Shown in pieces: positions 1-64,000 of a stretch of DNA of 64,000 bases. This stretch comes from Arenicola marina (lineage: Eukaryota; Annelida; Polychaeta; Arenicolidae), in NCBI GenBank assembly GCA_964019135.1, contig OZ025257.1, positions 40,441,798-40,505,797 on the forward strand, given 5' to 3'. Within the stretch, counting starts at the first letter, position 1, and each line of letters begins with the position of its first letter. The notes under the pieces are model-generated. The model worked only from the letters and a program-made list of their open reading frames with translations. It was not told the origin of the DNA and made no database searches. A program made the translations under genes and the position numbers.

Positions 1-14
1 ACAGTAGGTGTTTT

Positions 15-285
15 TCATTTAACATAGATAAGCTTATCGTTATGCTTGCCCTCTTTGGGAACTCGAAGGGCAGAGGCGTGAGCACGCTCTAGCTTCTTGA
101 TTTCTTGCTTGGTCTGTTTGTTCCAAAGCTCCGCCCCATAGAGAGCACGTGGCAATACCACAGTCCGATAAAGCTTTAATGCCGTAAGGCAGCTCATGCT
201 TGAGCCCAAAACTCCTTTCCCGATTATGGCCATTAAAGTTCTCCGAATTTTCATAGCTACCTTCTCAGCTCTTCCTAGTGTCTAT
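15..285 (-). mobile_element. LINE fragment, region after the reverse transcriptase domain
   Basis: The minus strand encodes about 79 residues open from 254 to 15. They contain the pattern LYRTVVLPRALYGAELW followed by a KKLERAHA helix. This is the conserved segment downstream of the RT domain in many non-LTR retrotransposons of the Jockey/CR1/L1-like kind. The RT core is absent, and nothing LINE-like is seen beyond about position 285, where block A homology to 57912 begins. The piece is a truncated remnant at the window edge. Its clade cannot be named from so little sequence. Confidence 0.6.
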
Positions 286-953
286 TGCTGAGCGTTCTGA
301 CCTTTCGGTATTTGTTCCAGCCTATACAGCTTAACGACCCATCTTTGAAGGCCCCAGACCCATCTTGCCTATGCGGAGGCCGTAAATGCCCCGGGGACAC
401 ACACTTCCTCCCTTTACACGAAGCCACCTGAGGACGAAGCCATTCCAGCACAAATTAACGTTCCTGGCTTGGGAGCCATCTTACAGCAAACCATCGTCTG
501 AGCGCGTTTTGTAGCCACCATTAGCTGTCATTAGGCACGGTGTTGCGGACGGAAGGGGTGTGAGGATGTATTGTCATGGATTCACGGCGCCTTGATCACT
601 ATATAGGCAGCACGGACTGGGCAGGACGCCTCGTCTTTCTCGGTTGGACTACCACATAACGAAACGAAACAGATGTAGGGCCATTTATTGCATGACGTTC
701 GTGATAAAGCGTAATAAAGCCCGGAGAAGCGTGGTTTGGAGATTTCCTGCCTCATAAGACAAGATCGTTTATGGGCCGGTCCCGGGTCATCACGGCCTTT
801 CCTCCAATAGACTGTGCTTTCAATTTGTATTTCTGAATAATCTGAATATTTCTGCGACGTATTGTAGTGTTATATTCACCAGTTCTAAAGAGTTAAGTAT
901 ATTAAACTTACTTGAGACCCAGAAACTTGTGTAAAAAGTTTGACAATATACAG

Positions 954-1122
954 AACGTGATGCGGCATCATGAATAATAAAAACGTGATGGGGCATCATG
1001 AATAATAAACACGTGATGGGGCATCATGAATAATAAACACGTGATGCGGCATCATGAATAATAAACACGTGATGACGCCATGTTAAATAATAAACATGTG
1101 ATGACTCCATCTTAAATAATAA
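954..1122 (+). repeat. 28-bp tandem repeat, about 6 copies
   Basis: The unit reads cacgtgatggggcatcatga followed by ataataaa. The last two units are diverged. Shorter versions of the same array occur in the matching place in other A blocks, at 17037-17095, 47097-47185 and 58547-58650. Each unit carries a CACGTG or near-CACGTG hexamer (E-box sequence); whether any protein binds it is unknown. Confidence 0.85.
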
Positions 1123-2211
1123 CCAACAGAGTTTGCAATAAATTGCGAGGAAGCAAGGAACGACAGGATTCTCAATGCCGGACTTCTGTTCCAGGTCAAT
1201 TGCTTACTTCTATAAATATAACTGTGTTTAGTTCCAACGTTATGGAGGAAGAGGCATAGTGACGTCATAGGGTGAGGCATAGTGACTTCACAGAGACGAG
1301 ACGCTGTGATCACATATTGTAGCGGTAGCGCCCAAGTGCCGTCTATGTGCAGTCAATCATTAAAGTTAATAATAATTGGATATCCGCCATAGAGGTAGAT
1401 CGCTGCTCGCCCTGGCATGAACAATGTTTGCGTCAGACGGTTTACCTTTTATCCCTGCCACATACTCCAAATTATCGAGAAGGCAGTTGACCATGTGATG
1501 GCCTGTCACTGCAGTCTTATGTTCGCGATCCTCGCTGAAAGCTCGCCTATCTCCTGTTTAATCCCAATATCGCTAGGACATCACACATACATCATTCTCC
1601 AATATAGTAAGACAGTCGTGGTATTTCTATTTATCGCTCCCATGAACTTCATTATATTATGTTTGCGAGGATCTTCAGAAAAAGAACCTGAAGGCTCTAA
1701 AAGCTTACAATGACGCAACGTGTTAAGATACAATTTATTGAGAATCCTTGAGAGAATCTATATGTCATCGCTTCTGGCCATATATGGCTTTATCTCTGCG
1801 CACAATGCATATTCTGCCCGAATCAGACAGCATTTGAACGGAGTTTGCAGGCTTGTAGTAAGACAAATGTCACGCACAAGCCAATACCATATACCATATC
1901 CTCCTCTCCCACAACGTCAATAAAAATGCCTCTGTTGTGACCTTATTAAAGGAACTGTTGGTTTGCACGCTCACACCTCAGACCTGATATGGCCTCGCCC
2001 CAAGGAACCCCTATCCTGTGGCCAAGTCGAGCCTCGGCAAATATTTGAGGCACCGCTTCATGACCAGCACCTTTGCTGCGGACGATTGGACGACAACTCG
2101 GGGTGCACCGTCACGGACACGATGCGGTGAAGATGTGTGGATGTGTGTGTGTGAGGAAAGAACCAATATGTTGAAGGTGGTTTTAATAGGCAATAATAGA
2201 TCGATGGGTCG

Positions 2212-2262
2212 CAGCAAGAGACGTCTGTGTGGGGAGTTACAGAGGGAGCTCTGGGCGGTGGG
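2212..2262 (+). repeat. Single ancestral-type unit of the 54-bp minisatellite
   Basis: One unit (gggtcgcagcaagagacgtc, then tgtgtggggagttacagagg) sits here between the same flanking phrases that bracket arrays of about 25 units in A3 (47775-49130) and A4 (59625-60905). This copy is therefore an unexpanded allele-like state of the same locus within the repeat unit. Confidence 0.8.
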
Positions 2263-2621
2263 ACGGCGACCGCTACCAACAGGTTGGCAGGCCATTAACG
2301 GACACTCTTGGACAAGGCGGTTAAATAAATCACACATCTCTCCCCATGGCGACCTGAAGAATGCAGGAGCCTTTTCGGGGTGACTCGGGGCATGTACAGG
2401 CCTGAACCTGGGGGACTGCAGCCTGAAGACCTGGATAAGTTGAAGGCGGAAGCGCAAACAAAACTACTTAATGGTTAGTTGTTAGTGGTTCTTGAGCGAC
2501 TGATTTGTGGCTGCATCCATGCCTCAATCTTGACACACACGCCTTGGACCCATGGACCATAAAACCGCTCAGGTCAAATCCATTGATAATTTGTGACAGA
2601 TAACTGCGACAGATATCCGTG

Positions 2622-2688
2622 AAGCTCGGTTAGCTCAGCCGGTAGAGCATCAGATCGTTGCTGGTCGGGTCATTCGAGCACTGAAGCA
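2622..2688 (+). promoter_or_regulatory. tRNA-like segment with Pol III A box and weak B box
   Basis: The segment contains a perfect A-box match, tagctcagccgg (2631-2642), and 25 bases later ggtcattcgagc, a B box broken by extra bases. The ends aagct and the closing ctgaagc are tRNA-like but no full cloverleaf forms. The same segment recurs in A4 at 61136-61200. It looks like the tRNA-derived head of an old SINE carried inside block A, not a functional tRNA gene. Confidence 0.6.
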
Positions 2689-3439
2689 TTGATTTGTCAG
2701 GTTAAAAAAGAAACTTGTTGGACTAACATGAAAATAAGATGCTCTACACGATCGTCAAGGTTCGAAGAGAAATTCAAGATCCTAATATGTTATGTTACCA
2801 CCATTTGGAAGTTAGTTCATAGGGTCCCGCCTGTTTGCCGGTTCGCATGTTCAAATTGTGATGATAAAAATCAGTCGATACAAAATTTCTTGCAAATAAT
2901 TATGACGGGTCACAAATGTACATTTGGCTGTAATAGGTGCAACAATTGTAATAAGCTTTAGCCTAGGCGCCCCGTAGACATCTTGTTCTATCGACAGGAC
3001 ACCAAACCGTGTCATCACACTCGCCACGCTGAGCGAGCGATGTAGCAATGCAGATTTACGTCTTCCATTTGCTGACCCCATGGGAACTTCATTTCCGGCC
3101 GTTCGCTTTGATCCACAAGCAGGCTGTTACTGTTCACATGCAATCCGTTTGGGAGACATGAAGTCGGCGATACGACCCTATTACCATTTGTATTAGACTC
3201 CCTTCACATTGTACGCACCCACAGGAGTAACGTTATAACCAGGCCTTATTCCCCATTCAAAGCTTGTCTCTATCATCATGACCTTCGACCTCGAAAAGCG
3301 GACTGGGGTTTGGTTTGTTTGATGGATGGCAGTGTGTTTTTGTGTTCATATGTATGTAGGGAGGGGGGCGTGGTGGCTAGGACGTACCACTCTATTTGTC
3401 ATTGCATTATTGGTATGCACCGTATCTACCGACACTCAT

Positions 3440-3680
3440 ACTCCCCACCCACTCCCCCCCTCACACTCCAGCCCCGTCCAGATCTCCACCCACACTCTAT
3501 CCCCACCCGGATCCCCCCTCGCACTCCAGCCCCGCCGAGATCCCCATACACACCCCATCCCCACCCAGATCACCACCTACACTCCATCGCCACCCAGATT
3601 CCCGCCCACACTCCATCCTCACGCAGACCACTATACACACAGCCGTACTCGCATGCATCTGACCCCACTCCACCTACCCC
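3440..3680 (+). repeat. C-rich degenerate minisatellite (cccacccagatcc type)
   Basis: Irregular units of about 20 bases built from ccccacccagatccccac and variants. Related tracts lie at the matching place in A3 (49640-49890) and A5 (63535-64000). The proline/histidine/threonine-rich open frames over this tract follow from its composition and are not called as genes. Confidence 0.8.
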
Positions 3681-3904
3681 ACACCCATATGAGGTCTCTA
3701 TCTCCACCCCATTCCGCATCCCAACCCCACATCATGTAAACCGAGCCATGGAATCCCAATCCTGTCATCAACCTGCAGTACCATCGCCTTATACGTCCTA
3801 CGGTCTGGACGCCCTCGCCATACAACCGACCCGCTCGCCGCCCCTGTCCTTCCTCTGTCTAGACTAGCCACACGTTGTATGGCGGTGTGCCTCATGCATT
3901 GTTT

Positions 3905-4060
3905 ATCTGACGTCACTGAGTCTCGTCGAGGGCGGGACGGCTGTCCATTGGGGTCAACCTGGTAACGATATCTTGTCGCTCTCATTTCTCATCTGATGGG
4001 TAAGGTGGCGGTGTGGGTGGGGGCGGGGGGTCAGAACCTAGGGGCGGTATATATACCACC
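3905..4060 (+). promoter_or_regulatory. Putative Pol II promoter conserved in block A
   Basis: The region has a CRE-like tgacgtca near 3909, an inverted CCAAT motif (attgg) near 3950, G-rich boxes, and TATATATA at 4048-4055 followed by a short C/T-rich stretch where a start site would fall. A3 keeps the same order: acgtca, ccaat, G-tract, and TATATATA at 50225-50232. Conservation of the whole arrangement between copies supports a promoter. No coding exon is evident downstream in block D, so any transcript would probably be non-coding. Confidence 0.5.
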
Positions 4061-4080
4061 CCCGAGACTGTCCTGCTCTC

Positions 4081-4600
4081 CACCTGCACTTGGCCTTGTC
4101 GGTCTGATTAGTTTTCTGGGCGTAAAGGATAGTAATAACTATAATTCGTGGTGAGGCGGGTCGGTTATTGTATATTTTGTCGATTTATTGTCGAAAACAA
4201 AAGGTTGTTGATGAGTATTTTCAAGGCCGTAACAGTTCGTTTCTCTTTCATATTTCATGTGATGTAAAACAGATCTATTCGCGCCAATGCCATTAGAATA
4301 AACTCTCGGCGGCCTAAATGAAGGTTATGCGAAGACAAAAGAAAGGTAATCTGACATAAATAGAAGTAATGAAAAAATAAATACAATAGATAATCTCATC
4401 TGGCTGTTCAATGTGTCCCCCGCCGTATTGTGCCAGGGTAAACAGTATCATACAGCCAGTCGCTTTGATCAAACATATGAGCAAAATACACAAAAGCACT
4501 CTGAGAAAAAAAAGGCAGCAGAGGCAACCCCCTGGCCACCTTCCCTTTGTCAATCTCATTATTCTGCTCCAGCCTCTGTAATTTGGTCAAATATTTTCTG
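4081..4600 (+). repeat. Macrosatellite block D, copy 1 (truncated by insertion)
   Basis: Begins with cttgtcggtctgattagttt and continues with ttcgtggtgaggcgggtcgg, matching D2 from 38985 and D3 from about 50600. Homology to D3 fades near 4590. Sister copies continue from here into block B, while this one enters the block that carries the retroelement. Confidence 0.75.
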
Positions 4601-5700
4601 TTCTCAATAAAAGAACCAAATATGAAATTATGTGCCATAATTTCTTTTGTTGTGCAGCAACGATAGAAGTTATTACCCCCTATTCGCAGGGGGCCTCTCC
4701 TAAGTATATTCCCCCCACCTGGAGCCCCAGGTCCTCCCGACCCCCCATCGTGAGCCCCCGGGATTTAGGTCACGTGGGCGATGAGTCACGCGGCGTCACA
4801 TGACCCACGCGCACTTGTTGTCCGTCCGCCATTTTGCTACTTCAGCAAGAAACATCGAAATTTTGTTGGCACCCGGAAAAAGCATCACACTACCTCGTTT
4901 ATTGCGCATTACAAGGCAGAAAGTCAACGAAAATCCCCTGCTAGGTACGTAGATACAGACATGTTTTTTTTCCGTATGTTACGTCGGTCATTCCTTTCTG
5001 TCAGGTTTCAAAATATCATTGCCCAACCACAGAGCCGCGGCTCGCCGTTTAGCGTTGATGCTGACCAAAGCCCAATCTCTATGATCCAGAATCCGGTCAC
5101 AGTCACACCCTCCTACTTAAAATATCTTGCCACGCGCCGTGCGGCGCTAGCCGTGTCCCCGTTTTCTCGCCTCGGGGCGCCGGGCTGCCACGCCCCACAC
5201 GCGGGCTCACCAAGCGGTGTGTGGCGCGGCTTTGAGACTCCGCGCCGGCTTTGACAGCCAGTGCCGGCCAGCGTTAGGCCCCATGCGTCAGGCTCCCTTG
5301 GTACTTCTTAAATGGTCTCGCATGCGGCACCGCTTTGCGGTCACCGGTCTGCTAGTGATGATCTCTCGCCTACGGCTGTGTACTGGGAATACTTGTTTCG
5401 CACTATGTCGCTTGTCCCCTGCTCGGATTCTTCGTTTCTAGTTTCTGCCTGCGTTTTCCTTTATTCCGTTTACGTTTTCATATTTACCCCCGCCCCCCCC
5501 CCCCTTTTTTCTTTTGCGGGAGTTTTAATCAATGCGCACTGATACACATAGTATGTTTACCACTTTTTGCTTTATGTGACCCCAGCTGTTACGCTCACTC
5601 CTCTATTATTACATAGCTATACAGCTGTATGCTTTCTGCTGTGCGCTTAGGACAACCTGACGGTTGCTACACCTGATAAACCGTATCTGTCTGCACGGTG
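4600..5700 (+). other. Inserted sequence with no recognised gene; GC-rich 4680-5300
   Basis: This stretch lies inside the insertion that separates D1 from B1. The part from 4680 to 5300 is GC-rich, with several CpG-containing motifs (tcacgtg, ggcgtcac). A C-then-T tract sits near 5490. It may be the left end of the Ngaro-like element or an independent fragment. I see no coding signal. Confidence 0.4.
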
Positions 5701-5959
5701 ACAGCATTATTCTTCTGGGGTCAGTCTTTAACATGAGACTTCAGCCTCAATGAGTGACAGAGTCTCCTGTGGCTTTCGTTCAGCAGAGTCAATATATATA
5801 TTTGGCTTCAGCACTACTTTTTTGGGGTAGAGTCTTCAAGCATGAGACTTCAGCCTCGACAGGTGACAGAGCCCCCTGTGGCTTAGGCACGGGACAATGT
5901 CTAAGCTGCAATAGTGGGCCGGTCATCCCATGCAAGCTGATCCCAGGCTGGTAATATCC

Positions 5960-6350
5960 CATAATTGTGTCGCCTGTCATTGCAGTCATGACACAAGGCA
6001 TATGAAAAGGCCCCATAGTCGACTCGTTCACCTGTCACGCCACGCAACGTGACCCAAGGCAAGCCACATCCCATTTCAAACCACATTTTCGCCTGTCACT
6101 CTACTTGTGATCCAAGGCATGGGAACTAACTTAGATGGCGTACTGGGCCTGTCATGCTATGCAATGTGACCCAAGGCCAGTAATATCCCACATTACACAC
6201 AAAGTCTGGCCTGTCACGGTATTCGTGACCCAAGGCAGCGTAAAAGTACTGTGACTGATCATTCGCGTAAGTGGTCCAACGTATGTTGTAACCCTATAAC
6301 TGCCTCAATGCTGCACGTTCCCCTGTCACTATAGATGACTCAAGGGCGGT
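5960..6350 (+). repeat. Series of short imperfect hairpins in the retroelement leader
   Basis: Six motifs of the form gcctgtcac ... gtgacccaaggc lie about 55-115 bases apart, near 5964, 6030, 6092, 6151, 6211 and 6324. The two arms of each are complementary (cctgtcac with gtgac..agg). A different direct repeat, catgagacttcagcctc, occurs twice just upstream (about 5732 and 5839). Confidence 0.7.
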
Positions 6351-6540
6351 AAGAATTGATTGTTTTTGACAGGCATGCAACTTGTTTCTCAATGTCCCAA
6401 GCAATCTGCCGCATACGCCAAGCAATCTGCCACATACGTAAAGTGGCCACCGGCCACATCGCTAATACAGCACTAAACCAGGCTCCACCAGTTTTATTCG
6501 CTGTTACTGTGCTTCTGCATTTTCTTAAACAGTACCTCAG

Positions 6541-7830
6541 ATGGCACCCAAACGCAAGCCGCAGGATGCGGCCCCGCAACCACAGTCCAGCCGAAAGAGA
6601 GGGCGCATCAGTGGCAAGAAGGCCAGCACCCCGTCGACTACTGGCAGCAAGGCAACCAGCGCCCCGCTTGCCACAGCCAGCCAGGCATCCACCACACAAG
6701 CGACCACTGGCAGCGCAGCGGATGACGTCCTGCGCAAGACGTCTGACATGTTGTCAAAAGTGATGACGTGTATGGAGAACATGACCTCGCTCGCAGCGTC
6801 GCTGACCGCAGCCCAAGGCAATAACCCAACGCCAGGGGCCGCCTCCACCTCCGCCCTCCCAGACATGGGGGACTGCATGACGCAGGGCCCAGCACTCGCG
6901 GCAATCGGCTCGCCATTGAACGGCGACCACGACCCAGAGGAGGACAGCCACCCAGCTGCGGATGACGGCATCGACCACATCTTCACCAGCTGCCACGCCG
7001 AGGGCGACCAAGGTGAGCTACCCCTTGGTGCCGTGTTGTGGCAGGAACCGATACGACCACGCCCGATGGTGTCGGCAGGCGCTCCCATCGGTCAAAACAT
7101 TGACCTCAAAGTCAAACAAAAAATCTGGTGCCATAAGTACATTGACGTCAATGAGCTACTGAACCCCCATCAGCAGGCCACCTACACCCTATCGCTAGAA
7201 ATGGACCATCAACAGCCGGGCGCTTAAGTTTAACCAGGCCCGGCACCGGGCTTCTACCATACAGTATTGGAAACGGGCCTGGGACATATTTACCGCTATA
7301 TACGTCCAAAAGTTCCCAGGGCAGCTCAACGACATCCTCATTTATGCAAGGGACGTGAAGTACCTCGCGGAGCAGGGAGCGAATTGGTTATTTTATGACC
7401 AGCAATTCCGCCTAGACAGGGAGTTCACGCATTGCACATGGTCCACAGTTAGGCAGGATCTGTACCATCAGTGCACCACCAGGACGTCGTCATTCACCCC
7501 AGCCAGAAACCATTTTCGTCCCTCCTACAATAACAACAACTACAACAACAGATCTAACCCCCTCAGCCAAACTCACACTTTCACACAACATCGCAACGCC
7601 ACCCCTCCAGGCTACTGCTTCGCATTCCATGCCCGCGAACAGAGATGCATCGCGCGTGGCCAATGCAGGTTTAAGCACAGTTGTTACCGTTGCCAGCAGC
7701 CACACCCCGCCTTCAAATGCCCCACGTCACGCCCCGCAGTCACCCGTCCCCCCACTACCCACGCCCGTAAAGATTTGGGCGCTTGCCCATCACCCATTCA
7801 AAGCCCGCATAGAAAGCGGCTTTACCTCAG
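6541..7830 (+). mobile_element. Gag-like region of the Ngaro-type element
   Basis: The first part encodes a basic, Ala/Ser/Pro-rich start (MAPKRKPQDAA) and a low-complexity stretch, as in DIRS-group Gag proteins. Near its end is a compact cysteine/histidine knuckle (CYRCQQPHPAFKC). It is not intact as a single reading frame. It immediately precedes the RT-RH part. Confidence 0.65.
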
Positions 7831-7849
7831 GTTTCAAGGTTGGGTTTGA

Positions 7850-9317
7850 AGGGGAGGAGGGTGATTTACGCTCCAAGAATTCACAGTCAGCTCTCCTTAA
7901 TCCCGCAGTTGTCAGAGCAAAAATCAAACAGGAGTTGGAGGCTGGGCGTATAGCTGGCCCCTTCAACAAACCACCCTTCCATCACTTCAAGTGTTCCCCA
8001 TTAGCACTGCGGGAAAAGACAACACCTGGTAAATATAGGCTCTTACACAACCTGTCTTATCCCTACGACTCCCGGTCGGTCAACAAAGGCATACCCTCAC
8101 AAACCACCACTGTTACATACCAGAACATATCCAACGCTATTCAACACATTCAACACTTACACCACCTCACAGGCCACGTCTTCATGGCAAAATCTGACAT
8201 AAGCAACGCTTTTAGGCTTCTACCCCTTCACCCGTCACAATACCATCTGATGGGGTTCACCTGGGAAGGTGCGTACTACTATGACAAATGCCTCCCCATG
8301 GGGTGCGCAGCAGCATGTGCCATCTTTGAAATGTTCTCTGACGCCATTCAATGGATCTCTGAAACAAAGCTACACATCAGTCACACAACCAAAATATTAG
8401 ATGACTTCCTCTTCTTACACCCTACACAGACAGGTTGCCAGGCACAATTATCAGCCTTCGTGCAGCTTACAAATGAAATTGGGGTGCCGGAGAAGACCGT
8501 AGGACCCGTGCAGACCATTACCTTCCTAGGCATCGAACTGGATACGAAAAAACTCCAGGCCCGACTGCCAAAGGAAAAACTCGAGCGCTACGCTTCGGAC
8601 ATTGACAAATACACGGATTCCCATAAGATCACCCTACGGGAGCTCCAGTCCCTTGTAGGAAAACTCCACTTTGCCACGTCGGTCGTACAGCCGGGCCGCC
8701 CATTCTTGCGCCGCCTCATTGACCTGTCAAAAGGGGTAACATGTCCCTCACACTACGTGAGGCTCACATTGCCAGCTAAGCAAGACCTCCGGACGTGGCA
8801 CGATTTCTTGAAGTGCTACAACGGGGTCTCCATCATATCGCACCTTTCTCTCGGTACATCCCCTGCTATAAACATGTACTCAGATGCTTCCGGCTCTGGA
8901 TACGGCGCGACCTTCGGGTCTTCTTGGATACAAGGAACATGGCCCACCACATGGGCATCTTGCCACATTACAATCCTTGAGCTCTACCCCATCCTTCTCT
9001 TACTACAAGTCTTTGGACACAAACTGCGTAACTCGGTTGTCATTTTTCACTGCGATAATATCGCCGTAACACACATACTTAAGACACAAACGTCCCGTGA
9101 CCCGAAGATCATGGCTATCGTAAGACCTTTGGTGCTATTTTGCTTGCACAATAATACCAAGTTCTTAGCGGTACACATTCCGGGCGTGACAAATGTACTA
9201 GCAGATGCCATATCTCGTTCACAGGTGACTCCACAATTGCTGCGTCAGTACAGCATGAAGCCCCTGCCGGAGCCTATACCTGACAGGTTCCTGCCCAAAA
9301 ACTTCAATCTACAATAG
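7850..9317 (+). mobile_element. Reverse transcriptase and RNase H of the Ngaro-type element
   Basis: One long open frame shows the DIRS-group RT signatures: MAKSDISNAFRLLPLHP (motif A), LPMGCAAACAIFEMF (motif B) and LDDFLFL (motif C). A Ty3-like RNase H follows with MYSDASGSGYGA, ITILELYP, FHCDNIAV and LADAISR, which supply its usual acidic residues. The product would act with Gag in reverse transcription of the element RNA. The tyrosine recombinase region begins directly after it. Confidence 0.9.
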
Positions 9318-9319
9318 AC

Positions 9320-10230
9320 ACATTGGTCGGCAGATCACTGACGAAGTCCACTGTCAGGGCATACCAGCACCACTGGCAACAGTGTCTTCACTTTATCCGG
9401 AATACACTCAGGCACAACGTGAAACTTCCACTACAGCCACAAGCAATAGCTTCATTCATTGCCCACCTATACAAAACTGGAAAAAGGTACTCCACCATTC
9501 TCACATACATAACAGCAGTGTCGTTCGCTCACAAAATCAGATCACACCAGGACCCCACAGCTAAATTCCTCATCAAACGAATGCTAATCGGCATAAAAAA
9601 GACCACTCAGCCGACACAACGGCTGCTGCCGATAACAGCCGATGTGTTGGAATCATTGCTATCCCAAATGATCGCGGTACCATGGCCTGCTATTCAAGGC
9701 GCTATTCACGCTGGCTTTTCACGCTTGCCTTAGAATCGGGGAACTCGTCATTTCCAACAATAATGCAGATAACATACTGCGCCTGGAACACATTAACATG
9801 CCCCCTTCGGCCTCCAGTGCCCAACACATGGGCATCACATTCCACTCCTACAAACACAGCACAGGGGAAAGCACACAGATCACGGTCCAGGGGGTTCCTG
9901 GGTCGGGCTCGTGCCCTATCATTAGCCTCCGTTCCTACCTGGAGGTACGACCCGGCACCCCGGGTCCACTCTTCCTTACCCTGGCCGGCCGCCCACTCGA
10001 TCGCCAACAAGTGGTCGACTTCCTGAAGCTTACCTTGCGATTAGCAGGGCTTCCGGAACACCGATACAACACTCGTTCCGAATCGGCCGCGCCACTCAGC
10101 TTGCACAGGACAACATATCGCACGCAACCATTAAACAAGCCGGACGCTGGAAATCTAACGCCTACACGGCATACATACGTCCTAAACAGATCTTGCTTCC
10201 TACGCCCTCACCCTCTAAGTCCTCCTAACC
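9320..10230 (+). mobile_element. Tyrosine recombinase region of the Ngaro-type element
   Basis: The N-terminal, SAM-like core-binding part is clear (TKSTVRAYQHHWQQCLHFI and ITAVSFAHKIRSHQD). A catalytic-domain region follows (SCPIISLRSYLEV, GRPLDRQQVVDFLKLTL). In this family the enzyme integrates circular DNA copies without making target duplications. The region is not intact as one frame, in keeping with a fossil copy. Confidence 0.75.
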
Positions 10231-10439
10231 ATTCGATATGGGCCCCTACCTTTCTCCCCGCGCCGTTCACTCCATCTCCTTGCCTGCTTTGCTTCCTCTT
10301 CTTGGGTGCCAGCTCTGACTCTGCCGGCCATTTCCCGACGAGTCAGACCTTCTTGGCGCTCCTTATGAGGAGGGCACCCATCACTACACGCCACTCCAAC
10401 TAAGTCTCATACATTGCCTCATGCTAGTCACCACCCTCA

Positions 10440-10850
10440 TTCACAAATGGGTAGGTCAGCTTTGGTTGCCTGCCCAGGTCACCCTCATAGTCAGGCAAAG
10501 GTCACCTCCATGCCGGGGCTAGCCCGGCACGGTGGACAGGGGGGATGGTCAGCTTTGGTTGCCTTCCCAATCATTAGCAATTCTGTGTAACTGTGGGAAG
10601 GGTCGGCCTTGGTTGCCTTCCCAATCATCGGAATAAGCGTGTAAATATATAATGTTATACAAGTGATGTCTGTGACGCTAGCCATGATGTATCTGCGCGG
10701 ATGTAATACAATACTGATGTTTGCGAGTATCTATCCAGCTGTACATAAGTTACTTTTACGTAGCGCCAGACCGGGACTAGCCCGGCATGGCGGTCAACTG
10801 TATATACGTTCGATAAAACACAAGTGCGCCGCCAGGCGGCCGCCTTGCTA
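10440..10850 (+). repeat. Repeated terminal sequence of the retroelement
   Basis: The phrase ggttgccttcccaatcat occurs twice (about 10557 and 10609), with a related form near 10457. A cggggctagcccggc palindromic phrase near 10514 recurs as cgggactagcccggc near 10772. Repeats of this kind fit the split direct repeats that end Ngaro-type elements, but I could not match them to the left end. Confidence 0.5.
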
Positions 10851-10992
10851 GAAATAAGGTTTCACCCACTATTGGTGTATTGAAATTGGTTATTAATAGA
10901 AATAAGGTTTCACCCACTATTGGTATATTGAAATCGGTCATTAATAGAAATAAGGTTCACCACTATTGGTATATTGAAATTGGTTATTAATA
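10848..10992 (+). repeat. 48-bp tandem repeat, 3 copies
   Basis: The unit begins agaaataaggtttcacccac and ends with ggttattaat. There are three consecutive copies, the third slightly shortened. They lie between the last retroelement repeats and the point (about 11030) where block B homology resumes, so they may be the outer edge of the insertion. Confidence 0.85.
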
Positions 10993-11029
10993 AAAAAAAT
11001 TATAAACCCAGTTATCGTGTTCTGTCGTT

Positions 11030-12600
11030 GCTAGCGGAACAAATACAAATTTTGCCTTATACCACACCGTTTAGCTTGGTCGAGGCACCGTAATTAAAAT
11101 GGTCTCGAAGTAAAAACTTATGTGAAAGGCTGGGTCGATTTACAGAGGTGACGTCATCATGGTCGGGGCTTCTAAATGTCTTTTTGCTCTACACAGATGG
11201 CGCAACAGTCATATAGCAATATTCAGGCATGATAGCGGTTCCGTTTGGGTTCCTTTAATGGCCATGTGCAAACCGCGATTGTGCAATAAATCCTTACACA
11301 AGGTGTCCGAAGAAGGGAAGGAACATCTGTAACTCGATAAGGTGGGGAATGCGAGAAATGTTACTTAAGGCGCTGTGCATTCCTAATCCTAAGCCGGACA
11401 TGTCACTGGCTGATCGTTAGCCACTGGCTGTTAGCCACTGGCTGTTAGCCACTGGCTGTTAGCCACTGGCTGTTAGCCACTTTCGGCGAATGATTAATTC
11501 TGAAGATCAATATCGAAAGAACCACCGCCGTTCGGCTGAGAAGGACATATTTACATATATATATATAAATCAGATATGCCTGATCATCATCTCTGCAGGG
11601 GTAACAAATCGGTTGCAATCTGACTTTGTGAAATTTTGGTGATGATCAGGGTCACAATCTTGACAAATTTACCGAAATGCCTCATAACATTTATATCTTT
11701 GGAAGTGAAAAGCGCATCACCCAAAAGGCGATTTGCTCACGTGAAGCTACTTTTTCCACCCAAAGAGAATATCGAACATTTGTTCGAACATGGCCAGGGT
11801 TACAGCATGGGTATACTTTGCCGTAATGCCAAATACCATATATATCTTTGTAGATGAAAGGGGATACGCCAAAACAATGTTGCAATGTTGCGCCATCGCT
11901 GCGACCTAGTAGGGGATTACAAGAAATACCGTATTGGAGAGAAAGGCACAATACATCATCACAACATAGATGATGTAATTGCCTCGTTTCTCCTGATATT
12001 GCCAATATATCATGGGTAAATTTTCAGAAAATTGAAAAGTATGGAACCAAAATAGGTGGTTAAGCTGTCTGCGCGTGCATTCATGTCAATGTTCTTATGT
12101 TCGTCACAGCTTTGTGACACAAATAGTAATTTCCACGAAGTGATGCATTTGTAAAAACAAGGTTGCCGCCGGCCTAATGGTGTCTGGCTCTCCTCAAAGG
12201 CTGTCTGGGTTGGGTGCACCTTCTGTGTTTTGCATTGTCACTTCTAGGTAAATGGCCGTTTGAGCTTCCGGTGAATGCTAAGTTTAGATGTCTGGTGTGC
12301 TGGGATGGCCATAGAGTCACTCCAAGACACTTTTAGGCGGCTGTTGACGTCAGTCAGCCGAGGTACACGTGGATTGGTGCCGTGAGAGTCATGGTGGAGG
12401 CAGTAGGAAGTTGACGCTTGTTGATGGTTCTTTGCTCGTGTACGTCGAAAACCTAGGCCGATGAATGATCACAAGCATACGTCAGTCTTGGGCAGACCTA
12501 TATGCGTATAAATGCATCATTGTGTCTACCAGTGGTTTGGCATTTCCATGCGTCTTGTTACGGTATTGATGCAAATTTGCCTTTTTGATGCAAATTTCCA
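11030..12600 (+). repeat. Macrosatellite block B, copy 1
   Basis: Matches 40230-40985, 40985-43400 (interrupted), 52530-54410 and 61870-62640. Landmarks are gtctcgaagtaaaa, the tgacgtcatcatgg phrase, agatggcgcaac, atgatagcgg, gcaataaatccttacac and, further on, gtgaagctactttt and gggttacagcatggg. No gene is supported; open frames such as 11636-11857 are not conserved between copies. Confidence 0.8.
11416..11480 (+). repeat. 14-bp tandem repeat, nearly 5 copies
   Basis: The unit gttagccactggct is repeated. In the sister B copies the same place has a single gttagacacttt-like phrase (near 40905), so the expansion is private to this copy. Confidence 0.9.
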
Positions 12601-14406
12601 ACTTTGCATCTTTTGCAAATAAGTTTGACTCGTTTTTACAGCTTATCAGCATCTAGTTTTCTTACACCGGATTAAGTCTTCACAAATTCTATCCCGAAAT
12701 GGGAGGGATATATGACTGGAGCATATGTTAAGATAAATACAGTCATTTGTTGGGACGACTAGACATATGAACGACTGGCTATATTTAGACCACACATATG
12801 TCCTGACGAAGATCTGTTGAGTGTGGTTGGATAAATACTGTAGTATACATACGACCCAATGATGGGGAGGAGTTGTATCACCGTCGTCGCCTTAAACCAC
12901 AACTAGTAACATGGGGCATAACGATTTAGGTCCTAGCATCCACTGGAAGCATCAGTAAGATATATATAAATGCAATGATTACTGATGTATATTAAGACAC
13001 GCAATGCCAAAAGTATGAAGCATATGAAGTATACTCCAATTACAAGTAGCATGTAACACCATTTTGTTGTTCAGATCATGTGTTAATTGCCTTTTGATGC
13101 ACAATCGCAACTTAAATTCCTGTGTTGCAGAAAAAATTAATATAGCGTCTTTAAATTGAAATTTTCATAAATAGTGCTAATATTGCACGTGGATGCGTTA
13201 AAGTTTTAGTGTGAGAATGTAGGTTTCTTGTGTACTGCGTCATCAGAAGTCGCCCATTGCTGCCATTGCTTGCCCTGATAAATATAATATTTCTATTTCG
13301 CACAGTTATCACTCACACAGTCAGATAATTTGTTCCAGGCATTTCTCCACAAAGATTTGACAATTATAATACAGACGCAATATTGCAATTGCAATATGAG
13401 CTGCTTTAATTAAGCCTTGAAATAAACAATATATCACTCATGCATGACCCCCCACAAAGCGGATTCAACTTTGAATAATCAGTGAAAACAAGTAATATAA
13501 CAATATTATGGACTGTTAATGATGAATCAGGTGGCGTTTGCAAGTTGCAAGCGATCTGTATGTACGACGATGCCGCCTGCAATCAGCTAAGACTGTTTAT
13601 GTGGTGACCAGACCGCTTCGATTCCCCCTTGTAGTTCATCACTCATCAGAGATACAAAACTATGGATAATGGTCATATAAATAGTCATCCCCCAGCATTC
13701 CCCCGCCACTCACCCCTTCCGATTAGGTAATTAATCTATTAATGCCCATCGTCTAGACCCTGATACTGCCGCCCGTTCTCTGATTGATCAGGGCCTGATG
13801 TAATACCATGGGTTCTCCCCAGGCTACCAGATCGATCACACCCTGACAGCGCAGCACCAACGGCCGCCTATTGTAATCATCCTTGTTACCGCTCTAACCC
13901 TGTAATAAGCGATACTTCGTCCTATTTGGATGGCCCTGGCGCGGCGCGCTCATCAAACGGTAGAACGGCTGAGGCCCACGGATCCAGGATAGAGGCCCAC
14001 AGCCACACTTCACAGAGGCTTAGTACTCGTGGGCACGTTGAACACAGATGTAATCCCCACGTTTTATTTGGGCTGATGGGCCCCAACGGGTGAAAGACGT
14101 CATACCGCCTCCCCCTCCTCGGAAGTAGTCTCACTAATCAAATGAAAGCGTTTTTTCGTCCATCGATTGATATCATTTGCTTTGTTTTTGCCTTGCCAAG
14201 ATCGTTGAAGGAGAACTATCGGAGGGGAACATGCGTGGGCCCAAAGACAGTGAGAAGGATGCGTGATTTCTTTGTTTGATATAATGATGCCTACCAGGCA
14301 ACTGTTATATATGGCTGGCCAGCCTGGCTTAGTTAGTAAGCGGATCAGTTTTTTTCCAAGCCATTGTTCCGGAAGCTTCTTTGTTTCATGGGCTTTCATA
14401 TAACCA

Positions 14407-14512
14407 GCCCGAGTCAGAGTCAGAGTCAGAGTCAGAGTCAGAGTCAGAGTCAAAGTCAGAGTCAGAGTCAGAGTCAGTCACAGTCACAGTCACAGTCACA
14501 GTCACAGTCACA
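14407..14512 (+). repeat. Hexanucleotide microsatellite (gagtca)n then (cagtca)n
   Basis: About a dozen gagtca units with one variant, followed by about six cagtca units. C2 has only short precursors at the same place (about 45900-45940, gatagtgagag and ccagtcacagtcac). The Ser-Gln frame over it (14364-14621) is an artefact of the repeat. Confidence 0.95.
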
Positions 14513-15039
14513 GTTTACGACGAGGCAATCAACCTTGCTACGATTTGAAAGGAAAAGTACGACATTATATCAGCGCTATATGGAAGGGCATAAGCTAGAC
14601 TGGGAAACAGGCACACGATGATGAAGGTATTGCGCAGCATCATAATTCCATATCCTTTAAACCGCCAGACCTAGACTACCGTAGAACCGGCGCTGTGCCC
14701 GTGGCCATGCGGTGTGCATGTGCAGGACTGCATGTGAAGCCCACCGCTTGGCTATTTATAGACATGTTTTAGCGCGCACTGGTGGTTCTACGGTACCCAG
14801 GCGGCCGATCTCCCGGGACCTGCGAACAGTCACGAATGACAACGCAACGGCGTTTTTTATGACGTCAAACGCGGCAGCGTGTAGGACACCAGGACCCTAT
14901 TTCAGTACTTCACAGTAACCGATTGGATGGAAAATTGTATAACCTTTCCAGATTGCATGCTAAGTCCAAGCGGAGGCGCTTCCTAATAAGGGAACTTCTA
15001 TTTGTTGACGGCGGGTGCGCATCCAAGGGGCTATCACAC

Positions 15040-15640
15040 CACCCTAAATAACATGCTTTTAAAGGTGGTGAATAAGTTTTGTTACACAGGAAGTACCGTC
15101 ACGGATAATTAATCCCTGGACGAAGAAATAAATACTCGCATTAGGAAGGCAGTCACCACAAAATTCAAAACTAACCATTCGCACCAAAATGCTAATCTAC
15201 AGTGCGTGTGTTCTAGGTAGCCTGCTGTATGGCAGTGAAGCGTGGATTACATATTGTGGTCAAGACAAAAAGTTCAGTAACTTTTATCTTCGTTGTCTGC
15301 AAAACTTTATAGGCATTTCTTGGCAAGACAAGGGAACAAATGCCGATGTGTTAGCCAGGATGACATGAAGGCTTTTGGCATCGATTCAAATTTTTGGGAG
15401 GATGTATCATTGGAAAAGAGGGCATGGTCACCTGTCGTGCGTGGGGGAATGGCCCACCACCACGGGCTCTGGTTTGAGAAACTGGACTCGAAACGCCAAT
15501 CTAGGCACATAGTGAGTACAAACCAGGACCTATCTACAGGTCATCGATGCGACGACTGCGGCAAGCTCTGTCGGTCGCAGATGGGCTTATTCAGCCATAA
15601 GCGCAAATGCCGCGACGCAAATCGTATCACTTGAAATCAA
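15040..15640 (+). mobile_element. LINE relic, 3' end with C-terminal zinc finger
   Basis: Broken frames show the segment after the RT domain (FCYTGSTVTDN, SLDEEINTRIRKA). The open part ends with CDDCGKLCRSQMGLFSHKRKC, the CCHC or CCHH finger that closes many animal non-LTR retrotransposon proteins. Several stops interrupt the first half, so it is old. The flanks match C2 without this segment (14890 joins 15690 in C2), which marks it as an insertion made after the C blocks were duplicated. Confidence 0.65.
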
Positions 15641-15949
15641 ACAAAGCTGCAAAATCCATCGTCTTTCGCCGACGGACGGATGTCAACCACAGTGACCCTT
15701 TGCTAAGACCATGTATCGTCCCCTGGAGGAACACTGTGGGGACAATGATGATTACGCATGATATGACTGGCAATGGAGTGAGACGGCATCAGGCTAACAC
15801 GACTGTTCATGTTCATGCTTTGAATAGATGAATTTCCGAGACCAAGTCTCTGACACACACACGGCACACGTCATTCTGGGATTACGCAGCTACCCAGTGA
15901 TTTCTCAAAGATGAAACAGCGACTGGGTATCTAAATCCAGCACCAATTA

Positions 15950-17580
15950 GCGCTCTTGCCTTGGGAGCTATCTTACATCAAACGATGGTCTGGGCGAGTC
16001 TTGTAGCCACCTTAACATTAGCTGTCATTAGACACGGTGGTACAGACGGGATGGGTGTGAGGATGTATTGTTATAGATTCCCGGCGCCTTGGTCACTCCA
16101 TAGGCAGCACGGAGTGGGCGGACGCCTCATCTTTCCTGGTTAGACGGCCACATAACGAACGACACAGATGTAAAGTCATCCATTGCATGACGTTCGTGAT
16201 GAAAAATCAAGGCCGGAGACGTTTGGTTGGCGACAACTAGCCATAGAACGCAACGGTTTTGTTGTGACAACGGACGTGTTTTATGAGGCCCCTCTTCTAT
16301 TTGATCAAATAATTTTATAAGAAGATCGGCATGTGAAAGTTTCATTTATTCAATACTAAAAACAATTTAGTCACTTTTTTTACTACTAATTGCCCAGCTC
16401 TCCTACATTTGAAAAGTATTTAGATTTGAAAGCAGTCAATGTAATAATTTGCCTAATTAAAAGGTAGTAAATATTAAAAGGTAGTAAATATGTATTCTTT
16501 GTTTTAGTAGTGAATATGTATTCTTAGTTTTAAAGCAGTAACTTTAGATATATTGGAATATTTGTGCACTCTCTGCCTTTGACTCCATCCGCTAGGGCTC
16601 CATTATATCTCTGATATCGCCTACTTCCTTAATACAGTTTCACACTCGCTCGCCAAGGGTGGCACGGCGCAAGTTGATTGGAAACATGCGCCGCGCATTT
16701 CTACAAATTGGTACAGGGGATTCAGCTTAAGCCTAGTAACACACGGTATCAGGTGATGAAACGAATTCAGGGGATAGAAAGAGTTCAGTCACAATTATAA
16801 CTTTTTCGAAAGGTTATAAGCTGTTTTTTGCTGTATTCAATACACAGAGCTCGTTTTTGTTATGCTTTATTCTCGAGAATTATAATAGTGCGAATAATTA
16901 CAGCTGATTTGCCCGTTTGTCAAGAATGTTTAAATTTTCCCCTTAACCTTAAGTATATCTTTATTTTGAAAGTTTATGATTGCGCAACTATACAGGATCA
17001 AAAGGAATAGATATTTCTGTGACATATTTTAGTTCTGAATTCACCATCTTGAATAATAAACACGTGATGACGCCACCTTAAATAATAACCAACAGTGTCG
17101 CAATTCGTTAGCGACGGAGCGAGCAACGAAAGGATTCTCAATGCCGAACTTCTATTCCAGGTCAATTGCTTACTTCTATAAATAGAACTGTGTTTAGTTC
17201 CAACGTTATGGAGGAAGAGGCATAGTGATGTCATAGGGTGAGGCGAGATCACTCGTTGTATTGATCTAACCCTAACGCTGCATGTGTGCAGTCAATCAAT
17301 CATTCAGGACAAAGAAAAATTGGATATCCACCATAGAGATAGATCAGTGCTCACCCAGGCATGAAACATGTTTGTCCGTCAGACGGTTAACCTGTTATCC
17401 TTGCCACAGACTCCAATATATCGAGAAGGCAGTTGACCGTGTGATGGCCTTTTATGTTCGCGATCCTTCCTGAAAGCTCGCCTATCTCGCTATTTAATCC
17501 CGATATCACATACACCATTCTCCAATATTATAAGACAAGCATGGTTTTTCTATTTATCTTTTCCATGAGCTTCATTACAT
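15950..17580 (+). repeat. Macrosatellite block A, copy 2 (front part only)
   Basis: Shares tgtagccacctt, tgtcattagacacggtgg and cccggcgcc with A1 and A4. After a divergent stretch (about 16260-17020) it resumes with the 28-bp repeat and the attccaggtcaattgcttac phrase. Homology to A1 stops near 17580, and the remaining 2.3 kb of the block is missing; the next unit sequence, D2, is found only at 38970. The divergent inner stretch is AT-rich and shows no recognisable feature. Confidence 0.75.
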
Positions 17581-17975
17581 TATGTTTTTTATCATATTTT
17601 TTCGTTGCACTTTTCACTGGCAGTACACTGTTACAACAGTTTGTGCGAACACATAAAAGTGACACATTCATGAATATCGGCACACTGGACACAGTAAGAG
17701 AACAAAAGTGACTCCCACGGTGACATATATGACTTATATTATTGAGTATCTGGTTTAAACGTTCTCCACTTCTTCTCAAAAATTGTTTTATCATATCTTA
17801 CGAAATTACCTGCAATTACATTCTTTTAAATATTGCAATCTTTATTGATCATGATCACCGATGCCGATTGGCATAGCGGTGTTTTCAAGCACCTACATAT
17901 ATATGATTTTGCTATCAACAAAAATTGGTTTATTAAAGAGGAATAGTCATTCTCTTCTCTCACCTAGCCGTGCAA
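17580..17975 (+). other. No recognised feature
   Basis: AT-rich sequence at the left edge of the gene-bearing block. I see no repeat shared with the rest of the window and no coding signal here. Confidence 0.5.
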
Positions 17976-19328
17976 CTTCAGCACCATTATCACCAGCTCT
18001 CAGTCCCTTAATTAACAGGCCTACCTCTCCCCTCCAACACCATTATCACCAGCTCTGAGTCTCTGGATTAACTGGCCTATTAACCCCCTTCAACACCATT
18101 ATCACCAGCTCTGAGTCCCTGGATTAACTGGCCGATCGCTCCCCTTCAGCACCATTATCACCAGCTCTGAGTCGATGGATTAACTGGCCTATCGCTCCCC
18201 TTCAACACCATTATCACCAGCTCTGACTCTCTGGATTAACTGGCCTATTAACCCCCTTCAGCACCATTATCACCAGCTCTGAGTCCCTGAATTACCAGGC
18301 CTATCGCTCCCCTTCAGCACCATTACTACCAGCTCTGACTCCCTGGATTAACTGGCCTATCAACCCACTTCAACACCATTATCACCAGCTCTGAGTGCCT
18401 GGATTAACTGGCCTATCTCTCCCCCTCAGCACCATTATCACCAGCTCTGACTCTCTGGATTAACTGGCCTATTAACCCCCTCCAACACCATTATCACCAG
18501 CTCGGAGTCCCTGGATTAACTTGCCTATCTCTCCCCTTCAGCACCATTATCACCAGCTCTGAGTCCCTGGATTAACTGGCCTATCTCTCCCCCTCAGCAC
18601 CATTATCACCAGCTTTGACTCCCTGGATTAACTGGCCTATCAACCCCCTTCAACACCATTATCACCAGCTCTGAGTCTCTGGATTAACTGGCCTATTAAC
18701 CCCCTCCAACACCATAATCACCAGCTCGGAGTCCCTGGATTAACTGGCCTATTAACCCCCTCCAACACCATTATCACCAGCTCTGAGTCTCTGGATTAAC
18801 TGGGCTATCAACCCACTTCAACACCATTATCACCAGCTCTGAGTGCCTGGATTAACTGGCCTATCTCTCCCCCTCAGCACCATTATCACCAGCTCTGACT
18901 CCCTGGATTAACTGGCCTATCAACCCCCTTCAACACCATTATCACCAGCTCTGAGTGCCTGGATTAACTGGCCTATTAACCCCCTCCAACACCATTATCA
19001 CCAGCTCGGAGTCCCTGGATTAACTGGCCTATTAACCCCCTCCAACACCATTATCACCAGCTCTGAGTGCCTGGATTAACTGGCCTATCTCTCCCCCTCA
19101 GCACCATTATCACCAGCTCTGACTCCCTGGATTAACTGGCCTATCGCTCCCCTTTCAACACCATTATCACCAGCTCTGAGTCTCTGGATCAACTGGCCTA
19201 TTAACCCCCTCCAACACCATTATCACCAGCTCTGACTCCCTGGATTAACTGGCCTATCAACCCCCTCCAACACCATTATCACCAGCTCGGAGTCCCTGGA
19301 TTAACTGGCCTATCGCTCCCCTTCAACG
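17976..19328 (+). repeat. 56-bp minisatellite, about 24 copies
   Basis: The unit is accattatcaccagctctga followed by gtccctggattaactggcct and a variable atc/att-rich end. Variants alternate (tattaaccccctcc, tatcgctcccctt, tatctctccccctc) in a non-random order that hints at higher-order duplication. It lies directly downstream of the 3' end of the cGAS-like gene, so it may overlap the 3' UTR. Confidence 0.95.
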
Positions 19329-19437
19329 CCCTTCCGTTAGCCATTTACTCAGATGTCAGATAAAAACATCAACATGAGCTACTCCAGTTTAAACAAAAAG
19401 TGAAGGCACCAAATTAGCAAAATCACTGTGTCAGTGA

Positions 19438-21154
19438 TCATGTGACCTGTGAGACGACACAGAGCTGACGGCAGACCTCCGCGTGACATTTATAGAAGCA
19501 GGGGTAGGGAAGCCAGCGCCAGATAGAATACTGGGCTCGCCACCTGTCGTTTTGCTTGTCTTCCAATGCGAACACAGGCTTTCCCCGCTCTGACCACGGA
19601 GGGATGTCCTCAACCCCCTCACCCGTCAGCAGGGGGTGAGTGAGAAGACTCCAATGCTCCAAGTCAGTCGCTAGGTCTCTCATGAACGGTCCCACCTCCC
19701 CCCGCGCCACCCTCTGACCCGCTCCTTCCACCAAGTCAGTCAGGACGAAATATTTGAGGACGGCGGAAGGGACCTCAAGTTGGGGTGAGGATGGAACCCC
19801 CACAGCCTCGCCCACAGCGGGGTGGAGGGGGGCGCCAGGGTCTAACTGTTTCCGGGCCTCACGGGTCAGGTCGTCACACAGGCTACACTGACCATGACAC
19901 CCCTCCGCCCCCCGCCCCGCCCAGTGTGCTGTGTTGGTGGCGGACACAACCAACGCCACCCGGCTCCAGTAAACACCCTCCCCGGCCTCGTTCTCCCCCT
20001 CCCCCTTCCTCCTGTCAGGAAGCCTCAGCCTCCCGGTCTCCAACGCCTCAGTAACAATCTCATGGAGCCCCTCCACGTCCACCAACCCCCCAATACATCT
20101 CTGGGACCCCCTACGCCCACCCGCCATGTCGGCCAGGGTGTCCCTGGCATCTTTCACCTCACTTTCATCCAGGGCGCGCCACTTGAGGTAGCGCCTAGCC
20201 AGTAGTTTGAGGCCCCGAATGAGGGTGACAGGGGGTGAGTGCGGCCCGAGGGCGACCAGCGCTTCTTTCTCTAGGAGGGACGTCGTCGGAAACCACCTAT
20301 TCTCCGCCGGCACCAGATGGACGGGATGTGAGGACCGCTCCAGCCCCGCCACCAACTCCAGGCGGCACAGGACATCCAGGGTGACTATCTTCAGGGCGTT
20401 CCGGGGGACAGGGAAGGCGATGGTGAGGTCAATGGTCAGCCTCTCACCCTGCCACACCAGAGTCTGGGTGGCAGTTGTCCGTCCGACCTTCACCCCGGTG
20501 TACCTAGGGGAGAGGGGACCGCCGTGGGTCAGACCCTCGGGGAGAGTGACGGTGGGCTCCACGGTAAGCAGTCCGTCGACCCAGCGCCTCAGGAAGGCCG
20601 CAGGGTCCAATTCGCACTCCTCCGCCCCCTTCACGTCACGTGACTCACCTCTGAGGACACTCCTCCTCCCCCCCTCCCGGCAGGCGGCCAGGAACTCGCC
20701 TCTCACCCACACCTTCCACTTCACCCCTCCCTTCCCCTCCTCTATTACCACCCTCACCCCCTCCATAGCTAAGCTAACTAAAATGTCAAACTCTGTAGCC
20801 GTTGGTCTGACGTCAGTCCGATCACCGTGGCTACCGACTAGCGTTTCCTGGGCTCCGACGAATAGGCGGTCCCACCTCCCGACCGCCTCAACCAGGTTAC
20901 AAGCAAGAGTCCATACATTTATGCGTATTGCCACCGTGTCCGGGTGACCCCAGTCATAGGTCCCCCCCTCCAGCCTGGCCGCCTCCTCCGTCAGGGTGCC
21001 GGGGGGTCGGCCCTCCACCCGTGACCGGGCGCTGCGGACCGTGGCGGTCTGAGGGCGGTACTCCACTGGCAGCTCCGCCTCCCAGATGAGGGTCTCTGTG
21101 GTGGGCTGGAGGTCCTGGGGGAAGGTTGAAGGTGGAGTGAGGTCCTCGCGGGTG
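19438..21154 (-). CDS. Catalytic exon of the cGAS-like gene
   Basis: The minus frame is open from 21201 to the stop at 19438. LVGSHGDRTDVRPTATEFDI aligns with the GS loop and EFD motif of cGAS (E at 20793, D at 20787). GERLTIDLTIAFPV supplies the third aspartate (20430), and LDPAAFLRRW precedes it as LSA..L/I does in the family. HLVPAENRWF and TSLLEKEALVAL match the cGAS/Mab-21 phrases YLVP and FS..EKE.L. MAB21L1 itself lacks the last catalytic acid, so this protein is closer to active cGAS-like enzymes. The C-lobe is diverged, and the usual SYHxKT phrase is not found. A GCHGQCSLC cluster lies near 19900. The exon is GC-rich against AT-rich flanks. The acceptor at 21155 follows a T/C-rich tract; an ATG at 21201 is an alternative start for a shorter 587-residue form. 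Confidence 0.8.
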
Positions 21155-24100
21155 CTTGTGCGGCAGGGATGAAAAGAAGCTGTTTTTAGACATTTGTCCA
21201 TGAATAAGAGAAAACATTTACCGCAATATAAGCTTTGCTCTTAGATCTACAAATTATAGTTATAGCTTGTTTACTTAAACACATCAGTTTACTCAGCAGC
21301 TCTGAGCATATCTTCATTAAGTGACCATCATGCTTAGAGTTTTAGCTCTAGTTCTAGTATATTACAGAGCTGATGAAGATATAAATATATACACGTAGAT
21401 GTAACTCTTCTTGGAAGTCGATATTCCGTAGCTTACATATTCGTTAAATCTTATACAATAGACTAATAGTTAACATAGAGATGACAGTTAAAGCAATATA
21501 TTGACATGCGCCATCTTAGGTTTTTCACACTTTAGAATCAAGACAAAAAGTATCTCAAAATTTATGATGCATATGTTTTACATATCTTTGAGTCTGTAAA
21601 AGAAACATTTCAACATAAACCTGCACGGTTTATTTGTATCGCGAACGGACCTGATAGCGAGCCGCTGTCGACATCACACACAAAATAGCGAACTGTGAAC
21701 AGGCGCTCAGGGATATAAAGCCGGCCACCAACTTCCTAGTTAGGAACTTCCTAGTTAGGGGCGCACCGTTTCTTATCAGAGGGGCCGGGGGGTGGGGGGG
21801 GGGGGGGAGGGCGGGCGCTAGAAAATATTTGAAAAAAATTAGTTTGTTGTGACTATTTGGGGGAAAAATGTTTGCTTCTCAGATGCTACAAAAAATAACT
21901 TGCTTTCATAATCAAAAAAAAAAAAGTTTAATACCGTATAAATAAATTTCGAATGGAATTATCAAGCTAAAAACCAATAGTTGCATCTGTTCACCGACAA
22001 GTTGTAATATTTTATGAACTAAGGAAATAATTGAATGACAAAGATACAAAAAAAAATGTCAATAAATTTGTGAAAAATAAAACAATTGCATGGTAATTTA
22101 TTTTCTAGCCCCCCCCCCTGATATGAAATGGTGCGCCCATTAGTGTGCTTCGATTACAAGCTGTATATTGTTCTATTGTTCTATTGATTTGTTTACACTC
22201 CTCTCCTTTTCGTGTTCAATTATCTTTCATCGGCGAAAGGGTCCGTGTATATACCGTCCAATCGTTTTTCGTTTTTAATATGATCATAGCAAAAACGAAC
22301 CACGAACTGAATAACCGTTTTTCATTATTCGTTTGGCGACATAGAAAAAGAAAATTGGTAACAAAAACCGTTTTTCGTTTTACGTTCGCAAAACAAAAAA
22401 TGAAAAACGGTTAGGCATAACGGTCAGTGTATATACCTTCCATTCGTTTTTCGTTTTTACTATAATCAAACGACAGACGAAAAACGGTTAGGCATGACGC
22501 AAACGTTGTTCGTTTCGCTGTATTCGCTATCGATTTTATGTTACATTATGCGCGGTTATGTGGAACTTCACACATTACAGCATCGACTGCTGCTTCACGA
22601 GTCATTTGATTTACTGTGCATGTGGCAGAATATGGCTAGTTCCGTGCTCTTCATTGGGTACCAAAAGAATGTCCGTCACGGGACATGACATGACTTCATT
22701 TCAAATATGTCGGATTTTCCAGGTAAGATATAATTTACTGTCATAAGCCCGGACATCATAACCACCACAATGGTGTTCAGTGCCAGGGGACCCGCGACTT
22801 CCCCCACCCCCCCCACCAACTCCCCCTCCACTTCTGTGTATTCGCTGATGTACTCTGTCTGTGCTTGTATGTCAAAATAAATATGACCAAACATGTCCCA
22901 TATGCGTTTATTTATTAAACTTGCATTGCCTTGGTATATTATATCGACAAAAATGAAGCAACAATAGTGATACTGATAATTTCTTTGTCAGTTTGTGAGC
23001 CTATTTTCAGGTCTATAGATCCGTCACTGCATGATTTTGAGGTATAATTTAGTCAGGAATAAACAAGATTATTTTTTATGTTCAATTAGAAGACTACATT
23101 GCTGTTTTTGGGTTGGGAGAAAATCTTTCGGAATATTTGTTACCTATGTGATGGGTCTACCATGGCATCATGCCTCCCAGCGTGGTTATGTTTTCTATAT
23201 TTCCTATATTCTGTATAAGATCGTATGGAACTCCAATATTTGTATTTGTATTTTATCTTCTATATTTTAGCTAAATTCCTATGTTTATTATATTTTGGGT
23301 ATCACATTATTCATAGATAATTAAATGTTCTTGATATAAGTTGGATTTGTGTTGTAGGCCCAGATAGATGGCCCCACAAAGCGCATTGACCGGACATTTT
23401 GCCAAGCTATGTTTATCTGCTATCGTGAAATGTCCTGAAGTCGTTAAGCTCAACGTGACCTTATGTTGTAAGGCTCCAGTCAATCCTGTCTAACCTCAGG
23501 GAGGGAGGGGGGGGGGAGTAATTAGATACATGAAACATTTTGACCAATTTTCGCTTTTTATGTCGCAAAACGAATAATGACAAAAGGTTATTGAGTTCGT
23601 TTTTCGTTTTTTTGATGATCATATTAAAAACGAAAAACGATTGGACGGTATATACATGGACCAACGAGGCCAATGGACTATATCTACATCAGGAAAGAAA
23701 AGTAACGTCATGCTTATAACCTGCGACAGGCGCGGATCCAATGGGGCGGGTGGGGGGGGGGGGGTAGTGTAGGGGTATGGGGGGCCTTGTATTTGGGCGA
23801 GGATGCTAGATTCTTTACTGTCGACCAGAATAATATATGTTGTGGTTCAGGAGCAATAAGGTATATAGGCACAGAGCCTTCAGGTTGAGGCGGTACATCA
23901 AATGTTTTAAACATGAACTTAATATCAAAATGCGCCATGCTTAAAACCTTCTTGCAGTACCGTTGATCAAGTTAGAGAATTCACTGCGGACCCCCCCCCC
24001 CTCCCCCCCATCCCAGGGGCGAATGCAGGAATTTGAAAAGGGCAGCGGGGGAGGTCCACTAACAAAAATTGCGAATAGGGGTCCGCCGATAATGTATTGA

Positions 24101-27100
24101 CCACCGGAGGTGGGGGGGGGGGGGGGCGGAAGACACTAGTAGGATGGGTGGGTCCGCCTTGGAGAATTCTTCAGCATTCTTCCTAAAAAAAGGGAGACTG
24201 TAGGCTACCCCATGCAGGGCGACTGCAGGCTGACCAGTACGGGGTGAGTGCAGACTGACCAGTACGGGGTCAGTGCAGACTGACCAGTACGGGGTGAGTG
24301 CAGACTGACCAGTGCGGGGTGAGTGTAGGCTGACCAGTACGGGGAGAGTGCAGGCTGACCAGTACGGGGAGAGTGTAGGCTGACCAGTCCGGAGTAAGTG
24401 CAGGCTGACCAGTACGGGGAGAGTGAAGGCTGACCAGTACAGGGATAATGCCGGCCGACCAGTACAGGGGGAGCGCAGGCTGACTAGTACGGGGTGATTG
24501 TAGGCTCACCAGTATGTGGCGATTGCAGGCTGACCAGTACGGGGAGAGTGTAGGCTGACCAGTACAGGGAGAGAGCAGGCTGACCAGTACAGGGAGAGAG
24601 CAGCATGACCAGTACGGGGAGAGTGTAGGCTGACCAGTACGGGGAGAGGGCAGGCTGACCAGTACAGGGCGAGTGCAGGCTGGCCAGTATGGGGAGAGAG
24701 CAAGCTGACCAGTACGGGGTGTGTGCAGGCTGACCAGTACGGGGTGTATGCAGGCTGACCAGTACGGAGTGAGTGCAGGCTGACCAGTACGGGGTGAGTG
24801 CAGACTGACCAGTACGGGGTGAGTGCAGACTGACCAGTACGGGGTGAGTGTTGGCTAACCAGTACGGGGAGAGTGCAGACTGACCGGTACAGGTAGAGTG
24901 CAGGCTGACCAGTACGGGGTGTGTGCAGGCTGACCAGTACGGAGTGAGTGCAGGCTGACCAGTACGGGGTGAGTGCAGGCTGACCAGTACGGGGTGAGTG
25001 TTGGCTAACCAGTACGGGAAGAGTGCAGACTGACCGGTACAGGGAGAGTGCAGGCTGACCAGTACGGGGTGTGTGCTGGCCGAACAGTACGGGGTGAGTG
25101 TTGGCTAACCAGTACGGGAAGAGTGCAGACTGACCGGTACAGGGTGAGTGCATGCTGACCAGTACGGGGTGAGTGTTGGCTAACCAGTACGGGAAGAGTG
25201 CAGACTGACCGGTACAGGGAGAGTGCAGGCTGACCAGTACGGGGTCTGTGCTGGCCGAACAGTACGGGGTGAGTGTTGGCTAACCAGTACGGGAAGAGTG
25301 CAGACTGACCGGTACAGGGAGAGTGCAGGCTGACCAGTACGGGGTGTGTGCTGGCCGACCAGTACGGGGTGTGTGCTGGCTGACTTGTACGGGGTGAGTG
25401 CAGGCTGACCGGTACCGGGAGAGTGCCGAATGATGGTGTACGGGGTGAGTGCAGCCCGTCAACACAATGGAACCCTTTCCAGACTGTAGATATTGCGGCC
25501 GTGGAAGAGTAAACAGGCAGCCTCACTGACCTGTACAGCGGCAGCCATCTGCTCTCGTCATCCTCTTCATCTTCAACAACTTCCGGCGACTCGTCATCTT
25601 CCGGCGACTCGTCATCTTCCGGCAACTCGTCATCTTTCGAAGATTTCGAAGTGGACATCCTAAGTAGAGCGAACAAAGCATGCGACACAAGTGCGATCGA
25701 ACGAGGAAGGAGAGCAGTGAATCTGTCGCCGCTGGGCAGCTCAGTTCTGACAAAGCGGAAGCGGAAGCTGCTCCAGCGCGACATGAATCCTCCGTTCAAT
25801 GGTGGAAGCACAGATAACAACAATGTCTCTCCAAATAGCAACAACCCTAAAAAGCGGCACATGTTTCATGTTACATCTTCTCATGAGGCAAACTGGCTCC
25901 AAAACGTATTGGCGTATTTTTTTAAAAATTTAATGGCGTAATTTGATTTCAGCATGCCCATATTACCATCCCGTCCAATAGGAGGTCAATAATTGCGGAG
26001 ACCCAACATACGACATCAGGTTACAGGAACATGTTCTAACTTATCTCTGCATCAAAGTGGTTTGACCGGTTTGACCGAATGCCAGACGTGACCCACCGTA
26101 GTTAGTACTAACCATTTGTCATCCGGTCACTCGGACCGAAGGTCCATAGGTTTTTGGCCTAACTAATGTTTTTAGACCAAACTAAGATAGTTATAAGACG
26201 TCCAGATTGCGACTATCCGGCATTAACGCTTGCTGTTGGCAAACTACTTATTTTCTCAAATTTTTGGGCCAAATAATTAGGAGGTTTAAATGTAGTCTAA
26301 ATTAGACAACTTTTTTCAATATTTTAATATTGGACCATATTGCCTAAATTACCTAACGTTTTACCTTGCTATTGTGGTTAATAACGCGCCATGCTGCCCC
26401 GCAATGACCCATGGTACCCTAGTCCATGGTTTATACATGGTCACTCGGGCCATGAACTTAGGGCAATCGTCATGCAAAGTGACTATTTTTGTGTTTAAAT
26501 CGTTGTTTGTTACGAATCCGTCGCACGGATCTTCCTTGCAACATGTCCCTTGTTTATATCACGTCCCATTAACATGCAAATAATGGACTAATGGTGAATA
26601 TGTACGGAACGACTGACTAATTGGTGCAGCAATAGTTCTGGTCAACTTACGGCTGGTCTCTGGGTGTCTGTGCTCTGGACGACTGCTCTCCGGGTGCCTG
26701 GTCTCCGGACGACTGCTCTCCGGGTGCCTGGTCTCCGGATGACTGCTCTCCGGGTGCCTGGTCTCCGGACGACTGCTCTCCGGGTGCCTGGTCTCCGGAC
26801 GACTGCTCTCCGGGTGCCTGGTCTCCGGACGACTGCTCTCCGGGTGCCTGGTCTCCGGATGACTGCTCTCCGGGTGCCTGGTCTCCGGACGACTGCTCTC
26901 CGGGTGCCTGGTCTCCGGACGACTGCTCTCCGGGTGCCTGGTCTCCGGACGACTGCTCTCCGGGTGCCTGGTCTCCGGACGACTGCTCTCCGGGTGCCTG
27001 GTCTCCGGACGACTGCTCTCCGGGTGCCTGGTCTCCGGATGACTGCTCTCCGGGTGCCTGGTCTCCGGACGACTGCTCTCCGGGTGCCTGGTCTCCGGAC

Positions 27101-30100
27101 AACTGCTCTCCGGGTGCCTGGTCTCCGGACGACTGCTCTCCGGGTGCCTGGTCTCCGGATAACGGCTCTCCGGGTGCCTGGTCTCCGAGTCTTGCCAAAT
27201 CCCTGTACAGTAAGACTAGGCGGTCAAGCATAGCATGAGAAGGAAGACGAAAATTGAGGTTTGGGGAACAGTTCGACCATGTCAAGAAACTTTGCGACTC
27301 TTAGATATGTACATACATTATCAACCGAGTTATAGGCCGAAACGTCCCCACGCCGTCAGTAATTTGGTGTATCGAGGCTTCTTAATGGGATGTTAAGGTT
27401 TTTATTATTTCTTCCAAAATTGTGTCCCAAACACTGGTTCGTTTTCGATGGAATTTGGCCCAAGTGATGTCAGTAATATTGGTACATATTTCACCACAAA
27501 TAGGCCATCTGCCTGCATGCATTGGTCACGGCGATTTTTGCGCCTCCCTTTATTCAAAAAAAAGTTCCAAATCTAGTCCCAATATTAACAGAGTTACGCG
27601 GTAAAACATGTTTCCGGACCTTGACCCTAGTGTGAACTTGACCTTGGGGCAACCTTGACCTTGGATGCGTGGCGTTGATCAATATAGTCATCCGCGACCC
27701 AAAAATAATGTGATGTCTTTCGCACCAGGTCGTTTGTCTGACTTGTCCCATTCATATAGTAATTGATGAGTCACTGTCCCGCCAAAATGCTCTCATGGGG
27801 TCCCATGTTAACGTGTGGGATTTTGTTTGCAGAAACATTTGTTGGAATAGATATATGTACCATTCTATGCCAGTTATTTAGCAAGTGTGTCCCGTAGTTT
27901 AAAGTGCGATGATGATTAAGTTCGTCCTTTTTTCAAGCGGTTATATACACTTCAATGGTTATCGCCCATTGGTCAGTTTAGGAGGTAGTTTCACTGGAGT
28001 TAGCGTCCCTGGGATAGGGGTATAAAAAGGACCAGGCTACAACAGCGGTGGGGGAATATTTGTCCGGGGGAGTGCTGGGCAGACAAAGTGAAGTCATAGT
28101 ATGACATGATCGTGAGAGAGCTTTTTCTAGTCTTTACAATGTAACATTGCGTTATACCTCACTAAAGGTTTACTGTGACCCCCTTTCTGTCTCCCATTCA
28201 GGTAACACACATTTATGTATCACTACAGTGAGTTATTACATATACAGATACATATGTCATCAAAGACATAAACAGAAAGACCCTTTCAGTTTGATGTAAC
28301 CCCAGTTCATTGTCCCGGCAGGTCTCGTGGCTCAATTTAACTTTAATGTGTGCAAAGGTTGCCTAACACACGAACATTGCATGCGCCGCTGTCCTAGGGT
28401 CGAGTAGTTGGGGTCAATATAGGCCTAGAGAAACACTCAAGATAGCTCTCTGTACGAAGATTAACATATAGAACACGTTGACATTCGAATTAAAACGTGA
28501 TCGTACTTATAAAACGTAGAGTACTTCCAACATCAGTCCACGTTAGCAAGACATACACGTCGATACGAAATGGCGTAGCAAGATCTTCTGGAAGCTGACG
28601 CGATACTACGGAAAAATTTAAACTACGACGTGTAGGATAAAACCCAACGGGAGCTGACGAGTAGAGCGATAATAGAGGAAGAGGCTAGAGTGCGTCCTCG
28701 AAGGCCCATTCGGTTGTTGGTTTAGTGTTCGTGTTACTGTTTGTGGAGGTTCTAACCATTATCTGAGGAGTGTTTTGGGTTAGGGTTAGTTTTAGCGACG
28801 ACCGCCAAAGGATAGTCAAAGGCAGATGTGTGGTCGAACCATGAGCTCTGTTCTTATACTTGCCACCGTGACTCCCCTGACCAAATCGTCACCTCCTCCC
28901 CTCCCCTCCCCACTCTTGCGATCAATCACCCATCGCGACCGGCTGCCGCTCATTTATGCGATCAGTCACCCACCGCGACCAACGGCCGCTCATTTATGCG
29001 ATCAGTCACCCATCGCGACCAGCGGCCGCTCACTCGTGCGATCAGTCACCCATCGCGACCAGCGGCCGCTCACTTATGCGATCAGTCACCCATCGCGACC
29101 AGCGGCCGCTCATTTATGCGATAAGTCACCCATCGCGAACGGCGGCCGCTCATTTATGCGATCAGTCACCCACCGCGACCAGTGGCCGCTCACTTATGCG
29201 ATAAGTCACCCATCGCGACCAGTGGCCGCTCACTTATGCGATAAGTCACCCATCGCGAACGGCGGCCGCTCATTTATGCGATCAGTCACCCACCGAGACC
29301 AGCGGCCGCTCACGCGTGCGATCAGTCACCCACCGCGACCAGCGGCCGCTCAGTTATGCGATCAGTCACCCACCGCGACCAGCGGCCGCTCACTCGTGCG
29401 ATCAGTCACCCATCGCGACCAGCGGCCGCTCACTTATGCGATCAGTCACCCATCGCGACCAGTGGCCGCTCACTTATGCGATAAGTCACCCATCGCGAAC
29501 GGCGGCCGCTCATTTATGCGATCAGTCACCCATCGCGACCAGCGGCCGCTCATTTATGCGATCAGTCACCCATCGCGACCAGCGGCCGCTTACTTATGCG
29601 ATCAGTCACCCATCGCGACCGGCGGCCGCTCATTTATGCGATCAGTCACCCATCGCGACCAGCGGCCGCTCATTTATGCGATCAGTCACCCATCGCGACC
29701 AGTGGCCGCTCATTTATGCGATCAGTCACCCATCGCGACCAGCGGCCGCTCATTTATGCGATCAGTCACCCATCGCGACCGGTGGCCGCTCATTTATGCG
29801 ATCAGTCACCCATCGCGACCAGTGGCCGCTCATTTATGCGATCAGTCACCCATCGCGACCAGCGGCCGCTCATTTATGCGATCAGTCACCCATCGCGACC
29901 GGCGGCCGCTCATTTATGCGATCAGTCACCCATCGCGACCGGCGGCCGCTCACTCGTGCGATCAGTCACCCACCGCGCTACGGCTGATCACAAGAATCAA
30001 CGCTACGAAAATCCAGGAGAGAGGCTGCACCTGGAGCCACTTTATATGGGATCACACAGTCCAGATGGTATAATCAGGGGTAGATTTAGGCCTTCCGAAG

Positions 30101-30334
30101 TCTCCACCCCTCCCCACCCGCTGCCTCCGGGCCTGAAATACATTAAATAGTGACACAAGCCCGCTGCTGGCCATTGTGGCTTGGTCCCGCACTAATTACT
30201 GAACGTGTAACCTGTTTATCGACTCCCTGACTTTCGGTTGGTTCGACACTTATCAGTGTCCAGAACAAACAGGTTCTGGCGCTGGCTTACCTTGATCCTG
30301 CCTTCCTGGCCTCTATGCTCGCTTGCCCTTCCAT
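19438..30334 (-). CDS. cGAS-like (Mab-21 fold) nucleotidyltransferase with repeat-rich N-terminus, four-exon model
   Basis: The model joins 30334-30291, 27202-26651, 25659-25531 and 21154-19438 on the minus strand, giving 813 residues. Each junction has GT..AG ends and phase 2, so all join in frame. The ATG at 30334 has a good context (gacatgga); exons further upstream are possible. Residues 15-198 are mostly a decapeptide repeat, 199-241 an acidic segment, and about 310-590 the Mab-21/cGAS catalytic region. The family includes cGAS and animal cGAS-like receptors, which sense nucleic acid in the cytosol and make cyclic dinucleotides, and also catalytically dead Mab-21 proteins. All three catalytic acids are kept here (Glu363, Asp365, Asp484). 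Fold and catalytic residues are seen directly; ligand and product are inference. Extra exons in the 4.4-kb last intron cannot be excluded. Confidence 0.65.
21202..21758 (-). other. Intron sequence, no recognised feature
   Basis: AT-rich sequence upstream of the catalytic exon. A 16-base phrase, aacttcctagttagga, is doubled at 21730-21760, just at the edge of the next element. Nothing coding is seen. Confidence 0.5.
21759..22138. mobile_element. 380-bp MITE-like element with terminal inverted repeats
   Basis: The left end gggcgcaccgtttcttatca and the reverse complement of the right end, gggcgcaccatttcatatca, match except at two positions, and both continue into G-rich tracts. The interior is AT-rich and non-coding. 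No clear target-site duplication is seen. This TIR style resembles hAT-type MITEs, but the superfamily is not proven. Confidence 0.7.
22235..22500 (+). mobile_element. MITE-like repeat, copy 1 (tataccgtccaatcg family)
   Basis: Contains gtatataccgtccaatcgtt, then tcgtttttaatatgatcat and a run of aaaacg/cgttttt palindromic phrases. A second partial copy follows directly (about 22428-22500). The reverse complement of the same sequence is present at 23530-23662. The self-complementary aaaacgaaaaacg phrases mean these can fold back. Confidence 0.65.
22501..23530 (-). other. Intron sequence, no recognised feature
   Basis: AT-rich DNA between two inverted repeat copies, with a C-rich run near 22800 and a G-rich run near 23510. 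An open minus frame at 22676-22894 is discussed under rejected items. No other coding signal. Confidence 0.45.
23530..23662 (-). mobile_element. MITE-like repeat, copy 2, inverted
   Basis: The reverse complement reads tgtatataccgtccaatcgt, then tttttaatatgatcat, cgaactcaataacc and cattattcgttttgcgacat, collinear with 22235-22360. The two copies lie in opposite orientation about 1.1 kb apart within the last intron of the cGAS-like gene model. Confidence 0.7.
23735..24135. repeat. Cluster of long G and C homopolymer tracts
   Basis: G runs near 23750 and 24112 and C runs near 23990 interrupt otherwise ordinary sequence. The phrase ccatcccaggggcgaatgcagg near 24007 resembles the GC-tract ends of MITE-like elements elsewhere in the window. 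No gene. Confidence 0.5.
24205..25456 (-). repeat. 25-bp minisatellite, about 50 copies, intronic
   Basis: The plus-strand unit is caggctgaccagtacggggtgagtg with point variants. Larger variant blocks (gttggctaaccagtacggga, then gaccggtacaggg) recur at intervals near 24850-25330. It lies wholly within the intron between 25530 and 21155 of the gene model. The open frames over it (24270-25860 on the minus strand) are explained by the stop-free repeat. Confidence 0.95.
25531..25659 (-). CDS. Acidic exon of the cGAS-like gene
   Basis: 129 bases, phase 2 at both ends. The acceptor gctctacttag precedes it and the donor is CAG|GTCAGT at 25530. It encodes SKDDELPEDDESPEDDESP and similar acidic repeats and ends RWLPLY. 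An ATG two bases after the acceptor could act as an alternative start for a 614-residue form. The direct repeat gaagatgacgagtcgccg within it suggests local duplication. Confidence 0.6.
25660..26650 (-). other. Intron between the repeat exon and the acidic exon
   Basis: About 990 bases, GC-moderate near the acidic exon (with CpG-containing segments) and AT-rich beyond 25900. I see no repeats shared with the rest of the window and no further exon with clean splice ends. Confidence 0.45.
26651..27202 (-). CDS. Coding minisatellite exon (17 decapeptide repeats) of the cGAS-like gene
   Basis: 552 bases with phase 2 at both ends. The acceptor cctagtcttactgtacag ends at 27203 and the donor GCC|GTAAGT starts at 26650. 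It encodes DLARL, then 17 copies of GDQAPGEQSS with three variant units near the start, then RAQTPRDQP. The 30-bp unit keeps frame by length. The product is hydrophilic and surely disordered. Array edges coincide almost exactly with exon edges. The antisense frame at 26664-27233 is a shadow of the repeat. Confidence 0.65.
27203..28916 (-). other. Intron sequence with no recognised exon
   Basis: Between 27620 and 27670 the phrase gaccttgaccctag...gaccttggggcaaccttgacc contains repeated TGACCTT/CCTTGACC half sites like those bound by nuclear receptors. Near 28773 there is gggttagggttag, two telomere-like units. The part from 28200 to 28800 shows nothing else I can name. Confidence 0.4.
28021..28029 (+). 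promoter_or_regulatory. TATA box-like motif, plus strand
   Basis: tataaaaag follows gggatagggg and is followed by gaccaggctac, a classic TATA context. No gene is evident downstream on this strand except the open frames of the 40-bp array from 28826, which I do not accept as coding. It may belong to an unrecognised transcript or be chance. Confidence 0.3.
28917..29975 (+). repeat. 40-bp CpG-rich minisatellite with NotI site in each unit, about 26 copies
   Basis: The unit is atcagtcacccatcgcgacc followed by agcggccgctcatttatgcg. Almost every unit has gcggccgc and a cgcga core. A variant unit starting ataagtcacccatcgcgaac recurs at 29121, 29241 and 29481, spacings that are multiples of three units. 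All three plus frames stay open across it because the consensus has no stop; this explains the 415-codon frame at 28826-30073. Confidence 0.95.
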
Positions 30335-30362
30335 GTCTTTGATTGGTTGGTCTTCGTTGACT
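30291..30362 (-). CDS. First recognised exon of the cGAS-like gene
   Basis: 72 bases, phase 2 at both ends if read through. The acceptor acatttactttacag ends at 30363 and the donor AAG|GTAAGC starts at 30290. The frame that fits the other exons encodes VNEDQPIKDMEGQASIEARK and then AGS. The methionine at 30334 is a plausible start. If an upstream coding exon exists, the residues before it would also be translated. Confidence 0.55.
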
Positions 30363-30555
30363 CTGTAAAGTAAATGTAATCTGCGTCTGACACATAATGG
30401 ACAAAAGTCATTGAGGAACAGAAATTAATGTTGAAGAAATGTTCTCGATCAGGTCTACAAATCTGTCACAATGCAATAGATAATTAACAGACCACACACC
30501 ATCTGCCTGAAGGCTAAAGAAATATTGGGCAATATAATTTAATAATAAGCCGAGT

Positions 30556-30985
30556 TATGGGGGTATGACTAGAGATGTGGTGTCTGAGCCCTGGGTTTCT
30601 CAGGGTTATGTCGAGAGATGTGGTGTCTGCGGCCTGGGTTCGTCAGGGTTATGTCTAGAGAAGTGGTGTCTGAGCCCTGGGTTCTTCAGGGTTATGTCTA
30701 GAGATGTGGTGTCTGAGGCCTGGGTTCTTCAAGGTTATGTCTAGAGATGTGGTGTCTGAGCCCTGGGTTCTTCATGGTTATGTCTAGAGATGTGGTGTCT
30801 GAGCCCTGGGTTCTTCAGCGTTATGTCTAGAGATGTGGTGTCTGAGGCCTGGGTTCTTCAGCGTTATGTCTAGAGATGTGGTGTCCGAGGCCTTGGTTTT
30901 TCAGGGTTATGTCTAGAAATGTGGTGTCTGAGGCCTGGGTTCTTCAGGGTTATGTCTAGAGATGTGGTGTCGGTATATTACATGT
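30556..30985 (+). repeat. 43-bp minisatellite, about 10 copies
   Basis: The unit is gggttatgtctagagatgtg followed by gtgtctgaggcctgggttcttca, with few variants. It lies upstream of the 30291-30362 exon on the minus strand. Unit length is not a multiple of three and stops occur in it, so it is non-coding. Confidence 0.95.
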
Positions 30986-31204
30986 CCACAGAAGGTGTTG
31001 CGGCCCGGGGATGAGGTGTCTACCTACCACGCTAACGAGTCGGGTTTTAAATGAGGTCTGATCACGTACGATATGTTACTTACGTAGAATAACGGCCTCC
31101 GGAGTGTGTCTGAGTGGAAGGTGACTTGACTTTATGTCACTCACTGTCACTCTTTGTTTCTCTGGTCTCCGCCGAGTGCTTCTGGGACGCCAGCAGCGGC
31201 ATGT

Positions 31205-31692
31205 TATAAGTCTGCGTGGCCAGTTTATGTCCCTCCCAGCAGCGGACCGGCGTGTTATATGTCTGTGTGGCCACTTTGTGTCCCTCCCAGCAGCGGTCCG
31301 GCGTGTTATATGTCTGTGTGGCCACTTTGTGTCCCTCCCAGCAGCGGTCCGGCGTGTTATATGTCTGTGTGGCCACTTTGTGTCCCTCCCAGCAGCGGTC
31401 CGGCGTGTTATATGTCTGTGTAGCCACTTTGAGTCCCTCCCAGCAGCGGTCCGGCGTGTTATATGTCTGTGTGGCCACTTTGTGTCCCTCCCAGCAGCGG
31501 TCCGGCGTGTTATATGTCTGTGTGGCCACTTTGTGTCCCTCCCAGCAGCGGTCCGGCGTGTTATATGTCTGTGTGGCCACTTTGTGTCTCTCCCAGCAGC
31601 GGTCCGGCGTGTTATATGTCTGTGTGGCCACTTTGTGTCTCTCCCAGCAGCGGTCCGGCGTGTTATATGTCTGTGTGGCCACTTTGTGTCCC
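31205..31692 (-). repeat. 51-bp minisatellite, 9-10 copies, possibly exonic
   Basis: The plus-strand unit is gtccggcgtgttatatgtct, gtgtggccactttgtgtccc, tcccagcagcg. The unit is 17 codons long and two minus frames stay open (GRDTKWPHRHITRRTAA or VATQTYNTPDRCWEGHK repeats). A minus-strand TATA motif lies upstream at 31793-31801, and a GTGAGT donor lies downstream near 31137. It could be an early exon of the cGAS-like gene, but the best donor does not give phase 2, so I leave it as a repeat. Confidence 0.9.
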
Positions 31693-31792
31693 GTTCAGCC
31701 ACGCAGACGCCATGTGACCTCCGCCCCACAGCACTTGACTGCATACACGGCCCTACAGACTGCCTCGAGCACGAGCGCTCACCTCCCTGCAT

Positions 31793-31801
31793 CTTTTTAT
31801 A
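31793..31801 (-). promoter_or_regulatory. TATA box-like motif, minus strand
   Basis: On the minus strand the sequence reads gacagtataaaaagatgcag. It lies 1.4 kb upstream of the first recognised exon of the cGAS-like gene, in the right orientation to be its promoter. There is no other evidence. Confidence 0.35.
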
Positions 31802-31849
31802 CTGTCATCCCCTTGTCTGAACTGCGCATGTATACAACATGTATACACC

Positions 31850-32395
31850 CGGATTTCTATCTATAGAGCGCACGGTCTCGCTAGGGCGGTATCAGGCTGC
31901 TTTGCCCCCTCGGCAGGCCTCGGTTGCCTGCCCCCCCCCCTTCCCCCTTTCATATCACAACCTCTCCCCCCCCACCCCCACCCCACTTTTCACTTCTCCA
32001 CCCCCCGAAAAGACAACAAAACAAGAGATATTTGACCATAGGTCGAGGACGAAAATCCATAAGTACATTTGAAAGCTGTATTAATGGCGACGTTACGAGC
32101 CGTCAGGGCCATTTTCGGCTAAAGGGCCGTTTAGGGGCCATTTGGGCTAAATTCTGTCTGGGGCCGAGTTCCGAAATCAACTTAAGTATCATTCTGAGTT
32201 CCAAATCTTAGAATTTTACTTAGGTCAAACTTTGAGACGCACTTGGAGTTCTGAAAAAATCTTACGCTTAATTCTTTGCTTACTCTGAGACAAATCCTGA
32301 GACAAGTACAAGGGGTCTCAAGTCAATATAATTTCAGAATAAAATGGCGGACCACCTGCGTCGCTTACGTCAAAACCGTGAAAATCTTAAAAGAG
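31850..32395. other. No recognised gene; C-rich tracts
   Basis: Runs of C near 31930 and 31965, then ordinary sequence with gggccgtttaggggccattt-like phrases. Nothing coding or repeated elsewhere was seen. Confidence 0.45.
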
Positions 32396-32663
32396 AGAGG
32401 CTTAGCTTAGCTTAGCTTAGGAGGCTAGCTCTGGCCCAGGCTACTAGCCCATGCCGCTGGCCCAGGGCACCAGCCGAGGCTCCTAAACCAGGCCTAGCTC
32501 TGGCAGCTATCCCCGTAAGCTAGCCTTGGCCGCTAGCGCAGGTTTAGTCCACTATGCTAACCCAGGTTTAGCCCGGTATGCTCAGCCCGTATGCTAACCC
32601 AGGCGGCTAGCCAATGCATCAATCCATGCCTTGCCAAGGCCGCTAGCTCAGGCCGCTAGACCA
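32396..32663 (+). repeat. CTAG/CCAGGC-rich degenerate repeat, left part
   Basis: Starts with a short gcttagcttagcttag run and continues as irregular units of ggctagcccaggc type. The same kind of sequence resumes at 36184-36262, directly after the DNA transposon. The two parts were one tract before the insertion. Confidence 0.8.
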
Positions 32664-34659
32664 GGGCCCGGTTGCACGATGACCCCGTAAGTGGTTACCG
32701 GCCCGTAAGCTACACGTAAGCAACCCGTAAAATTTTACGTGGGTTGCACGAAGGGCGCGTAAGTTTTACGTGAGGGCCGCCGAGCCCGTAACTTTACGTG
32801 GCCGATAGACCACTCGTAAATATGTAGACTGCGGCTCGATACTGGTCAAGTGGACCATAACATGCATAATATCTTAGAAATAACATTGCTTTCGAAATTA
32901 AAAGTTGCTGTCCGCATTTGCAACCATTGTGTTCGTTTTTTTGACGCTAAAACATTGTCACTTACATTCGCCGATTTAATCCACATTATCTGATTCGCCT
33001 GACCTCCGCAGGCTGGCAGAAGACAAAGCGGGCAAGTCTAAACAGATACAGACATATGACAAACCCACTGCCACTGGGTCTGTCGGGATAACATTTTGTA
33101 TTTGTAACATTGTCATTAGCCTACATTTAGCCAAATATAGGCTACCAAATAAATTTAACAGTGACTGTGTGTTCGCCCGCCCGGTCAGTGCGTGCATCCA
33201 TGGCTATGACGTCAATAAAGAAATAAACGATACAATGTTGCAAGAATCACGAGTGCACCTCACGCGCATCACTTGGCTTTGTCAGCAAGTGGGTGGGGGT
33301 CACTACCTATTCGATTGCTATCAAATTGAACTTGCCAACTCCTCATAACAATCATATAAAATGCTGAAGGTTCAGGAAATCGGAGCGACGCATTTTACAG
33401 TATCATTGAAATAAAGATGTGCATTTAATTGTAAGACTCATCAAAACGGTGGTTTGGGCGTTGTAGTGGCTGGAATACGTTGCCCTTTGTAGGCAACAAC
33501 ACAATAACTGCAAATTCGATTTCTATAATATTCAGCATGCCACTTGTTCATGACAATAACTATGAATTGGTAAAAGTTCTGCGAAATCGAAGCGACAGTT
33601 TTTTCCGTGGTCGTTGAACTAATTCTGCTCTCTGGAATCACTGGATGTAGAAAGAGATGTAGAGTAGAAGGAAGGGACATGCTGGTTATTTTGTAACATT
33701 TCTGAAGTTCAATGAATGGAAAATGAATATGGCTAACTGACAGTAACTGTTATTGATTTTCTAATAAAAAGAGTCAACTGAGGGCAAGGGCTCCCCCTCC
33801 CCAATATTGGTGTAGGTCTATCAAGAAAAGTCTCTTTTATTAGGAAACTTACGGGAGAGTCCACACCGCCGAAAATGCGAGGGACGGAGTTGGTCTGAGC
33901 CCCCTGTATCCTCCACTAGGCCTAACCATGGTCCCTCAACCCCGCCCTGCGCTGTCCGTATAGCTGTGCTACCACACGCACATATGTAGATCCAGGCTAG
34001 GTCATGTGGCTGAGCGAAATAGCATGACCAACTGATCGAATTTTCCACCAAGCGCAAAATTCTTGGAGGCTGAATTCGATCATCTTATTTCCTTAATATC
34101 GCATAAAAATAGATGTTCCTTTACTATTAAACACATTAAACAAGTTCTCTGTCCTTTAAACTTCATATAGTTGTATTACGAAAAATAAGTGCTGCTGTAA
34201 GCCGATCATAACTTCGGCTTATAGGTGGCTATGTGGGTGTATCTTCGGTGGGGAACGTCCCAGCCAAAAAAGAGAGCGCGCCAACTTTATAGTTTCGCGG
34301 GTGCGACGGATTAGACAAATCAGGTTACAGTACTGATTCCGCCAACTCTCCCGAGACGTACGTCATAAAGCTCATAAATGATAAACGTTTGGCCTTCACA
34401 ATAGTACAAATTTCAAATGTAATTAGGCGGCAGCGAAAGGAGAGGAAATATCATGTGATCGAAGTTATGCGCTGATCGAAATTACCCGACTTTTAAGTGT
34501 AAAGCCGTCTGCAGGGGCCGTAGATGTATAATACCATGCAGCAACTGGTAGACATTCTCACAAAATGTTGATTCATTACATTCGACTCTGAAGGAAAACA
34601 GTATACAGTACTAATAAAGTATTCTACGGTCTTAGTTTTAGGCGATATTTTTTTTTACA

Positions 34660-35440
34660 ACAAAACCAAGTCGTTCCAAATTCTCTTCGAGCCAGACTTA
34701 TTTTTTTCACAAAAATATGGTCTTTCCCTAACCACAAATCGCGTACTTTTCTCTCACTCTCCATATGCCATGGGAGGCACACCCACACCACTGCAGCAAG
34801 GTAGTATCTCCTCTCCCCAATTCCATGGGGAAGGCTCGGTAATTAGGTAACTGTTGCATGCGATTGTTAACCAGCTATGAAATCGCTGAACACGTGCGGT
34901 CATGGCTACCTTTAAAGTCAACCCGACCGCCGCCAAAACAACGGGAGAGTGTCTATACAGTCATCCGGTCATAGCGTGGAGAATTTTGGAATAACTTTTT
35001 TTTTTAGAAAAAAAATAACTCGTTCCGCGTCGAAGTTTGAAACGAGTTTATTTTTGTTGAAAGAGAATTTAGAACGACTTTATTTTTTTTTGAGAAAAAA
35101 TAAGTCATGCTCCAAGAGAATTTGGAACGATTTTATTTTTTTGGGAAAAGACACGCAACAAGTTGCGCGACAAAGTTTGGAGTGACTTATTTATTTTTTT
35201 ATATATGGTTTGTTGTTTAGACCACCTTAGTGCACACATGGGATAAACCGCGCCAAACAACACCAAAGACAGCTGGGGGTTGCATATGCAACGTACTTTT
35301 ATAAAGTCGATAACGCTACGACAACGGGGCATTCGGAAAAATAATAACTCGGGAATCGCACTGAGTTTGGAACGAGTTATTTTTTTTGAAAAATAATAAG
35401 TCGTGTTCCAAGAGAATTTGGAACGATTTTTTTTTTTAAT
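34660..35440. repeat. Internal repeats of the DNA transposon
   Basis: The phrase ccaagagaatttggaacga with flanking T-rich/A-rich runs occurs near 35110 and 35408. A related tttagaacgacttta stands near 35068, inverted gttccaaattctcttcgag near 34674, and gtttgaaacgagtttattt or gtttggaacgagttatttt near 35035 and 35365. They form a cluster of direct and inverted copies inside the element. Confidence 0.6.
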
Positions 35441-35699
35441 AAAAATAATTTCAAGATGTCCTAAATCGGGCACCGTAGTATTCGGCATAAACTTGAAAAG
35501 AAATTTATAACTGACGACCCGATGCATCCAGATGCCACGCTGCGTATGCTTGCCTAATGGGTAGATATGCCAGAACATATACAATCAAAATATCATATTC
35601 ATTTGTAACGAGCTTGATACCAAACAGACGCTTAATTGCCGGCGGAGCCCAATGCAAAAGAATTGCCTGTTGGCAATACATGCGTTGGCGGAGATAGTG

Positions 35700-35859
35700 G
35701 GGAAGGAGGGGATGGTGGGGACGGCGGAGATGGTGGAGCTGTAGGGCTGCGAGCCAACGCTGTAATCGCTCGTTATTCACGGGAAATTAAAAAAAATGAC
35801 AGCGCCTTTCCAGCTCGGTTGTGATTCGTACACCCCCAGACCCTGCACCTCTTAGTCAT
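35700..35859 (-). pseudogene. Broken THAP-domain start in the DNA transposon
   Basis: From the ATG at 35859 the frame reads MTKRCRVWGCTNHNRAGKAL and then SFF, a good THAP zinc-finger beginning with the first two cysteines in C-x4-C spacing. An eight-T run near 35790 shifts the frame. The other frame then continues with FPVNNERLQRW, which supplies the FP and invariant tryptophan. The later C-x2-H pair is not found. In its family the domain binds transposon ends. Confidence 0.7.
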
Positions 35860-36183
35860 AGCCAATAAACGCGCTTTGAAACACCTTATATGGCAAGAGA
35901 TCGTTAACAGACCGAAAGTAGCCTGCTCGCTCAAGCCTATCGGTCGGCGCACGTGCGTTTGTTTTCCCCTGCGCCACCCGCGCGCCATCTGTCGAACAAA
36001 GTGTGCGTAACAGGAAGTCCGTTTAGTAGAATATCCTAACGCGCCAAAAAGTTTACGGGAGCGCGTAAGTGGTTTCGTGCAACCGACGTAACGTAACTTT
36101 ACGGACCCCGTAAACCCCACTTACGGGTACCCGTAAATAGACTTACGGGGGGCATCTTACGGGGTCGTCGTGCAACCGGGCCC

Positions 36184-36262
36184 AGGCCCCTAGCCCAGGC
36201 AGCTTTGCCCAGGCTGCTAGGCCAGGCCGCTAGCTTAAGCCGTTAGCCTAGGCTCCTAGCCC
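36184..36262 (+). repeat. CTAG/CCAGGC-rich degenerate repeat, right part
   Basis: Continues the tract interrupted at 32663, with phrases such as cccctagcccaggc and gctaggccaggccgctagc. Confidence 0.75.
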
Positions 36263-37720
36263 AGGCTGACAGAGGAAGCATTGTCTTAGGGGAGCGGGGG
36301 CACGGGGCTGACCGAGGGAGTATTGTCATGGGGGTAGGGGCATTGGGCTGACCGAGGGAGTGTTGTCACGGGGGGTAGGGGGCATGGGGCTGACCGAGGG
36401 AGTATTGTCATGGGGGTAGGGGGATTGGGCTGAGAGAGGGAGTGGTGTCATGGGGGGTAGGGGGAATGGGGCTGACCGAGGGAGTATTGTCTCGGGGGGA
36501 AAGGGGGCATGGGGCTGACCGAGGGTGTATTGTCATGGGGGGCAGGGGGCATAGGGCTGACCGAGGAAGTATTGTCATGAGGAGGGAGGGGGCGTCGGGT
36601 TGACCGAGGAGGTATTGTCATGGGAAAAGGCGGCATGGGGCTACCCGAGGAAGTATAACGGTGGGGGGTGGGGCGGGATGAAGCATGGGGCTGATCGAGC
36701 GAGTATTGTCTTTGGGGGGGGGGGGGGGGCATGGGACTGACCGAGGGAGTATTACCATGAGGGAGGAGGGGGAATGGGGCTGACCGGGGGAGTATTGTCA
36801 TGGGGGGAGGGCGCATGGGGCTGACCGAAGGAGGGTTGTCATAAGGGGGGAGGGACCTCGGGACTATTGTCATGAGGGAGTAGGGGCGTGGGGCTGACCG
36901 AGGGAGTATTGTCATAGGGGGGGTGGGGCGTGGGGCTGACCGAGGGAGTATTGTCATAGGGGGGGTGGGGCGTGGGGCTGACCGAGGGAGTATTGTCATA
37001 GGGAGTAGGGGCGTGGGGCTGACCGAGGGAGTATTGTCATAGGGAGTAGGGGCGTGGGGCTGACCGAGGGAGTATTGTCATGGGGGAGTAGGGGCGTGGG
37101 GCTGACCGAGGGAGTATTGTCATGAGGGAGTAGGGGCGCGGGGCTGACCGAGGGAGTATTGTCATAGGGAGTAGGGGCGCGGGGCTGACCGAGGGAGTAT
37201 TGTCATAGGGAGTAGGGGCGTGGGGCTGACCGAGGGAGTTTTGTCATGAGGGAGTAGGGGCGTGGGGCTGACCGAGGGAGTATTGTCATGGGGGGAGGGG
37301 GCGTGGGGCTGACCGAGGAAGTATTGTCATAGAGAGTAGGGGCGCGGGGCTGACCGAGGGAGTATTGTCATAGGGAGTAGGGGCGCGGGGCTGACCGAGG
37401 GAGTATTGTCATAGGGAGTAGGGGCGTGGGGCTGACCGAGGGAGTTTTGTCATGAGGGAGTAGGGGCGTGGGGCTGACCGAGGGAGTATTGTCATAGGGA
37501 GTAGGGGCGTGGGGCTGACCGAGGGAGTATTGTCATAGGGAGTAGGGGCGTGGGGCTGACCGAGGGAGTATTGTCATAGGGAGTAGGGGCGTGGGGCTGA
37601 CCGAGGGAGTATTGTCATAGGGGGGGTGGGGCATGGGACCGACCGAGGAAGTATTGTCATGAATGGGTAGGGAGCGTGGGGCTGATCGAGGGAGTATTGT
37701 CATGAGGGGGAGAGGGTGAT
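36262..37720 (+). repeat. 41-bp G-rich minisatellite, about 34 copies
   Basis: The unit is gagtaggggcgtggggctga followed by ccgagggagtattgtcatagg. Units in the first 600 bases vary in length (G runs), while those from 36990 to 37620 are nearly uniform. A stray related unit lies at 38010-38070. The four G runs per unit could form G-quadruplexes. The minus-strand open frames at 36448-36999 and 37533-37772 are repeat artefacts. Confidence 0.95.
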
Positions 37721-38164
37721 TGTCAAAGGGGAGGGGAGTGGCGGTAGGAAGCATTGTGTGGGGGTGGGGCACGGTCTGCGAGGGAATTGTATATTGGGGA
37801 TTTTCCCGGGGGGAGGGGGGGGGCCAGTTGTCCGGGGATAATTCAGCTGGTAGTGAGGGATTTTCCAGGGAGGAGTTGCATGGGCGTCTTTAAAATATAG
37901 ATTGGCAGATTGCAGATCGGCAGATTGCAGTTTCACCCAATTATTCGTTAACTGAATCCACCAATGAAATACCATGTCATCAATATGTACTTTAACACAC
38001 CAGATACCACGGGGCTGACCGAAGGAGTATTGACATGAGGGGGGAGGGGGCGTGGAACTCACCGAGGGAGTATATTTTGGGTTTTTGGTTAGGTACTGTG
38101 GCCCACCACCACCAGGTACAACGGTGGGGCTGAGGGTATTTCTCTCTCCCCCCCCCACCCCCCA
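37721..38164. other. No recognised gene
   Basis: Contains short doubled phrases (attggcagattgcagatcggcagattgcag near 37903) and a stray 41-bp type unit near 38010, ending in a C-rich run. No coding signal. Confidence 0.45.
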
Positions 38165-38345
38165 CGCGCGGTGAAACGGCTCCGCGGAGGTCTGGCGAAA
38201 TGTACCGCGCGGAGCGGAGAAATATACTGCGCGGAGTCGTTTCACCGCACGGAGCGGAGAAATATACTGCGCGGAGTCGTTTCACCGCACGGAGCGGAGA
38301 AATATGCTGCGCGGAACAGAGAACTGTACTGCGCTGAGCGAAAAA
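38165..38345 (+). repeat. 40-bp tandem repeat, 3-4 copies
   Basis: The unit is ggagcggagaaatatactgc followed by gcggagtcgtttcaccgcac. Two copies are near perfect (38211-38290), with diverged copies on each side. Confidence 0.85.
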
Positions 38346-38429
38346 ATGCACGGCGCGGATAGTACCTATCACAGACAGACGGCAAAGCGGCGGGCATAAC
38401 CACTCTGTACCATGCACAGCCGCGACGTG

Positions 38430-38935
38430 CGCTTTCTTTGGAAACTCTATGGAAATTCTATGAAATGTTGGTGGTTTAGGCCACTTTTGTGCACAAGAAG
38501 GCTAAATCGGGCCAAGGAACCTTCGGGACGATGAAGGATGAAAGGATGAAACATGCCCCAGATGATGTGCCCGAGCCCGGATTCGAACCCAGGACCTATT
38601 GATCTGCGGCCGAGTGCGCTAATCACAAGAATAGGGAGGCCCCCCGGAAGCTCTATGGAAATTCTATGAAAATTCTATAAAAACTCTTTGGAAATTCTAT
38701 GAAAACTCTATGGAAGCTCCATGGAAACTCTATGAAAACTCTATAGAAACTCAATGGAAATTCTATGGAAATTCTATGGAAACTATGGAAATTCTATGGA
38801 CATCTAATGGAAACTATGGAAACTCTATGGACATTCTCTGGAAACTATGGAAATTCTATGAAAACTCTATGGAAACTCTATGGCAATTCTATGGAAACTC
38901 TATGGAAACTCTATGGAAACTCCAAAGTATTCTTT
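38430..38935 (+). repeat. 11-bp minisatellite (tatggaaactc), interrupted by a SINE-like insert
   Basis: The units tatggaaactc and tatggaaattc alternate, with about 26 copies right of 38646 and three at 38432-38467. The intervening 38468-38645 is a different sequence, so the array was split by an insertion. Confidence 0.85.
38468..38645 (-). mobile_element. tRNA-derived SINE-like element
   Basis: On the minus strand the head has gtgattagcgcactcgg (A-box region) and gggttcgaatccggg, a perfect B box. The body follows, ending with a ggcccgatttagccttcttg-like stretch. A diverged copy of the tail phrase (gtttagaccaccttagtgca) lies near 35212. The family is not recognised. Confidence 0.6.
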
Positions 38936-38969
38936 CAAAGAAAAATCAATAGAAACCTTTACAATTTTT

Positions 38970-40230
38970 ATTATAGAATCTCTACCTGTCGGTCTGATTA
39001 GTTTCCTGGATGTAAATGATAGCAATCACTGTAGTTCGTGGTGAGGCGGGTCGGTTATTATATATTTTGTGGATTTAATGTCGAAAACGAAAGGTCTTTT
39101 ATGAGTATTTTCAAGCCCGTAACAGTTCGTTTCTCTGTCTATTCGAGCCGATGCCATTAGAATAAACTCCCGGTGGCATACAATTTACGTGCTTAGAAGT
39201 CTACATTAAAGCTCTTCGACTTCACATGGTAACACATCTAGCAAGTGATATAGCTAGAAGAGCAAATATTTGACATAAATGAAGGTTATGGGTCAACAAA
39301 AATGTAACAGAAAGGTAATCTCATCTGGCTGTCCAATGTGTCACCCGCCGTATAATGCCATCGCTTTGATCAAACATATGAACAAAATACACAAAAACAC
39401 TGTGAGAAAAAAAGCATGGGAAAAGACACATGATCTCAAAAGGCAATTTCAAGCGAAAACTAACCCCTGCCCAGCCCACTGCCTCCCTTCTCGTTGTATT
39501 ATCTAGCCCCCGCCTCATTGTTGAATCTCATGGTAGCCATGGTAATGCCCCCGCCTTATTCTGTCAGCGCGACGTAATTGTCAACGTCCTTGACCCTTGG
39601 CGGAGCGCCACAGTTAACCAGCCATACTGGGTTGAAGTTTGGCTTTCTATTACATGGCATGTGGCCCTAATCCATTGCCTTGTAGCGGAGCAGGGAGCTC
39701 GACATCTTGTTCAATCTGTACTTCCCCGCGTCCCACGCAATATAAAAGCTAACCCGGCGACACGGTCGCCCAGGATTAACATGGACGTCGAGAAGGCCAC
39801 TCTCTCGTATGCACGGCCACGGTAGTTCTGGACGGACCATTTGATATACAAGAAGCTATGGTTTTTGGACGGAGGTAAAACAAATGGTGGGGAGTAGGGG
39901 GATAGGGGGATGGCGAAGTGCGAAGTTATTGTTTTATTGTTTTGCAATAAAACCCAATAGCCCTCCCCTGAATGCAAAATGGTGCGTACCCTACTGCCGC
40001 GCATAATGGATGCGTGTAAAGGCACGTTTCATGGTATTCGCGGACGAGGGGCGAGTGAAACAAATCTACAACGGGTGGGCAGTCAATCGATATTGTGTGC
40101 GGTGAAATATTCAATTGAATCAAATCTATAAATTACGTGTATCTATGATCGTATTTAAGCCATTGTATGATCTTGTTAAAAAAATATGAACTTATTGGGA
40201 TTTCGCCTGATCTCACTGCCATATTTTCTC
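38970..40230 (+). repeat. Macrosatellite block D, copy 2
   Basis: Starts with acctgtcggtctgattagtt and is collinear with D3 through ctcatctggctgtccaatgt, agcgcgacgtaa, ccatactgggttgaa and ggacggaggtaaaacaaatg, ending before the B2 phrase ccttacaccacaaatgagg. It joins directly to the minisatellite-rich block on its left, with no A block before it. No gene. Confidence 0.8.
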
Positions 40231-40985
40231 TCCTCAGAAACAGAACCAATACATATTTGCTCCTTACACCACAAATGAGGTGCCTATTTGACTCTCAGAC
40301 ATGCTCGTTAAGTCCGGTCGAGACACCATAATTAAAGAGGTCTCGAAGTAAAACCTTCTTTATGTGAAAGGCGGGTTCGATTTACAGAGGTGACGTCATC
40401 ATGGAGGCGGCATCTAAATGTCGTCTGCCTCTGGCCAGACGAGTTTGGCTCCACACAGATGGCGCAACCGGTCACCCTCTTCCTCGATAACAGTTCGGCT
40501 TTATTACGTCGTAAAGCGATATTCAGATATGATAGCGGTCCCGTTATGGTTCCATTGATGGCCATGTGCAAACCGCCATCATGCAGTACATCTTTGCACA
40601 AGCTGTCTGAGGACGGGAAGGAAAACCTCTAACTTGATGAAGTGGGGAATGTGGCCAATGTTACTCCAGGCGCTGTGCATTCCTACGCCTAAGCCAGACA
40701 TGTTGTCAACTAACCGATCGTTTACCTTCTCCTATTCGACAGCTTTCACATTGTTCAGGTCACTGTCCGTGCAAACTAAGAGCAAACGTAACGTCAGCGT
40801 TGTTAAATTAAGAAGTATGTATATTGAACGCGGCCGCTATGCCACCACACTTGCCTGTTCCTGGGTGGCAGTGAATGTTCTTTGAGCCACGTTCTGCGGC
40901 TGTTAGACACATTCGGCAAATGTTAAAGTTTGAAGATCAATATGGAAAGAACGAGCGCCGCTTGGCTGAGAAGAAAGATACACAT
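40230..40985 (+). repeat. Macrosatellite block B, copy 2
   Basis: About 750 bases from ccttacaccac to ggctgagaagaaagataca. It is followed immediately by another B copy, so block B is itself duplicated in tandem in this unit. Homology to B1, B4 and B5 is clear throughout. Confidence 0.8.
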
Positions 40986-43400
40986 AAATATATTGTACAT
41001 ATTTGACTCCCAGACATGCTTGTTAAGCCCGGTCGCAACACCATAATTAAAGGAGTCTCGAAGAAAACCCGTCCTTATGTGAAAGTCGGGGTCGATTTAC
41101 GGCGGTGACGTCATCATGGACGCGGATTCCAAATGTCGTCTGCCTCAGGCAATACGAGTTTTGCTCCACATAGAGGGCGCAACCGGCCACCTTCTCGGTT
41201 ACCGATTTTATTACGTCGTAAAGCGATCTTCAGATATGATATAGGGTAAAGGACGGTATAGAGAGTGTCCAAGTGAAATATTGCAAATGGATATTAAAAC
41301 TACCTGCATCGACATCAAATGCAGCTGTTATGGGAGAAGTTGGAACGTACCCAGTCCAAATAATGTGTGTTATGAAGATGCTAAAGTTCTGGATGAAGCT
41401 CGTCAGGAATGAGGACCAGTCCCTCCTGAGAGAAACATATACTATGCTATTTGAATTAGATTATAGGGGGAGGCGCACATGGGCCACTGAAGTGAAAATA
41501 ATATTGTTAGAGCTCGGATTTGAAGAAGCCTGGACGCATCAGCAAATAGGAGATGAGGATCTATTTTTAAAAACAACTAAGGGTGAATTGATGTATAGAG
41601 CACATACAAATTGGCTCAACTGCTTAGAAGAAAATAACCGACTCGACACATATAGAAAGTATAAAAGAACCTTGACAACAGAACCGTATATATTTGCTAT
41701 TAAGGAAAGCTATCTTCGAAAACTCTTGGCCCAATTTCGATGTTCCACACACCCACTAAACATAGAGAAAGGCAGACATTTAGGAATCCCTAGGGAAGAA
41801 AGACTGTGTATGTATTGTAAAAATAATGGTGAAAGTGTTATAGAAGATGAGATACACCTAATCTGTTTTTGCCCTTTGTATCAAGCGTCACGAAAAAAAT
41901 ACCTACCTGAAGTCACAGACCAGAAGCAGAACTTGAGTTGGGAATTTACCTTTTTGATGATGTCAATAGATACCCCCACCCTATATAACATCGTGCTATT
42001 TCTCCGCGATGCGTACAAATTAAGGGAAAAACTGATTCAAAATGTTACCTTATTTACTTGATGTTATTTGTAGATACATATATTTGTACTTTGAGGCTGT
42101 GAGCCTACAGTGCACAATAAACTGATTATTATTATTATTCAGATATGATAGCGCTTTCGTTTCCGTTTGTAGCCATTTGCAAACCACGATTATGCAATAA
42201 ATCCTTACACAAGTTGTCTGAGGAGGGAAATGAACATCTTTTTTTCACATTGTTCGGGTCACTGTCCGTGGAAATTAAGAAAAAACGTAACGTCGGGGGT
42301 GTTAAAAGAATTAGCGTGTATACGAACACAGCTGATATGCCACCACACTTGTCTGTTCCTGGGTGGCAGTGAATGTTCCTTAAGCGATGTTATCTGCGGC
42401 TGTCAGACACTTTCGGCAAATGTTAAAGTCTGAAGATCAATGTCGAAAGAACGAGCGCCGTTTGGCTGAGAAGAAAGACAGATATACATATATAGAGAGA
42501 GAGATCAGATATGCCTGGATCAACATCTCTGCTGGGGTCACAAATCGGTTATAATCTGAGTTTGTGACACAATATTGACAAATTTACCGAAATGCCTCAT
42601 AACGTTTATACCATTGGATCCGAAGTGAAAAAGGCATTGGCCAAAAGACAATATGCTCATGTAAAGCTACTTTTCCACAAGAGAGTATCGAAAATTTGTT
42701 TAGCGGCTTCATTTAGAAAGATTTTGCTGATGGTCAGGGTTACAGCAGGGACACACTTTAACGTAATGCCAAATATCATATATATCTTTGTAGATGAGGT
42801 GCACCTTCTGTGTTTTGCATTGTCTCTTCTAGGTAAATGACCGTTTGAGCATCCGGTGAATGCTATGTTTAGATGTCTGGTGTGCTGAGGCACCTTTAGG
42901 CGGCTCTTGACGTCAGTCAGCCGAGGTACAAGTGGATTGGTGCCGTGAGGGTAATGGTGGAGGGAGTAGGAGGTTAGGGGGAGACACATATTTCTAAGAT
43001 GTCTTGTTCTAAGGTTGACGCCCTCGCCGCAAGGTTTTGGTGACACAGTTCTATAATCAATGACATTATTTGCTAGGCTAGAAATAACAAGACTTTTCTC
43101 CTGGGTTGGGTGCATTTGGCTGCTATTTTCAGCAGCTACATTCACCCGCTACTTAGAGCGGCTAAACTAAAGCTTCAACTATGTCTGCTGCTACCAAAGA
43201 TGTAATTGGCTTTGTTATTCTCAGACAGCTACCAGTAAAAGTCATTTCATATTTGGCTTCATGTTTCGTTACTCCAGTTTAATTTTTTTTACTTTTCAGT
43301 TCTGGCATGGGCATGTTTCTTTGCTCGGTAAATCGAAAACCTAGGCCGATGAATGTCACAATCAAGCATCAGGCCTGGGCAGACGTATGAACACACCATT
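40986..43400 (+). repeat. Macrosatellite block B, copy 3, split by a LINE insertion
   Basis: The first part (40995-41241) matches 40280-40525. The second part (42151-43400) carries on from the next base of B2 and then extends into the longer B form seen in B1. The interruption is the LINE piece at 41242-42137. Confidence 0.8.
41242..42137 (+). mobile_element. 5'-truncated LINE insertion with 13-bp target duplication
   Basis: An open frame (41273-42061) encodes the C-terminal region of a non-LTR retrotransposon protein: ILKLPASTSNAAVMGEVGTY, then the finger RLCMYCKNN...EDEIHLICFCPLYQ (C-x2-C...H-x3-C type). The 3' end is caataaactg plus (att)n. The flanks both read ttcagatatgata (41229-41241 and 42138-42150). 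The empty site aagcgatattcagatatgat stands uninterrupted in B2 near 40513. RT and endonuclease parts are missing. Confidence 0.9.
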
Positions 43401-46400
43401 GTGCCCGTGGCCTGGCGCTTCCATGCGTCTCGCTACGGTGCTGCACCCCCCTTTGAGGCAAATTTCTTGCATTCTAGACAAGACGTTATAACAGGTATAA
43501 ACTCCTAACTATAGATGCATTGTATCGCATTAGGGGCCTTGTTCAGGCCAACTCTTTTAAAGACAATTGAGTGAGGTTACTTCTTTTGCAACTAAGTTTG
43601 ACTCGTTTTTATAGCCTATTAGCATCTTAGCATTAGTTTTCTTACACCGGATTAAGTCTTCACAAATTCCATTCCGAAGAGGGAGGGATACATGACTGGA
43701 GCATATATCAAGATAAATACGGTCATATTGCTTAGACGACTAGACGTATGAACGACTGGCTATGTTTAGACCACACATATGTCTTGACAAAGATCTCCTG
43801 AGTGTGGTTGGATAAAGACAGTCGTATACATTCGACCCAAATGATGGGGAGGAGTTGTTGCATCACCGTCATCGTTTTAGAACATAACTAATAACCTGGG
43901 GCATAAGAATTTAGGTCCTAGAATCCACTGGACCTATCAGTAAGACATATATAAATGTAATGCTTACTGATGTATATTAAGATACGCAATGGCAAAGGCA
44001 TAATGCACATGAAGTATACTCCAGTTACAAGTAGCATGTAACACCATTTTGTTGTTCAGATCATGGGTTAATTGCCATTTGATGTACAATCGCAGCTTGA
44101 ATTCCTGTGTTGCGAAAAATTATATATAGCGTCTTCATATTGAAATTTTAATAGATAGTGTCAAAATTACACGTGGAGGCGTACTAGTTAAAGTTACTCT
44201 GGTGTGAGAATGTATGGCCTTCTTTTGTACTGCGTCATCAAAAGTCGTCTATTGCTGCCATTGTTTGGCCTGATAAATATCATAACATTTCTATTTTGCA
44301 AAGTTAACACTCCAACAGTCAGATAATTTGTCCCACGTACTTCTCCAGAAAGCGTTCATAACTATAAGACAGGTGGGAAATTGCAGTATAAGCTGCTTTA
44401 ATTAAGCTTTGAAATACACAATATATCACTGATGCATGAGACCCCACAACGCGGATTCAACTTTGAGTAGTCAGTGAAAACAAGTAATATAACAATATTA
44501 TGGACCGTTAATGATGAAGCAGCTGGCGTTTGGAAGTTGTAAGCGATCTGTATTTACAACGATGCCGCCTGAAGTCGGCTAAACGGTTTATTGTGGTGAC
44601 CTGGCCGCTTCGATTTGTAGTTCATCAATCACCAGAGACAAGGAACTATGGATAATGTTCATATTATGAATAGTTCATATCATCATACAGACACGCAGGC
44701 ATGAACGGTATTCATCCATGACCCAGAACACAAGACCCAGCATAATCTAACATCTCCATGGCTTATCCAATCCGGCCCTCTCCCTTCCGAGCATTTCAAT
44801 TACCTCCCTCCACCCCTTCCACCTACTCCACTATTAATGACAACAGTCTAGACCCTCATACTGCCGCCCGTTCTCTAATGGATCAGGGCCTGATGTAATA
44901 CCATGGGTTCTCCCCAGGCTGCCAGATCGATCACACCATGACAGCGCAGCACCAACGGCCTCCTATTGTAATCCTCGTCCCCCGTGACGTCACGTGGTGT
45001 CCCCGCGACGCCCCACTCTAACCCTGTAATAAGCGATACGTCGTCCTATAGGGATGTCCTTGGCGCGGCGCGCTCATCAAACGGTGAAATGGCGGAACGG
45101 CTGAGGCCCACGAAGCCCTCCAAGTAACAGCCACACTGGCCAGTGGCTTAGTACTCGTGGGTACGTTGAACACAAACCTAATCCCCACGTTGATTAAAGC
45201 TGATGGACCCCAATGGGTAAGTGATGCTATACCACCCCCCCCCCCCACGAAAGCAGTCTCACTAATCAAATGAAAGCGGGTATTCTTGCATCTATTTATA
45301 TCATTTTGCTTTCTTGTTGAATTGTCATGATCATTCAAAGAGAACTATCGGAGAGGAACATGCGTGGGCCCAAAGACATAAAGAAGGATGGACGATTTCT
45401 TTGTTTGATATAATGATGCGTGCGAGGCAACTCTTATACACGGCTGGCCAGCCTGGCTTAGTTGGTAAGTGGACTGCACTGGAGACCAACACGTTATAAA
45501 TTTGAACCCTGCCGCTTGCATCTTGGACCATTTTTTTTTAAACCCATTTTTCCAGAAGGTTGTTTATTTCAACTGTTTGAGCACAATATCGGCATAATAT
45601 GACGTACATTAGCACCAACATCCGCCATCCTCGGAAACAAAACACATCACAGACTTTGGACAATTTTCTTATTCGAGAGCAATGTTACGTATAAGGAACT
45701 AATGAGTGTTTATTACAACCATAAAAACATAACGTGTCCTAGTTAAGAAACAAATATATAAAATGTTTTTGTTTGTATAAAACTTGAATTTTGTGCCAAG
45801 AAAAGTGACACGCAGAATGCTAATTATATGCAGTGGCGCTTCATCTGAACTACAATGCGGTCGAAATCCAATTGACAGTCATTGTGAGATTACGATTGAT
45901 AGTGAGAGAGTGATAGTGAGAGCCAGTCACAGTCACAATTTACGACGACGCAAATCATGCTTGCTAGTTTACGATTTCAAAGGACAAATACTACATTATA
46001 ACAGCGCTAAAGGGGAGGGCATAAGCTAGAATGGGTGCAATAGACAGGCGCAACAGATTGAATGTATTGCACAGCAGCATAATGCCATATGCTTTAAACC
46101 GCCAGACCTAGAAAGACCTAGACTACCGTAGAACCGGCGCTGCGCCCGTGGTCATTACGGTGTGTATGAGCATGACTCAGACGTCCTCCGTTTGCACGCC
46201 TTAGCACGTCTTAGCACGCACTGGTGGTTCTAGGGTACTCAGGCGGCCGGCCTGACGGGGCCTACAAACAGTTAAGCATTACAACGCAACGGCCGTTTAA
46301 ATGACGTCAAACGCGGTGGAACGCAGGACATCAGACGGTGAACGAAGAAATAACTTCTTTCTCGAAGGAAAGGCTGTTGCCGATGTGCCATTTTGGAGGT

Positions 46401-46740
46401 CATAAGACAGCAACCCCTTTTGCAATTCCCAACAGTGACCCTTTGCGAAGACCATGTATCATCCCCATGGAGGACCACTGTGGGGGACAATGAGGACCAC
46501 TCCTGATGTGACTGGCATTGGAGTGACATGGCATAGGGTGAACACGACTGTTGTTTTTCATGTCTTGAATAGATACATTTCTGCGACCAAGTCATTGACA
46601 CACACACACACACAGCACAGATCTTTCTGGGACTGCACAGTTGCACAATGATTTCTCAAAGATGAAACAACGACTGGTTATCTAAAACTCGTATAGGCGT
46701 TCAATGGGTGCTTCATACAAGATGAGGTAAAATAAAGTTT
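43400..46740 (+). repeat. Macrosatellite block C, copy 2
   Basis: Collinear with C1 (12600-15950). It lacks the C1 LINE relic and the C1 hexamer expansion, and so better represents the ancestral block. A C run stands near 45235. No gene is supported. Confidence 0.8.
45440..45530 (+). promoter_or_regulatory. tRNA-like segment in block C
   Basis: tggcttagttggtaagtgg resembles an A box, and aaatttgaaccctgccg about 40 bases later resembles a B box. The related C1 stretch near 14320 keeps only the first half. It is probably the tRNA-derived head of an old SINE. Confidence 0.4.
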
Positions 46741-47774
46741 TATTTAACGTAGGCAGCGCGGAGCGGCAAGAAGCAAGACTCTTTTTATGGTTAGACTACC
46801 ACATAACGAACGACACAGATGTAAGGCCATTCATTGCATGATGTTTGTGATAAAATCAAAGGCCGGAGAAGCGTGGTTGGAAGATTTTCTTCATTCAACA
46901 TCGTGTATGAGCAGGTTCCTGGTCATCACGGGCCTTTCATCCAATAGACTGTGCTTTCAATTTCTATTTCTGAACAATCTGAATATTTCTGGGACGTATT
47001 GTAGTGCTAGGCCTCTATTCACCATTTAAAAGAGTTAAGTATATTAACCTTACCTACTTGAGATCCAGAAACTTGTGTACAAAGTGTGACAATATACAGA
47101 ACGTAATGGGGCATCTTGAATAATAAACACGTGATGACGCCATCTTAAATAATAAACACGTGATGACGCCATGTTAAATAATAACCAACACAGTTTGCAA
47201 TACATTTGCTATGGAGCAGAGGAACGACAGCATTGTCAATGTCGAACTTCTATTCCGGGTCAATAGCTTACTTCTATAAATATGCGTTATGGAGGAAGAG
47301 GCATAGTGGCGTCATGGGGTTCACTACAGAAACGAGATGCTGTGATCACTCATTGTATTGGTCTCTGTGTCTATGTGCAGTCAATCAATCATTAAAGACA
47401 GTAATAATTTGATATCCGCCTTAGAGATAGATCGCTGCTCGCCCAGGCACGAAAATTGTTTGCGTCAGACGGTTCACCTTTTATCCCTGCCACAGACTAA
47501 TTTATCGAGAAGGCAGTTGACCATGTAATGGCCTGTCACTGCAGTCTTTTATGTTCCTATCGTCAATCCCGATATTGCTAGAGCCTCATACATACATCAA
47601 TCTATATGCCACTGCTTCTCGCGCCCTATAGGGTTTATCTCAACGCACAATAAATATCATTGCAGTGCATATGGGAGGCTTGTGATGAGATTCATCTTAC
47701 GCATAAGCCAATACCATATGCATATCCTCCTCTTCCACAAGGTCAATAAAAGTTCCTCTGTTGTCACTTCATTA

Positions 47775-49130
47775 ACTATTTGGGAAGTTACAGAGGGAGG
47801 ACTGGGTTGCGGGCCCCAGCAAGAGACGACTATTTGGGAAGTTACAGAGGGAGCACTGGGTTGCGGGTCGCAGCAAGAGACGTCTATTTGGGGAGTTACA
47901 GAGGGAGCACTGGGTTGTGGGTCGCAGCAAGAGACGTCTATTTGGGGAGTTACAGAGGGAGCACTGGGTTGTGGGTCGCAGCAAGAGACGTCTATTTGGG
48001 AAGTTACAGAGGGAGCACTGGGTTGTGGGTCGCAGCAAGAGACGTCTATTTGGGGAGCTACAGAGGGAGCACTGGGTTGTGGGTCGCAGCAAGAGACGTC
48101 TATTTGGAGAGTCACAGAAAGAGCACTGGGTTGTGGGTCGCAGCAAGAGACATCTATTTAGGGAGTTACAGAGGGAGCACTGGGTTGTTGGTCGCAGCAA
48201 GAGATGTCTATTTTGAGTATTTTAGAGAGAGTACTGGGTTGTGGGTCGCAACAAGAGACATCTATTTGGGGAGTTACAGAGGGAGCACTGGGTTGTTGGT
48301 CGCAGCAATAGACGTCTATTTGGGGAGCTACAGAGGGAGCACTGGGTGGCGGGTCCCAGCAAGAGACGTCTATTTGGGGAGTTACAGAGGGAGGACTGGG
48401 TTGCGGGCCCCAGCAAGAGACGACTATTTGGGAAGTTACAGAGGGAGCACTGGGTTGCGGGTCGCAGCAAGAGACGTCTATTTGGGGAGCTACAGAGGGA
48501 GCACTGGGTTGAGGGTCGCGGCAAGCGATGTCTATTTGGGGAGTTACAGAGGGAGCACTGGGTTGTGGGTCGCAGCAAGAGACGTCTATTTGGGGAGTTA
48601 CAGAGGGAGCACTGGGTTGTGGGTCGCAGCAAGAGACGTCTATTTGGGAAGTTACAGAGGGAGCACTGGGTTGTGGGTCGCAGCAAGAGACGTCTATTTG
48701 GGGAGCTACAGAGGGAGCACTGGGTTGTGGGTCGCAGCAAGAGACGTCTATTTGGAGAGTCACAGAAAGAGCACTGGGTTGTGGGTCGCAGCAAGAGACA
48801 TCTATTTAGGGAGTTACAGAGGGAGCACTGGGTTGTTGGTCGCAGCAAGAGATGTCTATTTTGAGTATTTTAGAGAGAGTACTGGGTTGTGGGTCGCAAC
48901 AAGAGACATCTATTTGGGGAGTTACAGAGGGAGCACTGGGTTGTTGGTCGCAGCAATAGACGTCTATTTGGGGAGCTACAGAGGGAGCACTGGGTGGCGG
49001 GTCGCAGCAAGCGATGTCTATTTGGGGAGTTACAGAGGAAGCACTGGGTTGTGGGTCCCAGCAAAAGACGTATATTTGGGGAGTTACAAAGGGGGCACTG
49101 GGTTGTGGGACAGGCATAAGTTGAAGGCAC
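47775..49130 (+). repeat. 54-bp minisatellite with a 648-bp higher-order repeat, about 25 copies
   Basis: The unit is gacgtctatttggggagtta, cagagggagcactgggttgt, gggtcgcagcaaga. A run of 12 units including the odd unit ttttgagtattttagagaga recurs: that odd unit starts at 48211 and again at 48859, 648 bases (12 units) apart. The unit length of 18 codons without stops produces long open frames (for example 459 codons) on both strands, which I do not call genes. Confidence 0.95.
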
Positions 49131-49639
49131 AGGCGCAGATAATTCTACTTAATGGTTAGTGGTTGTTGGGCGACTGATTGCTCACTCAGTGTTGGACTTC
49201 CTTCACGGTTTCCGCACACCTCAGGAGTAACGTAATAAGAGAACGATGCCTTATTCCCCATTCATATCTTGTCTCTATGATCATGACCTTTGACGTCGAG
49301 GAGGGGGCTGAGGTTACACACGGCCACCCGACTGTCTCGAGTGACATCATTAAAGCCTTGATACACGGCACAAAGCAGATGGCGGTCGCAAAGGGTTGGG
49401 ATGACGCGCTTTATGGCTAACATTGGAACCCGAGCAGCCATCGGCCGTCCACGCTGACCTTCAGTGGCGTTATCATTGTGGCTATTTTATGTCTGTACTT
49501 CTGGGGTTATGATTTGTGTGATGGATGGCGGTGTTTTTGTGTGTATATATGTATCAGGGTAGCAATGGTGGCGTGGTGGCAATGATTTACCACTCTACTC
49601 GTCATTGCAGTATTGGTATATACCACATCAGTCGAAAAT

Positions 49640-49890
49640 CGCACTTTATTCCCACCCACATCTTCACCCGCAGCCTATCATCAACCAGATCCAAATTCCA
49701 CCCCCACTCTGAACCCCACCCAGAGTCTATCACTTCCCAGATCCCGCGCACTCCTTTCCCACCCAGCGCAGTGTACCCTCAACCGTAGCGCATAACCCAG
49801 ACTCCACTCCACCCCCTCCCCCACCCACATCAATATGCGTCTCTATCTCCACACCCATTCCGCATACCAACCCCACATCATCTACACCGA
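49640..49890 (+). repeat. C-rich degenerate tract in A3
   Basis: ccaccc/ccagat-type phrases at the same place as in A1 and A5, more diverged here. Confidence 0.65.
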
Positions 49891-50089
49891 ACCGTGGAAC
49901 CCACCCACTCCCAATCCTGTCAATCCTGTCACCTGCAATCTCTTAGCGCCTTTGGAACCCGTCGCCAGACAACCGGTCCCTCCGCCTTCCACCCACCCCG
50001 CCCCATCCTCGGTGCCGTCCCCTGTTCTTCCTCTGTCTAGACTCAATCCGCTTTGTCTGGCGGTGTGCCTCATGCATTGTCTATCCCAC

Positions 50090-50240
50090 GTCAGTTCAGA
50101 GCGGGACGCTGTCCAATGGGGACAACCTGGTCACGAGATCTCGTCGCTTCCATTTCTCGTCTGATGGATGAGGTGGGTGATGGTGGGGGGGGGGGGGGGG
50201 GTGATCAAGTGAATCTAGGGAAGGTATATATACCACCACA
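50090..50240 (+). promoter_or_regulatory. Putative Pol II promoter of block A, copy 3
   Basis: Counterpart of 3905-4060: cacgtcag, gtccaatgggg, a G run (50183-50200), then TATATATA at 50225-50232 and gactgtccagctctccacct. The order and spacing of motifs match A1. Confidence 0.5.
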
Positions 50241-50700
50241 GAGACTGTCCAGCTCTCCACCTGCACTTCGCCTTGTCGGTTTGATTCCACATTCTAACCT
50301 TTCTCCTTTTTTGCGCTGTCTGATTCCACTTTCCCCCGGCAGGTAGCTCCGCGCCTAAACGTAATTTGGATGTGTTACATGATGTGTTATATGAGGACAT
50401 GCAAGAAATTTACTGAGTACTGAGTGTTGCGGGTTGCGGAGCGGGGTGCACTGTCGAACGCTAGAGACTCCTCCTCCACATAGATTGGTCAGCAATAGGC
50501 GTGCATGGTCACTTTCTCGTCATACTTACGTTTCTATTACTTATTCCACCTAATCAATTGCACATGAAATGCATTGGACGGGAGGTAATGATTACACTTG
50601 TTCGTGATTTGTTTCCTAATTATAGTTTTAGTTATATATTTTGTTGATTTAATATCGAAAACGAAAGGTTGTTCATGAGTATTTTCCTGGCCGTAACAGT

Positions 50701-51410
50701 TATAGTCGGCACGGAAACTATTTGCCGCCTCGTTTTCTAATTTGACACGAAATGTTTCATTGACAAGCCCAAAATCAGTTTATGTTTGTCAACTTGAACC
50801 AAAGACCCAACAGAATGAGTTTCACGCAAACGAAGCAGACAAGTTTCGCTATGGCCGTCGCTCTGTTTACCTTGTCATCTGTCATGTCTGTGGGCGATAG
50901 TATTGCCGGTATTTGGGGCAGGGGGGTTAGGTTGTGTCAATGTCAAGCCGTAACTTGAATTAAGCTTACATGTGTTTGTAGTTTTTCTCATATGTACGAA
51001 CATTGAAGCTACAAACTCATTCCTTTTGCATTGCTTTTGCTTTGAAACGCTAAAATTACTGTTAGTATAAAAACTTTGGGTGGGCATATAATGCTCTGTC
51101 CCCTTTTCTAGCGCCTGATATTAAACCCTTCCATGGGCCTACTTCTTTTGACCAATAAAAACGCAGCAGTATGACCTTCACCTTACGACGTCATAAAAAG
51201 GCGGCTGTCTACACACTTTCGTCTGTTATACTTTATGCTAGAGACTATCGTGTTGTGCTTGTTTTAAACAAGATACACTTTCAAGTAAGTTAGAATCACA
51301 AAGGGTCCTGTGTAATGGAGCAAATAAATGCATAAATCGTGGCTGCAAATGGTGCAGGGACAAAAATATTTACGAAAGCGAGGCGGCAGATATTCAACGC
51401 GCCGACTATA
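50701..51410. mobile_element. 710-bp DNA transposon with terminal inverted repeats, inserted in block D
   Basis: The first ten bases tatagtcggc and the last ten gccgactata are perfect inverse complements, and similarity goes on for nearly 40 bases (tgccgcctcg in both ends). D1 and D2 lack the segment: their ccgtaacagttcgtttctct spans the site. TA or TATA at both ends may be the target duplication. No transposase frame is present. The interior has a promoter-like cluster near 51150-51200. Confidence 0.8.
51150..51290 (+). promoter_or_regulatory. Promoter-like cluster and splice donor inside the 710-bp element
   Basis: gaccaataaaa (CCAAT box), gacgtcat (CRE-like, 51187-51194) and cataaaaagg (TATA-like, 51192) stand in the usual order, and 90 bases further on aa|gtaagt (51285) looks like a donor. 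This may be a captured promoter with a first exon, or chance. Confidence 0.35.
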
Positions 51411-52529
51411 GTCTCTCTTTCATATTTCATGTGGTGTAAAAACAAATCCTTTTGGGCCGACGTCATTAGAATAAACTGTCGATGGCATGCAATTTACGTG
51501 CTTAGAAGTCTTCATTAAAGCTCTTCGACTTCACAGGGTAACACATCTAGCAAGTGATATAGCTAGAAGAGCAAATATGTGACATAAATGAAGGTGATGC
51601 CGATCAAACATATGAGCAAATTACACAAAAGCACTGTGAGAAAAAAAGGCAGCGGAGGCAACCATTCACCTGGGGAGAAAATACACATAATCTCAAAGGG
51701 CAATTTCAAGCGGAAACTACCCCCTGCCCAGCCCACTTCCTCCCTTCTCGCCGTATTATCCAGCCGCTGCCTCCTTGTTGAATCCCATGGTAGCCATGGT
51801 AATGCCGCCGCCGTATTCTGTCAGCGCGACGTAACTGTCAACCTCCTTGAACCTTGGCGGAGCAGCACGTGACCTTGCGCCCCTGCCGGTCGCCACAGTT
51901 TACCAGCCATACTGGGTTGAACTTAGGCTTTCTACTACATGTGGTCTATGTGGTCTATGTGGTGTATATGGTCTATGTGGGATGTGGCCCTGATCCATTG
52001 CCTTGTAGCGGAGCCCGGAGCTCGACATCTTGTCCAATCTGTACTTACCCTCATCCCACGTAAGATGAAAGCTAACGTCGAGAAGGCCACGCTCTCGTAT
52101 ACACGGCCACGGTAGTTATGGACGGACCATTTGATATACAAGGGGCCATGGTTTTTGGACGGAGGTAAAACAAATGGGGGGGGGGGCGAAGTGTGCAGTT
52201 TGTTCTTGGCCAAAGGGACCTTTTTTTTAAGAAATGGAGGACATTTTTTGAGGGGGCAAAGCAACATGCTTTTATTCAGAAATGAAAGCCGGATTAGATT
52301 ATTGTTTTGCAATAATACCCAATAGCCATCCCCTGAACATAAAATTGTGCGTGCCTTACTCACGCGCATAAGGGACGCGTGTAAATTTACGTTTCATGGT
52401 ATTCGCCGTCGAGGGGCTAGTGAAGCAAATCTCTAATGGGTGGGCTGTCAATCGATATTGTGTGCGGTGAAATATTCCATTGAATCAAAATCTATAAGTT
52501 AGGTTGCTTTTTTTGTGGTGTTGCTTTTA

Positions 52530-54410
52530 CACCACATCTGAGGTGCCTATTTGACTCTCAGACATGCTCGTTAAGTCCGGTCGAGACACCGTAATTAAAG
52601 GGGTTTCGAAGTAGAAACTTCTTTATGTGAAAGGCGGGGTCCACTTACAGAGGTGACGTCATCATGGACGCGGCATCTAAATATCGTCTGCCTCAGGCTA
52701 TACGAGTTTTGCTGCACACAGATGGCGCAACCGGTCACCCTCTTCCTTGAAAGCAGTTTGGATTTATTACGTCGTGAAGCAATATTCAGACTTGATAGCG
52801 TTCCATTGGTTATGGTTCCATTCATGGCCATGTGCAAACTGCGATTATGCAATTAGTTCTTACACAAGCTGTCTGAGGAGGGGAAGGAACATCTTTAACT
52901 CGATAAGGTGGGGGATATGACAAATATTAGTCCAGGCGCTGTGCATTCCTACGCCTAAGCCAAATATGTGCTCACTAACCGATCGTTTACCTTCTCATTT
53001 TCGAGAGCCTTCACATTGTTCAGGTCACCGTGGAAAGTCCCTGGAAACTAAGAACAAAAGTAACGCGAGGGTTCTTAATTAGGTAGCTTGCATATAAACA
53101 CAGACGATACGACACCACACTTGTCTGAAGATCAATATCGAAAGTACGGTATATTTAGATCAGTTATGCCTGGGACATCATCTCTGCTGGGGAAACAAAT
53201 CGGTTTCGATTATGATCTGACCTTTGATTGTGAAATTGGGAGAACTTGTGTCAGCTGATGACCAAGGTCACAATCTTGACAAAATTATCGAAATGCCTCG
53301 TAACATCTATATCTTTAATGGAAAGTGCATAGGCCAAAAGGCGATTTGCTCATGTGAACATATTTTTCCCACCTAAAAAAGCTATGTGTTACCAGCTTAA
53401 TTTGGAAGCTTTGGCTGATGGTCAGAGTCAGAGCCTGGGCACACTTTATCGTATTGCAAAACACCATATATATCTTTGTATATAAAGGGGGTACGCCAAC
53501 AGAATGTCAGCATATTATGCTACAGCAGCGACCTAGAAAGAGTATTGCAAGAACTATAGTATTGAAGAGAAAGGTGACACCCGCCAGATGATATAATCAC
53601 AGTCATTTTAAATATGTGAAACCGGTAGTTGCATAGTTTTCTACTGATATTTTCAATATAGGATATGTAGCTTTTCGAAAAAAGTTAAAGTTTGGAACCA
53701 AAATAAGTGGTTAACTGTGGACAAGTGCATTCATGTCAATGTTGTAATGTTCGTCACAGCTTTGTGACACGAATAGTGATTTCCGCCAAGTGATGTGTTT
53801 GTAACAACAAAGGTGCCGCTGGCCTGATGGGGCCTGGTTCTCGAAAACTAGACTTTTCTCCTGGGATTCGTGTATTTAGCTGCTAAGTTCACCCGCTACG
53901 TTCACCCGCTACTTAAAGCAGCTAAACTAGAGGGTACAATTTCTGCTGCTACGCAAGGTGTAATTAGCTTTATGGTTTTCGGACAGATGCCAGTAAAAGA
54001 GTCATTTCATATTTCGCTTCATGTTTCGTTACTCCGCATAAAACATTTACACTCTTGGGTCCTGGGAAGGGTGTGTGTTCATTAACTCGTGTACCTGTCG
54101 AAAAAGAGGCCGATGAATGTCACAAGCATACGTCAGGCCTGAGCAGACCTACATGCGTATGAATACACCATTGCGTCTACCCGTGGTCTGGCATTTCGAT
54201 GCGTCTCTCTACGGTGTTGCGTCTCCCTTTGATGCAAATTTCTTTGCATTCTAGACAAGAGCAAACGTAAAAACAGGTATAAACTACTACAGATGCATTG
54301 TGAGGGATTAGAGGCCTATTTTGGACCTACCATTTTGCAAGACTTCAAATTGCGTGGTCTTAGTTACTTTAGTTCATTGCAAATAAGTTTGACTCGTTTT
54401 TACATGCGTA
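52530..54410 (+). repeat. Macrosatellite block B, copy 4, running into the start of C
   Basis: Collinear with B1 and B3: acaccacatctgaggtgcct, tgacgtcatcatggacgcgg, the gatagcgttcc phrase, accatatatatctttgtata, acaggtataaactact and gtttgactcgtttttacat. Homology to C ends near 54410. Confidence 0.8.
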
Positions 54411-55552
54411 GACGAGAAATGAATGCAGCAAATATCAATATAAAAGCTTCAACGAAGCCAATATACGGACAAGGTGAAAAACGTATGCCGTTAAGGAGAA
54501 GCCGGGAATAAATGGCCATTTGAGACGTCATTTGTGGCTAGTGGCTGGCCTCTCTGTTGTCCGCCGGAAGCCGCATGGTGTAAAGAGATAGTAGAAAGAA
54601 AGCGGGTAATAAATACGGGAGAAAAATGAGAGCATTATACAGGAAATATGCACAAGAAGGGGGAGACCCTGCATAGTGCACCACAATCTACCACCATACA
54701 CCGACTGAGTATTGTTCTCCTCGTGTCCTCAACGTCGTCATTCCGGGACGAGTACGGACACACCGGTGACGTCATTACGGGGGGAAATGAGCAAGAAAAC
54801 AAGGTGTGGATTGGTGGTTTTGCAGTTCAGGCGATACCATAGATATCGGTGCCCATCACAACAGTGAGTTGCCATGGCAGCGAACAGGTCGTAAAAACCC
54901 AGTGGACCCGCGTGACGATAGTAATGTCGTCTTATCAGTGACAGCTGTGTCATGAAAATCTATATGTGAGACTTTACGCCAAGTAACGACGCTGCAGGTC
55001 ACTCGCTCGTTTTATGGCTCAAGGGTTCAGCCGAGGTCTTCACTGACTGGACAGGGTGCAACCTTGCTGCCTTCTGCCTTGGCTCTTCTTCAAAGATCGT
55101 TGACACTGCAAGAGGGATGTTAACTATAGCTATCAGGACGGTGGGTGTAACCATAGAGACACTGAGATACCCTAGGGTGTGTCTTGACGTCAGTCTGCCG
55201 AGGTTCCTATCAGTGGATGATATATTGGGGGAGGAGGCGGGAGGAGGGTGTGTGTCAAGAATGTGATATCCTGGAGTTGAGGACGGCACTGGCAGATTTG
55301 TCGGGATCTGTTGCATCGGTGATATCATAAACGAGTTGGTCACCCACCCTGCTAATAAAGGAAGTCTTTTCCAGTGAATCACGTATGCATGAAAATACAA
55401 GGCATGGAACACACGATACATCGGTGTCATGTTAACATTTTCGTCGATGTTTGTCTTGAAGGGAAAATGTTATTACCACATTTAAGAACTATTATCTCAT
55501 ATCATTTTTCATTACTGTATTTTGTTTTGGTATCACCGTTTGACTCCAACTG
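54410..55552. other. Sequence unique in the window, no recognised gene
   Basis: Replaces the middle of the third C block, together with the LINE that follows. The stretch near 55000-55430 has a minus open frame of 143 codons without any family feature. No exon with convincing splice ends was found. Confidence 0.45.
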
Positions 55553-57390
55553 ATTCTCTGATTCTCTTTCTGTTAACCTTCTAAAATTGATTAAAGATGA
55601 AATCTCTGTAGCCCTGACCTTCATTGTGAATCAATCACTGGCAACAGGCATCTTTCCGTCTAAACTGAAAATTGCCAAAGTTGTACCAGTTTATAAGAAG
55701 GGTAATGAAAATGATATTAGCAACTATCGTCCAATATCCATTTTGCCGGCCATGTCTAAGGTTTTTGAGAAAATAATTGCTAACCAACTCTACAGTTACT
55801 TTGACATAAATAAACTGTTTAGAAATAGTCAATACGGATTTCGCTCCAAACATTCGACTGACCTAGCTGTATTAGAGGTTGTAGATCGTGTCCTTATATC
55901 AATGGATCAAAACCAACTTCCCGTTAGTATTTTCCTTGATCTTTCTAAGGCTTTCGACACTATTGATCATGACATATTAATCAAAAAAATAAATCATTAC
56001 GGAATCCGCGGAATGGCCCTGAGTTTGCTGGAGAATTATTTAACAAATAGATCGCAATGTGTTTGTCTGGATGACGTCACGTCAAACATGACGAACATAA
56101 CGACAGGTGTACCACAAGGTTCCATTCCAGGACCATTATTATTCATAATTTATATTAATGACATAGAACAGTGTAGTAAATTCTTTAAATATATAATATA
56201 TGCGGATGATACCACGCTTTTCTTTTCACTTAACTTATCTACAGCTGGAACATCCTCTATTTTTATAAATGCAGAAATTAGAAAAATAAAAGAGTGGTTG
56301 TCTGCAAATCGGCTAGTTCTTAACATAGAGAAATCTAAATATATGCTTTTTTATACGCCACAAAGAAAGGTAAATCCAATAGAGTTGTCAATTAACAATA
56401 CGCACTTGGAGTGTGTTGATGAATTCAATCTGTTGGGTATCACCATAAATAAACATCTTAAGTGGCATAATCATGTACGAAAAATTGCAAACAAAATAAA
56501 CAAATCCATTGGCATTATGCATAGACTGAAACATATCCTTCCCCAACACGTTTTACTAAGCCTGTATAATTCATTGATTCTGCCTCATATAACAACAGGG
56601 ATCCTGCTATGGGATTATGACAACACCAATTTGTTTAGATTACAGAAAAAGGCAATGAGGGCTATTACGCTAAGTAAATGGAATGCGCACTCCGAGCCTC
56701 TGTTTAAACAACTGCGATGCCTAAAGATAACCGACATACATAAACTACAGCTGCTAAAATTTTATTACAAACAAAAGACGGGAATTCTTCCAGAATACTT
56801 GTTGAATCTACCGCTTACTTCGCTTTGTGATATACACCATCATAATACCAGACGTAAATCGTATGTCTTTACCAGTAGAGCCAGACATTCTTTTGCCCTT
56901 AAGTGTATCAGACATAGCCTTGTTGATCTAATTAATAATGAACCCAACAGTGTTCTCTCTAAAATAGACACGCACAGCATACATGGATTCACAAACTACA
57001 ACAAAATCATTATTCTAGATAATTACTCCTACGACTGTACCATTGAAAACTGCTACATATGCCAGTATTAACATTTATTTATGGAGGGGTAAGTGTTTGT
57101 TTTGGAGAGGGGGGGTCTAAGGATGGGGGGTGGTTCGTTAAAATTTAGTCCAAACGTTTACCCTTTGTATGATACGTTTTGTTTGTTTTTATGTTCTACT
57201 TGCGTGTTCCGCCATCTAAGCATTTTTGTTTGTATGAACTGATATGATAAGGTGGCCAGGCGTTAGCGATTAATTAATCTTAGCCTGTGTCTCCTAACCT
57301 GCAATACCTGTGTAATGCGTATGTATTCATGTAACAACAGATTTATTTGTTTTGGTTAAATAAATGAAATGAACTCTGAACTCTGAGGTC
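55553..57390 (+). mobile_element. 5'-truncated CR1/L2-like LINE with an intact reverse transcriptase frame
   Basis: A frame open from about 55554 to 57071 (nearly 506 codons) encodes the whole RT domain: KVVPVYKKG, NYRPISILPAMSKVFEKI, QYGFRSKHST, VSIFLDLSKAFDTIDHDI (catalytic Asp), TTGVPQGSIPGPLLF, YIIYADDTTLFF (catalytic Asp pair) and LNIEKSKYMLFY. The post-RT region follows with LYNSLILPHITTGILLWD. The endonuclease and first ORF are missing by 5' truncation. The 3' UTR ends in repeated gaactct units, as in CR1/L2-type tails. It is inserted in the third C block, which resumes near 57390. The open frame implies a recent insertion. Confidence 0.85.
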
Positions 57391-57600
57391 AAGGACGCAT
57401 AGAATTAAAGTAGCTTTGGAGGAATGCGGTGGCCAGGTCATTGACACGCGCACCACACACACCTTTCTGGGATTGCCCGGACGGGCGGATGTCTGAAACT
57501 CTTACAAGCGTTCGATGGATGCTTCATGCAAGATGATATGAGGCAATGGTTTATTTAACGTCGGTCGATGAAATTCAACAATAAACAGTTGCTCAAGTGT
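57390..57600 (+). repeat. End of macrosatellite block C, copy 3
   Basis: aggtcattgacacgcgcacc, tttctgggattgcccgg, gcgttcgatggatgcttcat and tttatttaacgtcgg match the last part of C2 (46590-46755). Confidence 0.7.
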
Positions 57601-59624
57601 TATTGACACCGTAACAAGATGGGTCATAATTATAGTACCATGCAAACGACAACTTCGTAATGGCTATTTCACATCGGGACTTAACAGTTTCACTGGCTAG
57701 GGGAAGTTTGGCTTTTTCACATCGGGGTTTAAATGTTCCACAGTCATCCAGAGGCTATGTACCAATGAGGCCACTCAACCACTCAGACATTCCTTTAAGT
57801 GCCACATCATTCTCCACATCATAACTCTTCCAAACTTCGACAGACACAACACCTTGCTGCTTTGAATGATCGCAGGGCAAAACATAAGATCCTTCAAGGT
57901 TTTACCGCAACATTTCGGTATTTGTTCCAGCCTTGACAGCTTTACGACCCATCCAGACCCCCGAATCTGCCTATATGGAGGCCGTACGTGTTCTGATGAC
58001 ACACCCTTCACCCCTTTGCACGAAGCCATTCCAGCACATATTAGCGCTTCTGGCTTGGGAGCCATCTTACATCAAACGATCGTCTGAGCGAGTTTTGTAG
58101 CCACCTTAACATTAGCTGTCATTAGGCATGGTGGTGCAGACGGGATGGGTGTGAGGATTTATTGTTATGGATTCCCGGCGCCTTGATCACTCTATAGGCA
58201 GCACGGACTGGGCAGGACGCCTCGTCTTTCTCGGTTAGACTACCACATAACGCACGACACAGATGTAGGGCTATTCATTGCATGGCGTTCGTGATAAAAT
58301 TCAAGCCCGAAGAAGCGTGATTGGGAGAGATTTGCTTCCTCATAAGACGACAACATCGTTTTTGAGCAGGTATCAGGGCATCACGACCTTTTCATCCGAT
58401 AGACTGTGCTTTCAATTTGTATTTCTGAATACTCGGCGACGTATTGTAGTGCTTTATTCACGATTTGTAAAGAGTTAAGTATATTAAGCTCACCTACTTG
58501 AGACCCAGACCCTTGTGTAGACCATATGTGTGACAATATACAGAACGTGATGGGACATGTTGAATAATAAACACGTGATGACGCCATGTTAAATAATAAA
58601 CACGTGATGACACCATGTTAAATAATAAACACGTGATGACCCTATCATAAATCATGATACCCCTGCAATTTGCAATTCATTCGCGACGGAGCGAGGAACG
58701 AAAGGATTCTCAAAGCCGAACTTCTATTCTAGGTCAATTGCTTACTTCTATAAATATAACGGTGTTTAGTTCCAACGTTATTGAGGAAGAGGCATAGTGA
58801 CGTCATAGGGCTTGCTGCAGAGACGAGATGCTGTGATCACTCATTTTAGTGGTCTCGCCCAAACGCCGTCTATGTGCAGTCAATCAATCATTAAGGACAA
58901 TAATAATTGGCTATCGGCCATAGAGACGGATCGCTGCTCGCCCAGGCATGAAAGGTCTTTGGTTCACCTGTTATCCCTGCCACATGCTCTAATATATCGT
59001 CACTGCAGCTTTTTACGTTCGCGATCGTTTCTGAAAGCTTGCCTATCTCGCTGTTTAATCGCAATATCGCTAGGGCATCACACATACATCATTCTTCAAT
59101 ATAGTAAGACAGTCGTGGCATTGCTATTAATCGCCACCAGGAATTTCATTATATTATGTTTGGGAGGAGCTTCAAAGAAAGAACCCGAAAGCTCTAAAAG
59201 CTTACAATGGCGCAACGTCTTAAGATACAATTTACTGAGAATCCTTGAGAGAATCTATATATCATTGCTTCTGGCCATATATGGGTTTATCCGCGCACAA
59301 TACATATTCTGCCCGCCTCAGACAGCATGGTAGCGGATATTGCTGCCTTGTGGTGAGAAAAATGTCACACACATACGAAACTGTTGGTTTGCCCACTCAC
59401 ACATCAGACCTGATATGGCCTAGCCCCAAGCCTTCGCTACCCCGTGCCTAGTCGAGCCTCCGCAAATATTTGAGGCACCGCTTCATGACCAGCACCTTTG
59501 CTGCTGACGATTGGACGACAACGCGGGGTGCACCATCACGGACACGATGCGGTGAAGATGTGTGTGTGTGTGTGGAAAGAACCAATATTTTGAAGGTGGC
59601 TTTAATGGGCTTTAAGAGGCAATA

Positions 59625-60905
59625 ATGTGTCGATGGGTCGCAGCAAGAGAAGTCTATTTGGGGAGTTACAGAGGGAGCTCTGGGTTGTGGGTCGCAGCAA
59701 GAGAAGTCTATTTGGGGAGTTACAGAGGGAGCACTGGGTTGTGGGTTCCAGCAAGAGAAGTCTATTTGGGGAGTTACAGAGGGAGCACTGGGTTGTGGGT
59801 TCCAGCAAGAGAAGTCTATTTGGGGAGTTACAGAGGGAGCACTGGGTTGTGGGTTCCAGCAAGAGAAGTCTATTTGGGGAGTTACAGAGGGAGCACTGGG
59901 TTGTGGGTTCCAGCAAGAGACGTCTATTTGGGGAGTTATTGAGGGAGCACTGGGTTGTGGGTTCCAGCAAGAGAAGTCTATTTGGGGAGTTACAGGGGGA
60001 GCACTGGGTTGTGGGTTCCAGCAAGAGACGTCTATTTGGGGAGTTACAGAGGGAGCACTGGGTTGTGGGTTCCAGCAAGAGACGTCTATTTGGGGAGTTA
60101 CAGAGGGAGCACTGGGTTGTGGGTTCCAGCAAGAGAAGTCTATTTGGGGAGTTACAGAGGGAGCACTGGGTTGTGGGTTCCAGCAAGAGAAGTCTATTTG
60201 GGGAGTTACAGAGGGAGCACTGGGTTGTGGGTTCCAGCAAGAGACGTCTATTTGGGGAGTTATTGAGGGAGCACTGGGTTGTGGGTTCCAGCAAGAGAAG
60301 TCTATTTGGGGAGTTACAGAGGGAGCACTGGGTTGTGGGTTCCAGCAAGAGACGTCTATTTGGGGAGTTACAGAGGGAGCACTGGGTTGTGGGTTCCAGC
60401 AAGAGAAGTCTATTTGGGGAGTTACAGAGGGAGCACTGGGTTGTGGGTTCCAGCAAGAGAAGTCTATTTGGGGAGTTATTGAGGGAGCACTGGGTTGTGG
60501 GTTCCAGCAAGAGAAGTCTATTTGGAGAGTTACTGAGGGAGCACTGGGTTGTGGGTTCCAGCAAGAGAAGTCTATTTGGAGAGTTACAGAGGGAGCACTG
60601 GGTTGTGGGTTCCAGCAAGAGAAGTCTATTTGGAGAGTTACAGAGGGAGCACTGGGTTGTGGGTTCCAGCAAGAGAAGTCTATTTGGGGAGTTACAGAGG
60701 GAGCACTGGGTTGTGGGTTCCAGCAAGAGAAGTCTATTTGGGGAGTTACAGAGGGAGCACTGGGTTGTGGGTTCCAGCAAGAGAAGTCTATTTGGGGAGT
60801 TACAGAGGGAGCACTGGGTTGTGGGTCGGAGCCACAGACGTTTAATTGGGAAGTTACAGGGGGGGGGGGGGGGCGCTGGTTTGCGGATGGCAGCAAGAGA
60901 CGTCG
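59625..60905 (+). repeat. 54-bp minisatellite, about 23 copies
   Basis: Same unit as the A3 array, but most copies have gggttccagcaagagaagtc where A3 has gggtcgcagcaagagacgtc. Variant units (gttattgaggg, ggagagttac) allow internal duplications to be traced. Long open frames on both strands (493 and 432 codons) follow from a stop-free 18-codon unit. Confidence 0.95.
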
Positions 60906-61135
60906 AGTTACAGAGGGAGTACTAAGCACGTGGGACAGCGACCACTACCAACAGGTAGGACGCCGATAACGGTACCTCTTGGACTGATTGCTGGCTGCAT
61001 CCATGGATTAATTTTGACACACAGGCCTTGGACCCATGGACCATCAAACCGTCAGGTGAACGTCATTACAGCACAGGGGAACCTTTCCGGGAGTTCATAG
61101 TGAGAAGCATTTAACTGCGAAATCAAATCGCCATG

Positions 61136-61200
61136 AAGCTTGGTTAGCTCAGCCGGTATAGCATCAGATCGTTGCTGGTAGGGTCATTCGAGCACTGAAG
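61136..61200 (+). promoter_or_regulatory. tRNA-like segment in A4
   Basis: Counterpart of 2622-2688, with the A box tagctcagccgg at 61145-61156 and the broken B box gggtcattcgagc. Confidence 0.55.
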
Positions 61201-61499
61201 CCTTGTTTTTGTAGGTTACAAATAAACGTTGTTGGCTAACATGAACAATCAAATGCTCCACATGTCGTCAGGGTTCGAAGAGAAATTCAAGATCCTAATC
61301 TGTGATGTTACCACCTGTTGAAAGATTGGTTCACACGGTCCCGCTGGTTCGCCGGTTCGCCTGTTTAGACTGTGATGACAAAAACCAAACGGACCCAAAA
61401 AATCGCCCCATGGCCATAACAAATTCACCCCCAGCCTTTTTGTGACCTCCGCCCAGAAAAAAACCCTTAAATTTCAAATGGTCCACCCGTAACTACCGT

Positions 61500-61780
61500 A
61501 GCCGTACTAATCCTGGGCGTCTATGTCGCCCGGCTGGCTTCTATATTACGTGGGACGCGGTGAAGTACAGATTGGACACGACGTCGAGCCTTCGGCACCG
61601 CTAGAAGGCAATGGATTAGAGCCACATCCCATGTAATCGTAAGCCAACGTTCAACCCAGTATGGCTGGTTAACTGTGGCGACGGGCAGGGACGCGAGGTC
61701 ACGTGTTGGCCCCATCTATGGCCAAGGACGTTGACAATTACGTCGCGTTGACGGAATACGGCGGAGCATTGCAATCGCTA
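61500..61780 (-). repeat. Inverted fragment of macrosatellite block D
   Basis: The reverse complement contains gccgtattccgtcaacgcga, cgtaattgtcaacgtccttg and ccatactgggttgaacgttg, matching D2 39570-39640 and D3 51810-51930. It is the only D piece in opposite orientation. Confidence 0.8.
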
Positions 61781-61869
61781 TCACGGGATTCAAACAGAGG
61801 CCGAAACGGAGTAATATGATGGGAAAGGAGAAAGTGGGTAGGGATTTGCCTCAGCTACCTTTTTTGAGA

Positions 61870-62640
61870 GATAGCCTAAATTGAGATATTTTCTCTAATC
61901 AGAAACATGTTTGCTCTTACACCACATCTGAGGCGTCTATTTGACTCCAAGACACGCTCGTTTAGCCCGGTCAAGACATCATAATTAAAGGGGTCTCGAA
62001 GTAAAACCTTCTTTATTTGAAAGGCGGGGTCGATTTACGGCGGTGACGTCATCATGGACGCGGCATCTAAATGTCGTCTGCCTCAGGCTACCCAGGTTTG
62101 GCTCTGGGTGCACATTCTATTGCTGCGACCTGGAGAGAGTATTGCAATAAGTACAGAATTGGAGAGAAAGGTGACACACCATAGATGATATAATCACTGT
62201 CATTTTACATATGTGAAACCCGTAGTGGCATGGTTTCTACTGATATTGTCAATATATTATATGTAGCTTTTTTTGAAAATCTGGAAGTATGGAACCAAAA
62301 TAAGCGGTTAACTGTGGATTCGCATTAGCGCATCGTGCATTCGTGTCAACGTTGTTATGTTCGTCGCAGCTTTGGGACACAAATAGTAATTTCCGCCTAG
62401 TGATGCATTTGTATTAACAAAGTTCCCGCGGGCCTGATGGCGTCTGACTCTCCCCAAAGGCTGGCTGGGTTGGGTGCACCTTCTATGTTTTGCATTGTCT
62501 CTTCTAGGTAAATGGCCGCGTGAGCTTCCGATGAATGCTAAGTTTAGATGTCTAGTGTGCGGGGGAGGCAATAGAGTCACTCTGACACATTTAGGCCGCT
62601 CTTGACGTCAGTCAGCTGAGGTGCATGGGAACTGGTGCAG
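61870..62640 (+). repeat. Macrosatellite block B, copy 5 (internally deleted)
   Basis: Starts as the other B copies (acaccacatctgaggcgtct, gtctcgaagtaaaacc, tgacgtcatcatggacgcgg). It jumps near 62105 to the later part of the block (aaggtgacac...gatgatataatcac, also at 53570-53600) and ends in tgacgtcagtcagctgagg. About 1.4 kb of the block is missing. Confidence 0.75.
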
Positions 62641-64000
62641 TGAGGGCAATGGCTGGGTAACATGAAAAATAAGATGCTCGCTATGGTCGTCAGTGGTCAA
62701 AGATACATTCAAGATCTTAATCTGTGATTTCACTACCAGTCGGAAGATTACTTCAGCCGGTCCCGCCGAGGCGCCGGTTTTGCATGTTAATTTTTGTGAT
62801 AATAGCAATCAAACGGAAAATAATTTTACATTTGGCTGTAATAAACGCAATAGGCCTAGTAGGCTTTAACTTTGGCGTCCGATACACTTCTTGTTCTACC
62901 TGCAGGGCCTGCAGGACAATAGTGCAAATTTACATCGGTCATATGCTGAGCCCATGGGGACCATATGTCATCTACTTCATTTCCGGCTGTTCGCTTTGAC
63001 CCTCAAGTAGGTCATTACTGTCCGTCATTACTGTCCACATGCAATCCGTTTGGGAGACATGAAATCGGCGCTACAACCCTATTACCAGTTGTATTAGACT
63101 CCCTTCATGTTTTACGCACACCTCAGGAGTAACGTAATAACCAGGCCTTATTCCCCATTCAAAGCTTGTCTCTATGATCGTGACCTTTGACCTCGAGGAG
63201 CGGTCTGGGGTTACACACTGCCGCCCAACAGCCCCCCAGTGACATCATTAAAGCCTTGATACACGGCATAGAGCAGATAGCGGTCGTAAAGGATTGGGAT
63301 GACGCGCTTTATGGCTGACACTGGGACCCGAGCAGCCATCGGCCGTCCAGGTTGACCTTCAGTGGCATTATCATTGTGCCGTGGCTACTTTAGGTCTGTA
63401 TATCCGGGGTTATGGTTTGTTTGATGGAAGGCGATGTGTTTTTGTTTATATATGTATGTAGGGAGGGGGGCGTGGCGGCTATGGTTTACCACTCTACTCG
63501 TCATTGCAGTATTAGTATCTACGGCATCCGCCAATACTCGCACCCCACCCCCACCCAGATCCTCACCCTATTCGTACCCAGATCCCCACAAACACTCTTC
63601 CTGCCACCCAGATCGCACCTACACGCCACCCCCACCCACATTCCTACCCGCAATCCACCCCCATCCAGATCTCCACCCACACTCCAACCGCATCCAGATC
63701 CCCACCAACACTCTATCCCTACCCAGATCCCACCCACGCCACCCCAACCCAGATCCCCACCCGCACCCCACCCCCACCAAGATCCTCACTCGCACCCTAT
63801 TTCTGCCCAGATCCCCACCCACACCTACTCCCACCCAGATCCTACCTACACGCCATCCCCACCCAGATCCCCACCCGCACCCCCCCCCCCCACCCAAATC
63901 CTACCTACACGCCATCCCCACCCACATCCCCACCCGCACTCTCCCCCCCACCAAATCTCCACCCACACTCCAACCGCATCCAGATCCCCGCCAACAATCT
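62640..64000 (+). repeat. Macrosatellite block A, copy 5 (starts mid-block, runs off the window)
   Basis: Begins at a point equal to about 2720 of A1 (catgaaaaataagatgct) and follows A1 through ttcatttccggctgttcgct and tcaggagtaacgtaataacc into the C-rich tract. The joining sequence to B5 near 62640 lacks all of block C and the front of A. Confidence 0.8.
63535..64000 (+). repeat. C-rich minisatellite (cccacccagatcc type), continues past the window
   Basis: Units of 18-24 bases such as cacccagatccccacccgca, more numerous here than in A1 or A3. The glycine/tryptophan-rich minus frames at 63519-63897 are repeat artefacts. Confidence 0.9.

Follow-up and report, generated by a model that had tools for sequence, protein, structure and literature searches.

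Among the closest described systems are the animal cGAS-like receptors (cGLRs), which Li et al. (PMC9980059) collected in a survey based on an iterative sequence search, on a motif of fixed form, and on C-lobe homology together with predicted structure. Membership there is judged by the motif, by homology over the core and C-lobe and by the predicted structure, and the motif itself is given as h[QT]GS X8-20 [DE]h[DE]h X50-90 h[DE]h. The last acid is not kept throughout the wider family: MAB21L1 has Q169 at the third-acid position according to PMC4897736, which bears out the first-pass annotation on this point, and PMC9980059 places Mab21L1, contrary to Q169, among proteins with complete putative sites. 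Here we compare these proteins with a large open frame from the annelid Arenicola marina whose product, judging from its sequence and at a probability of roughly 0.6, is a nucleotidyltransferase of the cGAS/Mab-21 superfamily that has diverged strongly.

The frame lies on the minus strand of the window (the whole 64,000-nucleotide stretch of DNA analysed here) at 19438-21240 (-), where it runs from stop to stop over 600 codons plus a TGA, with residue 1 at 21240. The part that starts at residue 43 very probably codes for protein: it continues for 558 codons without a stop, its sister minus-strand frames hold 26 and 30 stops, and GC at codon positions 1/2/3 is 0.67/0.49/0.74; among 500 Markov-1 sequences with matched length and composition the longest stop-free run was 341, and 558 was reached in none (0/500). 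An exon had been proposed at 19438-21154, and its coding nature stands whereas its start at 21154 is doubtful. GC3 jumps from 0.48 before residue 43 to 0.88 after it, and an acceptor-like CCTTCCCCCAG, which ends at 21115 (-), adjoins the jump; from these two features we infer that the exon starts near 21114, which gives a large coding exon with a most likely extent of 19438-21114 (-), comprising residues 43-600 and the stop. No exons were found 5' of it, and an in-frame ATG at residue 14 and upstream exons are both candidates for the protein start. A strong donor-like site is present at 20648 inside the frame, but a hidden intron there is unlikely, since none of nine AGs (intron lengths 61-208 bases) offers a frame-keeping acceptor and the codon bias runs on through the segment.

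The catalytic signatures first noticed in the exon, GSHGDRTDVRPTATEFDI and LTIDLTIAF, are present exactly as quoted, on the minus strand in frame 19438-21240. They comprise a GS loop at G136-S137 (20830-20835, -), placed by both the block test described below and MAFFT, the first two putative metal-binding acids in E150-F-D152 (20785-20793, -), and D271, the third putative catalytic acid, within LTIDLTIAF (residues 268-276; 20413-20439, -). The reported spacing of 119 residues is that from D152 to D271; the numbering E363/D365/D484 that accompanied it does not fit the frame, where the 600-residue product gives E150, D152 and D271. Both flanking phrases that had been called matching are also there. 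LVP (residues 309-311; 20308-20316, -) matches YLVP of cGAS and MB21D2 at a fitting spacing and is marginal taken alone (p 0.064), and LLEKEALVAL, at residue 322, overlaps WFPTTSLLEKEAL (residues 316-328; 20257-20295, -), a candidate counterpart of cGAS WRLSFSHIEKEIL whose assignment is uncertain. The LLEKEAL stretch is not above chance alone (p 0.42), and its block even has a higher score elsewhere in the frame, at residue 123. The strict published motif is absent from the frame, which has V before GS in place of Q or T and an X of 116, beyond the 50-90 allowed. A relaxed form of the motif was found in 223/5000 shuffles and a looser form in 296/5000, and we regard the bare motif as weak evidence.

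The frame was also read in its residue context by a block test, in which short blocks receive position scores and must occur in order with loose spacing. Blocks were taken from human cGAS, mouse cGAS, MAB21L1, 8gjy (cGAS-like receptor 1) and MB21D2, with the block boundaries and a five-block subset picked after viewing the protein and the alignment. The GS and ExD blocks together gave a score that 5/2000 shuffles reached (z 4.1); addition of the third-Asp block raised the frame to 37.6, reached by none of 2000 (z 6.7), and five blocks gave 60.0 against a null of 18.0 ± 5.3, reached by none of 4000 (z 7.9). On the five blocks the best of 49 other window ORFs (at least 150 aa) scored 19.3 and the best of 122 ORFs of phage D29 scored 25.3, and family members scored when left out gave 69.3 (MB21D2) and 72.3 (8gjy). 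Eight blocks reaching up to the first C-lobe helix, non-fitting ones included, still gave 55.0 (0/3000 shuffles, z 6.1); here four OAS sequences scored 30-34, and left-out family members, every one of them well above the frame, 81-180. Across the spacing-limited versions with at least three blocks, z was 5.5-7.9 and none of 1500-4000 shuffles reached the frame. It also stood above 264/264 decoys (ORFs of 200 aa or more, read in six frames from one phage, two plasmid stretches and one E. coli stretch) in each of three test versions, with highest decoy scores of 26.6, 37.5 and 38.7 against 37.6, 60.0 and 55.0 for the frame.

The strength of this result depends on how the blocks are combined. When spacing limits are lifted, eight blocks including the C-lobe give z 2.0 (37/1000 shuffles), four other subsets are reached by 1, 11, 75 and 219 of 1000, and the five subsets together span z 0.7 to 3.9. 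Scored singly, the significant blocks are ExD (21.2, reached by 0/500 shuffles) and third-Asp (15.2, p 0.010) and no others; the GS block contributes 1.1 points, and the HLX, LSA, SFS, CRK and C-lobe blocks are at chance level one by one. The signal in these scores is located in the ExD and third-Asp strands, and it is the catalytic part of the earlier interpretation that comparison with known proteins bears out, the likeness of the flanking phrases being upheld in part. That the acid triad sits in a cGAS/Mab-21-like context is shown statistically, by scores for blocks chosen post hoc.

An unrelated protein with coincidental motifs is one alternative to family membership, which we consider rather unlikely. 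The ease with which shuffles produce the relaxed motif, the chance-level scores of most single blocks and the lack of confirmation from profile, HMM and structure searches all speak for it, but coincidence would have to supply the order, spacing and residue context of at least three blocks, which together beat every shuffle, in a frame that also beats every decoy.

Profile searches gave the following results. A missing Mab-21 profile hit had been named beforehand as refuting the cGAS-like interpretation, and Pfam returned no PF03281 match at all, the frame not reaching the gathering cut-off for a family whose positive controls, human cGAS and MAB21L1, scored 3e-49 and 5e-44; that interpretation keeps its motif pattern and three acids and loses its profile match. 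With E allowed up to 1 the full frame matched no Pfam family, and neither did any of eight overlapping pieces with E allowed up to 10, a limit within which HMMER filters remove most matches above about 0.1; PF20266 matched neither the frame nor the pieces. NCBIfam and PDB phmmer searches gave nothing relevant for either, the PDB search with a 279-aa piece yielding two glycoside hydrolase entries with E near 1. PADLOC had no match for the 558-aa product and, for the 279-aa piece, one sub-threshold match to an oligonucleotide cyclase model (E 0.069), situated at the GS/ExD stretch. Unfiltered HMMs, made with sets of four or five cGAS/Mab-21 proteins, scored the frame at -0.1 and -0.5 bits, under several shuffles and other window ORFs. 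In hhalign against cGAS/Mab-21 the top local match was again the GS/EFD stretch, at a probability of 0.9% (P 0.059), and when the protein was added to a cGLR alignment with MAFFT, G136, S137, E150, D152 and D271 fell on the corresponding cGAS residues.

Searches for relatives covered the window itself and microbial sequences. The best other match in the window was a stop-interrupted stretch at 63277-63501 (E 0.023), with all others at E 3.9 or worse. Viral and prokaryote contigs gave 2 and 62 pattern matches with no relatives among them, in a search whose reach is close relatives, and tblastn gave two records in plasmids and one in phages, with best E values of 0.4 and 1; their annotations are peptide synthetase, primase/polymerase and hypothetical protein.

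Compared protein by protein, human and mouse cGAS and the frame carry GS, E-F-D, D-(I/L)-(T/I)-(L/I)-A-(L/F) and LVP in the same order, but the acid interval is 92 in human cGAS and 119 in the frame, 161 residues follow LVP in human cGAS and 289 in the frame, and the CRK/zinc-thumb block of cGAS is not recognised. Human MB21D2 (PDB 7lt1 chain) is closer in spacing, with 117 residues from D to D, and shares the third-acid strand and the LVP motif, its five-block score when left out exceeding that of the frame (69.3 vs 60.0); it differs in carrying SGG where the frame has GS, and in having a Mab-21 C-lobe alignable with cGAS, whereas the frame has neither a C-lobe match nor a profile match. With the animal cGLRs of PMC9980059 the frame has the three acids in common, and E150, D152 and D271 stand in a cGAS-like context, as that survey asks. 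Homology extending over the core and the C-terminal helix bundle together was not detected, the bundle being the part without a match, a result that a more sensitive method might change. Because the published motif and C-lobe homology were both lacking, we do not file the protein as a cGLR, the label that had been suggested for it. MB21D2, which the authors of PMC9980059 accept, also exceeds the motif interval. These absences lower the case for its being a cGLR, not the case for a catalytic core that works like a cGLR core.

The GS loop with its acids is equally a feature of OAS (human OAS1 and OAS2, pig OAS1), and the frame shows a loose likeness to these proteins at LIRGLK and PCF. Were the protein related to OAS and not to cGAS, linear 2'-5' oligoadenylates would be its product; LIRGLKLLARRY would then correspond to OAS SLIRLVKHWY, and KPVFALED...WLPYPCF at the C-terminus to RPVILDP...WLNYPCF. 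All eight OAS blocks do occur in order, at a score reached by 3/1500 shuffles, but with z 3.3 against 5.5 for eight cGLR blocks, and the N-terminal OAS blocks reach z 1.9-2.8 against 6.3-7.6 for those of cGLRs. The two C-terminal OAS blocks, reached by 31/3000 shuffles, do not discriminate, since on this pair the non-OAS protein MB21D2 reaches 35.0 and the frame 32.3; likewise five OAS blocks score human cGAS (47.0) above the frame (41.0). An hhalign comparison picks out WLPYPCFYK with P 0.024, but at a probability of 2.0% over 11 columns, and Pfam gives no OAS1_C (PF10421) match where the human OAS1 control gives 1.6e-90. The frame further has E-F-D where OAS1 sequences have D-A-D, and altogether we judge an OAS affinity very unlikely. 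Between the two block sets compared, cGAS/Mab-21 and OAS, a nucleotidyltransferase in this frame would most likely belong with cGAS/Mab-21.

The segment WLPYPCFYK, at residues 576-584 (19489-19515, -), resembles the OAS ending WLNYPCFKN without being discriminating. This ending is striking by eye and was rejected as a candidate after failing the block controls, in which MB21D2 was higher on the C-terminal pair.

Beyond LVP, residues 312-600 (289 aa; 19441-20307, -) form an unrecognised C-terminal half in which none of the known C-lobe blocks rises above chance. The SYH block of the C-lobe has its best score outside this half, ahead of the core at residue 12 (p 0.064). The block test and MAFFT also place the start of a C-lobe differently, MAFFT setting the cGAS E383 block on residues 354-361 and not on 316-328; as the two methods disagree on WFPTTSLLEKEAL, we name no C-lobe residues. 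Two cysteine clusters are visible in the half, CHGQCSLC at residues 448-455 (19876-19899, -) and C581, C585, C590 and C594 near the C-terminus (19459-19500, -). Single-sequence structure predictions of 558-aa and 275-aa pieces had mean pLDDT of 34.9 and 37.5, too poor to read, and PDB fold searches with them showed no recognised nucleotidyltransferase among the 50 matches listed of 138 and the 50 listed of 366 (E up to 10), fold matches of such low-pLDDT models being meaningless. The new C-lobe proposed in the first-pass annotation is thus possible but unproven.

Should the superfamily assignment hold, the protein might be a catalytically intact cGAS-type synthase with a substituted ligand-sensing lobe at its C-terminus, or with one that has grown by some 130 residues, where the cysteine clusters (448-455, 581-594) take the place of a recognisable zinc thumb; we put this replaced-lobe model forward as less likely than not. 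In the main reading, and judging from the family, the GS loop would hold the NTP triphosphate, and E150, D152 and D271 would hold two divalent metals and activate the acceptor hydroxyl. A ligand bound by the enlarged, cysteine-containing C-terminal half would open the active site, and the opened enzyme would join nucleotides into a small messenger; the nucleotidyltransferase fold, the binding of metals, the catalysis, the ligand and its product as well as any immune role are all presumed here from the family. Among titles and abstract openings found in a search of open-licence literature none described a C-lobe replacement of this sort, which is weak evidence of absence.

For certain MAB21, MiD or ITPRIP-like proteins, scaffold or structural roles have been put forward. 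The frame could similarly encode a Mab-21-superfamily protein that keeps the acids and serves as a scaffold or structural component, not as a signalling enzyme, a reading that overlaps with the family assignment and that we hold to be unlikely. The authors of PMC4897736 observed no nucleotidyltransferase activity for MAB21L1, and no sensing, signalling or receptor-type domain was found in the 95 ORFs scanned of the 232 other non-repeat window ORFs of at least 62 aa. Retention of three acids together with a GS loop argues instead for selection on catalysis, in so far as one sequence, which cannot itself show selection, may be read in this way.

Returning to the diverged cGAS/Mab-21-type nucleotidyltransferase, we regard the exon as a plausible, unconfirmed outlier and not as a proven new sensor. 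If the replaced-lobe model is true, it would stand for a sensor branch invisible to present profile searches and to the published cGLR motif filter. Were the protein a real member despite failing on profile, motif and C-lobe homology alike, the animal cGLR repertoire would be undercounted. Real membership would also imply a sensing lobe far more changeable than the catalytic core. If the protein is not a member, the case shows how far likeness in a few motifs can mislead.

The surrounding window is rich in minisatellites and contains retroelement reverse transcriptases; no tRNA or Rfam matches were found in it. One reverse transcriptase lies at 7416-9314 (+; RVT_1, E 6e-8), with further ORFs around it within 6529-10400 (+), an arrangement that we take to be possibly that of a DIRS-like retroelement; one of the 95 scanned window ORFs has a weak match (E 0.006) to an integrase N-terminal SAM-like domain. 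A LINE-type reverse transcriptase ORF occupies 55554-57068 (+; RVT_1, E 5.9e-35). Long minisatellite arrays with listed periods of 25-56 are found at 17976-19327, 24217-25454, 26649-27187, 28917-29977, 47776-49109 and 59634-60863, amongst others; the end of one array lies some 110 bases past the stop codon of the cGAS-like frame, and several arrays can be read without a stop in more than one frame, which gives rise to spurious long ORFs. Short arrays of 28-29 base units occur at 955-1122, 47112-47184 and 58545-58640, where by eye these distant sites carry similar units, ACGTGATG...AATAATAAAC.
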